Assembly (NCBI GenBank): GCA_026710325.1
Contig: JAPORH010000177.1
Span: forward strand, 1 to 53,047
From: Litoreibacter sp.
Lineage (GTDB): Bacteria > Pseudomonadota > Alphaproteobacteria > Rhodobacterales > Rhodobacteraceae
Direction: 5' to 3'
Length of the DNA: 53,047 nucleotides
Shown: piece after piece, positions 1-53,047 of the stretch
Position numbering within the stretch: position 1 is the stretch's first letter
How the letters are laid out: each line of letters opens with the position of its first letter
Program-made: the position numbers and the translations under genes
The notes under the pieces: generated by a model
Seen by the model: the letters and a program-made list of their open reading frames with translations, nothing else
The model's database searches: none
Told to the model about the DNA's origin: nothing

Positions 1-62
1 AAGCTTCAATTCGAATCCTTTTCGCTCCTCGTTTCAAGTAGCGTCGTGTACTATGGAATTAG

Positions 63-77
63 TTAACGAATTTTTAA
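63..77. promoter_or_regulatory. CtrA-type box TTAA-N7-TTAA
   Basis: Two TTAA half sites (63-66 and 74-77) are separated by exactly seven bases, and both are followed by C. This matches the full CtrA recognition pattern known from Caulobacter and other alphaproteobacteria. It lies beyond the terminator-like hairpin that closes the ccrM unit, so it most likely serves a gene to the left of the window. The match is by sequence only. Confidence 0.45.
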
Positions 78-109
78 CTATTTTGGGAACCGGAGACACG
101 GATGTCACC

Positions 110-183
110 AAAAAAAACCCTGCCGCCCCAAGTCTGGAGATCGGCAGGGTCTGAGTTTTGTGTCTGCGGGCGGATCCGCAGAC
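110..183 (-). terminator. Terminator hairpins downstream of ccrM
   Basis: A perfect 9-bp stem (117-125 with 142-150) is flanked on its left by a run of eight A (110-117). On the minus strand this reads as a GC-rich hairpin followed by a T run, the form of an intrinsic terminator. A second perfect 8-bp stem (162-169 with 176-183, 6-base loop) sits just before it, between the ccrM stop and the main hairpin. The rest of 1-212 contains no gene that I can see. Confidence 0.75.
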
Positions 184-212
184 ACGGGCGGTAACCTCTT
201 AGAATTCTATAA

Positions 213-1361
<1,149 letters not shown>

Positions 1362-1368
1362 CTAGGAT

Positions 1369-1383
1369 GATTCAAAGCGAATC
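1369..1383. promoter_or_regulatory. Paired GANTC sites in the ccrM leader
   Basis: GATTC (1369-1373) and GAATC (1379-1383) lie ten bases apart, 56-70 bases upstream of the chosen ccrM start. GANTC is the predicted target of the enzyme encoded just downstream. In Caulobacter, methylation of GANTC sites in the ccrM promoter region is known to lower its transcription. The same feedback here is an inference from position. Confidence 0.5.
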
Positions 1384-1422
1384 GTCAGTCAAAACTTATA
1401 AATTTCAATAGTTTACAAAAAA

Positions 1423-2031
1423 TCATCGACACAAGATATTGTGGACCGGCTTGTACGAACGCCGATGATGTGGTGTTACCCCGTGTTGCTCTAATGCACT
1501 CATATGCTCCTTGGTGGGGTAGCCCATATTTTTGCCCCAATTGTAAACGGGATACTGTTGCGCCAATGCACGCATGGTCCGGTCCCGCATCACTTTCGCC
1601 AAAATCGACGCGGCCGCGATGGACAAGGAACGCGCATCGCCTTTCACCAAAGGGGTCGCGGGCGGGTCCAAATCGCGAGGGACGCGGTTGCCATCGACAA
1701 GCACATGCCCAACACCGTCAAGCCCGGCCACCGCGCGGCACATAGCCAGATGTGACGCATGATAGATATTGAGCGTGTCGATCTCCTCAACACTGGCCTC
1801 AGCGATGCAGTAGCGCGCGCGGGTTGTGATCTGCTCAAACAACGCCTCGCGCTTCGTCTCGCTCAGTTTTTTGGAGTCGTTCAGCCCGTCAGGGATATCG
1901 CTCGGCTCCAAAATCACGGCAGCGGCGACGACCGGGCCAGATAGTGGCCCCCGGCCTGCTTCGTCTACACCCGCAATGCCGGACACTCCTTGCGCGATCA
2001 GTGCCGCTTCATGTGTGAAATCTGGTCCCAT
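1423..2031 (-). CDS. rnhB: Ribonuclease HII
   Basis: Endonuclease that cuts the RNA strand of RNA-DNA hybrids and removes single ribonucleotides from DNA, a housekeeping cytoplasmic enzyme. Visible motifs are the DEAGRG metal-binding segment (Asp23-Glu24 from the chosen start), the DSKKL segment, the VDG segment (third carboxylate) and the AAASILAKV helix. From 2031 the product is 202 residues, the usual length. The open frame extends to 2145, but those 38 extra residues do not resemble the family and would overlap the preceding gene by 13 bases. The ribosome binding site at the shorter start is weak, so the exact start is uncertain. ccrM follows on the same strand after 109 bases. Confidence 0.92.
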   Translation of the reverse strand: MGPDFTHEAALIAQGVSGIAGVDEAGRGPLSGPVVAAAVILEPSDIPDGLNDSKKLSETKREALFEQITTRARYCIAEASVEEIDTLNIYHASHLAMCRAVAGLDGVGHVLVDGNRVPRDLDPPATPLVKGDARSLSIAAASILAKVMRDRTMRALAQQYPVYNWGKNMGYPTKEHMSALEQHGVTPHHRRSYKPVHNILCR

Positions 2032-2132
2032 GGACCTGTCAAACACCGGCCAGCCGGGAAAGGCAAAGAGAAAAGGGGCGACCTGAGCGGTCACCCCCAA
2101 CTGCTCGCACTCGTTAACACGAAAAACCTTGT

Positions 2133-2564
2133 TCACAGGCGCCATCCGTTTTGGCGCAGGCAGCGTGGCGCGTAGAAGTAGCGCGGGCCGCTATTGGTCT
2201 GGTTCTGGCGCAGACAGTTTTGTGGAAGCTGCGCATTGGCGTGGCGCTGCATGCAACGAGCGCCGTAAACTTCCCGAATGCCGCGATGCGTCCATTGTTC
2301 GCGTACACAGCGCGAAGGCGCGCGTTTGATGCGGCTTGTCTTAATTGACGGTGCATGGCGCGGCGTATGAATTGCTTGGCTGCGGGCGCGTTGCTGCGCG
2401 GCTTTTCTTTCGTTGCGCTTCTCGATCTGGTTGGCGATCACACCGAGCACAACGAGCCCGCCCAGAACCTTGAACACATCTTCATCTGCGCGCGCGGGTG
2501 TCGCGGTGAATGAGGTGGCAGCCAACGTGGCACTCATAACTATGGCAGCAAATTGCTTCTTCAT
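2133..2564 (-). CDS. Small secreted Cys-containing protein, unknown function
   Basis: A 143-residue protein that I do not recognise. It starts with a clear signal peptide (MKK, a hydrophobic run, then ATPARA as likely cleavage site near residue 26). A short glycine-rich hydrophobic stretch (VLGGLVVLGVI) and a basic linker follow. The C-terminal half has four spaced Cys (CVREQW, ARCMQ, NCLRQ, RCLRQN), which suggests disulphides in the periplasm or outside the cell. I chose 2564 because a GGAGAG ribosome binding site lies just upstream; the frame opens further to 2771, but that part reads like non-coding sequence. It ends 101 bases before the chosen rnhB start. It is divergent from the gene at 2716, with about 150 bases for two promoters. 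Confidence 0.7.
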   Translation of the reverse strand: MKKQFAAIVMSATLAATSFTATPARADEDVFKVLGGLVVLGVIANQIEKRNERKAAQQRARSQAIHTPRHAPSIKTSRIKRAPSRCVREQWTHRGIREVYGARCMQRHANAQLPQNCLRQNQTNSGPRYFYAPRCLRQNGWRL

Positions 2565-2715
2565 CAGACATCTCTCCGTTTGGATTGCGGCCCTTGGTGA
2601 CCGGATGCGTCCAAATTGGGCGGAGGGCGGGCGGCTAAACAATTTCAGAGCCCTGAAAGCCGCTTGCGTCATTTTGTTATTGAATAACCGAGGGTGGTGG
2701 GACCATCTCAAGCCT

Positions 2716-3009
2716 ATGAAACATCGTATATATATCGCGGCGGCGCTGATCTGCGTCGCCACGGCAAACACGGCTCATGCCGCCTGTTTTGCTGATTACA
2801 AGGCCAAGAAGGACAATCCTTTGCAGTTGCACTACGGGGTAATGGAGCTGCCCGCTTCAGCATGTGGCAGCGCGTCAAGCGCGGCGAACGCGATTGCGCC
2901 GCGCCTTGCCAAAGCGGGCTGGACGTTGCTGAATGTGCTTTCGGTCTTTGACGAAAGCGGCCTTGCAGAAAGGAAGAGCAGTGCCGGACGCCACTACCTC
3001 CGCTACTAA
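2716..3009 (+). CDS. Conserved small secreted protein, unknown function
   Basis: A 97-residue protein with an N-terminal signal peptide (MKHRIYIAAALI, then ANTAHA before Ala-Cys). The mature part (CFADYKAKKDNPLQLHYG, then a Cys-Gly pair, then WTLLNVLSVFDESGL and a C-terminal HYLRY) resembles a short hypothetical protein I recall from many Rhodobacteraceae. That recall is memory, not a search. Two mature Cys suggest a disulphide in the periplasm. Its last 29 bases overlap the next gene, which suggests translational coupling. Function unknown. Confidence 0.75.
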   Translation: MKHRIYIAAALICVATANTAHAACFADYKAKKDNPLQLHYGVMELPASACGSASSAANAIAPRLAKAGWTLLNVLSVFDESGLAERKSSAGRHYLRY

Positions 3010-3679
3010 GCTGACGCCCGCGCGGGTGATCACGGTTGGCGTGGCGGCGATCGTGGGCATCCTCGTGGTGGCCGCCGTCGTTCTTTTCGCCAATCTGCCT
3101 GACGCCAACGCCTTCAACATGCGGGTTGAACGTCTATTCGTTGAAAACGACACACTCACGGGGCAGGCGGAGATAAAGCTACTTGAGATCCTCGCAGGTT
3201 CGGGCACCGCATTTTCCGAAACGCTTGCCAGTTACCGGTTTATCATTTTCGTGTTGATGGTTTTTGCGACGGCGCTTCTGATCGCGACCTTGGTGTCTTT
3301 GGTTTCCCTCGTCGGCCTCGCCCGCCGAATGGCGGAGGTTGAAAAATCCGGCATCCAGGTCAACGCGCTAACCGTGCATCGCGGCGAACGGATCGTGCAG
3401 ATCAACGATATGGAGTTCAAGCTAACTGAAGCCGCGTTGGAAACCCTGTCGGTGCTGGCTGAGGCGCGGATCGACGACGACATATTGTCAGGGATCGAAA
3501 TTGAAAGCGTAATCTCCGGCAAGCCCGCAGCCGATTGCGACGAGGCGGCAGGCGCGGTGCGGATCAAGCGGCTTCGCGATCACTTGGGCAATCAGATGAT
3601 CAGTGAGCTGCTCATCAAAAACATCGCGCGTAAAGGATATGTCCTCGCCGTGGAGCCCGACGCGATCAAGATGCTCTGA
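2981..3679 (+). CDS. Two-span membrane protein with winged-helix-like C-terminus
   Basis: A 232-residue protein from a GTG start. I preferred GTG 2981 because AGAAAGGAAG lies just upstream; the ATG at 2933 would add 16 residues inside the upstream gene. There are two hydrophobic segments, at about residues 15-40 (VITVGVAAIVGILVVA) and 90-120 (FIIFVLMVFATALLIA). The short loop between them should be periplasmic. The cytoplasmic tail has the feel of a winged helix (FKLTEAALETLSVLAEA, AVRIKRLRDHLGNQMI, ARKGYVLA), like the OmpR-type effector fold in ToxR-like membrane regulators, but reversed in topology. No enzyme motif is visible. The DNA-binding role is inference. It overlaps the upstream small secreted protein and is followed convergently by katG. 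Confidence 0.75.
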   Translation: MPDATTSATKLTPARVITVGVAAIVGILVVAAVVLFANLPDANAFNMRVERLFVENDTLTGQAEIKLLEILAGSGTAFSETLASYRFIIFVLMVFATALLIATLVSLVSLVGLARRMAEVEKSGIQVNALTVHRGERIVQINDMEFKLTEAALETLSVLAEARIDDDILSGIEIESVISGKPAADCDEAAGAVRIKRLRDHLGNQMISELLIKNIARKGYVLAVEPDAIKML

Positions 3680-3742
3680 AGCGCAATCCGAAAAATAGGA
3701 GCCGGTTTTCGGTTCAATTGCGCGCAAATCATAAACGGGCAC

Positions 3743-3775
3743 AAAAAAGCCCGGGCAGATCATGCCTGCCCAGGC
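3743..3775 (-). terminator. Intrinsic terminator of katG
   Basis: A 10-bp stem with one mismatch (3749-3758 with 3766-3775) carries a run of six A on its left side (3743-3748), so on the minus strand it is a hairpin followed by six T. It lies 17 bases beyond the katG stop and between two convergent genes. Confidence 0.75.
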
Positions 3776-3791
3776 CTTAGATTCTCAAACC

Positions 3792-6050
<2,259 letters not shown>

Positions 6051-6076
6051 TCTTAAGCTTCCGATAGTCTGAGGTT

Positions 6077-6991
6077 ATGATAAACTTTACCATCAAACAG
6101 TTCCGCTATTTCGACGCTTTGGCGCGCGCGGGCCATTTCGGACAGGCCGCCGAGGCATGCGCGATCTCGCAACCAGCTCTATCCGTCCAAATCAAAGAGT
6201 TAGAAGCGATGCTCGGTGCGCCGCTGGTCGAACGTACAGCGCGCAAAGTCAGGCTCACAACTTTGGGGGAGGAATTTCTCGAACGCGCGCGTAAGGTCTT
6301 GAACGATGTCGAAGAAATGTCTGAGCTCGCACGCTCAAGCGTCGGCCCGCTCAAAGGCGCCTTGCGCATAGGCGTGATCCCGACAGTAGCGCCCTACCTA
6401 TTGCCCGATATCATCAAGACGCTCTCGGCGCAGTTTCCCGACCTAGAGCTGGCCCCGCGCGAATCCATCACCAATTCTCTGATCCGCGACCTGTTGGAAG
6501 CACGGCTCGACTTTGTGGTAGCCGCCCTCCCCATATCTGAGCCAGCATTGCGCGAATTTGCGCTTTTCGATGAAGACTTTGTTCTGGTGCGGTCCCAGAG
6601 AGACGCGGGCAATCCGGTGCCAAGCCCCGAACGACTGCCCGAAATGAAACTTCTCCTTCTCGAAGAGGGGCATTGCTTCCGCGATCAGGCCCTGTCTTTT
6701 TGTGACATGCGCCCCTCTGACCCGAGCCTCGTGATGGAGGGCTCATCGCTCTCAACGCTCGTGCAAATGGTGGATGCAGGTCTTGGGTTGACGCTGCTCC
6801 CCGAAATGGCCGTCCCGCTTGAAACGCAGAACGCAGGGCTTTCCGTCGCGCGTTTTGAACGCAACAAACCGCAGCGCATAATTGGCATGGTTTGGCGCAA
6901 GACCAGCCCGCTCAGCGAACAATTCATGGAGATTGGCGCACTGATCCGGCAAGTCGGGCAGGCCAAGATCGAACAGCTTCAAACGCGTTGA
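6077..6991 (+). CDS. oxyR: Hydrogen peroxide sensor, LysR-type regulator OxyR
   Basis: A 304-residue LysR-family regulator. An N-terminal winged helix-turn-helix (about residues 1-60, with GHFGQAAEACAISQPALSVQI) is followed by a substrate-binding-like domain. The segment EEGHCFRDQALSFC places Cys at 200 and 209, matching the Cys199-Cys208 redox pair of E. coli OxyR, so it should sense peroxide through a disulphide. That motif, plus the divergent katG, makes OxyR much more likely than another LysR regulator. It starts at ATG 6077 after a TGAGG ribosome binding site. It probably activates katG and controls itself from the shared gap. Confidence 0.95.
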   Translation: MINFTIKQFRYFDALARAGHFGQAAEACAISQPALSVQIKELEAMLGAPLVERTARKVRLTTLGEEFLERARKVLNDVEEMSELARSSVGPLKGALRIGVIPTVAPYLLPDIIKTLSAQFPDLELAPRESITNSLIRDLLEARLDFVVAALPISEPALREFALFDEDFVLVRSQRDAGNPVPSPERLPEMKLLLLEEGHCFRDQALSFCDMRPSDPSLVMEGSSLSTLVQMVDAGLGLTLLPEMAVPLETQNAGLSVARFERNKPQRIIGMVWRKTSPLSEQFMEIGALIRQVGQAKIEQLQTR

Positions 6992-7133
6992 TCCGGGATC
7001 GGGTACGGTTGGCTAAAATAATAATAATAAAATCAAGGTCCGGAGGTCGCCGTTTAGGAATATCTAAACGCACCAAAATTAGGGTGGATCAAAGGTGTAA
7101 GCGTCTTGCAGCTGGTTGCCATGGTTTGAGTGA

Positions 7134-10100
7134 ATGTCGATTGAGTCCATTATTGCAACTTTGGGTGAACTGACCGGCGATGCAATCTGCATTTTCCGCG
7201 ATCATGGCAAAGACGAGGCACCCAGCTTCGCGTGGGCAAACACAGAATACACACGTCTAAAAGGGTGCTCCATCGAGGAGATGGAAAGCGCGCAGGCGAG
7301 CCTCTTACCCCATGCTGTCGACTGTGACAGAGAGCTCGAAAAAGACGTCGAAGCATGCCTCGCATCGAGTGGTCAGTGGACGGGTCAGGCTCTATGTAGA
7401 CGCGTCGATGGGTCAGCATTTTGGGCTCACATCAAAATCCGCTCTAACATCGAAGATGAAAAAGGTGAACGCTACGTCCTACACGCCTATCGCGACATAG
7501 GTGTAGAGCCGCACAAAGAAACGGAACTGGCAGCCAAAGCGCCAGAAACTGATCTAGACAAAGCGCAACTCATGGAGCAGCGGCTCAGAGCCGCTGTTGA
7601 GGCATTCCAAGGCTCTTTTGCGATCTATGATCCAGACCTGACCCTCGTACTGTGCAACAGCAGATACAAAGAAGAGCTCGCCAACCGGCCCGACGATATT
7701 CAGCCAGGAATGACGATGTGGGAAGTCGGCCGCGAAGCGATGCGGTCGGGCAAAATGATAGTGCAACCCGGCCTCACCGAAGAGGAAACGATCGAATTCG
7801 CCATAAACGACACTCGGTCCAATACGGGCGTTCCGATCGAAACCCATTTCTCCGACGATCGCGTTTGCTTGTCCCTTAGAACCCACTCGGAGAATGGAGA
7901 TTATATCATCTCCAGAACCGACGTCACCGAAGTCGTTGAGCAGCGCCGCAAGTTCGAGGAGATGAATGAGGCATTGACTGCAACCCTTGAGGAACGCGAG
8001 CTGCTTATGCACGCAATCGACGAGGCTCGGGAGCGGCTGTCAGCGGGGATGGAGGCGTTACCGGACGCCTTTGCCATTTTTGACCAAAACTACGAACTCG
8101 TGATTTGCAATCACGTCTATGCCTCCGAGTGGTCCGACGACGTCTTTGATGTGCAACCCGGTATGGCGTTCCGCGATTTAGTGAAGATGGGGGTGCGAAA
8201 CGGCAAGCTAGACACTGGCGGTCGCGACTTGGAAGAGTTTCTCGACGATGTCATTCCTAACGTCTTCATGATCGAGGACGAACCAGTCGTAAGCGAATTT
8301 CGCCCCGGGCGTTTCGTTCGCAGCCTCAGACGGCGTGCGCCCAATGGTGACCTGATTGTGCTGAGAACGGATATCTCCGAACTTGTGCTCAAGAACCGCG
8401 AAGTTGAAGCCATTAACGCGCAACTGGTTGAAGCCTTGGAAGAAGGTAAGGCCCTTGCCCTGGCGGCGCAGAAATCTGAGCAAAGGCTCGCCGCTGCGAT
8501 CGATGCGATCCCCGATGGCTTCGCAATGTTTGACGTGAAAGACCGTTTGGTTGCTTTCAATGCAGCCTTCTCAGAAATCTACCCACCAAACAAAGTCGAA
8601 AAAGGCATCAATGTCACCGATATCATTCGACTGGCATTTGAAGCGAACCTCGCGCCAGTAAGCCCCGAAGAACAAGCGGAATACGTTGATCTTGTCATGC
8701 GAAACTGGACGAAAATCAGTACGATGGAAAAGGTGCGTACTCCCGACGGGCGCCATTTTGAAATCAACCGCAACATCAGCGAAACCAAAGACAAAATTCT
8801 CTTCCGGCGCGATGTAACAGACCTTGTCCTGCAAACAGTCGCTCTTGAAGACGCGCAACAGGAGATGGAGCATCAAGCGACGCATGACGCTTTGACCGGC
8901 GTTCGAAATCGCCGGGGTCTCAATGAGGCGCTCGATGAGCTGATCAAGCACGGCGAAGGCCAAGAAACCGGAGCTTGCGTCCTTCATGTCGATCTGGACC
9001 GTTTCAAAGGCATCAACGACACGCTGGGCCATGCCGCCGGCGATTTTGTGCTCCAGCACGTCGCGACGGTCTTGAAGGAGCTTTCGGGCGAGGATGCGAT
9101 TATTGCACGCGTTGGGGGCGATGAATTCGTCATTGCCTTTGCATGTGCGCATTGCGGAAAACGCGGCCTGGACCTGGCCAACTCAATAGTCGCGCGCGCC
9201 GCGGAACCCGTCATTTTTCAAGGCAAGGAATGTCAGATTGGGGCCAGCGTGGGCGTGGCCGCACCCCCTTACGGCGGCCGCACATCTTCGGAGCTTTTGG
9301 TGAACTCGGACATCGCGCTTTATCGCGCAAAAAACGCTGGTCGAAATAGGGCGCAGCTGTTCGATGCCGATCTCGCCCATGAGGTAGAGGAGCAAAAGGA
9401 GCTCGCAGATGCGGTAACCATTGGGCTCGCCCGAGGGGAGTTCGTACCCGTGTACCAACCGCAATTCTGCGCACAAACGCACGATCTCATCGGGGTCGAG
9501 ACGCTGGCGCGCTGGCAACATCCAGAGAAAGGTCTGCTGACACCAGACAAATTCTTGGGCATTGCGGAAGGTTTGGGGGCTGTCGCGCGCATCGACGCTC
9601 AGATTTTTGAATCGGCGGTGCATGAGTGCCTCGCGCTATATCAACATGGCATCGAAATTCCTGCCGTATCCTTCAACGTTTCAATCGACCGGGTGCGGCA
9701 CCCGAAGCTCGTTCAACACATGAAAGAACTTGGACCGCTCCCATTTGCGATCGGTTTTGAGCTTTTGGAATCGATCTTCATTGAAGAAGAGGACGATCTG
9801 TTTCTGATGCGGCTCGATCAGTTGCGCGACCTTGGCGCCCGGATCGAGCTTGATGACTTTGGATCAGGCCGCGCGTCAATTATCGCCCTCACCAGGATCG
9901 GAGCCGACCGCCTGAAAATCGATCAAAGACTCGTGCGCCCTATCGAGGAGAGCGAGTCGGCGCGGCGGCTCATCAAGGCCTGTATCGACATCGGATCAGC
10001 CCTTGGGATCGGCGTGCTTGCCGAAGGTGTGGAGACGCCCGGGCAGGCAGATATTCTTCGCGAGCTTGGGTGTTCGTGTTTTCAAGGCTACCTTTACGCC

Positions 10101-10187
10101 AAGCCAATGCGCATGGATGACCTTCGCAGCTTTCTCGCGAAAGAAGCTTGGCGCACGCAACCTAAAGCCACACTTCGCACAGCATAA
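7134..10187 (+). CDS. Multi-PAS GGDEF-EAL cyclic di-GMP protein
   Basis: A 1017-residue soluble protein with no membrane segment. I see four PAS-like sensor units at about residues 1-130, 145-265, 300-420 and 450-570. The last three share the pattern of a DGFA(I/M)FD strand followed by CN or FN, which suggests internal duplication. Short helical linkers separate them. The GGDEF domain keeps an intact VGGDEF loop near 661, so it may make cyclic di-GMP. The EAL domain reads ETLAR near 789 but keeps the Glu and the later metal and catalytic motifs (FNVS, FELLES, DDFGSG, LKID, AEGVET, GYLYAKP), so it may also be an active phosphodiesterase. Which activity dominates cannot be told from sequence. 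It stands alone between oxyR and a transporter operon. Confidence 0.93.
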   Translation: MSIESIIATLGELTGDAICIFRDHGKDEAPSFAWANTEYTRLKGCSIEEMESAQASLLPHAVDCDRELEKDVEACLASSGQWTGQALCRRVDGSAFWAHIKIRSNIEDEKGERYVLHAYRDIGVEPHKETELAAKAPETDLDKAQLMEQRLRAAVEAFQGSFAIYDPDLTLVLCNSRYKEELANRPDDIQPGMTMWEVGREAMRSGKMIVQPGLTEEETIEFAINDTRSNTGVPIETHFSDDRVCLSLRTHSENGDYIISRTDVTEVVEQRRKFEEMNEALTATLEERELLMHAIDEARERLSAGMEALPDAFAIFDQNYELVICNHVYASEWSDDVFDVQPGMAFRDLVKMGVRNGKLDTGGRDLEEFLDDVIPNVFMIEDEPVVSEFRPGRFVRSLRRRAPNGDLIVLRTDISELVLKNREVEAINAQLVEALEEGKALALAAQKSEQRLAAAIDAIPDGFAMFDVKDRLVAFNAAFSEIYPPNKVEKGINVTDIIRLAFEANLAPVSPEEQAEYVDLVMRNWTKISTMEKVRTPDGRHFEINRNISETKDKILFRRDVTDLVLQTVALEDAQQEMEHQATHDALTGVRNRRGLNEALDELIKHGEGQETGACVLHVDLDRFKGINDTLGHAAGDFVLQHVATVLKELSGEDAIIARVGGDEFVIAFACAHCGKRGLDLANSIVARAAEPVIFQGKECQIGASVGVAAPPYGGRTSSELLVNSDIALYRAKNAGRNRAQLFDADLAHEVEEQKELADAVTIGLARGEFVPVYQPQFCAQTHDLIGVETLARWQHPEKGLLTPDKFLGIAEGLGAVARIDAQIFESAVHECLALYQHGIEIPAVSFNVSIDRVRHPKLVQHMKELGPLPFAIGFELLESIFIEEEDDLFLMRLDQLRDLGARIELDDFGSGRASIIALTRIGADRLKIDQRLVRPIEESESARRLIKACIDIGSALGIGVLAEGVETPGQADILRELGCSCFQGYLYAKPMRMDDLRSFLAKEAWRTQPKATLRTA

Positions 10188-10366
10188 CGTCGAGCCAGTT
10201 TGGGCCTTCCTCGCCCGCGACCAACCTGATTCAAACATAAACCGCAACTCGATGACGCCACGTCAATGCAGGATTGGCCAGAACAGCGACCGGTGAGGCC
10301 CGGCTGGCCTTGCATTTGCCTACGAATACAGGTTTTCCTACCGCTTGACCTGACTCGAAGGACCGA

Positions 10367-11140
10367 ATGACCACATCGTCCCCTGCCCTCGAAATCCGTG
10401 ACCTCCATAAAAGCTATGGGGAGCTTGAGGTTCTCAAAGGCGTGAGCTTTTCGGCAAAGCCCGGCGACGTGGTCTCACTAATCGGCTCCTCCGGATCGGG
10501 AAAGTCGACCTTGCTGCGTTGCACCAACCTGCTCGAGTTCAGCCAAGCGGGCGAGGTTCTGTTCGAAGGCGAGCCAATTGAATGGAAAGGCAGCGGTGCC
10601 AGCCGAAAACCTGCCGACACAGCTCAGGTCACGCGGATTCGTACCAACGTTTCGATGGTGTTTCAGCAATTCAACTTATGGTCGCACCTATCGGTCCTGC
10701 GCAACGTGATGGAAGCCCCGATCACGGTGTTGAAGCGCGACCCGGGCGAGGTGGAAGAGAAGGCCCGCGCTTACCTGACCAAAGTTGGCCTTGGCGACAA
10801 ATGCGACGCTTGGCCGTCCGAGCTATCTGGCGGCCAGCAACAACGCGCCGCCATCGCGCGCGCGCTGTGTATGGAGCCGCGCGCGCTTTTGCTTGATGAA
10901 CCGACCAGCGCGCTCGACCCCGAGTTGGAACAAGAGGTCGTGCGCGTCATTCAGGACCTTGCCCGCGAAGGGCGGACGATGGTCATCGTTACCCATGACA
11001 TGAAATTGGCCCGTGATGTGAGCGACCACGTCATATTCCTACATCACGGTCTGATCGAGGAAGAGGGCGCGCCCGACACGCTGTTCGGCGCGCCTAAATC
11101 AGAGCGGCTGCGGCAATTCCTGTCCGCCGTCGCCGCATAG
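10367..11140 (+). CDS. Polar amino acid ABC transporter, ATP-binding subunit
   Basis: A 257-residue ATPase of the HisP/GlnQ/OccP type that powers uptake through the two permeases encoded downstream. It has Walker A GSSGSGKST (40-48), the Q-loop VFQQFNLW, signature LSGGQQQR (about 154) and Walker B LLLDEPTSALD (about 174), then the switch His in VTHD. The insert after the first strand region (EGEPIEWKGSG) is usual for histidine/opine type importers. It starts the cluster 10.4-13.7 kb: ATPase, binding protein, two permeases. It has a GAAGGA ribosome binding site. About 180 bases of non-coding sequence precede it, likely the promoter. Confidence 0.93.
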   Translation: MTTSSPALEIRDLHKSYGELEVLKGVSFSAKPGDVVSLIGSSGSGKSTLLRCTNLLEFSQAGEVLFEGEPIEWKGSGASRKPADTAQVTRIRTNVSMVFQQFNLWSHLSVLRNVMEAPITVLKRDPGEVEEKARAYLTKVGLGDKCDAWPSELSGGQQQRAAIARALCMEPRALLLDEPTSALDPELEQEVVRVIQDLAREGRTMVIVTHDMKLARDVSDHVIFLHHGLIEEEGAPDTLFGAPKSERLRQFLSAVAA

Positions 11141-11162
11141 TTTAACTTCAGGGAGAATTGCT

Positions 11163-11882
11163 ATGAAAACACTTCTAGCTTCCGCTGCTTTGGCGCTTGT
11201 CGCCGGGGCTGTTTACGCCGACGGACACGCTACAGTCCGCATGGGGACCGAAGGGGCCTACCCTCCGTGGAACTTCGTCAATGACGCGGGCGAGATCGAC
11301 GGGTTCGAGCGTGAGCTGGGCGACGAGCTTTGCACCCGCGCCGAGCTGACCTGCGAATGGGTCAAGAATGACTGGGACTCGATCATTCCGAACCTCGTCT
11401 CCGGCAACTACGATGTCATTATCGCGGGCATGTCGATCACAGATGAACGCGATGAAGTGATCGACTTTACCCAGGCCTACACACCACCAGATCCTTCGAC
11501 CTACGCTGCTTTGGATGCGGGCGTTGACCTGACCGGCGGCGTGATCGCCGCGCAGACAGGCACCATTCAGGCAGGCTACGTCGCTGAAAGCGGTGCCACG
11601 TTGGTGGAATTTGCCACGCCCGATGAAACCATCGCTGCTGTGATGAACGGTGAAGCCGATGCGGTGCTCGCCGATGACAGCTTTGTTCAAACCGCCATCG
11701 CGGCCAATAGCGGCCTGATGGTAGTAGGCGACCCCGTCTCGCTTGGTGGCGGCGTCGGCATGGGCATCCGCGAGTCCGACGGTGACCTGCGCGCCAAGTT
11801 CGACGCAGCGATCCAATCCATGAAGGATGACGGCACTTTGAACGCCATGATTGCGAAATGGGAAGTCTCTTCGCAGTGGTAA
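11163..11882 (+). CDS. Periplasmic amino acid binding protein (SBP family 3)
   Basis: A 239-residue solute-binding protein. It has a signal peptide (MKTLLASAALALVAGAVYA, cleaved before DGHA), then the typical family 3 start VRMGTEGAYPPWNF and the IIAGMSITDERDEVIDFTQAY segment that lines the ligand site. Substrate type is polar amino acid, amine or opine-like. The Asp and Arg of the family site are present (ITDER), which suits an amino acid ligand, but the exact ligand cannot be read. AGGGAGAA precedes the ATG. It lies 22 bases after the ATPase gene and 54 before the first permease. Confidence 0.93.
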   Translation: MKTLLASAALALVAGAVYADGHATVRMGTEGAYPPWNFVNDAGEIDGFERELGDELCTRAELTCEWVKNDWDSIIPNLVSGNYDVIIAGMSITDERDEVIDFTQAYTPPDPSTYAALDAGVDLTGGVIAAQTGTIQAGYVAESGATLVEFATPDETIAAVMNGEADAVLADDSFVQTAIAANSGLMVVGDPVSLGGGVGMGIRESDGDLRAKFDAAIQSMKDDGTLNAMIAKWEVSSQW

Positions 11883-11936
11883 TCTGATCATGCGGAGGGG
11901 CGGGTACGCCTGCCCCTCTGCCTCCAAGGGCCTGTA

Positions 11937-12830
11937 TTGGGACCTGTGCTGGGGGATAAGCCCATCTTTTCTTATTGTTCCGATCCGTCTGTGCTGGAAG
12001 GGCTCTCTTGGGTTTCCTGCTATCTGACCAATGGCAAGCACCTGACGGCCTACACGTCCTTCGGGACGGTTCTGTTGCTCCTCGCGATCACCGCGCCCTT
12101 GGCCTTGGCGCTCGGCTTTGCGGGCGCCACCGCCGCGCGCAGCAACGTTCTGCCGCTTTCGCTGCTGGGCAAAGGCTACACCGCAATCGTGCGCGGCGTG
12201 CCGGATATCGTTTTCTTCCTGTTTTTCGTGATTGCGCTGGATCAGGGTCTTGAATGGCTGCGCCATCAGGCGCTTTGCCCCGATTGGTCGGAGCCTATTC
12301 GCCAAGGCAATGATTTCATCGTCTGCGACCGCGCCAAGCTGCCGCTCAACTCCGCGCCGCAATGGGTGCATGAAACCTACGGCTTCTTTACCGCCGTTTT
12401 CACCTTCGCCATCGTCTTTGGAGCCTTTGCGGCCAACATCCTGTTCGGCGCCATGCGCGCCGTGCCTCATGCGCAGCTGGAGACGGCACAAGCGTTTGGC
12501 ATGACTGAGCGGCAGGTCTTTTGGCGCATTCTGGTGCCGCAGATGTGGCGCTACGCCCTGCCAGGACTGTCCAACCTGTGGCAAATCCTGATCAAGGCCA
12601 CGCCGCTTCTGTTCCTCCTCGGTGTCGAGGATATCGTCTATTGGGCGCGGGAGCTTGGCGGCTCCAAAGGCCCGATCTTTGACTACCCGCATCCCGATTG
12701 GCGGCGCTGGTATTTCTTGGCACTTCTGGTCTTTTACCTTTTGATGACTTGGGGGTCGGAAAAGGCGTTCGCCCGGCTCACCCGCAGCTTCAGCCACGGG
12801 CAAAACCTGTCACCTGGAAAGGTGAACTGA
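11937..12830 (+). CDS. Amino acid ABC transporter permease (HisQ-like)
   Basis: A 297-residue inner membrane permease with several hydrophobic segments. The cytoplasmic EAA-type loop is visible as VPHAQLETAQAFGMTERQVFWRILVP. The loop between the second and third transmembrane regions (about residues 100-145) is longer than in E. coli HisQ. The only sensible start is TTG 11937, with AAGGG seven bases upstream. The ATG at 11890 is out of frame. Its stop overlaps the next permease start by one base. It should pair with the next permease as a heterodimer. Confidence 0.9.
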   Translation: MGPVLGDKPIFSYCSDPSVLEGLSWVSCYLTNGKHLTAYTSFGTVLLLLAITAPLALALGFAGATAARSNVLPLSLLGKGYTAIVRGVPDIVFFLFFVIALDQGLEWLRHQALCPDWSEPIRQGNDFIVCDRAKLPLNSAPQWVHETYGFFTAVFTFAIVFGAFAANILFGAMRAVPHAQLETAQAFGMTERQVFWRILVPQMWRYALPGLSNLWQILIKATPLLFLLGVEDIVYWARELGGSKGPIFDYPHPDWRRWYFLALLVFYLLMTWGSEKAFARLTRSFSHGQNLSPGKVN

Positions 12831-13654
12831 TGGAGTGCTGGGACGTCATCCAAGCCTATGCCTTCCGTTCCATCGGCTTTGGCGAGCGGCTTTTGCCCCG
12901 ATCCGATTTCACGCTCTGCCAGCAATTTGTGCTGATCGGGTCCGGGCTTTTGTGGAACATCTATTTCGGGGTGCTTGCACTGGCCTCAGGCTTTTTTCTG
13001 GCTACCGCCATCGCGCTTGGCATGGCGTCGGAAAACCCACTCTTGCGCAAACCCGCCAACGCGTTTGTCTTCATCTTCCGCGGCTCGCCGCTCTTTATTC
13101 AGTTCTTCTTTGCCTATGAAATGTTCGTGCTGCTGCCGCGCGCGGGCATTGAGATCTTTGGCATAACAGTGGAAACCTGGTGGCTAACCCGAGCCTGGGC
13201 AGGCGCTTTGTTTGTCCTGTTTCTGAACACCTCAGCCTATAGCGCGCAGATTTTCTATGGCGCGCTGATGTCGGTCCCCAAAGGCGATATCGAAGCGGCG
13301 GAGGCTTACGGGTTCTCCAAATGGGACAAGTTCCGGCGCATCACCTGGCCCACCATGCTGCGGCTGGCCTGGCCCGGCTACACCAATGAGGCGATCTTTC
13401 TGTTTCACGCCACCACACTGGTGTTTTTCTCCGGCTTCCCGGCCTGGCAGCAACGGGGCGACGCGCTTTACTATGCGAATTACTTCGCCGACAAGACGTT
13501 CAATCCGTTCATCTCTTACCCGATTGTAGCGGGGTATTTCATCTTGCTGACGCTGGTGATTATTTGGATCTTCGAACGTGTGAACCGCCGTCTGAACAAA
13601 CACCTACCCGGGCAGCGCAAGAAGCTACGTTATCGTCCCCAACTCATCAGATGA
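12830..13654 (+). CDS. Amino acid ABC transporter permease (HisM-like)
   Basis: A 274-residue inner membrane permease. The EAA-type loop is VPKGDIEAAEAYGFSKWDKFRRITWP, and FIFRGSPLFIQFFF matches the conserved early segment of the family. ATG 12830 shares its A with the TGA stop of the first permease, and GGAAAGG lies just upstream. An earlier in-frame start at 12698 would lie inside the previous gene and is unlikely. It ends about 90 bases before an SDR gene on the same strand, so transporter and enzymes may be one transcript. Confidence 0.92.
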   Translation: MECWDVIQAYAFRSIGFGERLLPRSDFTLCQQFVLIGSGLLWNIYFGVLALASGFFLATAIALGMASENPLLRKPANAFVFIFRGSPLFIQFFFAYEMFVLLPRAGIEIFGITVETWWLTRAWAGALFVLFLNTSAYSAQIFYGALMSVPKGDIEAAEAYGFSKWDKFRRITWPTMLRLAWPGYTNEAIFLFHATTLVFFSGFPAWQQRGDALYYANYFADKTFNPFISYPIVAGYFILLTLVIIWIFERVNRRLNKHLPGQRKKLRYRPQLIR

Positions 13655-13745
13655 CCCGTCGCGTGCGGCAACTCGTTTGAACGTCACAAAAACCGCTTTT
13701 GCTTGCGTATCTCAACCGATAGCGTCTTCGCCGAGGGAGGAACCT

Positions 13746-14474
13746 ATGGACCAAGTTGCAGTAATCACTGGCGGGGCTCAGGGCATTGGATTGGCCTGCG
13801 CCGAGGCTTTGGCGGAAAAAGGCAGTAAGATCGCGCTTTGGGATATGGATGCGGAGGCATTGCGCGCGGCCAAGGCGACCCTAGGCGAGAACGCCGTCAC
13901 CGCTACGTGTGACATGGCCGATTTTGCGAGCATTGAAAGCGCGCGCGATCAAACGGAACAAGCGCTAGGACCCATCACTCAAGTCGTAAATTCCGCAGGC
14001 GTTGCTGGTATGAACGCCTTGATTGAGGACTACCCTTTGCAGGAGTGGGACAAGATCATCGCCGTCAACCTCACCGGCACCTTCAACCTGCTCAAAGCGC
14101 TGCTGCCCGGTATGAAATCGCGTGGGTATGGGCGCATGGTTCTGATCGCCTCCGTAGCCGGGAAAGAAGGCAACCCCAATGCGTCAGCCTACTCTGCGTC
14201 AAAAGCAGGTGTTATTGGCCTAACCAAATCGGCTGGCAAGGAATGCGCCGATCTTGATATCGCCATCAACTGCGTCACGCCCGCAGCCGCGCGTACCCGC
14301 ATCTTTGATCAGATGAGCGAGGAGCATATAAACTATATGCTCTCCAAGATCCCGCGTGGCCGGTTCCTGGAAGTCGACGAAGCCGCAAAAATGATCACTT
14401 GGCTTTGCTCCGAAGAGAACAGTTTCGCAACCGGCGCGGCATTCGATCTGTCGGGCGGCCGGGCGACCTACTAG
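13746..14474 (+). CDS. Short-chain dehydrogenase/reductase
   Basis: A 242-residue Rossmann-fold oxidoreductase. The cofactor loop is TGGAQGIG, the acidic residue after the second strand (ALWDMD) favours NAD over NADP, and NSAG and the YSASK active site (Tyr and Lys, with the Ser in LIASVAG) are present. The substrate loop CVTPAAARTRIFDQM differs from fatty-acid synthesis FabG and suggests a sugar-acid or hydroxy-acid substrate. ATG 13746 follows GGGAGGAACC, so the longer frame from 13677 is rejected. It lies between the transporter and the hydantoinase pair, and a second SDR at 18724 is a distant paralogue, which supports a catabolic role. Confidence 0.9.
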   Translation: MDQVAVITGGAQGIGLACAEALAEKGSKIALWDMDAEALRAAKATLGENAVTATCDMADFASIESARDQTEQALGPITQVVNSAGVAGMNALIEDYPLQEWDKIIAVNLTGTFNLLKALLPGMKSRGYGRMVLIASVAGKEGNPNASAYSASKAGVIGLTKSAGKECADLDIAINCVTPAAARTRIFDQMSEEHINYMLSKIPRGRFLEVDEAAKMITWLCSEENSFATGAAFDLSGGRATY

Positions 14475-14482
14475 TCTCGGGC

Positions 14483-14878
14483 TTATTCGACGCTTTCTAC
14501 GGGACCGCCCTTTTCGGCCCAGGTCGAAAAGCCCTCTTTCAGATGCGCAGCGTCAAACCCCATGTCCTGCAACGTCGCGACGGTCAAGGCCGATCGCCAG
14601 CCGGAGGCGCAGTGGAACACATAGCGCTTCCCCTCCTGTGCAAAGACTTCCTTGTGATAAGGACTTTCGGGGTCGACCCAGAACTCAACCATCCCGCGGG
14701 GCGCATGCACAGAGCCGGGGATCGCGCCGGTGCGCTGCCGCTCGCGGATATCGCGAATATCGACAACCACAAGATCCGGGTTGCCCAAGCTGGCTATCAA
14801 ATCCGTGGTCTCGACCTCCTCAATCCGCCCCCGGGCGGCCCGGACCATCTCGGCGGCGGTCAATTTGAGTTTTTGCAT
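14483..14878 (-). CDS. Rhodanese-like domain protein
   Basis: A 131-residue single-domain rhodanese. The persulphide-forming Cys sits in the loop HCASGWRSA, preceded by VVVDIRDIRER, the conserved acidic strand. Such proteins carry sulphane sulphur from donors such as thiosulphate. I chose the start at 14878, preceded by AAAGGCAG; the frame is open to 14938. It is on the opposite strand to the cluster around it, converges on the SDR gene with only 8 bases between stops, and is divergent from the hydantoinase genes. So it is probably an insertion into, or interruption of, the catabolic operon rather than part of it. Confidence 0.9.
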   Translation of the reverse strand: MQKLKLTAAEMVRAARGRIEEVETTDLIASLGNPDLVVVDIRDIRERQRTGAIPGSVHAPRGMVEFWVDPESPYHKEVFAQEGKRYVFHCASGWRSALTVATLQDMGFDAAHLKEGFSTWAEKGGPVESVE

Positions 14879-14989
14879 CTTTGCTGCCTTTCGATGAGCC
14901 GTCTTTCGCATGTTGACGCGCAAAATGCGCTCATGCAACCTGCCGCAGCCGGGCCCAATGGACGCCCCTGATCAGAAAGCGACTACCCC

Positions 14990-17068
14990 ATGAAAAACCG
15001 TGTTGGCGTTGATATCGGCGGGACATTCACCGATGTGGCCTTGCAGCATGAGGGCGGAATCGCCACAGCTAAGGTTCTAACCGACTACACCCGGCCCGAG
15101 CAGGCCATCCTTGACGCAATCAAGATTGCTTGTGATGAGGCCAAGGTCGATTTGTCCGATCTGACGCAAGTCATTCACAGCACCACACTTGTGACCAACG
15201 CACTCATCCAAAGGCGTGGCGCGAAGCTCGCTTTCATCACGACCGAGGGGTTTCGGGACGTGATCGAGATGCGCTCGGAAAACCGGTTTGAACAATATGA
15301 CCTGAACCTGTCATTGCCGGTGCCGCTGGTGCCGAGACAGGACCGACTGACCTTGAGAGAGCGGATAGGCCCAGAGGGCGAGGTGCTCTTGGCACTCGAC
15401 CCTGCGGATGTGGAACAGATGGTCACCCGCATCCTCGAAGGCGGGTATGAAGCGGTTGCCATCGGCCTGATGCATTCCTACGCCAACGACACCCATGAGG
15501 TGATGATAGCGGAGGCTTTGCGCAAAGCGGCCCCCGATCTGCCAATCTCGATCTCCTCCGTCATCTCCCCGCAAATGCGGGAGCTGCCTCGCTTTAATAC
15601 AGTCATCGCCAACGCCTATGTGCAGCCGCAGGTCGCGAACTATCTGGGCCGGCTGGTGAACCGACTGCGCGACGAAAGCGTGAGCGCCCCGGTTTTCATG
15701 CTGCATTCTGGTGGCGGGCTGATGTCAGTGGAGGATGCAGCAATGCAACCTGTGCGCCTTCTTGAATCCGGCCCTGCAGGCGGCGCAATTTACGCGGCTG
15801 ATTTCGCCCGGGCTCACGGGCTCGACAAGGTGCTGAGCTTTGACATGGGCGGCACCACCGCCAAGATTTGCCTGATCGAGGACGGCACACCTAAGACGGC
15901 AAACACCTTTGAAATTGCGCGCACCTATCGCTTCAAAAAGGGCTCCGGCATGACCGTATCGACCCCGGTTGTCGAGATGGTGGAGATCGGCGCGGGCGGC
16001 GGCTCCATCGCCTCCATCGACACAATGGGGCGCATCCAAGTCGGGCCGCAATCCGCAGGTTCCGAGCCCGGACCAGCCTGCTACGGACGCGGCGGCAAAG
16101 CGCCCACAGTGACCGACGCAAACCTAATGCTTGGCCGACTTGACCCGGAGAATTTTGCCGGCGGCGCTATCCCGCTTTATCCGGACAAATCGGAGCAAGC
16201 CGTGGCAGACGGGCTTAGCGAGACGACCAGGCTTTCACCCCAAGATGCGGCCTTCGGCGTGACCGAGATGGTGGACGAAAACATGTCCAACGCCGCTCGC
16301 GTTCATACAGTGGAGAACGGCCGCGATATCGAGCATTTCACCATGATCGGGTTTGGCGGCGGCGCGCCGCTCCACGCCTGCAGGCTTTGCGAAAAGCTGC
16401 AACTGAGTGCGCTTCTCATCCCGCCCGGCGCAGGCGTAGGCTCAGCCATCGGCTTCCTAAAAGCGCCTTTCAGCTACGAGGCTTCGCGCGGGCTGTTTCA
16501 ACGCATGTCCGAATTCGATGCGGACGCAGTCAACGCCGTACTTGGCGAACTGGAAGAAGAGGCGCGCGGTTTCGTTAGCGCGGGAACCGACGGGCAAAAC
16601 ACACAAACCAAGCTTGTCGCCTTCATGCGCTACACCGGACAAGGTTGGGAAATCCCAGTGATCCTTCCACACAAGACCTTTAACGACGCAGATCACGACA
16701 TGATCCTCACTGCGTTCGAAGACGCCTACCGCACACTGTTCGGCCGCGTCATCGAGGGGCTGGCCTGCGAAATCACCAATTGGTCGCTCACAGTCTCGAC
16801 ACGCCTGCCTGAGGTGGTCCCGGCGGAGCGCTTCACCAAAGGAGCTGCGGCAGAAAGCCTACGCACCCGTGAGTTCTATGATGCCGGGCTCCGCAAAATG
16901 GTCACGGCACAGGAGGTCGCGCGCGAAGCTTTGACGCCAGGCAGAAGCTTCGATGGCCCGGCTGTCATCGTCGAGAGAGAAACGACCACTATCGTAACAT
17001 CGGCCTTCCGGGTCATAGGGCAGGGCGACGGCTGCCTGCTGCTTCGGCGCAAAGGGAATGACGCATGA
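14990..17068 (+). CDS. Hydantoinase/oxoprolinase subunit A (HyuA family)
   Basis: A 692-residue ATP-dependent hydrolase subunit of the family that opens cyclic amides such as hydantoins, N-methylhydantoin or 5-oxoproline, or acts in acetone carboxylase. The N-terminal VGVDIGGTFTDV segment is the ATP-binding phosphate loop of the actin-like fold. STTLVTNALIQR and LESGPAGGAIYAA are family motifs, and LSFDMGGTTAK is the second phosphate loop. Its stop overlaps the start of subunit B (ATGA), so the two are translated together and likely form a complex. The true substrate is unknown. The nearby amino acid type transporter and RidA suggest a nitrogen-containing ring compound. Confidence 0.92.
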   Translation: MKNRVGVDIGGTFTDVALQHEGGIATAKVLTDYTRPEQAILDAIKIACDEAKVDLSDLTQVIHSTTLVTNALIQRRGAKLAFITTEGFRDVIEMRSENRFEQYDLNLSLPVPLVPRQDRLTLRERIGPEGEVLLALDPADVEQMVTRILEGGYEAVAIGLMHSYANDTHEVMIAEALRKAAPDLPISISSVISPQMRELPRFNTVIANAYVQPQVANYLGRLVNRLRDESVSAPVFMLHSGGGLMSVEDAAMQPVRLLESGPAGGAIYAADFARAHGLDKVLSFDMGGTTAKICLIEDGTPKTANTFEIARTYRFKKGSGMTVSTPVVEMVEIGAGGGSIASIDTMGRIQVGPQSAGSEPGPACYGRGGKAPTVTDANLMLGRLDPENFAGGAIPLYPDKSEQAVADGLSETTRLSPQDAAFGVTEMVDENMSNAARVHTVENGRDIEHFTMIGFGGGAPLHACRLCEKLQLSALLIPPGAGVGSAIGFLKAPFSYEASRGLFQRMSEFDADAVNAVLGELEEEARGFVSAGTDGQNTQTKLVAFMRYTGQGWEIPVILPHKTFNDADHDMILTAFEDAYRTLFGRVIEGLACEITNWSLTVSTRLPEVVPAERFTKGAAAESLRTREFYDAGLRKMVTAQEVAREALTPGRSFDGPAVIVERETTTIVTSAFRVIGQGDGCLLLRRKGNDA

Positions 17069-18711
17069 GCCAGACGAAAGATATCGACCTGCAGATCATG
17101 TGGAACCGCCTGATCGCGGTGGTCGAAGAGCAGGCGATGACGCTCATTCGCACTGCCTTCTCCACATCTGTGCGGGAAGCGGGTGACCTGTCGGCCGGCC
17201 TCTTTGACCGGCAGGGACGAATGATCGCACAAGCGGTGACCGGCACGCCGGGACATGTGAACGCCATGGCCGAAAGCGTCACCCATTTCGTGGCCGAGAT
17301 CGGCGTACAGGAGATGTTTGAGGGCGACGTGCTGATCACCAATGACCCTTGGCTGGGCACCGGGCACTTGCACGACATCACCATCGTAACGCCGGTGTTT
17401 CGCAAGGGCGCCCATATCGGCTTTTTCGCCTGCACTGCCCATATCGTCGACATTGGCGGGCGTGGCTTCGGGCCCGACGCGAATGAGGTCTATGAGGAAG
17501 GCCTCCTGATCCCGATCATGAAATTTGCCGAGCGCGGGGTCGTAGCCAAAGAGCTCGTGCGCCTGATCCGCGCCAACGTGCGCACGCCGGACCAAACGGT
17601 TGGTGATATCTATTCGCTCGCAGCGTGTAACGAAGCGGGCGACCGGCGCTTGCAGTCCATGCTGGACGAGTTCGGGATCGACGATATCGACGCACTGTCC
17701 GAGTTTATTATCGAAACCAGCCGCCGCGCCACGCATGAAGCCATCGCCAAGGTGCCAGACGGCGTGTTCGAGCATGACATGCAGGTCGATGGCTATGACG
17801 CGCCAGTCCATATGCAGGTGCGGCTCGATATAGCAGGCGAACGGATCAAGGCCGATTTTGACGGCACGTCGGGCATGAGCAAATTTGGCGTCAACTGCCC
17901 CGAGGTCTACACCCGCGCCTATGCCTGCTACGGTCTGAAATGCGCCATTGCCCCGCAGGTGCCCAATAACACGGGGTCTCTGGAACCGTTCGAGATCACC
18001 GCACCGGAGGGATGCATCCTAGCGGCCAAACGCCCCGCGCCTGTTTCCGTGCGCCATGTCATGGGACATCTGGTCCCGGACGTGGTCCTCGGCGCGCTGC
18101 ATCAGGCGCTTCCCAACACCGTCCCGGCTGAAGGGGCATCGGCCCTTTGGAACATTCAGATTTCAGCCCGCGCTTCAGACCCTGAGAGTGGCTTGCCCGA
18201 CCGCGAGGTGCTGATGTTCAACTCCGGTGGCACTGGCGCACGCCCCGCGCTCGACGGGCTTTCCGCGACCGCCTTCCCCTCCGGCGTCTCTACCATGAGC
18301 GTTGAGGCAACGGAGCATGTAGGTCCAATCACCGTCTGGCGCAAAGACTTGCGGGAAGGCTCCGGTGGGGCCGGCGCGCAACGCGGAGGCCTGGGGCAAG
18401 TGATCGAAATTTCGCCGCGCGAAGGATATGATTTCTACTTCAACGCCATGTTTGATCGGGTGAAGCACGCCGCCCGCGGGCGTGATGGCGGGCACGCCGG
18501 CAGCCCCGGCGGTGTGGCGCTATCAGATGGGACTGAGCTGGCCTCCAAAGGCCGGCAGCTGATCAAGAACGGCCAACGCCTGCGCCTGAGCTTGCCCGGC
18601 GGCGGCGGTTATGGCACCCCACAGCAAAGGGATCGCAACGCGGTAAAGGCTGATCTGCAGGCTGAACTGATCACACTCGCGCAAGCGAAAACCGATTACG
18701 GCTACGAATAA
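17065..18711 (+). CDS. Hydantoinase/oxoprolinase subunit B (HyuB family)
   Basis: A 548-residue partner of the preceding gene. Family features include the early MWNRLIAVVEEQAMTLIR segment, DLSAGLFDRQGRMIAQ, NDPWLGTGHLHDI and a Gly-rich end (LPGGGGYGTP). In this family subunit B is needed together with A for ATP-driven ring opening. The start ATG 17065 overlaps the stop of subunit A by four bases. The length is normal. The next gene, an SDR, begins 12 bases after its stop, which supports one operon. Confidence 0.92.
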   Translation: MSQTKDIDLQIMWNRLIAVVEEQAMTLIRTAFSTSVREAGDLSAGLFDRQGRMIAQAVTGTPGHVNAMAESVTHFVAEIGVQEMFEGDVLITNDPWLGTGHLHDITIVTPVFRKGAHIGFFACTAHIVDIGGRGFGPDANEVYEEGLLIPIMKFAERGVVAKELVRLIRANVRTPDQTVGDIYSLAACNEAGDRRLQSMLDEFGIDDIDALSEFIIETSRRATHEAIAKVPDGVFEHDMQVDGYDAPVHMQVRLDIAGERIKADFDGTSGMSKFGVNCPEVYTRAYACYGLKCAIAPQVPNNTGSLEPFEITAPEGCILAAKRPAPVSVRHVMGHLVPDVVLGALHQALPNTVPAEGASALWNIQISARASDPESGLPDREVLMFNSGGTGARPALDGLSATAFPSGVSTMSVEATEHVGPITVWRKDLREGSGGAGAQRGGLGQVIEISPREGYDFYFNAMFDRVKHAARGRDGGHAGSPGGVALSDGTELASKGRQLIKNGQRLRLSLPGGGGYGTPQQRDRNAVKADLQAELITLAQAKTDYGYE

Positions 18712-18723
18712 GGACATCACATC

Positions 18724-19467
18724 ATGACAGATAAAAAGATCGCGCTGGTATCGGGCGCTGCCCAAGGGATCGGTCTCGCCTGCGCAGAGGCTTTGGCGGA
18801 GGACGGATATACCGTCATGATGGCCGATATCAAAGACAGCGTCATGAGCGAGGCCGCGCGCCTTGGCGGCGCAGGCTTCATTTGCGATTTCGGCGATGCA
18901 GATGCGATCTTTTCCCTGTTCGATAAAATCGAGGCCGAGCACGGCCCCGTCAGCGCGCTCGTCAACAACGCAGGCGTCGCCATGCCAGGCGATTTTCTGG
19001 ACTATGAGCTTGAGACTTTCGACGCTGTGATCGGGCTGAACTTGCGTGGGGTTTTTGTCGCCACGCAACGCGCCGCCAAAACAATGGCCGCCAAAGGCAT
19101 CGCAGGCGCGATCGTCAACATGTCCTCGATCAATGCCCAAGTCGCCATCCCCGCGATCCCGGCCTATTGCGCCTCCAAAGGCGGGGTAATGCAGCTGACG
19201 AAAGTGGCGGCGCTTGCTCTGGCCGAGAGCAACATCCGCGTCAACGCGGTCGGCCCCGGCTCCATCGACACAGAGATGATGGCGGGCGTCAACGCCAACC
19301 CCGAGGCCTTTAAGAAGGCAATGTCCCGCACGCCACTGGGTCGCCCCGGCACCGCGCGCGAGATCGGTGATGTCGTCGCCTTTCTCTGCTCACCCAAATC
19401 CAGCTACGTGACTGGCGAGACCATCTATGTCGACGGCGGACGCCTCGGCCTGAACTACACCATGTGA
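18724..19467 (+). CDS. Short-chain dehydrogenase/reductase
   Basis: A 247-residue Rossmann oxidoreductase with SGAAQGIG cofactor loop, NNAG, the catalytic Ser in NMSSINA and YCASK. MMADIKD carries an acidic residue that favours NAD. The end [13 protein letters not shown] is a typical SDR C-terminus. It is related to but clearly different from the SDR at 13746. ATG follows AAGGAC. It lies 12 bases after the hydantoinase B gene and 11 bases before a RidA gene, so it probably oxidises an alcohol formed in the same pathway; the substrate is unknown. Confidence 0.9.
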
Positions 19468-19478
19468 GGGGAAGACAG

Positions 19479-19829
19479 ATGATCGAACGCATTCACACCT
19501 CTGAACGGATGAGCAAAATCGTCAAGCATAATGGCGTGGCCTATCTCTGCGGCCAGGTTGGCGCGGGCGATTCCGTTTCTGAGCAAACCGCGGACTGCCT
19601 CTCCCGCGTTGATGCACTTCTCAAAGAGGCCGGCTCTGACCGGGAGCATATGCTCCAGGCCGTGATCTGGCTCTCTAATATGGCCGATTTCGCCGAAATG
19701 AACGCCGTCTGGGACGCCTGGGTCCCGGAAGGCTACGCGCCCGCCCGCGCCTGCGGCGAAGCAAAACTCGCTCGCGACGTGCTCAAGGTCGAGATCATTG
19801 TAACTGCTGCGGTGAAAGACCTCGCTTAA
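19479..19829 (+). CDS. RidA family protein
   Basis: A 116-residue member of the RidA/YjgF/TdcF family. RidA enzymes hydrolyse reactive enamines and imines released from amino acids. The C-terminal [17 protein letters not shown] segment contains the Arg that binds the carboxylate and the conserved Glu near the end. There is a GGGGAAG ribosome binding site. A GTG start at 19464 is possible but would overlap the SDR. As last gene of the cluster it suggests that the pathway makes an imine or enamine, in line with breakdown of a cyclic amide or amino acid. Confidence 0.9.
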
Positions 19830-19862
19830 AGCGCACGGCCTTGGACCTTCAGATTCAAAAGC

Positions 19863-19892
19863 TTGCAGCCGCTTTGCCGTCTGCAACTTTTT
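19863..19892 (+). terminator. Weak terminator after the hydantoinase cluster
   Basis: A 6-bp stem (19863-19868 with 19881-19886) is followed by C and a run of T. The stem is short, so this is only a candidate, but it lies 34 bases after the RidA stop, where a terminator would be expected. Confidence 0.35.
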
Positions 19893-19989
19893 AAAGTCAG
19901 AAAGTCTTAAACCCTTTCCTTCATAAGGCACGCCATATGTTTATGGCGCCGCACGCATGGCGTCTGTTTAGCTGGAGGTCAAGGCAACC

Positions 19990-21255
19990 GTGCCGTCAGT
20001 GCTGTTTATCCATGAAAATTTCCCGGCTCAGTTCGGCGCGCTTGCAGATACGCTCGCGAAACGCGGCTGGTCGGTTGTCTTTGCGACCCAAAAAGAAAGC
20101 GTTTCCCCCAAGAAAGTGCACAAGCTCAGCTCCGGTGTGAAGGTGGTCCGCTACGAACGCGCCCGCGCACCAAGCGACAATCTCCACCCCTATCTACGGG
20201 TGAGCGAAAGCGCGGTGTTGAACGGGCAAGGCTTCGCCCGGCTCGGATTAGAGTTGTCCAAAAATGGGTTCACACCTGACGTTATCATGGCGCATTCGGG
20301 TTGGGGGTCAGGCAGCTTTGCCAAGGTTGTTTGGCCCAACGCAAAGCTTATCCAATATCTCGAATGGTGGTACAATTTTCCGCCCCCTGACGTGAATGAG
20401 GCAGAGGAAGCTAAGCGCTCAAAGCCCGATTGGCATGCACGCACCTTGTCACGTAACCTGCCGTTCTTCCTCGATTTCCAGCAGGCTGATTTAGTGATTA
20501 CGCCTACCAATTTCCAGGCAAGCCAGGCGCCTGATTTCGTGCAACAGAAGCTGATCATTCAACATGACGGGATCGATTGCGACTTCTTTTGCCCAAGTGA
20601 ACCGGGTGAAGAACGATTTGCCTGGGATGGCCTGCCGGACGATGCCCCGATCGTGACTTTTGCGACCCGTGGAATGGAACCGATGCGCGGTTTTCCGACA
20701 TTTATGGCCGCCGCTGCCCAGATGCAAAAGGAGCGGCCCGACATTCACATTGTCATCGCAGGAAACCCAAAAGCGCATTACGGCCCCGAACCAGCGACGC
20801 ACGAAAACTGGAAGGCAAAATGTCTGTCCGAATTCAGCTTTGACGAGGCGCGTTTGCATTTCACTGGCCCGCTTCCCAAAGACCGATACACTCAGCTCCT
20901 GCGTCGTAGCGATGCGCATGTCTATCTGACACGTCCTTTCGTCTTGTCATGGTCGCTGTTGGAAGCGATGGCATCGGCAACTCCAATTGTAGCGAGCGAT
21001 GTACCCCCCGTACGGGAGGTCGCAAATCCAAATGAACATATTCGGGTGGTGCCACCGGATGAGGTCGGTGCGCTATGCCGTGAAATCCACTGGCTGCTTG
21101 ACCACCCAAAACAAGCACGGGAAATGGGCCAACGTGCCCGAAACGAAGTCACAGCCCACTACGATGCCAAAGCTGCGCATGACGTGTTCGAACATCTTAT
21201 GAGATCGCAGCTAGAGGACCTTTCAGCATTTCGAAATGCGATTATGGAAGGCTAG
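19990..21255 (+). CDS. Glycosyltransferase family 4-like protein
   Basis: A 421-residue cytoplasmic glycosyltransferase of the GT-B fold. The N-terminal half begins VLFIHENFPAQFG, and the C-terminal half has the phosphate-binding HDGIDCDFF segment and the nucleotide-sugar motif FVLSWSLLEAMASATPIVASD, where the second Glu is the usual EX7E residue. The GTG start has GGAGGT ten bases upstream. It stands alone between the hydantoinase cluster and the kinase locus. The acceptor and sugar are unknown. It may act in surface polysaccharide synthesis, but no partner genes are adjacent. Confidence 0.9.
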   Translation: MPSVLFIHENFPAQFGALADTLAKRGWSVVFATQKESVSPKKVHKLSSGVKVVRYERARAPSDNLHPYLRVSESAVLNGQGFARLGLELSKNGFTPDVIMAHSGWGSGSFAKVVWPNAKLIQYLEWWYNFPPPDVNEAEEAKRSKPDWHARTLSRNLPFFLDFQQADLVITPTNFQASQAPDFVQQKLIIQHDGIDCDFFCPSEPGEERFAWDGLPDDAPIVTFATRGMEPMRGFPTFMAAAAQMQKERPDIHIVIAGNPKAHYGPEPATHENWKAKCLSEFSFDEARLHFTGPLPKDRYTQLLRRSDAHVYLTRPFVLSWSLLEAMASATPIVASDVPPVREVANPNEHIRVVPPDEVGALCREIHWLLDHPKQAREMGQRARNEVTAHYDAKAAHDVFEHLMRSQLEDLSAFRNAIMEG

Positions 21256-21682
21256 AGGCCAGGTAACGCGTATTGATCCTTAACTAAAGGGACCGGGCCC
21301 AAGCAACATGCACGCATGGTTAATTTGGTGTGGCAGTGCGTAGCGAGAAGGGATGATCGTCCTTCAAACGTTAACCACGACTCTCGCAAACTACACAAAA
21401 TTTAGTTGCGTTTCCCGCCTGTGACGCGGCGGCAAAACCATCGTCATTTTGCGTTTGAGATTCGCCAAAAGCCGTCTCTATATCTGGCGGAAATCCGCTT
21501 ATTCCTCATCAAAAACAACGCTTTGATGGGTTTCCGGAAACACAATCTATCTGAAAAGCTCAGAGTGTTTCCGTCTCAGAAACATCAAACGTCTGCCCAT
21601 ATTTAGACATTATTAACTGTAAAAAATTGCCTAAGAACAGCCGCGTTGGCTGTGGTCTCTTTAAGTTAAGGGTGAGCTTGCA
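21256..21682. other. Non-coding region upstream of the kinase locus
   Basis: A 427-base gap without a convincing gene. It is AT-richer than its neighbours and probably carries the promoter and leader of the kinase locus. Notable items are a perfect 12-base palindrome GTTTCCGGAAAC at 21530-21541 and AAAATTTAGTT at 21397-21407, which recurs upstream of the PstS-like gene at 32610-32620. Several TTAA words are present, but none is spaced as a CtrA box. Confidence 0.5.
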
Positions 21683-24670
21683 ATGGGCAATGCACAGGAA
21701 AGACAGATTGACGACGAAAGCTTTGTAGACGAGCTCGCGCCAGGCACGAAACTGTTGCACGGTCAGTTTACGATCGAAAAGTTTCTTAACTCTGGCGGGT
21801 TCGGGATCACATATCTCGCACGCGACAGCCTGGACCGCAAAGTGGTCATCAAGGAGTGTTTCCCGTCTTCGTTCTGTCATCGCTCGCGCGCCATCGTTCA
21901 GCCACGCTCCCGTGCGCACACCGCGGAGCTCAAATCGGTCGTAGACCTGTTTGTCCAGGAAGCGCGCAGCCTTTCCAAGTTGGAGCATCCGAACATCGTC
22001 GGCGTGCACCAGGTCTTTGAAGACAATTCAACCGCCTATATGGTTCTCGATTTTGTCGAAGGCCGTGACCTTCTCGATACGCTGGAAGAGGGCAATCACA
22101 ACCTGACTGCGCCGCAGATCAAAGGCATCCTGAAAGATGTGCTTGGCGCCGTCGGCTACATCCACAGCCAAGACATCCTGCACCGCGACATCTCGCCCGA
22201 CAATATTCTGATCGACGCAGACCTGCGCCCCGTATTGATTGACTTCGGCGCCGCGCGGGAAGAAGCCACCAAGAAAAGCCGCGTCTTGTCTGCGCTTCGC
22301 GTGGTCAAAGACGGCTATTCGCCGCAAGAATTCTATGTTCAGGGCAGCGCCCAGACCCCATCAAGCGACCTCTATGCGCTTGGCGCGACATTCTATCACC
22401 TGATTGAAGGTGAAGTGCCGCCAAATAGCCAAGCACGTCTTGCAGCCATCGCGGCAGGCGAAGAGGACACGTATCAACCCCTCGTGGACCGCGTCAAAGG
22501 CTACGACAAAAAGTTCCTGTCGGCGATCGACAAATCCTTGGGTATTTTGCCGAAAGACCGCCTGCAATCTGCGCAGGAATGGCTGGACATGATGGAAGGC
22601 AAACGCCGCATGTCACGCGTTGTGACACCGGTCGCGCCCCCACCCTCATCGGCCGTTGCTGAGACAGTTGCAGCCGAAAAACGCAACAATTCCAAGCTCG
22701 TACCGCTTCTCGGCTCCACTGCAGTGATTGCAATCCTTGCCGTTGGCGGGTTGTTTGGTACAGGCGTGCTTCAAATGCCAGGCAGTGATGTCAGCGAAAC
22801 CGACGTAGCTGTCGCCAACCCAGCCAGCTCTGACACAGGTTCGACACAAGAGGCGCCAGCAGACGCAGCCCTCCCAGGCCCGCTGGCAGAGGCCGAAGGG
22901 CCAAGCACCACCAGCTCGGGCGCTGACATCGTGGACCGCAACCCAAATTTCCTTGAGATCATCGGCAACGATGGCGGGTCTGGAGCAACCGCACCGGCAG
23001 ATACCGGCGGCGCGCAAACCGCCGAACAAGCCAAAGCGATTTTGCAGGCCGAGATGGAAGCCGCGCAACGCGAGGCAGAAGAACAGCGCCAAGCTGAAAT
23101 CGCCGCAGCCGAAGCTGAAGCGCAACGTCTGGCGGAAATTCAGGCAGCTCAAGATTCGGCACGTCGCGAAGCTGAAGCCGCCGCCGCCAAAGCAGCGGAA
23201 GAAGCGGAGGCCCGCCGTCAAGCAGACGTAGCCGCAACTGAAGCAGAGGCGCAGCGTTTGGCTGAGATCATCGAATCAGAAGCCGAGGCCCGCCGCCAAG
23301 CCGAAGTTGCAGCCGCCGAGGCAGAAGAAAAACGCCTCGCCGAAGTTGCAGCCGCTGAAGAAAAACGCCTTGCAGATATCGCTGCAGCTGAAGCTGAGGC
23401 ACAACGCCTCGCAGAAGTGGCCGCTGCTGAGGCTGAGGCACGTCGCCAAGCCGAGGCCGCAGTGGCGAAAGCTGAAGAACAGCGCCTCGCAGATATCGCT
23501 GCAGCCGAAGCTGAAGCCAAGCGCTTGGCCGAAGTCGCAGCCGCTGAAGCGCAAGCCCGTCGCGAAGCCGAGGCCGCAGCCGCTGAAGCAAACGAGCAGC
23601 GTCTCGCTGAGATCGCAGCCGCCGAAGCCGAAGCCGAGCGCTTGGCTGAAGTCGCAGCAGCGGAAGCCGAGGCACGCCGTCAGGCTGAGATCGAGGTTGC
23701 ACAAGCAAATGAGCAACGCCTTGCAGATATCGCAGCCGCGGAAGCCGAAGCGCAACGCCAAGCTGAAATCGCAGAGGCCGAGGCAGAAGCACGCCGTCAG
23801 GCCGAAATCGAAGTAGCCGAAGCGAAACGCCAGGTTGAAATTGCAGCGGTCGAAGCCGAAGCACGCCGTCTTGCGCAAATTGAGGCCGCCGAGGCCGCAG
23901 CGCAGCGTCAAGCAGAGATTGCCGAGGCCGAAGCCGAAGCTCAGCGCCTTGCAGATATCTCAGCCGCCGAAGCCGAAACCAAGCGTCAGGCAGAAGTCGC
24001 CGCAGCAGAGGCGGAAGCCCAGCGCCAGGCCGAAATTGCAGCCGCGGAAGCAGAGGCCCAAAGCCAACCGGCGATTTCCTTTATCGAAGCCAGACCGGCT
24101 CCCGTTCAATCGTCCAGCGTTCTTTCCGCCTGGTCTTTGGAACTGCCCTTTAGCGGCGAAGGCGACAGCAACGTGATCACCGACGTCAATATCGTGGCAC
24201 CAGCCTGGGCCACCCCGGGCACCAAAGTGGTCGCCGTCAATGGCGCACCTGTCGAGAATCTCGCGGATATCTCCGCGGTCCTGCGCAACACAACGCAGCC
24301 AAGCGAGGGCGCCACGCAGCGCGTTTCATTCATGCTTCAGCCAGAGGCCGGTGGAACGCTCTTTGAGCAGACCTGGGAATTCCCGATCGTGCAGGAAACA
24401 GCATTGCTGAACGGCATCGGTTTCTCCACACGGTTTAACGGTGAAAACTGGACGACCGTGGTCACCGACGTCCCCAGTGGCGGCAGCGACTTCCAGGTTG
24501 GCGACGAACTGATCGCGCTGATGACAACTTCTGAGCGCATCGAAGGCCGCAATTCGCTTCAAGACATCGTCGAGCGGGAGCTTGAAAACGGGCAAACCGA
24601 ATTCAGCTTCGCAGTCTCACGCGATGGCTCCATGTGGGTTGTGTCCATGACCTATAGCGGCGGCGTCTAA
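21683..24670 (+). CDS. Transmembrane Ser/Thr protein kinase with repeat rod and PDZ-like tail
   Basis: A 995-residue protein. The N-terminal Hanks-type kinase (about 25-310) has all catalytic parts: glycine loop NSGGFGITY, Lys57, helix C Glu93, HRDISPDN (167-174) and DFG (187-189). The APE-type segment is altered to GYSPQEF. One transmembrane helix follows at about 338-360, so the remainder should be periplasmic. After a Thr/Ser/Pro linker, residues 447-793 are about 26 copies of a 13-residue Ala/Glu/Arg-rich helical repeat. The last 200 residues look like two PDZ-like units (NGAPV and VGDELIALM). The FHA and PP2C genes follow, so it likely phosphorylates Thr residues read by FHA and reset by PP2C. 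The ligand sensed outside is unknown. Confidence 0.92.
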   Translation: MGNAQERQIDDESFVDELAPGTKLLHGQFTIEKFLNSGGFGITYLARDSLDRKVVIKECFPSSFCHRSRAIVQPRSRAHTAELKSVVDLFVQEARSLSKLEHPNIVGVHQVFEDNSTAYMVLDFVEGRDLLDTLEEGNHNLTAPQIKGILKDVLGAVGYIHSQDILHRDISPDNILIDADLRPVLIDFGAAREEATKKSRVLSALRVVKDGYSPQEFYVQGSAQTPSSDLYALGATFYHLIEGEVPPNSQARLAAIAAGEEDTYQPLVDRVKGYDKKFLSAIDKSLGILPKDRLQSAQEWLDMMEGKRRMSRVVTPVAPPPSSAVAETVAAEKRNNSKLVPLLGSTAVIAILAVGGLFGTGVLQMPGSDVSETDVAVANPASSDTGSTQEAPADAALPGPLAEAEGPSTTSSGADIVDRNPNFLEIIGNDGGSGATAPADTGGAQTAEQAKAILQAEMEAAQREAEEQRQAEIAAAEAEAQRLAEIQAAQDSARREAEAAAAKAAEEAEARRQADVAATEAEAQRLAEIIESEAEARRQAEVAAAEAEEKRLAEVAAAEEKRLADIAAAEAEAQRLAEVAAAEAEARRQAEAAVAKAEEQRLADIAAAEAEAKRLAEVAAAEAQARREAEAAAAEANEQRLAEIAAAEAEAERLAEVAAAEAEARRQAEIEVAQANEQRLADIAAAEAEAQRQAEIAEAEAEARRQAEIEVAEAKRQVEIAAVEAEARRLAQIEAAEAAAQRQAEIAEAEAEAQRLADISAAEAETKRQAEVAAAEAEAQRQAEIAAAEAEAQSQPAISFIEARPAPVQSSSVLSAWSLELPFSGEGDSNVITDVNIVAPAWATPGTKVVAVNGAPVENLADISAVLRNTTQPSEGATQRVSFMLQPEAGGTLFEQTWEFPIVQETALLNGIGFSTRFNGENWTTVVTDVPSGGSDFQVGDELIALMTTSERIEGRNSLQDIVERELENGQTEFSFAVSRDGSMWVVSMTYSGGV
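23021..24060 (+). repeat. 39-bp coding repeats (13-residue units) in the kinase
   Basis: About 26 imperfect tandem units of 39 bases encode the pattern RLAEVAAAEAEAR with Q, K or E variation. The units differ in sequence at synonymous and conservative sites, so this is an old protein repeat, not a fresh DNA expansion. The pattern resembles the helical domain of TolA. Thirteen residues do not match a 7- or 11-residue coiled-coil period, so a single stable helix or a bundle is as likely as a classic coiled coil. Confidence 0.85.
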
Positions 24671-24708
24671 CCCGACGAGCAAGACAAGAACAACAGAGAG
24701 ACAGGACC

Positions 24709-25557
24709 ATGAAATTCATTCGAGATCTCCTTTCCCGCAAGTCAGCGTCAGAGCAAAAGCCGGCTACCTTGGCCGAGGACCTCGTGACACCGCGTAAGGT
24801 GAAAGCACCAGAAATAGAGCCGGTTATCGAGGAAATGCCGGCGCCTGCCGAAGAAAAAGAGGTCACTTTGACCTTGGTCGAAAACGCCACAGGCACCGGA
24901 ACGGAAATGGTCGAAGCAGAAGTCGGCAAAGCCGCTGACGAGCTGCTGAGCAAAGTCAATGCCGAAGTCTCCAACAAAGGTGCACAGGCCGAAGCCGTCA
25001 GCATCTGGGACCTCGACACAGATGACGCCGCAGCACCGGCCGCGGAAGAAAAGCCGACGCCGCGCAAGCGCCGCCGCAACCAGACACGACTTCTGGGCTT
25101 CGAAGATCCCGGCGCGGACGTTGTCTCCCCCTTCGAGAAGGCCGAACCGGTCGCACCCGCTGCGACTGGCGCTAAATTCCCGGTAGGTTGGGTGCTGGTC
25201 ATTGACGGCCCAGGCCGTGGCGAAAGCTTCGCGCTTGAAGCCGGAATGTCACAAATCGGGCGTGCCGAAGATCAAGCCATCCAGCTTGACTTTGGTGACA
25301 ATTCAGTGTCCCGCGTGAACCACGCCGCCATCGTATATGACACCGAAACCCACACCTTCATCCTTGGTCATGGCGGCAAGAAGAACATTGTGCGCCTGAA
25401 CGGCAAGCCGGTGATCTCGAACGAGGACATCAAGACCGGCGACGAAATGAAAGTGGGCGAAACCACACTGCGCTTCGTCGCGGCATGCTCCCCCGAATTC
25501 AACTGGGCAGACCAAGACGACAGCGACGAGGAGAGCGACGATGTGGCGATCGCCTGA
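24709..25557 (+). CDS. FHA domain protein
   Basis: A 282-residue cytoplasmic protein. The first 160 residues are acidic, proline- and alanine-rich and probably disordered, with a basic patch (PRKRRRNQ). The C-terminal 110 residues form a forkhead-associated domain, the phosphothreonine reader: QIGR loop, NSVSRVNHA and RLNGKP carry the conserved Arg, Ser, His and Asn. It has a GAGACAGGA ribosome binding site. Its end overlaps the PP2C gene by 17 bases. Between a Ser/Thr kinase and a PP2C phosphatase it is most likely the reader of the kinase's phosphorylation, either of itself or of a partner. Confidence 0.92.
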   Translation: MKFIRDLLSRKSASEQKPATLAEDLVTPRKVKAPEIEPVIEEMPAPAEEKEVTLTLVENATGTGTEMVEAEVGKAADELLSKVNAEVSNKGAQAEAVSIWDLDTDDAAAPAAEEKPTPRKRRRNQTRLLGFEDPGADVVSPFEKAEPVAPAATGAKFPVGWVLVIDGPGRGESFALEAGMSQIGRAEDQAIQLDFGDNSVSRVNHAAIVYDTETHTFILGHGGKKNIVRLNGKPVISNEDIKTGDEMKVGETTLRFVAACSPEFNWADQDDSDEESDDVAIA

Positions 25558-26527
25558 ACCAAGATTTGACGTCGCCTCAGCGATTTGCCAAGGCGGTCGC
25601 AGCTACCAGGAAGACGCGATCACAACCGATTTTCCATTCGGCGCGGATACCGGCATCGTGGTGCTGGCCGACGGAATGGGTGGCCACGCCGCAGGCGATG
25701 TTGCCTCCAAAATCGTCGTGACTGAAGTGTTCTCGGAGCTGAAGTTCCAAAGCGCGAACTTCGTGCAAAAAGAACGAGAGATCCCCGATTTCATGACCGT
25801 GGCTGCTGCGGAAGCAAACTCTGCCGTCAAGAATCACGTCGATGACAACCCCGCGGTCCGCGGGATGGGCGCGACCTTGGTCTCTGTGATTATGGTCGAG
25901 AACCGCATGTTCTGGATGTCCATCGGCGACAGCCCGCTCTACCTGCTTCGCGGTGGCAAGCTCAGCCAGCTGAATGAGGACCATTCCATGGCCCCCCAGA
26001 TCGACTTCATGGCCAAGCAAGGCCTGATCGATGCGGAAGCTGCGAAATATCATCCTGATCGCAACTGCCTGACTTCGGTCATCTTAGGCGATAGAATTGC
26101 CAAGTCGGATTGCCCAACAACGCCGTTTGAGATCAAGGTCGGCGACATCGTGGTCGTCTCCAGCGACGGGCTACAATATCTTGAAGAAGCAAAGATCCAG
26201 AAGATCTTGCATCGCTATCGTCGCCGCAAGGCAGCTGAGATTGCAGGCTACCTGCTGGAAGCGATCGAAGCTCTGGCTGACCCTGATCAGGACAACGTGT
26301 CCTTTGCGGTCATCAAGCTGAACCACAACAAACCGATGGAGCGCACTATTGCGCCGAAACCAACGGATGTGGTCGACACCCATAGTTCCAACGTGACCCG
26401 CGTCGTACAGCTCGACGAGGTCAAAAAGGAGATGCCTGAGTTCAAAACGAAGAACAAACCGGCGCCTGCGGATGGGAAATCCGACGATGTTGAGCCACCA
26501 GCGAAAATCTCGGTCGGTGAAAAATAA
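25541..26527 (+). CDS. PP2C-type Ser/Thr protein phosphatase
   Basis: A 328-residue phosphatase that likely reverses the neighbouring kinase. The metal-binding aspartates are in place: YQED near the start, LADGMGGHAAGD, VVSSDGL and DPDQDNVSF. MSIGDSPLYLLR is the central PP2C strand pair. The last 70 residues are charged and probably flexible. There is no membrane segment. The start overlaps the FHA gene by 17 bases and its TAA stop shares a base with the ATG of the next GTPase gene. This tight packing argues for fixed stoichiometry in one complex or pathway. Confidence 0.94.
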   Translation: MWRSPEPRFDVASAICQGGRSYQEDAITTDFPFGADTGIVVLADGMGGHAAGDVASKIVVTEVFSELKFQSANFVQKEREIPDFMTVAAAEANSAVKNHVDDNPAVRGMGATLVSVIMVENRMFWMSIGDSPLYLLRGGKLSQLNEDHSMAPQIDFMAKQGLIDAEAAKYHPDRNCLTSVILGDRIAKSDCPTTPFEIKVGDIVVVSSDGLQYLEEAKIQKILHRYRRRKAAEIAGYLLEAIEALADPDQDNVSFAVIKLNHNKPMERTIAPKPTDVVDTHSSNVTRVVQLDEVKKEMPEFKTKNKPAPADGKSDDVEPPAKISVGEK

Positions 26528-27840
26528 TGTCGGCGCAGGGTGAGGTTCAGGAGGCGCATCACGACCTAAAGCAGGCGATCGAGGGCGGAAAGCTGTCCGG
26601 AGCATTGCAGGAGCGCGCGGAAGCGCTCTTGCAACGTATCGAACGACCGCTGCGCCTTGGCGTGATGGGGTTGCCCGGAAGCGGGAAATCGACCCTACTC
26701 AACCTGCTTTTGGGCCAAAACGTCCTTCCAGAAGGCGTTCGGCTGCCAACCTTACAGCTCGCCTATGGCGAAGTCCCTGTTATGAAATGTACTTTGGGCG
26801 ACGGTTCGTCCAAGTCGCTTCAAAGCGACAATTTGGAAGCCCTGGCAGAGCTTAAACCGGCTTTCGCGCAGGTCTATCTACCGCTCCCAGCTTTGAACAA
26901 GCTTTCCATGATGGAGGTCGTTGCAAGCGCTGACACGCGCGAGCAGAGTCGGGCCATCAGCTGGGCGGCAAAACGCACAGATATCGCACTTTGGTGCAGT
27001 GCGGGCCGTTTCGACGAGGACGAGGAAGAGCTTTGGAGCTATGCACCCGAAAAGGTGCAGGATCACGCTTTCCTGATGCTCACCCATGCCGACACCCCAG
27101 CCACCAACGGCGATCCGCGCCAAAGACTGGCCGAGGCCAAGTCGCATGCTCAAGACTACTTCAAATCGATCCTGCCGATTGGCACCAAAGCCGCGCTTGC
27201 AGCCCGCAAGTCGGATGGATCGGTCGACAAGGAAGCGCTACGCGGCTCGGGTGGCATGGCCTTGATCTCCGGCATTTTGAAGGATGTGGAAACGGCCCGT
27301 GAAAGCGCCGTGGACCAGGCGCATATCTTCCTGCGTCAGGTCGATTTTTCAGGCAACGCCAAACCGCAAACCCGTGTGCTTGAGCGTGAGGTTGCGCCCT
27401 CTGAAGGCGAAGCTCCACAACAGGCCGAACCAAAAACCGAAGCCGTCAAATCTGCGAAGAAAGCGCCCGAGCCAAAGAAAAAGGCACCAGCGCCCGCGAA
27501 ACAGCCAAGCTACGCACCAGAGTCGCGCGCTGCGATTGAGATTGCAGTGGAACAGTTGAGCGCTGAAGGCAGCGTGATGCTCGAAGGTCTACGTGCGGGC
27601 TCACTTGACGACATCACCGTCATCGAGACATGCGTCGACACGGTCAAATGGCTCGATGAGTATCTCTCTAATAGTGGCGTGGCCAATGATCCGCTCTATG
27701 CCAAGACGTGCGAGGTGGCAGTCGATGCGGCCGACCTGATTCAGCTCATCCAGCTCGAGCCAGGCGACGGTGTCGCCTCCGATGCTCTAAGCCTCATGGT
27801 ACAGCTCAAGCAGGACCTGCAAAGCAACCTTGCAGCCTAA
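26527..27840 (+). CDS. P-loop GTPase-like protein with degenerate G3
   Basis: A 437-residue protein with a G1 loop GLPGSGKST (about 44-52) after an N-terminal helix. The G4-like segment is LTHAD. Where a DxxG G3 motif is expected I see only MMEVVASADT, so hydrolysis may be weak or absent. The segment ALWCSAGRF parallels VLWCTHATQ of the third GTPase at 30204, so the two are probably paralogues. Residues about 280-330 are Lys/Ala/Pro-rich (KKAPEPKKK) and probably a linker, followed by a helical C-terminus. The ATG overlaps the PP2C stop (TAATG). It belongs to the dynamin/Era-like small GTPase group by feel; its partner is unknown. Confidence 0.85.
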   Translation: MSAQGEVQEAHHDLKQAIEGGKLSGALQERAEALLQRIERPLRLGVMGLPGSGKSTLLNLLLGQNVLPEGVRLPTLQLAYGEVPVMKCTLGDGSSKSLQSDNLEALAELKPAFAQVYLPLPALNKLSMMEVVASADTREQSRAISWAAKRTDIALWCSAGRFDEDEEELWSYAPEKVQDHAFLMLTHADTPATNGDPRQRLAEAKSHAQDYFKSILPIGTKAALAARKSDGSVDKEALRGSGGMALISGILKDVETARESAVDQAHIFLRQVDFSGNAKPQTRVLEREVAPSEGEAPQQAEPKTEAVKSAKKAPEPKKKAPAPAKQPSYAPESRAAIEIAVEQLSAEGSVMLEGLRAGSLDDITVIETCVDTVKWLDEYLSNSGVANDPLYAKTCEVAVDAADLIQLIQLEPGDGVASDALSLMVQLKQDLQSNLAA

Positions 27841-27850
27841 AGAACTCACA

Positions 27851-28039
27851 ATGACCGACGCAGTTGACACATACTCAGAACGGTTTGTTTCCAATTTAAA
27901 TCAAATTCGCGCCACAAAATTGCCGTTCCCGGCCGGTCATATTCATCGAATGAGACACCTCTCCGGCATGTGGCCGGAACACGCGCCCGCCGGCGCGCAA
28001 AATATCGGCAAGGGACAAAGTGTGGGAGCTGAACAATGA
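27851..28039 (+). CDS. Small protein of unknown function
   Basis: A possible 62-residue protein (MTDAVDTYSERFVSN and so on, ending SVGAEQ). Support: it fills the only gap in the locus, its stop overlaps the start of the next gene as ATGA, and its direction agrees. Against: no recognisable domain and a poor ribosome binding site. An earlier in-frame ATG at 27830 lies inside the preceding gene. It may be a real small subunit or only a leader that couples translation of the dynamin gene. Confidence 0.45.
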   Translation: MTDAVDTYSERFVSNLNQIRATKLPFPAGHIHRMRHLSGMWPEHAPAGAQNIGKGQSVGAEQ

Positions 28040-30207
28040 AAATAGAGACGATCGCTGCGGAAGAGGGTGAAACGCAGGTTGATATGCCCGCGCCCTATAA
28101 CACGCAGTCGCTGACACCTGGCTTCGCACGCAATGGTCTCGACAACATGGACATGTTCCATGAGGAAATGCTCGACCTTCGCGAAGCGCTTCTGGATATT
28201 GAAAGCTTCGGTGGCCCTGAGGCGAAGAAAAAGGCTCAGAAACTTATCGGCTCGCTTGACGAGTTCGAGCCGTCCATCACGATGATTGGCCAGATCAAAT
28301 CCGGCAAAACCTCCCTCGTAAACGCCATGGCAGGCCGCCCTGAACTTCTTCCCGCCGATGTGAACCCTTGGACCTCGGTCGTGACGTCCCTTCACTTGAA
28401 CACACCCGTCGAAGACAAAGGCACAGTTGCGTCGTTCCAGTTCTTTGATCAATCCGAATGGGACCACCTTGTTGAAAACGGGGGTCGCATAGGCGAGCTT
28501 GCCAGCCGCGCCGGTGCCTCCGACGAATATGAGAAAGTCCGCGAACAGATCGCGGAGATGCGGGAAAAGACCAAAGCCCGCCTCGGCCGCAAGTTTGAGC
28601 TGATGCTCGGCCAAACCCACAATTATCGCCACCTCGATGAAGAACTTATGCAGCGCTACGTTTGCATGGGCGACGATTTTGGCGACCCTGCGTTGCTCGA
28701 TGAGCAGGGCCAATTCGCCGACATCACCAAATCCGCCGACCTATATCTCGACGCGCCGTCTCTTCCGATCCCGCTTTGCATCCGCGACACGCCGGGTGTG
28801 AACGACACGTTCATGATGCGCGAGCAGATCACCATCAACGCGCTGCGCGGCAGCCGTATTTGCGTTGTTGTCCTATCGGCCTCGCAGGCGCTCAGCTCGA
28901 TGGATATGGGGCTCATCCGCCTGATTTCTAACGTGAAGGCGCGCGAAGTCGTCATCTTCGTTAACCGCATCGACGAGCTGGCCAACCCAAAAGACGAAAT
29001 CCCTGAGATCGAAGCCTCAATCCTTCAAACGTTGGCCGACAACCATGGTCCGTCCGATATCGAGATCATTTTCGGCTCAGCCTATTGGGCCAACATGGCG
29101 CTTCAGGAAAAAGTCGAAGACATCGTCCCCGATAGTGCCGCTGCACTGAAAAACTACGCCGACGAAGGCGACGACGCGCTGTCCAATGAACAAACCTGGG
29201 ACCTTTCGGGTCTGCCGGACCTTTACGATGCAATAGCCAAACGCATCGCGGGCGGCGAAGGCACCGAAATGATGAACGCGATCCGGAAGCGGGCCACAAA
29301 CCACCTTCATGGTTTGAAAGCATCCAGCTCCATCGTGTCTCTGCGCCTCGGGGATCAACAGCTGAAAATGATCGAGCCAGAGGTGCTGGCCAAGCGTCTC
29401 GACGGCATCGAGGATCGCTACCACAACATGCTGAACGATCAGATCAACAAGCTGGTCGAGGGCTATTCGCGCCGGATTGAGCAATCACATAAGCGGTTCC
29501 TTGACCGCGCATTGGAATCCCTGCTGACGCATCTGGAAACCAAAGGTGACAGCGAGCTTTGGCAGTACTCGCCCGACGGGCTGCGCATTTTGCTGCGTTC
29601 CGGCTATCAATCCATGCGCAAATCGGTCGCTGCCGCCTGCGAGGCCGTCTTCGACGCCGCCGCGAAAGAGCTGACGCATACCTATCACAATGTGCTGTCC
29701 GCCGAAGTCGACGGGTTCACGATTACCCCTCCATCCGTCCCAGAGTTCCCGCCCCCGGTTACCTTGGGACAGACAATCGCTTTGGACCTGCAGACCTCAT
29801 GGTGGGACGGCTGGTGGAAACGCCGCAAAGGCTACCGCGCCTATGCAGACTCATTCTACGAGTTGATCGAGGCCGAGACATCTCCAATCGTCAATGACCT
29901 GAAAGACGGTCAAGTCGAAGATATCCGCCGAATGGCCCTTGAAGAGTTGGAAGAGTTCATCTCGGAGCAGGCCGGTATTCTAACTGATATTAGCAACAAG
30001 TCGCAGATCTCTTTTAACGAGCTGAAAGACCTCTTTGGCATCACCAAGCAGGAAGAACGTGACTCCCTCTTCGAGATTTTGTTCGAGGAATTCGCCGTCG
30101 AAGAGCCTGCCGAAACGGCTGAGCCTGAAGAGCCATCCGACGCCCCTGTGCGGCCCGAGCGCCCCACATCAATCATCCGCGCAGTAAATGAAGGAGACGC
30201 AGCATGA
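28036..30207 (+). CDS. Dynamin-family GTPase
   Basis: A 723-residue large GTPase. G1 is GQIKSGKTS (about 85-93), the G2 Thr is in NPWTSVVT, G3 is DTPGVND (about 251) and G4 is NRID (about 311), all intact. A long helical middle and stalk-like region follows. At about 590-620 is a Trp- and Arg-rich patch (SWWDGWWKRRKG), which could be a membrane-binding paddle. No transmembrane helix is visible. The C-terminus is acidic and proline-rich. Bacterial dynamin-like proteins bind and reshape membranes. Here it is embedded in a kinase-phosphatase locus. It begins by ATGA overlap with the small gene before it and its stop overlaps the next GTPase. Confidence 0.92.
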   Translation: MKIETIAAEEGETQVDMPAPYNTQSLTPGFARNGLDNMDMFHEEMLDLREALLDIESFGGPEAKKKAQKLIGSLDEFEPSITMIGQIKSGKTSLVNAMAGRPELLPADVNPWTSVVTSLHLNTPVEDKGTVASFQFFDQSEWDHLVENGGRIGELASRAGASDEYEKVREQIAEMREKTKARLGRKFELMLGQTHNYRHLDEELMQRYVCMGDDFGDPALLDEQGQFADITKSADLYLDAPSLPIPLCIRDTPGVNDTFMMREQITINALRGSRICVVVLSASQALSSMDMGLIRLISNVKAREVVIFVNRIDELANPKDEIPEIEASILQTLADNHGPSDIEIIFGSAYWANMALQEKVEDIVPDSAAALKNYADEGDDALSNEQTWDLSGLPDLYDAIAKRIAGGEGTEMMNAIRKRATNHLHGLKASSSIVSLRLGDQQLKMIEPEVLAKRLDGIEDRYHNMLNDQINKLVEGYSRRIEQSHKRFLDRALESLLTHLETKGDSELWQYSPDGLRILLRSGYQSMRKSVAAACEAVFDAAAKELTHTYHNVLSAEVDGFTITPPSVPEFPPPVTLGQTIALDLQTSWWDGWWKRRKGYRAYADSFYELIEAETSPIVNDLKDGQVEDIRRMALEELEEFISEQAGILTDISNKSQISFNELKDLFGITKQEERDSLFEILFEEFAVEEPAETAEPEEPSDAPVRPERPTSIIRAVNEGDAA

Positions 30208-31409
30208 CCGAGGCCGCTCGCAAACCTCGCATCGCCCTGATGGGCGAATTCAGTGCCGGTAAAAGCACGCTGTCCAACCTTCTACTGGGCTCGCGCCCTT
30301 TGCCTGAGAAGGTGAACGCAACACGCCTCTCGCCTGTCTGGATGTCACACGGCACAGATGCAGCCTACCGCGAAGACGTGAGCGGCACGCAAGAGCCAGT
30401 CTCCATCGAGGCTTTGGAAGGGATCGACGTCGAGACCACAAAAGTTATCCGGCTGTTCTTTGAAGCCGATATCCTTCAAGTCTGCGACCTGATCGACTTT
30501 CCCGGCATTTCTGACCCGAACATGTCATCGGAAGTCTGGCAACGCATGTTGGGTGAGGTCGATGCGGTGCTCTGGTGCACCCATGCCACCCAAGCCTGGC
30601 GGCAATCTGAATCTGCAGTCTGGGATACGATCCCCGAAGCCGTACGCGATCGCTCTGTCTTGCTGGTCACAAAGTATGACAAGCTGACCACCGAGCGAGA
30701 CGAGTTCCGTGTCGTGGCTCGCTTGAAAAAGGAAACCGAAGGCAAGTTCGGCGCTATTTTCCCGATTTCTCTGACAGCCGCGATTGCTGCGGGCGAGGAC
30801 TATGAAGCATTTGACGCCAGCGGCGGTGGTGCATTCCTTGAACATCTGATCCCGTTGATTGACGAGCTGAACGGCACAGTCAGCGGTATGACAAAGTCAC
30901 TCTTCGCAGCGTCGAGCCCCAATCAACACGACGCGGCCGACGCCCCTGCTCCGACCTCTGACGCGCAAGCGGAAAGCCCAGTTCCGACACCTGAGCCAGC
31001 AGTTGCGCGCGAGCCAATGACCGCTTTTGCTCAAGCTGTCGCCCAACCAACTGAATCTGCAACATCGCAAGAAAACCCGGTCGTCACGGCCGAGCCCGCA
31101 ACGCTTGCTGGCGAAAGCCCTGCTGTAGAGGTCCCGACTTCCAAGCCTGTTTTGCAGGTAGAGAGCGACCAACCCGTCGCCGCGCCTGCCGCAGCTCCGG
31201 TCGACGCCATGGATGAGCGTGTCCTTCCGAAACGCGTGCGTCCTGTAGGCTCGGGAACCCGCAGGCCGGTGCGCCCTACCGCCAAGGGTCAGGTCCTTTC
31301 GATGGACAAAGCCTCTGATATGGCACCGCCGGAACGACCACGTTCTACACAGGCGACCCAACTCCGTTCATTCTTCGTCGGTGAAGCCGACGGGGCATCA
31401 CACTCGTAA
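30204..31409 (+). CDS. Dynamin-like small GTPase with disordered tail
   Basis: A 401-residue protein. The GTPase part (about 1-230) has G1 GEFSAGKST (14-22), G3 DFPGISD (about 99) and G4 TKYD (about 156). Residues 230-400 are rich in Pro, Ala, Ser, Thr and Glu and look disordered. The very end carries a basic patch (KRVRPVGSGTRRPVRP). Thr and Ser there could be targets of the adjacent kinase, but this is inference. Its ATG overlaps the dynamin stop by four bases. Pairing of a large and a smaller dynamin-like GTPase is seen in other bacteria, where the two work as a hetero-oligomer. Confidence 0.9.
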   Translation: MTEAARKPRIALMGEFSAGKSTLSNLLLGSRPLPEKVNATRLSPVWMSHGTDAAYREDVSGTQEPVSIEALEGIDVETTKVIRLFFEADILQVCDLIDFPGISDPNMSSEVWQRMLGEVDAVLWCTHATQAWRQSESAVWDTIPEAVRDRSVLLVTKYDKLTTERDEFRVVARLKKETEGKFGAIFPISLTAAIAAGEDYEAFDASGGGAFLEHLIPLIDELNGTVSGMTKSLFAASSPNQHDAADAPAPTSDAQAESPVPTPEPAVAREPMTAFAQAVAQPTESATSQENPVVTAEPATLAGESPAVEVPTSKPVLQVESDQPVAAPAAAPVDAMDERVLPKRVRPVGSGTRRPVRPTAKGQVLSMDKASDMAPPERPRSTQATQLRSFFVGEADGASHS

Positions 31410-31486
31410 TTTTGCTAGCCGCCGCCTTCCATTTCTAAAATGTTTGCCGTACCCAAGATGAAACTGGTTAACACGTCGGATAAGCG

Positions 31487-31828
31487 ATGGCTCAAAAAGT
31501 ACTCGATTTGCTGTGTGACGAGGTGGCTGGGTGCAAGACAGCGGCCTTCGTCGATCTTTCAACACGGATGGTGCTCGTGACGAACGGGACCAACACCGAA
31601 AGCCAAGACACGCTCAACGAAATGTGTCAGGAAGCCGAGCTCATGCTTGTTGGCGGCGACACTGCGATGGTGGCCACAAGCGGGCATATGCGGCTATATC
31701 TGCGCGATGACGCCGAGCCAAATGATGCGCTTTGCTGTGTGTGCGAAACGGATACGAATTTTCCAGAGCTGATCGCCAAGGCAAAGGCCTGCCTCAGCGA
31801 AATCAGCAATGTAAGCGGAAATGACTGA
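31487..31828 (+). CDS. Small protein, possibly roadblock/LC7-like
   Basis: A 113-residue cytoplasmic protein. The order of strands and helices (AAFVDLSTRMVLVTNG, then a long helix with LNEMCQEAELML, then ATSGHMRLYLRDD and a last strand and helix) resembles the roadblock/LC7 fold of MglB-like regulators of small GTPases. Sequence identity alone is not enough to be sure. Its place directly after the GTPases fits a regulator. It has seven Cys, unusual for a cytoplasmic protein of this size; two are adjacent (ALCCVC). The start is 77 bases after the GTPase stop and the end overlaps the next gene by eight bases. Confidence 0.8.
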   Translation: MAQKVLDLLCDEVAGCKTAAFVDLSTRMVLVTNGTNTESQDTLNEMCQEAELMLVGGDTAMVATSGHMRLYLRDDAEPNDALCCVCETDTNFPELIAKAKACLSEISNVSGND

Positions 31829-32417
31829 CGATCTTGAAAAGAAGTTGACCGCGCTCACGGACCCCGCAAAGTTCGACGCCGGCGCGATGGTGCTCGGCCC
31901 CGCAGGGACCGAGGCCACAAGCGCAGCAATGCTTCATGCCATCGATAACACCATTCTGCCTTGCAAAATCGTGTTCTCTATTGGCGCGTCATCTATCACA
32001 CTCGCCGCAGGCGGGAGGCGGTTGCGCAGCTGTCTCGAGGCAAGCGACGATCTGAATGCACCCTCCGACGCCTTGGGCACAACGCTCTCGTCCGAGGAAC
32101 AGGACGCCCTGATCAAAACAGGTAAACTCATCAACGAGCTTTTGCGCAAAGACGGCGCGCTCTTGATGAAGCGCCATGTCGAATCCGCCTCCACCGGACA
32201 ATCTGATGCTGGCGTCGGCGTGAAGACTCTGGCCGAGCTTTGGGGCGTTGACCTCGACGCGGCCCCGCCAACGCAGTTTGAAGCTTTCGAGACAGCCCTC
32301 GGTGACAGCTTCATTGCGAGCATTGAAACCGACGGGACGGCACGTACCGAGACGCGGGGCGACGCAAGCACAGCTGACACGCGACGTCCTACCAAAGCTT
32401 ACCCAGCTCGAGGCTGA
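31821..32417 (+). CDS. Protein of unknown function, probably frameshifted
   Basis: The open frame gives 198 residues, but the last 20 (after TETRGDAST) look non-coding. The +1 frame that follows encodes a sensible helical continuation up to 32586. Joining the frames at the GGGG run 32356-32359, by dropping one G, yields a 254-residue protein reading TETRATQAQLTRDVLPKL. I do not recognise the family. The N-terminal half has a roadblock-like pattern of short strands (KIVFSIGASSITLAAGG), and the rest is mainly helical. It overlaps the preceding small gene by eight bases and appears to end the GTPase locus. The shift could be a sequencing error or a real lesion. Confidence 0.7.
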   Translation: MTDDLEKKLTALTDPAKFDAGAMVLGPAGTEATSAAMLHAIDNTILPCKIVFSIGASSITLAAGGRRLRSCLEASDDLNAPSDALGTTLSSEEQDALIKTGKLINELLRKDGALLMKRHVESASTGQSDAGVGVKTLAELWGVDLDAAPPTQFEAFETALGDSFIASIETDGTARTETRGDASTADTRRPTKAYPARG

Positions 32418-32586
32418 TCTGAGCAAGATCAGCACCCAGCGCACGGCGCCTTACCTGCTGACATTGAACAGCGCGCTCTCTGATGGCGCGCTTGTAAGTC
32501 TGTTTGTTACGACCAACACCAAGTCCCTCGTCGCCAGCGCGCCCGGTTCTTTGGCTGAAGTCGCCGGGACCTGGGGCCAAGTTTAA
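32360..32586 (+). pseudogene. Out-of-frame C-terminal part of the 31821 gene
   Basis: In the frame one base ahead of the upstream reading frame, this stretch codes for ATQAQLTRDVLPKLTQLEAD and then STQRTAPYLLTLNSALSDG, a plausible alpha-helical and strand sequence ending in WGQV at a TAA. It lacks its own likely start and ribosome binding site, so it reads as the detached end of the gene before it. Confidence 0.6.
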
Positions 32587-32710
32587 CGCGCGTTAACAAT
32601 GAGTTGCCTAAAATTTAGTTAAAGCCGCCTTCTCGCCGAGCTTGTGCCACATTTTTTCCTCATTTTAAGTAAAACAGTACCTTAGGTAAGGAAATCCGTA
32701 CTCCCTAGAC

Positions 32711-32759
32711 ACCTCGGGTTGCCTGTCCTGACCGCTTCTTCGGGGACGAATGCCCCGAG
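32711..32759 (+). promoter_or_regulatory. Leader with two competing hairpins
   Basis: TCGGGG (32740-32745) pairs with CCCCGA (32753-32758) as a local hairpin. CTCGGG (32713-32718) can instead pair with CCCGAG (32754-32759). The two structures exclude each other and lie 25-70 bases upstream of the PstS-like gene start. No T run follows, so translation control is as possible as attenuation, and chance cannot be excluded. Apart from this, the 197-base gap 32587-32783 holds only likely promoter sequence. Confidence 0.3.
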
Positions 32760-32783
32760 TGCTCGAGTAGTAAGGTTTTTGTT

Positions 32784-34361
32784 ATGTGGTACGCTCACAG
32801 TCTGTTAACCAAACGAACCAGATACGCCGTCGCTTTGGCAAGCACGAGCATACTCGCAGCTGCGGCCTGCGCCGAGACGGTCACGATGCGTTCCACCGAC
32901 GGCACGGTAACGATGCAAGGCGAGCTGGTGCGCTATGATGAGAACGAATTCGTTCTGGCGACTGCACTTGGTGAGGTTCATCTCCCAATCAATCGGTTTT
33001 CTTGTGACGGCGACAACTGCCCGGTTTTCGCAGCCGAGGACGCTGATTTCATCATGGCTGGCTCCGACACCGTCGCCATAGGCGTCATGCCTCTGTTGAT
33101 ATCTGGATATGCCGCATTTTTGGGGGCAGAGCTCGAAGAAAAGGTTATAAACGCAAGCGGTGATTTGGCAGGGACTGTCAAGCAGCCGGGCCTAGGCACA
33201 AAAAAACCCAACTTCTTGATCTCATCAACCTCCCCCTACGATGCGTTCGAAAACCTAGGCGCTCAGACGATCGATATCGCACTAACATCGGAAGGCCGTC
33301 ACAGCGGTCAAACGAGGCTTCTTGCGCAGGTAGACGCGAGCGAAACTCAAGATCATTTACTCGCCATCGACAGCCTGGTCGTCATCACACATCCAAGTAA
33401 CCCAGTTCGGGAACTTTCACTCGCGCAGATGCGTGATATCTATTCCGGAAAGGCAACGAACTGAGGCGAGTTGGGTGGCATTGACCAACCCATTACAGTT
33501 GTCGCCCGTCAGCCAGAGTCGATTACGCGTGAGCTGTTCCAATCTACGCTTTTCACAGACCATAGCCCTGCAATACCCGTCGATGCTGCAATTGCAGCAA
33601 ACAACAACGCAGTCGCCGAGCAGGTCAATACCGATCCTTCTGCTATTGGATATGTCAGCCATGCGTTCACGCGCGGCGCTGCTCCGATCACACTCATCAA
33701 CGATTGCGGTCTGGTTAGCCGCCCCGACGCCTTTTCAGCCAAAACCGAAGAATACCTCTTTCAGCGTCACCTCCACATGTACACCCGAAGCGACAACACA
33801 TCCGAGATCGCCTCAGATTTTGTGCGATACGCCGCGTCCCATCAGGCCGACCAAACCATCGCGAAGGCTGGGTTTGTCGATTTCGGCATCGCCACAAAGA
33901 TACAAACGCGCGACGGCTTTCGCGCACATCAGCTCAAATCTCCATCAAAAGACCCTTTTGAAGGCGTCTTGAAACATGACATGCTGACCCAGCTGCCAAA
34001 TTATGAGCGGCTATCCACAACGTTCCGTTTCGCACATGGCACGACCGATCTGGACGCTCGTGCCGCAATCGATATGACCCGCCTTGCCGACTACGTCAGC
34101 GATTTGCCCTACGGCACGCGGGTCATGTTTGCCGGTTTCACCGACGACAGCGGCGACTTTGTGGAAAACCACAGTCTTTCAAACGCTTGGGCGAAAGATG
34201 TTTTGGCGGCGTTCGCTGCCCATGCTGGCGGTGAACTAGGCGCAATCGAACTCAGCCATACGGGTTTTGGCGAACTTGCACCCACAGCCTGCAATACAAC
34301 CGAACAAGGCCGCGCGCTCAACCGCCGGGTGGAGGTGTGGGTCAGCAGAGCCACCAGCTGA
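32784..34361 (+). pseudogene. PstS-like/OmpA envelope protein interrupted by TGA
   Basis: Two open stretches in the same frame (32784-33464 and 33471-34361) encode one logical protein of 525 residues. It has a signal peptide (ending ACAE), a small beta domain with a Cys pair (CDGDNC), a phosphate-binding-protein-like domain, and a C-terminal OmpA-like peptidoglycan-binding domain (GFTDDSGDF, then GRALNRRVEVWV). The TGA at 33462-33464 falls in SGKATN-stop-GELGGI. The paralogue at 35621 has SGNYTNWNALGG, and PstS-type proteins carry Trp there, so TGG probably changed to TGA. It may be a pseudogene, a sequence error, or be read through. A TTG at 33471 after GAGGCGAG could restart translation, but without a signal peptide. 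Confidence 0.8.
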
Positions 34362-34432
34362 TCGCCTTGGCGCCCATAGGGCAAGCAGTCCAGGGTGGTC
34401 GGTAAATGCATCAACGCGAAGCTGATCCAAAC

Positions 34433-34466
34433 AAAAAGGGCGCGCCTGCAGCAGCGCGCCCTTTTT
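34433..34466. terminator. Strong bidirectional terminator
   Basis: A perfect 8-bp GC stem (34438-34445 with 34454-34461) with an 8-base loop is flanked by five A on the left and five T on the right. It lies between two convergent genes (stops at 34361 and 34486) and should end transcription from both sides. Confidence 0.92.
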
Positions 34467-34485
34467 CATTTCTATGACAAGGAAC

Positions 34486-35583
34486 TTAGCTGCTCGTTGC
34501 AGCGCGGTGTGCGACCAAATGACGGCGCACGATGCTGAACCAGTCACCAGAGTTTTTGATTTTTTCGATGCCTGAGTTCAAAGTATCTAGATAGTCCTCC
34601 ATCCGCGGATGCGTGTTTGAAATCACCGCATGCATGGTGAGAACCTGGCTGAGGTTCTCGTTGAAGTAGACGTCGCTGTCGATGCCAAGTTGTGAGATGG
34701 CCCCATCCGCCACATCGGACGAAATGGCCACCACATCGTATTCACCAGCGGCAAGCCCCTGGAAACACTCCGCCGGCGAACCGGGGCGCGCCAGTGTGAC
34801 ATTCGGCTCGACGAGGTTATGCTCCTCTAGCTGGAAAATCGCATAGCCTGCGGGCCGGCAAATCCGAGTGCCCATCAGGTCTTCATGGGCAGCGGGACGC
34901 AAGCCGTCTGTACGCGTGTAGTAGCCGAAAATCTGCTCAAACAGCGGCTCAGACCATCCAAGGTTGTTGCAGCGGAACTTCGAGCCGTCTCCCAGACGCT
35001 CAACGATATCGCAATTCGGGCGGAACCAAGCGAGGGAGAAGTCATAGGCATGGTCGGAGATGAGCGGTTGAAGATGCGCACCCCAGTCGTTGATAAAGTC
35101 AATCTGGTAGTTGGGAGCGCCGTCAGCATTCTCCATGGCAACATTGGTGATCTCAACGACCATGCCGCCTTGTTCCTGGTCCTCGTTGGTGAAAGGCGCC
35201 CAGTCAGTGCCCACCACGAAGCGGATGGTGTCTGGGTCTGGTAAAGGCAGGGCCTCGGTCGTCTTTTCAATGGTGATCGCGTCGGCATTTGCGGTCGATG
35301 GCGCGAGCGCCGCATTCAGACATGGGATGTCGAAACGCATGCCAATCTCGATCAAGCCAGGGTTGGGACCGATCAGGTCAGAGTTGACAGAGTAGATGGC
35401 TCTAAACTCTTTGCTGTTGCCATAGGCACGGGCCGCGATGGCGCCCAAGGTATCTCCGGATTTCACAACATAGGTCTCGCCGCATTGAATTGACGACGTT
35501 GATGCGACCCCCTGCGTTGTCCATGATAACATTGTGGTTGCGGCGAAAACGGCGCCGATTGCCAGTGTTCTAGTGGTTTTCAT
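34486..35583 (-). CDS. LysM domain fused to SBP family 3 domain, secreted
   Basis: A 365-residue secreted protein. The signal peptide (MKTTRTLAIGAVFAATTML) is followed by a LysM domain at about residues 35-85 (YVVKSGDTLGAIAARAYGN), which binds peptidoglycan glycan. Then comes a solute-binding domain of family 3 (FVVGTDWAPFTNED, with VVEITNVAM and the ISSDVADGAISQ end). No transporter gene is adjacent, so it may be a sensor or a scavenging protein rather than a transport component. I chose 35583 with GGAGAAACG upstream; the open frame reaches 35991 but that part is the shadow of the next gene. It lies 37 bases downstream of a PstS-like gene, probably one transcript, and ends at the bidirectional terminator. 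Confidence 0.9.
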   Translation of the reverse strand: MKTTRTLAIGAVFAATTMLSWTTQGVASTSSIQCGETYVVKSGDTLGAIAARAYGNSKEFRAIYSVNSDLIGPNPGLIEIGMRFDIPCLNAALAPSTANADAITIEKTTEALPLPDPDTIRFVVGTDWAPFTNEDQEQGGMVVEITNVAMENADGAPNYQIDFINDWGAHLQPLISDHAYDFSLAWFRPNCDIVERLGDGSKFRCNNLGWSEPLFEQIFGYYTRTDGLRPAAHEDLMGTRICRPAGYAIFQLEEHNLVEPNVTLARPGSPAECFQGLAAGEYDVVAISSDVADGAISQLGIDSDVYFNENLSQVLTMHAVISNTHPRMEDYLDTLNSGIEKIKNSGDWFSIVRRHLVAHRAATSS

Positions 35584-35620
35584 AGTCGTTTCTCCATTGA
35601 AAACTGATTTTTGCATTGGG

Positions 35621-37150
35621 TTATTGGGTGACGTTGGTGGGTTGGATCCAAACTTCGACGAAGCTCTCTTCGACGCCTGCTTCTGACGCGAAGCACTCAA
35701 CTCCAACATTCGCATGACCTTGCGCGCGCAAGGTGGTTCCTGCTGTACGATTTGCATCCGGTGTAAATGCAATGAACTCGTCGAGCATCTTCTGGGCGAC
35801 GCGATCAGCTTCCTGGATCGCGCTTGCGGCGCTGTCCAAGTTCGAAAACCCGACGAAGACCACCTCGTGACCGGCATAAGCGCCGCTCTCGATTGCCTCG
35901 GCCAAACGAACAAAATCGCCTCGGGTCCGTGCAAGTGCCGCGTCAGTGCCAAGCGTCCCGTCCAAACGGATCGACAATTGCTTTGCCTCAAGTAAGTAGT
36001 CGAGAAACCCGCGTGCCGCCGGCTTCAACCCTTCCGGCCAATCCGCGGACAACATCTTGGTTAAGCGTTTGCCATGCGCGTCCGCAGGCACCTGTTCGAT
36101 CTTCTGGTAGGCATAGCCTGAGGCCGATACGACATTTTGTATGACATCACCGGACAGGCTATCTAGCAATATCGTGGTGGCGTCAGTCCCGCGATCCTTG
36201 TCCAGAACCGCATAGCTTGAAACCGTCAAAGGGTAGGTGCCCTTGGCAACGCTGATTGCATCAGGATAGACCATCCCGCCGCACGCATTTCGGATCGGTA
36301 TGATCTTGTCAGGATCGACGGCATTAAGCGACGCCATGCCAATCCCACCTTCAGACTGGCTGGTAAACTGCGACAGCACGTCATCATTAGCGAAGCGCAG
36401 AATATTATTGCTCGCGCTAAATCCAAAGGGGCTCAATACACTTGCTTCCAAAGCTTGAAGCTGGCTTTGCGCGTTCGCCGTTGCAAAAAGCTGTACGGCT
36501 AAATCGTTTCCCCCCAGAGCATTCCAATTAGTGTAATTTCCGGAAAATAGGCCAGCAATCTGACTTAATGTCAGCGACTCCACACCAGTATTTTGCCCGA
36601 GAATTATTCCATATGGTTCTATAGCCAGTTCAAACGCTTGCCGGTTTTGCCCATCTGCCGCACTAAGCGAACTGTCCGGCAAAAAAGATGTCGCTGCATG
36701 GCTGCCGAGCTTAAATCGCAATTCAGCATCGTCATCAGGGCCAACATAAGTCAAAACAGAGGTAGCTTTGGGTGAACCAGCCGACAATTGCACACCTGTT
36801 TCGGTCGGCACGACATCAACGCCAGCATTCGCAGAAACGAAATCCAAGGACATCAGCGTCTTGATCAAAATGCGCTGACGATCGCTCTTAAAGGAAACGC
36901 TCCATTCGGTGTTACTGGGCGCAAGCGCCAGGCCTGGTGGGCATTCGCCACGACAGGCAACCTCGCTTGCGGGGATTTTCACGACGCCATACCCGGTCTT
37001 GATGGAAATCATTGTTCCATCAAATGCTTCAATCGTACCTTCAACGGTCATAAGACCGTCGTCTGATATCAACTCGGCCTGTTGTGCCGCAGCAAAGCAA
37101 GGGGTTACGACCAACCCCAAAAGCAACGCCAAGCGCGAAACAGTACACAT
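35621..37150 (-). CDS. PstS-like/OmpA envelope protein, paralogue
   Basis: A 509-residue secreted protein. After a signal peptide (ending FAAAQQAE) comes a 45-residue beta domain (DDGLMTVEGTIEAFDG, CRGECP), then a phosphate-binding-protein-like domain with SGNYTNWNALGG, and a degenerate OmpA-like C-terminus (VVFVGFSNLD, FVEVWI) that lacks the NRRVEV signature of its paralogue at 32784. The N-terminal beta domain with two Cys is shared by both. There is no PstABC transport gene nearby, so a role as phosphate importer subunit is unlikely; the protein may be an envelope sensor or stress protein. It is divergent from the thiamin operon. Confidence 0.9.
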   Translation of the reverse strand: MCTVSRLALLLGLVVTPCFAAAQQAELISDDGLMTVEGTIEAFDGTMISIKTGYGVVKIPASEVACRGECPPGLALAPSNTEWSVSFKSDRQRILIKTLMSLDFVSANAGVDVVPTETGVQLSAGSPKATSVLTYVGPDDDAELRFKLGSHAATSFLPDSSLSAADGQNRQAFELAIEPYGIILGQNTGVESLTLSQIAGLFSGNYTNWNALGGNDLAVQLFATANAQSQLQALEASVLSPFGFSASNNILRFANDDVLSQFTSQSEGGIGMASLNAVDPDKIIPIRNACGGMVYPDAISVAKGTYPLTVSSYAVLDKDRGTDATTILLDSLSGDVIQNVVSASGYAYQKIEQVPADAHGKRLTKMLSADWPEGLKPAARGFLDYLLEAKQLSIRLDGTLGTDAALARTRGDFVRLAEAIESGAYAGHEVVFVGFSNLDSAASAIQEADRVAQKMLDEFIAFTPDANRTAGTTLRAQGHANVGVECFASEAGVEESFVEVWIQPTNVTQ

Positions 37151-37348
37151 AAAAGAAACTCCACCAGTTCTAGTTTGAGAACAAAATCACTGGGAAATAT
37201 GGCCAAATCTGGCGAGCTTTAAGGTTTTGTTAAGAATTGGTAGGGGTTTAGAGGCCATTTCTCTCAAAACGGCATGATCATCTCGTCTTTGGAAACGTGA
37301 TCTGCCTCAACGTGGTTGCCCCGGGCCCGGTTCTACCCTATCTCTTCC
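37151..37348. other. Divergent intergenic region
   Basis: A 198-base non-coding stretch between the minus-strand PstS-like gene and the riboswitch-controlled thi operon. It should hold both promoters. A CCGGGCCCGG palindrome is at 37321-37330. No gene is seen. Confidence 0.6.
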
Positions 37349-37438
37349 TTATCCGTCGGGGGGCCCATCAGGGCTGAGAGGTGCTTGTACCGACCCGTCG
37401 AACCTGATCCGGGCAATACCGGCGTAGGGAACGGGTAA
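37349..37438 (+). ncRNA. TPP riboswitch (THI element)
   Basis: The conserved core is present: CTGAGA at 37374-37379, then GACCCGTCGAACCTGATCC (37392-37410) and GGCGTAGGGAA (37421-37431). An 8-bp P1 stem can form between TTATCCGT (37349-37356) and ACGGGTAA (37431-37438) with one G-T pair. Binding thiamin pyrophosphate should close expression of the thi genes. A possible ribosome-site blocking stem pairs TCCCAC (37459-37464) with GTGGGG (37491-37496) just before thiD, which suggests control of translation; this last point is inference. Confidence 0.95.
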
Positions 37439-37504
37439 TTTGCGGAAACAGCTCGCACTCCCACCCAATATGCGCCAAAGCCTTTGAAAAGTGGGGATGG
37501 CGCC

Positions 37505-38305
37505 ATGAGTGAGAAGACACCAATCGCATTGACGGTTGCGGGCTCCGACAGCGGCGGCGGCGCTGGTATCCAGGCCGATCTCAAAGCCATATCGGCGCAA
37601 GGGGTCTTCGGCGCAAGCGCGCTTACCGCCATCACTGCCCAAAACACCCAAGCCGTCACCGCGGTTCACGAAATCCCGGCGGAGGTCGTTGCCGCGCAAA
37701 TCACTGCCGTTTTGGATGACCTTGATGTGGCCGCGATCAAGCTTGGCATGCTGTTTTCACCCGCCATTATCGAAGCCGTCGCTGACGCGCTCTCTGACTT
37801 CAAAGGCGCTATCGTCGTCGACCCGGTGATGATCGCCAAATCTGGCGACGCGCTCCTACAGGACCACGCAATTACGGCTCTAAAAAAGGATATTTTGCCC
37901 CTAGCGACCCTGCTGACCCCCAATTTACCAGAAGCCGCGCGCCTCCTGGAGACCAGCGAAAACGTAGAAATGGAAGCGCAAGCCAAGGCGCTGAAAGCTC
38001 ACGGACCCAAGGCTGTTTTGCTCAAGGACGGGCATGGTGGCGGCGCCATCTGCTCCGATCTGCTTCTAGGTGACGACGATACCGTGACGCGACTGGACGC
38101 CCCCCGCATCAACACGAAGAACACTCACGGAACCGGATGCACCTATTCCGCTTCCATTGCGGCCAATCTGGCCAAGGGCATGCAATTGACGGATGCCGTA
38201 ACAGAGGCGCATAGCTACTTGCATCAAGCGATTGCGCGCGCCGATACCCTGACCATCGGCTCTGGCCATGGTCCGGTTCATCATTTCCACGCGATGTGGT
38301 CATGA
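37505..38305 (+). CDS. thiD: Hydroxymethylpyrimidine/phosphomethylpyrimidine kinase
   Basis: A 266-residue ribokinase-fold enzyme that phosphorylates HMP and then HMP-P to HMP-PP for thiamin synthesis. It begins ALTVAGSDSGGGAGIQADLK, the ThiD signature. VVDPVMIAKSG, LTPNLPEAARLL and NTHGTGCTYSASIAA (anion hole and catalytic Asp region, here read as HGTGCTYS) are typical. Start 37505 has GGGGAT upstream. The riboswitch precedes it. The stop overlaps the thiO start (ATGA). As there is no thiC in the window, HMP could come from ThiXYZ salvage encoded further on. Confidence 0.95.
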   Translation: MSEKTPIALTVAGSDSGGGAGIQADLKAISAQGVFGASALTAITAQNTQAVTAVHEIPAEVVAAQITAVLDDLDVAAIKLGMLFSPAIIEAVADALSDFKGAIVVDPVMIAKSGDALLQDHAITALKKDILPLATLLTPNLPEAARLLETSENVEMEAQAKALKAHGPKAVLLKDGHGGGAICSDLLLGDDDTVTRLDAPRINTKNTHGTGCTYSASIAANLAKGMQLTDAVTEAHSYLHQAIARADTLTIGSGHGPVHHFHAMWS

Positions 38306-39297
38306 GCGACATCACAATCATAGGCGGCGGGGTCGCAGGCCTTTGCGTCGCGCGCGAATTGCGTGACCGGGGCGCGGAGCTTCGCGTAATCGACCGGTAT
38401 GACGGCATAGGACCGCACCAATGCTCCTGGTGGGCCGGCGGCATGCTCGCCCCGTTTTGTGAAGGCGAAAGCGCAGAGGAACCGGTCATCCGCCTCGGGC
38501 AGGAGGCTGCGGGTTGGTGGCAGAAAAACACAGGCTGCGTTACCCAAAACGGCTCCCTCGTGCTCGCCTCCAAACGAGACAGTGCTGACCTGACCCGCTT
38601 CGCACGTCGCACAAGCAATCTAAGAGAAGTTTCGGGCAACGAAATAGCCGCACTCGAACCCGACCTTGGCGCGCGCTACACGCGCGGTTTGTTCTTTGAA
38701 AGCGAAGCGCATCTTTCCCCGCGAAAAGCGCTGGAGACGTTGCGCATGCGCTTGGTTGCGGATGGCGTAAAGTTTGAAACAGCGGAAGCCGATCCCGAAA
38801 CAGTGTCTAAAAAAGGCAAAACCATCGACTGCCGGGGCTTTTCGGCCCGCGATAGTCTTCCAGACCTGCGCGGCGTCAAAGGCGAAATGTTGCTCCTTTC
38901 TTGCCCGGAAGTTACCCTCAATCGCCCCATCCGGCTGCTGCATCCGCGCATCCCGCTTTATATTGTCCCGCGCGGCGACGGCATTTTCATGCTTGGCGCG
39001 ACGATGATTGAAAGCAGCGCGACGTCTCATGTCACAGCCCGATCCCTGCTTGAATTGCTCAGTGCGGCTTACGCGCTCAGCCCGGCTTTTGGGGAGGCCG
39101 AAGTGCTTGAGATTGGCGTCGATGCGCGCCCCGCCTTCCCCGACAATCTGCCGCGTATTCGGGAAGACGGAAATGTGATCACAGCCAACGGCCTTTACCG
39201 TCATGGCTTTCTGCTCGCCCCTGCGCTTGCGCGCATGGTGGCCGAGCTGGTGTTCGACAACACGCGACCGGAGGTTCTGGATGAAGCTGCAGCTTAA
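38302..39297 (+). CDS. thiO: Glycine oxidase
   Basis: A 331-residue FAD-dependent amine oxidase that turns glycine into iminoglycine for the thiazole ring. The N-terminal TIIGGGVAGLCVARELRDRG is the FAD-binding Rossmann motif. WWAGGMLAPF and GYR-like ends (NGLYRHGFLLAPALARM) fit the ThiO/DAO family. ATG 38302 overlaps the thiD stop by four bases; the alternative GTG at 38296 is less likely. The thiS start lies inside its end. In alphaproteobacteria this replaces the ThiH route. Confidence 0.93.
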   Translation: MSDITIIGGGVAGLCVARELRDRGAELRVIDRYDGIGPHQCSWWAGGMLAPFCEGESAEEPVIRLGQEAAGWWQKNTGCVTQNGSLVLASKRDSADLTRFARRTSNLREVSGNEIAALEPDLGARYTRGLFFESEAHLSPRKALETLRMRLVADGVKFETAEADPETVSKKGKTIDCRGFSARDSLPDLRGVKGEMLLLSCPEVTLNRPIRLLHPRIPLYIVPRGDGIFMLGATMIESSATSHVTARSLLELLSAAYALSPAFGEAEVLEIGVDARPAFPDNLPRIREDGNVITANGLYRHGFLLAPALARMVAELVFDNTRPEVLDEAAA

Positions 39298-39478
39298 TGG
39301 CGCGCCGATCGAGGCGGACAGCGCGACACTCTCAGACCTGCTCGTGGCACAAGGTTACGGTGAAGCCCGCGTCGCCACCGCCGTGAACGGCGCCTTTGTG
39401 CCAGCCACGATGCGCGCAACACATACCCTGAACGACGGTGATCAAGTCGAAGTCCTTGCGCCGATGCAGGGGGGGTGA
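39281..39478 (+). CDS. thiS: Sulphur carrier protein ThiS
   Basis: A 65-residue ubiquitin-like protein. It begins [11 protein letters not shown] and ends in Gly-Gly (PMQGG), the site that is adenylated by ThiF and then carries thiocarboxylate sulphur to ThiG. The start lies 17 bases inside thiO and the stop overlaps the possible GTG of thiG, which supports translational coupling. Length and ends are typical. Confidence 0.95.
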
Positions 39479-39483
39479 AGCAC

Positions 39484-40257
39484 ATGCGCGATTTCTATGG
39501 AACGACCCTCAATAACGGCCTGATGCTGGGCACAGCGCAATACCCCTCCCCCGCGATCTTAGCGGATGCGTTCAAACGCTCCGGCGCTTCGGTTGCGACG
39601 GTGTCATTGCGCCGCGAAAGCGGGCAAGAGCGCGCGGGCCAAGACTTCTGGGCCCTCATAAAAGAACTGGGCACGCATATTCTCCCCAACACCGCCGGGT
39701 GCCACTCCGTTAAGGAGGCTGTCACCACCGCCCATATGGCGCGGGAAGTCTTCGACACAAAATGGATCAAGCTTGAGGTCATCGGGGAGGAGGACACGCT
39801 ACAACCCGATGTCTTCGGCCTCGTCGAAGCCGCCCGCATTCTGACCGAGGATGGTTTCCAAGTCTTCCCCTACACCACCGAAGATCTGGTCGTCGCGGGC
39901 AAATTGCTCGACGCTGGGTGCGAGGTTCTGATGCCATGGGGTGCGCCAATTGGCTCGGGTCAGGGTCTAAACAACGTCTTTGGCCTCCGCGCCATGCGCG
40001 CACATTTCCCAGACGTGCCCTTAGTCATCGATGCGGGCCTCGGCCTCCCCTCTCAAGCCGCGCAAGCGATGGAGCTAGGCTATGACGCGGTTCTGCTGAA
40101 CACCGCCGTCGCAAAGGCGGGCGACCCGGCAGAGATGGCAGAAGGCTTTGCAATGGCGGTTCGCGCAGGCCAACTTGCCGCAACGGCCGATCCGATGGAG
40201 CCACGCGACATGGCAGAACCCTCTACGCCCGTGATCGGAAAGGCCTTTCTCGAATGA
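39484..40257 (+). CDS. thiG: Thiazole synthase
   Basis: A 257-residue barrel enzyme that builds thiazole phosphate from deoxyxylulose phosphate, iminoglycine and ThiS thiocarboxylate. The Schiff-base Lys is Lys96 in [10 protein letters not shown]. The phosphate-binding segments [14 protein letters not shown] and [19 protein letters not shown] are intact. ATG 39484 follows GGGGGGTGAAG; the GTG at 39475 adds three residues and overlaps thiS. It ends with an overlap with thiE. Confidence 0.95.
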
Positions 40258-40850
40258 GCCTCGACCGCTTCTATCCAATCTTCGACAATACCGCTTGGCT
40301 AGAACGATTGCTGCCATTGGGCATCAAGCTCGTACAGCTCCGCATCAAAGATCTGTCCGAGGACGCCGTGCGCTCCGAGATCCGCAAAGGCAAAGCCCTA
40401 TGTAACGCCCATGGATGCACGCTTGTCGTGAACGATTACTGGCAGATCGCCATCGATGAAGGTTGCGATTGGATCCATCTGGGGCAAGAGGACCTGGATG
40501 TTGCAGACACAGACGCCATCCGCAAAGCCGGGATCAAGCTCGGCATCAGCACGCATGATCGCGCCGAGCTTAACCGTGCCATGGCCCTCGATCCGGATTA
40601 TGTTGCGCTCGGCCCTGTCTACCCGACGATCCTCAAAAAAATGAAATGGCATGAGCAAGGCCTCGACAAACTGACCGAATGGCGCGGCTTGATCGGTGGA
40701 ACGCCTCTTGTCGCCATTGGCGGGATGAGCGTGGAACGCGCTGAAGGTGCCTTTGATGCTGGAGCAGATGTCGTTTCTGCGGTCACCGATATCACGCTTA
40801 ATCAAGACCCTAATAAACGTGTTTTGGAATGGCTGGAGGCGACACAGTGA
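40254..40850 (+). CDS. thiE: Thiamin phosphate synthase
   Basis: A 198-residue barrel enzyme that joins HMP-PP and thiazole phosphate to make thiamin phosphate. QLRIKD, VVNDYW, HLGQEDL and GISTHD are the family signatures, with ALGPVYPT carrying the phosphate loop and the later AIGGMS. The ATG overlaps the thiG stop by four bases. The stop overlaps the thiF start (GTGA). Length is normal to short. Confidence 0.95.
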
Positions 40851-41839
40851 CCCGATATGCCCGCCAGACCATCCTTCCTGAGATAGGACGGGCAGGGCAG
40901 GACGCGTTGAGCGACTCCCATATCCTCGTTGTTGGCGCGGGCGGGCTGGGGTGTCCAGCCTTGCAATATTTGGCAGGCGCCGGGATCGGACGCATCACCA
41001 TTGCAGATGGCGACACCGTCGCGATGTCTAACCTGCATCGCCAAATCCTTTTCCGTGAAGATCAAGTTGGGCAATTCAAGGCTGAGGCCGCAGCAAGAAC
41101 GCTCTCGGGTCTGAATTCCGAAATTGAGATCACAGCGATCACGCAAGCCGTGACGCCTGCCAACGCCGACACTCTCGTAGCCGAAACCGATCTTGTCCTT
41201 GATTGCGCGGACAGCTTCGCCGCTAGCTACATCCTGTCTGATGACTGTTTCGCGCAAGGCAAGCCCTTTATCACCGCGTCCGCTCTAGGGCTTACCGGCT
41301 ACGCAGGTGGTTTTTGCGGCGGAGCCCCGTCCTTGCGCGCCGTTTTCCCAGACCTCCCAGATCGCGCTGCAAACTGCGCCACGGCGGGCGTCCTCGGACC
41401 AGTCGTAGGTTTGATCGGTGCAGCACAGGCGCAGATGGCATTGGCCGTTTTGGCCAAAATAGAGCCTAATCCGCTTGGTCACCTCGTCAGTTTCGACCTC
41501 AAGACCTTTCGCCAGAGCAGCTTCCGCTTTGACACTGCGCCAGAGCCGGACATGCGGCTCGGCTTTATCTCTGCCAACCAAATAAGGACCAACGATTTCG
41601 TCGTAGAATTGCGTGGCACAGACGAAGCGCCAAATCCAGTCACACGGGCAGCGGCGCGCCTGACTGTCGCCGACGTCAAGTCACAAAACCCCGTCCCGGC
41701 GCCCGGCCAACGCGCCGTGTTGACCTGCCGTTCTGGCCTGCGTGCCTGGCAAGCAGCCACGCATCTGCAAACCTACTGGGACGGCCCGATTTCCCTCATT
41801 GCAATGGGCGACACGCCCGAACTCGAAAGGCAATCTTGA
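40847..41839 (+). CDS. thiF: ThiF-like adenylyltransferase with C-terminal rhodanese-like part
   Basis: A 330-residue E1-like enzyme that activates the C-terminal glycine of ThiS. VVGAGGLGCPALQYLAGAGIG is the ATP-binding Rossmann motif, DGDTVAMSNLHRQILF follows, and LDCADSFAASY matches the family. From about residue 260 a shortened rhodanese-like segment is fused, with a Cys in LTCRSGLRAW near residue 293 that could carry persulphide. The zinc CxxC pairs of MoeB/ThiF are not obvious. GTG 40847 overlaps thiE; ATG 40829 is an alternative inside thiE. The position after thiE and before thiY supports the thiamin role over molybdopterin. Confidence 0.9.
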   Translation: MTRYARQTILPEIGRAGQDALSDSHILVVGAGGLGCPALQYLAGAGIGRITIADGDTVAMSNLHRQILFREDQVGQFKAEAAARTLSGLNSEIEITAITQAVTPANADTLVAETDLVLDCADSFAASYILSDDCFAQGKPFITASALGLTGYAGGFCGGAPSLRAVFPDLPDRAANCATAGVLGPVVGLIGAAQAQMALAVLAKIEPNPLGHLVSFDLKTFRQSSFRFDTAPEPDMRLGFISANQIRTNDFVVELRGTDEAPNPVTRAAARLTVADVKSQNPVPAPGQRAVLTCRSGLRAWQAATHLQTYWDGPISLIAMGDTPELERQS

Positions 41840-42777
41840 TGAAACTCACCACACTGACAGCCGCATTCTCGCTGGCCACGGCTCCTGCGTGGGCCGCTGA
41901 CGAAATGACGCTACTTCTCGACTGGTTTTTGAACCCGGACCACGGGCCCATCATCATCGCTGAAGAGAACGGTTATTTCGCGGAGCAAAACCTTGAGGTC
42001 GAGGTTATCGCGCCCGCCGACCCATCCGACCCGCCAAAGCTAGTCGCAGCCGGTCAGGCTGACCTCGCCATTTCCTACCAGCCGCAGCTGCACCTGCAAA
42101 TCCACGAAGGGCTGCCGCTGCAGCGCGTTGGCACTTTGGTCGCGACGCCCCTGAATTGCCTGCTCGCCCTGGCCGATGGCCCCATCCAGTCGCCCGCCGA
42201 TCTAAAGGGTAAAAAAGTCGGTTTCTCCGTGGGCGGCGTTGAGGAGGCCGTGCTTGCCGCCGTCCTCGGCACCTATGACCTAACGCTCGATGATATTGAG
42301 CTGGTCAATGTGAACTGGTCCCTCTCCCCCTCCCTTATGTCCGGCCAAGTCGACGCCGTCATCGGCGCCTTCCGTAATTTCGAGCTGAACCAAATGGACA
42401 TCGAAGGGGTCGAGGGCAATTGCTTTTTCGTCGAAGAGGAGGGCCTGCCCCCTTATGACGAGTTGATCTACGTCGCCAACACCAATTCCATGGACAAAGA
42501 CATGATCGCCCGCTTCCTCGCCGCGACCGAGAAAGCGACGCAATATATCGTCAACCACCCTGAAGATAGCTGGGAAATCTTTGCAGGCACCTCGTCCGAG
42601 CTGCAGGATGAGCTGAACGCCCGCGCTTGGGTCGACACGCTGCCGCGTTTCGCGCTGCGCCCCACTGCCATGGATGCTGGTCGCTACGCCGCGTTTGAGG
42701 AATTCCTGCACGGCTCCGGCCTGATCCCATCGATCAACCCGGTCGAGAAGATCACCATCGACGTGACCGCAAAATGA
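41839..42777 (+). CDS. thiY: HMP/pyrimidine precursor binding protein
   Basis: A 312-residue periplasmic protein of the NMT1/THI5-like family. The signal peptide MKLTTLTAAFSLATAPAWA is cleaved before ADEM. LDWFLNPDHGPIIIAEENGYF and QPQLHLQIHEGLPLQRVG match ThiY, which binds formyl-aminomethyl-pyrimidine or HMP. With ThiZ and ThiX downstream it forms an ABC importer. ATG 41839 shares a base with the thiF stop. Its end overlaps the tenA start. Confidence 0.93.
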   Translation: MKLTTLTAAFSLATAPAWAADEMTLLLDWFLNPDHGPIIIAEENGYFAEQNLEVEVIAPADPSDPPKLVAAGQADLAISYQPQLHLQIHEGLPLQRVGTLVATPLNCLLALADGPIQSPADLKGKKVGFSVGGVEEAVLAAVLGTYDLTLDDIELVNVNWSLSPSLMSGQVDAVIGAFRNFELNQMDIEGVEGNCFFVEEEGLPPYDELIYVANTNSMDKDMIARFLAATEKATQYIVNHPEDSWEIFAGTSSELQDELNARAWVDTLPRFALRPTAMDAGRYAAFEEFLHGSGLIPSINPVEKITIDVTAK

Positions 42778-43454
42778 TGCCCGATTGCGGCAAAACCTTC
42801 ACCTCGTGGCGCGATGACGCCGCGGGGGCGTGGCATGACTACACGCATCACGCCTTTGTCGAAGGGCTGCGCGACGGCTCACTGCCACGCAAAGCCTTCC
42901 TGCATTACCTGGTGCAGGACTACGTTTTCCTCGTCCATTTCTCTCGCGCGTGGTCCTTGGCTGTGGTGAAATCGGAGAGCATGGAAGAAATGCGGGTCTG
43001 TGCGGGCACAGTCGACGCTTTGGTCAACCATGAGATGGCGTTGCACATCAAAATCTGCGCGGAAGCCGGGATTGACGAGCAAGCGCTTTATACAGCGTCG
43101 GAGGAAACCGCCAACCTCGCTTATACGCGCTACGTCATGGATGCGGGTCTGCAAGGCGACTTTCTTGATATGATGGCCGCGCTAGCCCCTTGCGTGATGG
43201 GCTATGGCGAGATTGGAAAACGTCTCGCTGGAAGCAAAGCCGACGACACGCCCTATGCGGATTGGATCGAAACCTACGCAGGTGACGAATACCAAGATGT
43301 CTGCACAACCGTCGGAACGATGATCGACAGCGCAGTCGCCAACCGCATCGGCACCCTGGCCGACAGCCCGCGCGCCAAAGCCCTTCAAGCCCGTTTCACC
43401 AAGGCGACTGAACTAGAAGTCGGTTTCTGGCAAATGGGCCTCGACGGCGCGTGA
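42774..43454 (+). CDS. tenA: TenA aminopyrimidine aminohydrolase
   Basis: A 226-residue helical enzyme that releases HMP from aminomethylpyrimidine made during salvage of broken thiamin. The catalytic Cys is Cys140 in LAPCVMGYGEIG, the Cys-type of TenA, and YLVQDY and NHEMALH are conserved pieces of the pocket. Either of two adjacent ATG codons (42774, 42777) could start it; the first overlaps the thiY stop. In an operon with ThiXYZ it fits the known base-degraded-thiamin salvage route. Confidence 0.94.
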   Translation: MMPDCGKTFTSWRDDAAGAWHDYTHHAFVEGLRDGSLPRKAFLHYLVQDYVFLVHFSRAWSLAVVKSESMEEMRVCAGTVDALVNHEMALHIKICAEAGIDEQALYTASEETANLAYTRYVMDAGLQGDFLDMMAALAPCVMGYGEIGKRLAGSKADDTPYADWIETYAGDEYQDVCTTVGTMIDSAVANRIGTLADSPRAKALQARFTKATELEVGFWQMGLDGA

Positions 43455-44176
43455 GCCAAGCGCCGCGCATAGAGCTTAGCGGGCGCTATACGCTCGGCGA
43501 CCGCAGGCTGTTTGACGCAGAAATCGCGCTGCTCCCAGCGCAATGGACCTGCCTGCTCGGACCCTCCGGCGTTGGCAAATCTACCGTCCTCCGGCTTCTC
43601 CTCGGTCTTGAAACAGGCGGCAGTTTTTCAGGCTCTATTATGGCCCAAGACGGTCAAGATGCAGCCACCCGCATCAGCTATATGGCGCAGCAGGACCTGC
43701 TTTTGCCCTGGGCCAGCGTCACTGAAAACGTGCTGATCGGGGCCACGCTGCGTGGCGAAAAACCAGATCACGCGCGCGCTCAGAAATTGCTGGCCCGCGT
43801 CGGCCTGTCGGACCATGCCGAAAAAACCCCGGCCGCTCTGTCGGGTGGCATGCGCCAACGCGCAGCTCTGGCTCGGACACTGATGGAGGACCGGCCCGTG
43901 GTCCTACTCGACGAGCCCTTCTCCGCTCTCGATGCTGGCACCCGTGCGGACATGCAGGAACTCGCGGCAGAGGTCCTTAAAGGCAAAACCGTCCTCCTCG
44001 TCACTCATGACCCAGGCGAAGCAGCACGGCTTGGCGAGCAAATCCTCGTTATGTCTGCGTCCGAGGCAAAGCCCTGGCCCGTCCCTGAGACCCCCGCAAT
44101 CCGCGGCATCAACGCGCCCGAGACACTTGAATGCCAGGCAAGACTTCTCGACCACCTACGAATGGCAGAAGCATGA
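43451..44176 (+). CDS. thiZ: Pyrimidine precursor ABC transporter, ATP-binding subunit
   Basis: A 241-residue ABC ATPase of the nitrate/taurine type. Walker A GPSGVGKST, the Q-loop SYMAQQDLLLPW, signature LSGGMRQRAALART and Walker B VVLLDEPFSALD are all intact. It is encoded between tenA and the permease, with a GTG start overlapping the tenA stop and an ATGA overlap with the permease. Together these support the ThiXYZ assignment. Confidence 0.92.
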   Translation: MSQAPRIELSGRYTLGDRRLFDAEIALLPAQWTCLLGPSGVGKSTVLRLLLGLETGGSFSGSIMAQDGQDAATRISYMAQQDLLLPWASVTENVLIGATLRGEKPDHARAQKLLARVGLSDHAEKTPAALSGGMRQRAALARTLMEDRPVVLLDEPFSALDAGTRADMQELAAEVLKGKTVLLVTHDPGEAARLGEQILVMSASEAKPWPVPETPAIRGINAPETLECQARLLDHLRMAEA

Positions 44177-44913
44177 GACGGCTCGATATCCTTTGGGCCC
44201 TTCTGCTCGGCCTCGCCCTTTGGCAGGCCATCGTGGTGATCACCGGTGCCCCACATTTCATTCTGCCGTCGCCATGGCGCGTTGCCCAAGCCGCATGGAA
44301 CAGCCGCGTCATACTGGCAGAAAATGCGTGGATCACCGCGCTCGAGGTTTTCCTCGGCCTCATTCTTGGCACGCTGCTCGGGGCGCTCACTGCGATTCAA
44401 CTCGCCATGTCCAAAACCGCGGAACGGCTGATGTTACCAATCCTGGTTTTTACCCAAGCCGTGCCTGTTTTCGCCCTCGCCCCAGTGCTGACATTGTGGT
44501 TTGGCTACGGAATAGGGTCTAAAATTGTGATGGCAGTGCTGATCATCTACTTCCCCGTCACCTCTGCTTTTCACGATGGATTGACCCGAAGCTCACAAGG
44601 CTATCAGGAGCTGGCGCAGACGATGGGAGCCTCAAAATGGCGGGTGATGCGCTATATCCAAATTCCCAATGCGCTCCCCGCGCTTGGAACCGGCTTAAAG
44701 CTCGCAGCTGTCTACGCGCCCATCGGCGCCGTCATTGGTGAATGGGTCGGTGCCTCAAAAGGGCTTGGCTATCTGATGTTGCTCGCCAATGGTCGAGCCA
44801 AGATCGACTTGATGTTCGCCAGCCTCATAGTGCTGGCCTGCTTGACCGTCGTGCTCCATTTCGCGGTCGGGCGGCTCGCAAAACGCCTGCAAAACTACGC
44901 AGACGGGCGCTAG
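44173..44913 (+). CDS. thiX: Pyrimidine precursor ABC transporter permease
   Basis: A 246-residue inner membrane permease with about six hydrophobic segments. The EAA-type loop is QELAQTMGASKWRVMRYIQIPNALPALGTG. ATG 44173 overlaps the thiZ stop; a longer frame from 44131 is inside thiZ. It ends the operon, and its TAG stop overlaps the stop of a convergent SDR gene (CTAG), so no terminator space exists between the two. Confidence 0.93.
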   Translation: MRRLDILWALLLGLALWQAIVVITGAPHFILPSPWRVAQAAWNSRVILAENAWITALEVFLGLILGTLLGALTAIQLAMSKTAERLMLPILVFTQAVPVFALAPVLTLWFGYGIGSKIVMAVLIIYFPVTSAFHDGLTRSSQGYQELAQTMGASKWRVMRYIQIPNALPALGTGLKLAAVYAPIGAVIGEWVGASKGLGYLMLLANGRAKIDLMFASLIVLACLTVVLHFAVGRLAKRLQNYADGR

Positions 44914-45659
44914 CCGCGCAAAGCGGGCAAACCGACACCCGTGCTCTCAAACCCACCATCCGCTGCCAAAACCTGGCCGGTGATGTAGCTGGCCTTCTCA
45001 GAACACAAAAACACAATCGCCTCGGCAATCTCTTCCTCGCTCCCGTAGCGGTTCAGCGGGATTGCATCGTGATAGGCGTCGATAATCTCTTGGCTATGCA
45101 CCGCCATCGCCAGTTTTGTCCGCACTGGGCCGGGGCAGACGCAATTGGCGCGGATGCCGTACTCGCCCAGTTCAGCCGCCTGTTGCTTGGTCAGCTGGAT
45201 CACCGCAGCTTTGGAGGTGCCGTAAGCCACCCGCAGGGTCGACGCACGCAAGCCTGAGATCGACGCGATATTGACCAGCGCGCCACGAGTTGCCTTCAAC
45301 GCAGGCACCGCCGCTTGGGAGACCAGAAACACGCCATCCAGATTGGTTGCCATGATCCGTCGCCAACGCGCAAAATCCGTCTCCTCGATCGGCCCGAAAT
45401 CAGCCACCCCGGCATTGTTCACAACAGCGTCGATCTGGCCGAACCCCGTCACAACCTCAGCGATCATCGCATCAACCTGCTCGGGCTCAGAAACGTCGTA
45501 GATGACCGCCATGGTGCGCCCAAGCCCAGCTTGCACCGTACGAAGTTCATCGGCGTCGCGGTCTACCATGGCGACCTGCCAGCCCTGCTCTAAGAACAAA
45601 CGCGTCGTTGCCAAGCCGATGCCGCGCGCGGCCCCCGTCACAATCGCACTTCGCACCAT
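44910..45659 (-). CDS. Short-chain dehydrogenase/reductase
   Basis: A 249-residue Rossmann oxidoreductase: VTGAARGIG cofactor loop, VDRD acidic residue (NAD preference), NNAG, the Ser of NIASISG, YGTSK active site and CPGPVRT. The C-terminus YITGQVLAADGG is usual. I chose ATG 45659 with GAGGGG upstream, not the TTG at 45674. It is convergent with thiX, with the two stops overlapping at CTAG. Substrate unknown; no partner genes nearby. Confidence 0.9.
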   Translation of the reverse strand: MVRSAIVTGAARGIGLATTRLFLEQGWQVAMVDRDADELRTVQAGLGRTMAVIYDVSEPEQVDAMIAEVVTGFGQIDAVVNNAGVADFGPIEETDFARWRRIMATNLDGVFLVSQAAVPALKATRGALVNIASISGLRASTLRVAYGTSKAAVIQLTKQQAAELGEYGIRANCVCPGPVRTKLAMAVHSQEIIDAYHDAIPLNRYGSEEEIAEAIVFLCSEKASYITGQVLAADGGFESTGVGLPALRG

Positions 45660-46009
45660 CCCCGATCCCCTCAAGTCTTACTGAATTTGAACGGAGCTTA
45701 GACCAAATTTTAAAGAGTAAAAGCTTTACGGCAGCCCACTCGATTTGCGATTTTAACGCTGGATTTATGATTTAACGAGTGAAGGCCCATATGCTGCGCG
45801 CATCCGCAAAACTGAACATGCTTGTGCGGAAAACCGCCGATCCGGCGGCAAGATTTTTTGTTCGCCAGTTCTTAACCCTTCAGCGCGTACCCCTGTCACA
45901 GTTTCAGTGTCTCGATATGTCTCGGCGGGGTGGGTCCGTCGGCATGGCCCGGCCGGTCGCCGGGGCGCGTGACACGTATTTGTGCGTCTCTGTGTAAGGG
46001 ACAGGGGTA
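45660..46009. other. Non-coding region upstream of the metalloprotease
   Basis: About 350 bases with no convincing gene. It starts AT-rich (45700-45780) and becomes GC-rich with a GC palindromic stretch near 45945-45970 (GGCCCGGCCGGTCGCCGG). It should contain two divergent promoters, one for the SDR and one for the protease. A 72-residue frame at 45779 looks spurious. Confidence 0.5.
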
Positions 46010-48607
46010 ATGAGTTTTGAGGTCATATCAGAAGGCGACGCCGTTCCTGGGTCGCAGAACACCATATACAATCGCGATGCGCCGTCCTGCGGATGCAATG
46101 CACCGTGTGACTGCGGTGAAACCATGAGTTCGCAAACGGTGAACGAGAATGGCGATGCGGCGGCAAACATCTCGACAGCCGAGTCGATTTCGCAAGGTGA
46201 CACCTTTAATGGCACAATCGGGTCTGCCGGGGATACTGACTGGATCAGGATCGTCGTACCCCCGGACACCTCTGTCGAAGTTGTAATGTCTGCCAGCGGG
46301 GCAGGGACCGTGCGCGATCCATTCACCCGGCTCTACGATTCCAGCGGCAACTTTATTAAAAACGAATCCAGCTACACCGCTGACAGCTCCACCCTGCAAT
46401 TCACGAACACAACAAATTCGATCCAGACCTATTACATCGCGGCCGAAGACTACGGAAACAACGACACGGGCAGCTATACGCTGACCGCAAATTTCTCCCA
46501 GGCGCCGGAAGTGACGACCTATTCCGTGGAGCAGGTTGTTGATCAGCTGACCGTCGATTTCTGGGTCTGGTCCGGCAATTCCTCCGGCTCAACATATGCT
46601 TGGGATGTGGAACCCGGCGACAGTATCGACGTTGATATCTCGGGGCTGAATGCAGGTGGTCAGGCCTTCGCACTGGCCTCAATGGCAGCCTGGACAATGG
46701 TGACGGGCATTGACTTCAACGTTACGTCGCTCGCAGCGGGGGCCGCAGGGATCATCTTTGATGACGAGGTGGCCGGCAGCGCTTATGCCACTTTCTCCAG
46801 CTCTGGCGGGAATATCACCACTGCGTCGATCAATATCGGTGCCGACTGGATCCAAAACGACTGGGCCAGCGATGGCGCCGGTGGTGCCACCATCGATTAT
46901 TCCAGCTATTCGCTGCAGACCTATATCCACGAAATCGGCCATGCCATGGGGTTGGGGCATGGTGGCAACTACAATGGCAGCGCGCGCTACGGCGTGGACA
47001 ACAATTACAGCAACGACAGCTGGCAAATGAGCGTCATGTCCTATTTCAGCCAGGCTGAAAACACCTTCATCGACGCCTCCTTCGCCTATGTCATGACCCC
47101 GATGATCGGCGATATCGCAGCGATGCAGGCGCTCTACGGGGTCGATGGGGCGATCCGGTCGGGCGACACAACCTATGGCGAGGGCTCAAACGCCGGTAGC
47201 TATTACGACGACATGTTCTCCGAGAATACGGCGACCTTCACAATCATCGATGATGGCGGTGTCGACGTTTTCGACTTCTCCAATGTAAACGAAAACAATT
47301 TCATCGATCTGACATCCGGCTCAATATCGGACTATCGTGGCCTGCGCGGCAATCTGTCGATCTACACCGACACCGTGATCGAGAATGCCATTCTCGGAAG
47401 CGGCAATGACACGGTTGTCGGCAATGATGCGGACAATATCCTGATTGGTGGCGAGGGTATTGACGATCTGAGCGGCGGCGACGGGCGGGACACGATCTAT
47501 GGTGGCGGGCAAGATGATATCCTGTCTGGCGGTGCGGCCAATGATGTCTTCGTGTTCGGCTCAAACCGTGGGCAGATCCAAGACTATAGTTTCTCTGGAA
47601 TCAACACGACCACGGGGGCCCTGACGGGCGATTTAATCTATCTGGAAGGGCAGGAGACCTATTCGCTAAATGAAGTGGCTGGCATGGTTCAGCTTGACGA
47701 CCTCGCCATCCAAGCGGTCGCCGCGACCGGAAATATTGCGATCGTCTCAGCCCTTACCACGAATTTCACAAGCACATGGGACACGGGCGACATCGGGTCA
47801 GCCGACTTCTCTTTGGCCAACCGGTCGGTCACAGTCTACGATACCGGCACGGCCGAGAATTTCGCAAATATCCGCTATACCTATGACAGCAATGAGCTGC
47901 TCACAGTCTACCGTACGACAAATGATGATAGCAGCGCGGTAACCGTGGATTTGGATTCCGACAACGACCGCACTTGGGAAAAAATTACCTCCTACCAAGA
48001 CGACCAGGGGCGTGAATTCGACTATCGCATTGATTATGATAACGGGCTCCAAATCCGAACAATCTCCGACGTCGATGCCTCCGCTGCTTGGGACACCATA
48101 GATGAATATCGCGATATCAATGATTTTCTCTATGACAAGCGTACGAATTACGACGATGGCTCGCAGCTGCGGGTCATTTATGACGACAACAATGCCGAGG
48201 TTTGGGATACGATTTTTGAGTATCGCGACGCCGCGGATAACTTCTTTGACAAGCGAACAAACTATGACGATGGCACCCAGCTCAGGGTTCTTTTCGATTT
48301 TGACAGCAGCCAAAGCTGGGACACGATTTTCGAGTATCGCGACGACAACCAGGCGCTGTATGACAAACGGACAAATTTTGATGACGGGCAACAAACGCGC
48401 CTGATTTTTGATGTCGAGGCGACCGAAAACTGGGATTTGATCAACGAGACCCGCGACGCATTGGGCCGCCTCACCAAAAAAGTCACTGATTTCGACAACG
48501 GCAACCAGCGTAACTTGCTGATTGATGTCGATGACGAGTTCGCATGGGAAACCTATAGCCGGATTTTCGACAGCTCGGGCACCCTGCTTTCGGAAGAGTT
48601 CACATAA
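46010..48607 (+). CDS. Serralysin-like secreted metalloprotease with RTX and 38-residue repeats
   Basis: An 865-residue protein without a Sec signal peptide, as in type I secreted proteases. Near the start is a Cys cluster (CGCNAPCDCG), then a prepeptidase C-terminal-like beta domain (GDTFNGTIGSAGDTDW). The zinc site HEIGHAMGLGH is at about 307-317, and the Met-turn SVMSYF near 342, as in serralysins. Calcium-binding RTX nonapeptides lie at about 461-512 (GSGNDTVVG, GGEGIDDLS). After a spacer, residues 656-865 form 38-residue repeats ending TTYS-like (YSRIFDSSG). No type I secretion genes are in the window. It starts after AAGGGACAGGGG. Confidence 0.93.
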   Translation: MSFEVISEGDAVPGSQNTIYNRDAPSCGCNAPCDCGETMSSQTVNENGDAAANISTAESISQGDTFNGTIGSAGDTDWIRIVVPPDTSVEVVMSASGAGTVRDPFTRLYDSSGNFIKNESSYTADSSTLQFTNTTNSIQTYYIAAEDYGNNDTGSYTLTANFSQAPEVTTYSVEQVVDQLTVDFWVWSGNSSGSTYAWDVEPGDSIDVDISGLNAGGQAFALASMAAWTMVTGIDFNVTSLAAGAAGIIFDDEVAGSAYATFSSSGGNITTASINIGADWIQNDWASDGAGGATIDYSSYSLQTYIHEIGHAMGLGHGGNYNGSARYGVDNNYSNDSWQMSVMSYFSQAENTFIDASFAYVMTPMIGDIAAMQALYGVDGAIRSGDTTYGEGSNAGSYYDDMFSENTATFTIIDDGGVDVFDFSNVNENNFIDLTSGSISDYRGLRGNLSIYTDTVIENAILGSGNDTVVGNDADNILIGGEGIDDLSGGDGRDTIYGGGQDDILSGGAANDVFVFGSNRGQIQDYSFSGINTTTGALTGDLIYLEGQETYSLNEVAGMVQLDDLAIQAVAATGNIAIVSALTTNFTSTWDTGDIGSADFSLANRSVTVYDTGTAENFANIRYTYDSNELLTVYRTTNDDSSAVTVDLDSDNDRTWEKITSYQDDQGREFDYRIDYDNGLQIRTISDVDASAAWDTIDEYRDINDFLYDKRTNYDDGSQLRVIYDDNNAEVWDTIFEYRDAADNFFDKRTNYDDGTQLRVLFDFDSSQSWDTIFEYRDDNQALYDKRTNFDDGQQTRLIFDVEATENWDLINETRDALGRLTKKVTDFDNGNQRNLLIDVDDEFAWETYSRIFDSSGTLLSEEFT
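47975..48604 (+). repeat. 114-bp coding repeats (38-residue units) in the metalloprotease
   Basis: Five full units and one partial unit, each beginning with Trp (WEKITSY, WDTIDEY, WDTIFEY, WDTIFEY, WDLINET, WETYSRI). The middle units share EYRD, then YDKRTNYDDG, then QLRV(I/L). The first and last units are more divergent, as expected at repeat ends. The pattern recalls YD/Rhs-type beta repeats but I do not know this exact family. Confidence 0.85.
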
Positions 48608-48824
48608 GGACACTTGCCCGCTAGCAATCACTGGCGCCGGTCAAAATGGGTGAGCCAACCGCTCGTCGGTCCTTGCTTCTTTGGCAGATACCCAACCGCA
48701 ATCGCGCCTTTGCGCCGAGGCAGAATGCCATGAAGCCCAATACATCTTCGGCAGCCTTTCGACCTCTTTCTTTCTGGGTGAGAGCGCGTTGTGATCGCGT
48801 GAACGACACATCCAGCCTAGAAAC

Positions 48825-49574
48825 TCAACCACGCAAAACGCGGCCAATCGAATGCGCAAGAACTGTGCGACAAGCACTCACAGGGCCCAAGCCAGCCTCG
48901 CGTCGCAGCATAGACCAAGTGGCTCGTGTCGCTTTAAGAGCATCTGAGCTCAGAGAAGACGTCTGGCGCCGATGCACCGCAAGACAGTCAGGCAGCCCAA
49001 CGCATTCCTCCGTCTGTGACAACAGTCGCAGCCAAAGGGCATAGTCGTGCCGCATCTCAATCTCGGGCATCGGTTGTTTGCCAAGCTGCTTGGTGTCGTA
49101 CATCGCAGTCAAACACCCGATGCGATTGCCCCATAAGAGCGATCGGTGCGTGAGGCTTTCAGGCGGTGTCCGCGTCACGGTATTGCCATCCACTTTCACA
49201 ACAGAATAGGCCGTGCAGCAAAACGCCAACTGATTTCGGCGCATCGCAGCCACCTGAATATCAAGTTTGCCTGGCAGCCAAATATCATCTGCATCAAGAT
49301 ATGCGATATAGCGACCCCGCGCCCGCGCGAGTGCCGCATTTCGTGCACGCGCAGCACTGCGATAACTGACCGGATCGAGCAGCTTGATCCGCGGATCAAA
49401 CAACGTAGCACCCAGTAAAGACCTAAGACTGTCTGAACCGCCATCTTGAGCAATAATCAGTTCCCAATCCTCAAAGCTTTGGACCCGGATAGAGTCTATC
49501 GCCTCGATCACGCTGTGGTGGCCGTCGAGGCAAGGCATCAGGATCGAAACCAAAGGGCGGTAGTGAAAGCTCAT
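48825..49574 (-). CDS. Glycosyltransferase family 2
   Basis: A 249-residue GT-A fold glycosyltransferase. It begins LVSILMPCLDGHHSVIEAIDSI, has the DGGS nucleotide region, and the DXD-type metal site in YIAYLDADDIW. HDYALWLRLL is the acceptor-side acidic segment. The stop lies about 217 bases from the metalloprotease stop with nothing visible between. It follows the aminotransferase gene by four bases, so it is part of the polysaccharide set and probably adds a sugar to a surface glycan. The sugar is unknown. Confidence 0.9.
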   Translation of the reverse strand: MSFHYRPLVSILMPCLDGHHSVIEAIDSIRVQSFEDWELIIAQDGGSDSLRSLLGATLFDPRIKLLDPVSYRSAARARNAALARARGRYIAYLDADDIWLPGKLDIQVAAMRRNQLAFCCTAYSVVKVDGNTVTRTPPESLTHRSLLWGNRIGCLTAMYDTKQLGKQPMPEIEMRHDYALWLRLLSQTEECVGLPDCLAVHRRQTSSLSSDALKATRATWSMLRREAGLGPVSACRTVLAHSIGRVLRG

Positions 49575-49578
49575 GAGA

Positions 49579-50700
49579 TTAAGTCACATAGTCTTTGACG
49601 GCTTCAATAACGCGGTCCTGCTCAACCTCTTGCAAGTAGGGATGCATCGGAAGGCTTAGAACCGTTTGTGCCAAGCGTTCCGAAACAGCTAGGCCATCCG
49701 GGTCTGACGGATACATGCAATAGGCGGGCTGCATATGTAGCGGTGTCGGATAGTAGATCTGTGTGGGTATCTCGCGATTTGCAAGGGCGGCTTGTACGCG
49801 GTTGCGCTGCTCCGCACATTCAAGCGTGATCGTATATTGCGCCCAACTCGAGCTTCGTTCCGCTTTGAGTTGGGGGGTATTTACATATTGCGCAAGCGCC
49901 GAAGTGTAGCGCCCCGCTATCGCCGCGCGTTTTTCAAGCTCCTCGCCAAAAACCGCCAGTTTCTCGCACAATATCGCGGCCTGTAACGTATCGAGACGCG
50001 AGTTCAACCCGATCTGTTGGTTTGCATACTTATGTGTGCCCTTCCCATGCACGCGGAGCGAACGAAGCTTTTCTGCAAAAGAGTCGTCTTCGCAAAAAAT
50101 CGCCCCGCCATCGCCGTAGCAGCCAAGAGGTTTTGCCGGAAAGAAAGACGTGGTCGACATGCGCGCAAATCTGCCGGCTTTCTGGCCACGATAGGTGCTT
50201 CCGAAGCCTTGCGCACAGTCAGAGATGACATGCATGTCGAAGGTCTGAGCGACTTCGCCAATATCGTCATAATCCGCCGGTTGACCAAAGAGGTCGACCG
50301 CAATCACACATGCCGGGCGCAACCCAGCCGCCACAGCGCTTTCAATGCTACGCTCGAAGCTCACCGGATCCAGGGTGAAGCTAACGGGGTCGCAGTCGAC
50401 CAGAACCGGGGTCGCGCCAACCAAAGGCGCAACCTCTGCCGTCGCCGCAAACGTAAAGCTCGGGACAAATACGGCGTCCCCTTCGCCAATCTCCAATGTC
50501 ATCAGACACAGCTGAAGCGCATCCGTCCCATTCGCGCAGGTCACCACATGCTTCGCGGCGCAAAAGGCGGATAACTGCTGCTCCAGCTCCACAACTTCAG
50601 GACCCATGATATAGACGCCATGCGCCAAAACATCCGCGATGCGTCGGTCGAGCTTGGGCTTCAGCCGCGCTTGTTGTGCCCCAAGGTCGTTAAACTGCAT
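49579..50700 (-). CDS. PLP-dependent sugar aminotransferase (WbpE-like)
   Basis: A 373-residue DegT/DnrJ/EryC1 family enzyme. The PLP Lys is Lys190 in SFFPAKPLGCYGDGG; CANGTDALQL and SDCAQGFGS contribute to the cofactor pocket. Following a WlbA-like dehydrogenase it is probably the WbpE-type enzyme that puts an amino group on C3 of UDP-3-keto-GlcNAc uronic acid. ATG 50700 overlaps the preceding stop (ATGA); the longer frame from 50772 is rejected. Confidence 0.93.
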   Translation of the reverse strand: MQFNDLGAQQARLKPKLDRRIADVLAHGVYIMGPEVVELEQQLSAFCAAKHVVTCANGTDALQLCLMTLEIGEGDAVFVPSFTFAATAEVAPLVGATPVLVDCDPVSFTLDPVSFERSIESAVAAGLRPACVIAVDLFGQPADYDDIGEVAQTFDMHVISDCAQGFGSTYRGQKAGRFARMSTTSFFPAKPLGCYGDGGAIFCEDDSFAEKLRSLRVHGKGTHKYANQQIGLNSRLDTLQAAILCEKLAVFGEELEKRAAIAGRYTSALAQYVNTPQLKAERSSSWAQYTITLECAEQRNRVQAALANREIPTQIYYPTPLHMQPAYCMYPSDPDGLAVSERLAQTVLSLPMHPYLQEVEQDRVIEAVKDYVT

Positions 50701-51653
50701 CAGCTCGCCCCGCGAATGCGCACAAGATCGGCGTGCAGCCGCCCTGCCTCTGACGTCACTGGCATATCGCACAGGGCCGAGACAATTTCGATGGATGGCC
50801 GCGCCGCGCTCAGCCCAAATCCACGGCCTGAATCCAATTCGGCGTAACTGGTCGTATGCAGCTCCGTAAATCCGCCGGAAAATTCTACCTCTTGGCCGTC
50901 GACAGTGATGGAGCGGTAGGTGCTTTGCCCCTCTGGAGTCTGCGGTGGCAAATGCGCGCGATTGATCGACAAGAACCAGCGCACGCGGGCACGCTCAAAT
51001 TCCAGATACCCGGCCGCGCAATCCTCGGAACGGTGATGCAACACGTTCTGCTCCAGCGCACCAAACACAAATCCCAACATATCAAAGAAATGAACTCCGA
51101 TATTTGTGGCGATGCCGCCGGATTTGCTCTCACTGCCTTTCCAACTGGCATGATACCAAGGCCCGCGCGACGTGAAATAGCCAAGATCGACCTCATGTTT
51201 CCCGCCCGCGCTTGACTGGCGCATGCGGTCGCGCAAAGCGATGATGGAGGGATGCAGCCGCAATTGCAGGATCGTGTAGACGTGTTTGCCCGTCTGTTGC
51301 TCCAACAAAGAAAGTGCATCCAACTCCTGCCGCGTCAGCACCAAAGGCTTCTCGCAAATCACATCCGCCCCGGCGCGCAATCCGAAGGCGATATGCGCCT
51401 TGTGCAGGTGGTTTGGGGAACAGATCGAGACGCGGGTGATCGCATTTTGCCCGCTGAGCACATGGTCCTCAAACGCCTCGAATGACGTGAAAAACTTTGC
51501 CTCAGGGAAGTAGCGGTCCAAAATGCCAACGCTGTCATTCACATCATAGGCGCAATCTAGTGTCCCGCCCGTGGCCTTGATGGCCTCTAGATGTCGCGGC
51601 GCGATGTACCCTGCAGCCCCGATAAGCGCGTATCGCTGCACAGTTTCGCTCAC
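50700..51653 (-). CDS. Gfo/Idh/MocA oxidoreductase (WlbA/WbpB-like)
   Basis: A 317-residue NAD-dependent enzyme. The start [19 protein letters not shown] is close to WlbA/WbpB, which oxidises UDP-GlcNAc uronic acid at C3. CEKPLVL carries the conserved Lys of the family. ATGA overlaps link it to both neighbours: start with the WbpA-like stop, and stop with the aminotransferase start. The order dehydrogenase, C3-oxidase, aminotransferase is the order of the biosynthetic route. Confidence 0.93.
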
Positions 51654-52915
51654 GCCCGAATGACGTTGGAGGCGTCCGAGAACTTGCCGCGCGTATCGAC
51701 AATCATCTGCGCGTTTTCCGCGATCAGGTCATAGTCAAAATCGCTGTGATCGGTGAGCAGCAGCACCCCATCATAACTTGCAATTTCTTCCGGAGAGAGA
51801 TCGACAGAAGAGAGCTCGAAATTATGTTCCCGCATCTTAGGGAATTCAGGCACGTTAGGGTCTGAATAAGCAACATCCGCGCCCCATTTGCGCAAGATCT
51901 CCATAATGAACACCGAGGGGCTTTCCCGCATGTCATCAACATTGCGCTTATACGCGATGCCAAGAGCAAGCAGCTTCGCGTCCTTCAAGCTCTTTCCGTT
52001 TTTATTCAAAGCGCGGATCGTTTTATCGACCACGTACTGCGGCATCGAGGCGTTCACCTCGCCCGCTAGCTCAATGAAGCGGGTATGCAGCCCGTATTCA
52101 CGCGCCTTCCAGGTCAGATAAAACGGGTCGATCGGGATGCAATGCCCGCCAATTCCGGGCCCTGGGTAATAGGCTGTGAAGCCAAAAGGTTTGGTCTTGG
52201 CGGCTTCTATGATCTCAAAAATGTCCAAGTCCATCGCATCGGCTACGATCTTCATCTCATTGACCAAGCCAATATTGATGGAGCGGTGGATGTTCTCCAA
52301 AAGCTTCACCATTTCCGCAGCACGCGTCGAACTGACCGGAACGACCTTGTCGATAAAGCGCCCGTAAAGCTGTTTCCCTTTTTCAAGACAGGCCTCTGTG
52401 TGACCACCAAGAATTTTCGGAATGGACCGAGTCGGGAAGTTTGCATTGCCCGGGTCCTCACGTTCAGGGGAGTAGACCAAGTAGAAATTCTTACCCACCT
52501 GTAGACCGGCCTTGGTGATATAGGGAAGTAGCACCTCTTCCGTCGTGCCGGGCCAGGTGGTGCTTTCAAGACTGAGCAATTGCCCGGGGCGCATGTAAGG
52601 CGCGATACTGTCCATCGTCGCCGTGACGTAACTCAAATCAGGTTGCCTGCGACTATCGAGTGGCGTTGGGACGCAGATAATCAAAGCGTCGCATTCGATT
52701 GCGCGGGAAAAATCAAGTGTCGCCTCAAAACCGTCGCGCCGCATCGCTGCAATTTCAGCATCAGGCAGATGCTTTATCGGGCTTTTGCCTGCATTCAGCG
52801 TTTCGATCCGCTCAGGCGCGATATCAAACCCAATGACATGCCCCCCGGTCTCTGAGATTCGCTGCGCTAAAGGGATGCCAACGTAGCCTAAACCAAAGAT
52901 TCCAATAGTTTGCAT
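51650..52915 (-). CDS. UDP-N-acetylglucosamine 6-dehydrogenase (WbpA-like)
   Basis: A 421-residue NAD-dependent UDP-sugar dehydrogenase that oxidises UDP-GlcNAc to the uronic acid. [14 protein letters not shown] is the NAD motif and [15 protein letters not shown] carries the catalytic Cys (about residue 259). The C-terminal [18 protein letters not shown] is the UDP-binding signature. It is the first gene of the minus-strand set visible here; about 130 non-coding bases remain to the window end and probably hold its promoter. The choice of UDP-GlcNAc over UDP-ManNAc rests on the WlbA-like neighbour. Confidence 0.93.
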
Positions 52916-53047
52916 TTCGGTTCCACTTTGTAACAGGCAGGATTGGCGCGCAGCACGCTTGAATTGAATCTCCTGAAAAGTTTAAAAACATGCACGGTAC
53001 ACGACTCACGGCGAAATAGCCTTCGATTTTGGGCTTGAAAGCGCCCG

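Follow-up and report, generated by a model that had tools for sequence, protein, structure and literature searches.

A conserved eight-gene set of Rhodobacterales joins Ser/Thr phospho-signalling and dynamin-like genes and suggests membrane remodelling upon envelope signals

Closest described systems and the layout of the locus

Kinase-FHA-phosphatase sets and paired bacterial dynamins are each known already; here, the two are joined in one operon. In the threonine phosphorylation pathway of type VI secretion systems (T6SS), PpkA-PppA-Fha, genes for a kinase, a phosphatase and an FHA reader also lie together (PMC3953482), whereas the neighbours in our locus are dynamins, without linked T6SS genes. 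In the GlnH-GlnX-PknG-OdhI cascade of Corynebacterium, a Ser/Thr kinase under the control of a periplasmic binding protein acts on the FHA protein OdhI at Thr14, near the N-terminus, and a phosphatase resets the switch (PMC9769921). The cascade is a precedent for the order binding protein, kinase, FHA protein; its target, however, is 2-oxoglutarate dehydrogenase, and it uses a separate transmembrane protein, whereas our kinase itself is predicted to span the membrane and has dynamins as neighbours. Bdellovibrio DgcB, with c-di-GMP as its output, has an FHA domain that binds the protein's own phosphorylated N-terminal tail (PMC6733907). Among dynamins, Cj-DLP1 and Cj-DLP2 of Campylobacter jejuni form a tetramer (PDB 5owv; PMC6104087), and the kinship is visible in both proteins and genes: our E matches chain A and our F chain C, and in both cases the genes adjoin and mostly overlap. 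On the other hand, F is here a GTPase head only, an extra F-like copy (D) is present, and the Campylobacter operon, as described in that report, includes an HcpA-like gene but lacks genes for a kinase, an FHA protein or a PP2C. The GAP1-N2 GTPase-centric conflict systems (PMC7159879) similarly have a kinase and a PP2C gene in the vicinity of GTPase genes. Their kinase-PP2C variant, however, also includes a vWA gene and is said to be confined to actinobacteria, and the word "dynamin" does not occur in the main text. Our literature searches aimed at a joined phospho-signalling and dynamin operon found no description of one.

The locus lies in a stretch of 53,047 nucleotides from Litoreibacter sp. 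(the window), and its features are collected in Table 1. A preliminary description had reported a co-directional set with kinase, FHA, PP2C and GTPase genes and overlapping junctions, and on re-checking the coordinates in the window, each of its reading frames was found where it had been placed: A to H are eight co-directional genes on the plus strand (21683-32417), overlapping at four of the seven junctions (B/C by 17 bases, C/D by 1, E/F by 4 and G/H by 8). The same junctions are tight elsewhere, with C/D overlapping in 53 of 72 loci and B/C in 65 of 67, numbers that are inflated by the use of longest-ORF starts; E and F are less than 100 bases apart in 79 of 80 loci and overlap in 53. Of the "eight or nine genes" of the earlier account, eight stand. 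In four relatives from the same genus (L024, L025, L026 and L028), H is a single reading frame of 257-267 aa, and the extra frame at 32248-32586 matches the end of the L026 copy; H is thus interrupted in this assembly, and we rejected that frame as a separate ninth gene, as it is H continued in another frame. H had no match in PDB, and neither the L026 copy nor the longer piece in the window matched a Pfam family.

Table 1. Features of the locus and its downstream flank, in window coordinates
Feature	Position	Strand	Product and matches
A	21683-24670	+	membrane Ser/Thr kinase, 995 aa; Pfam Pkinase 2.1e-33
B	24709-25557	+	FHA protein, 282 aa; Pfam FHA 2e-6, Yop-YscD_cpl 6e-8
C	25541-26527	+	PP2C-type phosphatase, 328 aa; Pfam PP2C_2 3.7e-12
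D	26527-27840	+	degenerate GTPase, F paralogue; Pfam Dynamin_N 2e-4, under cut-off
E	28036-30207	+	dynamin-like protein, DLP1-like, 723 aa; Pfam Dynamin_N 5e-12
F	30204-31409	+	small dynamin-type GTPase, DLP2-like; Pfam Dynamin_N 4e-10
G	31487-31828	+	small roadblock-like protein; without Pfam family
H	31821-32586	+	conserved protein, no assigned family; split: 31821-32417 and, in another frame, 32248-32586
J	32784-34361	+	periplasmic-binding-protein fold and OmpA domain; pieces match PBP_like_2 and OmpA (Pfam)
K	34486-35583	-	LysM and solute-binding-protein fold, 365 aa, ATG at 35583
Second PBP-fold protein, PstS-like	35621-37150	-	PBP_like_2 2.4e-6

Conservation and co-inheritance

Selecting loci by E alone gave 80 cases from Rhodobacterales and unplaced bins. 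In 48 of them the full set A to H is present and collinear, another 16 match it as far as their contig extends, two are complete as two convergent units and 14 deviate. As the gene order recurs in dozens of diverged genomes and the active residues are kept, the arrangement is far beyond chance. A family-wide census, in which each genus is represented by about one genome (394 in total), recorded strong E and A-like kinase: 82 genomes had both, 15 only E, five only A and 292 neither, giving an odds ratio of 319 (p 3e-62, uncorrected for kinship). E and A lay within 15 kb of each other in 68 of the 82, in 63 of these on the same strand with A upstream. The distance matrices of A to G correlate at 0.84-0.96 across 49 loci, and for every pair none of 300 permutations reached as high a value.

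A to H are thus well supported as one co-inherited system. The gene-neighbourhood check that had been proposed for Rhodobacterales finds the kinase, FHA, PP2C and dynamin genes co-occurring in a conserved order, and the claim of a single system has gained from it, with order and content kept in the 48 loci, kinase and dynamin together in the census, and all genes still side by side in Leisingera despite the break-up of the operon into two convergent units. What that account lacked is that the set consists of two modules able to part, and that periplasmic binding proteins are linked to the membrane kinases.

The parting is seen in both directions. The kinase is away from the set in seven of the 80 loci with the flank visible (six without A, L078 without A to C), and the five of these genomes that were searched each had four or five A-like kinases elsewhere; in the census, 14 of the 82 genomes with both genes did not have E and A on one contig at 15 kb or less, and 15 of the 97 strong-E genomes had no A-like kinase. 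Kinase-FHA-PP2C cassettes occur without E or F nearby, and E-F pairs without a kinase. In favour of the pathway proposed below, D-like genes are found next to A-B-C in L171 and L173 and beside the second kinase of L182, in stretches that hold no E. That the signalling cassette and the dynamin pair are independent and merely happen to lie side by side would account for each being found without the other, but it sits poorly with an order held in dozens of genomes, the C/D and B/C overlaps, the strong co-occurrence and the staying together after rearrangement, and we consider it decidedly unlikely.

Another reading makes the locus a PpkA-PppA-Fha pathway that has drifted away from its secretion genes. 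It shares the three signalling parts, and the domain of B also matches Yop-YscD_cpl; nevertheless, TssB (PF05591) was found in nine of 32 E genomes, with the strong hits on contigs other than that of E (these are drafts, and the contigs could adjoin), in genome G422 the strong hit is about 1 Mb from E and one borderline hit about 67 kb off, and we recognised no secretion gene among the 22 most widespread neighbour clusters. Constant flanking by T6SS genes, which would have spoken against a system of its own, is hence not what we see: TssB, where present, lies on a different contig from the locus or no nearer to it than about 67 kb. The drift reading is already contradicted by these data, and we hold it to be extremely improbable.

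GTPases and the small protein G

The co-inherited system contains three GTPase-like proteins of different character. The GTPase motifs of E are nearly invariant (P-loop, or G1, in 80/80, G3 DTPGVND in 77/80 and G4 in 80/80), and those of F are close to this (79/80, 79/80 and 75/80). In profile searches, E matched Cj-DLP1 (5owv_A, 7e-14) and BDLP1 (2j68, 1.6e-9) and F matched Cj-DLP2 (5owv_C, 3.5e-21) over about 200 residues; by these matches, E and F resemble two different halves of the Campylobacter DLP1/DLP2 pair. The length of E is sufficient for a neck, a trunk and a membrane-binding tip. F is conserved over about its first 235 residues and has no visible neck or trunk; its tail is poorly conserved and carries, in 61 of 80 copies, a P[KR]R[VI] motif. 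D and F are paralogues (hhalign probability 99.9, E 2e-31), and the copy of D in the window has a P-loop and no G3 (DxxG) at the aligned position, making it a possible adaptor or pseudo-GTPase. Of 76 D frames, 70 have the P-loop pattern and 18 have D.[PA]G at any position. The P-loop is lost in L030-L034, but D is not degenerate at every locus, the L038 copy having kept DAPG.

G aligned with Robl_LC7 over 114 columns (hhalign probability 76, score 36.3), against a maximum of 15.1 in 60 column shuffles, a maximum of 17.5 among nine other profiles and a score of 20.2 for a tenth, small family. The Pfam Robl_LC7 model matched none of 17 G members at E up to 10, and the family had no match in the genome itself at 1e-5. 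Judging by the profile alignment, G is probably a divergent Roadblock/LC7 fold.

Signal input and a proposed pathway

Kinase A consists of a kinase domain, one transmembrane segment (around residues 339-357, predicted from hydropathy alone), a long Ala/Glu-rich stretch and a C-terminal tandem PDZ-like region; K57, HRD, N174 and DFG are conserved in all 58 aligned copies. The ectodomain passes no Pfam PDZ model at its cut-off, the best of the sub-threshold matches having an E of about 1e-4, and some PDZ model was matched by all five ectodomains tried. Phosphatase C keeps D25, D44, D209 and D251 in 67/67, and its score against the Stp1/IreP family model is 149 bits, under the cut-off of 230. In B, an N-terminal tail with the motif R-x-x-T-R-[LVM]-[LI]-G-F (Thr at T126) precedes the FHA domain, of which G184, R185, S201, R202, H205 and N231 are present in 66/66 and N226 in 65/66. 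Within TR[LVM][LI]GF, T126, R127, G130 and F131 are invariant in 66/66. The tail shares two features with self-binding FHA tails (PMC6733907), a conserved Thr and, in 66/66, hydrophobic residues at +2 and +3, but it has an Arg at -3 (65/66), Thr (30), Val (18), Asn (10) or Ala (6) at -2 and Arg at +1 (66/66), in place of the hydrophobic -3, Glu -2 and Ser +1 of GarA, OdhI and DgcB.

Kinases with a periplasmic domain often adjoin wall-anchored binding proteins. A PBP-type gene was found within 12.5 kb of 32 of 65 kinases having a transmembrane segment and an ectodomain, as against one of 28 kinases without these, in a sample that is weighted towards kin and in which 20 hand-picked regions supplied 12 of the 32 positives; the other 33 of the 65 have no such gene within that distance. 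In three pairs, the reading frames of kinase and binding protein abut or overlap (distances -3, -6 and -52). J is broken in this assembly by one in-frame stop (33462-33464) and is a single frame downstream of H in L024, L025, L026, L028 and L029; its family, in which the first member scanned was the window's other copy (35621-37150), matches PBP_like_2 in 22/22 and OmpA in 21/22. That copy scores 42 bits against the PstS family, far under the cut-off of 207. K, scanned from 35718, matches LysM at 7e-5, and its family LysM in 20/24 and SBP_bac_3 in 10/24.

We propose that the wall-anchored binding proteins (PBP-OmpA, LysM-SBP) would respond to a solute or to the condition of the cell wall by acting on the ectodomain of A, which is PDZ-like; the kinase, countered by C, would phosphorylate the invariant Thr in the tail of B, and the phosphorylated tail would dock on an FHA domain, its own or that of a neighbouring molecule, freeing or blocking a partner surface. 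Through D, and perhaps G, this switch may set the assembly of the E-F pair on the inner membrane, which the assembled pair would tether, seal or reshape. We infer the physical contacts, the site of phosphorylation, which way control runs, what D does and that the outcome is protection of the membrane, and likewise the step that the preliminary description takes from phosphorylation to dynamin assembly. We regard the whole pathway from sensors to dynamins as evenly poised between right and wrong. Somewhat more tentative is the reading of a multi-input network, in which the several membrane kinases of a genome, every one paired with a wall-anchored binding protein of its own, would feed into an FHA switch that permits the DLP1/2-type pair to act, probably via the degenerate third GTPase, with dynamin-driven membrane remodelling as the output. 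An operon that links bacterial dynamins to periplasmic sensors, a Ser/Thr kinase with its phosphatase and a phosphothreonine reader offers a convenient entry for genetics, as any one step can be removed in bacteria that live freely while the dynamin is watched, and the invariant Thr motif of B gives the first residue to test.

For a conserved set that is carried widely within a single, mainly marine order of bacteria, these features suggest membrane remodelling or repair upon envelope signals. The same proteins could instead work in routine envelope morphogenesis (division, polar growth, the flagellar base or vesicles) under nutrient or wall signals, and not the repair of damage. The sensors do resemble amino-acid and phosphate-type binding proteins, and some neighbours fit: in seven loci of the Rhodobacter/Tabrizicola group, the first larger frame downstream of H is, judged from its sequence, a presumed MotB-like gene, followed by what we take to be flgE/flgK-like genes in six of the seven and a flgL-like gene in five, and a MreB-like gene is nearby in five Boseongicola/Silicimonas loci. 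The neighbours vary by lineage, however, and with strong E and A-like kinase both missing from 292 of 394 genomes, the system is not essential to division; we find this reading fairly unlikely.

Anti-phage defence, with dynamins guarding the membrane in infection or lysis and the kinase-phosphatase pair as the infection sensor, strikes us as quite unlikely. The spread is patchy (seven of 21 genomes in the genus, 102 of 394 in the family), 18 of 72,556 plasmid records carry copies, E is weakly similar to LeoA/LeoBC in PADLOC (3e-12, 1e-8) and the kinase to mad6 and PD-T4-6, and a prophage module of two kinases and a phosphatase is known to act in defence (PMC11341870). Yet the NCBIfam scores are far from their cut-offs (mad6 142 bits against 460, DLP_LeoA_gen 11.5 against 325), and the numerous PADLOC kinase matches look generic. 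The 50,697 phage records gave no match and the viral contigs no confirmed relative, and by eye we recognised no defence gene among the 22 most widespread neighbour clusters. Moreover, the wall-anchored binding proteins point to the envelope, and a GAPDH-like gene as the upstream neighbour in 19 loci (Yoonia, Loktanella and related bins) marks a stable place in the genome.

The gene set and its conservation

Eight genes, A to H, lie in one direction in the window, and the kinase, FHA, PP2C and dynamin domains of the set were verified by Pfam. They encode a membrane Ser/Thr kinase (A), an FHA protein (B), a PP2C phosphatase (C), a degenerate GTPase (D), a DLP1-like dynamin (E), a DLP2-like GTPase (F), a small roadblock-like protein (G) and a conserved protein, H, that shows no likeness to any family tried, PDB and Pfam among them; genes for periplasmic proteins come next. 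The preliminary description had counted eight or nine co-directional genes, and eight stand; the supposed ninth (ORF 32248-32586) is the far part of H read in a different frame, since four same-genus relatives encode H as one ORF. The genome to which the window belongs, as contig 60, has 240 contigs and 4.19 Mb; it also seems to contain an extra E-F pair and a second, diverged set, A-B-C / C-D-E-F-G, broken across the end of contig C202 and the start of C13. Farther along the window, an 865-residue protein has, by eye, the look of a secreted metalloprotease with calcium-binding repeats and a HEIGHAMGLGH motif.

Features of the window and their state in this assembly and in relatives
Feature	Position	This assembly	Relatives
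A-H	21683-32417	eight genes, one direction	
H	31821-32586	split between two frames	intact as one ORF
Periplasmic-protein genes	32784-37150		
J (PBP-OmpA gene)	32784-34361	single in-frame stop, 33462-33464	whole in the same genus
865-residue protein	46010-48607		

E was found in 7 of the 21 genomes of the genus and in 16 of all 81 searched. The window proteins are collinear with those of four same-genus loci from A to H (L024, L025, L026, L028) and with L027 as far as its contig end, while L029-L036 carry more diverged versions of the set, some incomplete. Picked by E alone, the best 80 of 487 confirmed loci from the genomes of 84,980 species bear record titles of Rhodobacterales genera or of unplaced Rhodobacteraceae, alphaproteobacterial or pseudomonadotan bins. 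The gene-neighbourhood search across Rhodobacterales proposed in the preliminary description bore out a conserved order: 48 of these best 80 loci are complete and collinear from A to H, 16 match as far as their contig extends, 14 deviate, and two, counted apart from the contig-end class (L088, L089), hold every gene in two units, E-F-G-H converging on A-K-K-B-C-D. Four of the deviating loci do have the missing F or G, dropped by our overlap filter (L083, L084, L124, L126); six are without A beside B (L086, L105, L106, L107, L109, L113), one has only D-H (L078), two have D-H with H in two pieces (L111, L114), and L091 is rearranged.

Co-occurrence was measured in a census of 394 genomes of the family, about one per genus, in which at most two E and five A candidates were scored per genome, so that copy numbers are lower bounds. 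E matches were present in 102 genomes, 97 of them strong (>340 bits), and A-like kinases (>250 bits) in 87; 82 genomes had both, 5 only A, 15 only a strong E and 292 neither (Fisher p 3e-62, with no correction for kinship). Of the 82, 68 have A and E within 15 kb, and in 63 of these they share a strand with A upstream. A sample of 398 genomes across the phylum gave E in nine, eight of them in this family with the window's own genome counted. The distances of the A-G proteins co-vary (r 0.84-0.96, 49 loci), as is expected of a jointly inherited unit, but also of plain vertical descent. Among 72,556 plasmid records, 18 contain E; plasmid-borne sets occur in Leisingera sp. S132, L. caerulea and L. 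aquaemixtae and, rearranged, in Ruegeria sp. B32, and in Rhodobacter sp. CZR27 dynamin pairs alone were present in the stretch examined. On the S132 plasmid, the split operon shares 30 kb with a stress-type island of universal stress proteins, a P-type ATPase, a formate transporter and RbbA.

Signalling parts and putative sensors

The catalytic and binding residues of the signalling proteins are preserved. In alignment columns with the window included, which replaced an earlier, too strict regular-expression count for kinase and PP2C and left out ORFs beyond set length limits, K57, HRD, N174 and DFG of the kinase are conserved in 58/58, D25, D44, D209 and D251 of PP2C in 67/67, and the FHA residues of B in 66/66, the exception being N226 (65/66). 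The long region of B before its FHA domain is poorly conserved save for a few residues at its start and the motif R-x-[KQR]-T-R-[LVM]-[LI]-G-F, whose T, R, G and F are invariant (66/66). In GarA, OdhI and DgcB, according to PMC6733907, a tail threonine binds the protein's own FHA domain and is surrounded by hydrophobic residues at -3, +2 and +3, with Glu in position -2 and Ser in position +1; the B motif is alike at +2 and +3 and differs at -3, -2 and +1. We infer that B is a phospho-switch of the GarA/OdhI/DgcB type. The PP2C tail has a second short motif, TR[VLIT][VLI], in 34 of 68 proteins.

Of 93 kinases examined, 65 have a transmembrane segment and an ectodomain, and 28 are without this pairing, four of these having a C-terminal transmembrane segment and no ectodomain. 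Genes of two binding-protein families, K (LysM in 20/24, SBP_bac_3 in 10/24) and J (PBP_like_2 in 22/22, OmpA in 21/22), lie downstream of H in the window. LysM and OmpA modules usually bind peptidoglycan, and each family pairs a ligand-binding fold with such a module. A K or J gene lies within 12.5 kb of 32 of the 65 kinases with an ectodomain and of 1 of the 28 others (p 1e-5, uncorrected for kinship and with 12 of the 32 positives from hand-picked regions); this count left out L025 and L027, whose contigs are shared with L049 and L050, and the partial loci L033, L039 and L041. Next to three kinases, the frame of the binding protein abuts or overlaps that of the kinase. The nearest known functional analogue of this putative sensor-kinase-FHA arrangement is the GlnH-GlnX-PknG-OdhI cascade (PMC9769921).

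Two modules and the probable dynamin output

Twenty kinase regions were picked by hand: nine from genomes in which kinase and E are unlinked, two from kinase-only genomes, five around extra kinases of linked genomes and four where the kinase sits downstream or on the opposite strand. Among them, A-B-C stands alone in L172 and L177 and A-B-C-D in L171; six combine A-B-C with binding-protein genes (L175, L176, L179, L184, L186, L190), four of these having dynamin genes in addition (L175, L179, L186, L190); L178 and L185 hold a kinase and binding proteins with B and C absent from the stretch, and others are mixtures. Conversely, L037, L040, L042 and L043 have E-F dynamin pairs and no kinase cassette in the stretch. 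Because the modules are found apart, the system consists of a signalling module and a dynamin module, which in most cases share an operon; the single system proposed in the preliminary description is supported by conserved order and co-occurrence and is qualified by the loci in which the modules stand separately. Five Rhodobacter/Tabrizicola-type genomes with B-H and no adjacent A encode four to five A-like kinases elsewhere, and kinase input can therefore come in trans.

D is a paralogue of F. Its window copy keeps the P-loop and is missing the G3 motif at the aligned place; the five copies in L030-L034 have lost the P-loop too, and that of L038 retains DAPG. D-like genes accompany A-B-C in L171 and L173 and adjoin the second kinase of L182, with no E in those stretches, and D is thus a candidate adaptor.

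The Roadblock/LC7 fold regulates GTPases in other systems, and G, judged by its sequence, is probably a divergent member; its profile gave only unconvincing PDB matches, chiefly phospholipase A2 (best E 0.04). Against PDB, the E profile matched Cj-DLP1 best (5owv_A, 7e-14) and then BDLP1, and the F profile Cj-DLP2 (5owv_C, 3.5e-21); according to PMC6104087, the two Campylobacter jejuni proteins assemble into a membrane-bridging 2:2 tetramer. F in these loci consists of a GTPase head followed by a tail of low conservation. In dynamin-only loci and L091, a conserved domain of about 120 residues (FIGxCLVDxETGLMLASEGG...ILITLGxQxHLIRPL) is fused to F or follows it, and it also adjoins Robl_LC7 genes elsewhere (domain loci L040, L041, L042, L043, L091; L133, L146, L147, L149); a Pfam scan of four such proteins had no match for the domain. 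In dynamin-only loci, F has a C-terminal domain with the look of Roadblock, a reading that was rejected (hhalign probability 1.6 against Robl_LC7).

Novelty and rival functions

The components are already known, and the novelty lies in their union, a relay of kinase, FHA protein and PP2C whose probable output is a dynamin pair; no description of such a locus was found among the literature matches listed (titles and abstract openings, mainly open-access). The preliminary description had regarded type VI secretion genes always flanking the set as telling against a single system; no such linkage appeared in the 32 genomes tested, and the type VI connection was dropped. A phage or viral origin was rejected, since the phage records gave no match and the viral contigs no confirmed relative. 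The same two results speak against an anti-phage defence system, as does the absence, by eye, of any defence gene from the 22 most widespread neighbour clusters; moreover, 19 loci of Yoonia, Loktanella and related bins have a GAPDH-like gene as upstream neighbour, which indicates a stable chromosomal place. We consider a defence role improbable. A part in envelope morphogenesis is the stronger rival. In seven Rhodobacter/Tabrizicola-type loci (L105, L107, L109, L113, L097, L103, L118), H is followed by what we take to be a MotB-like gene, and in most of these loci by presumed flgE-, flgK- and flgL-like genes beyond it.
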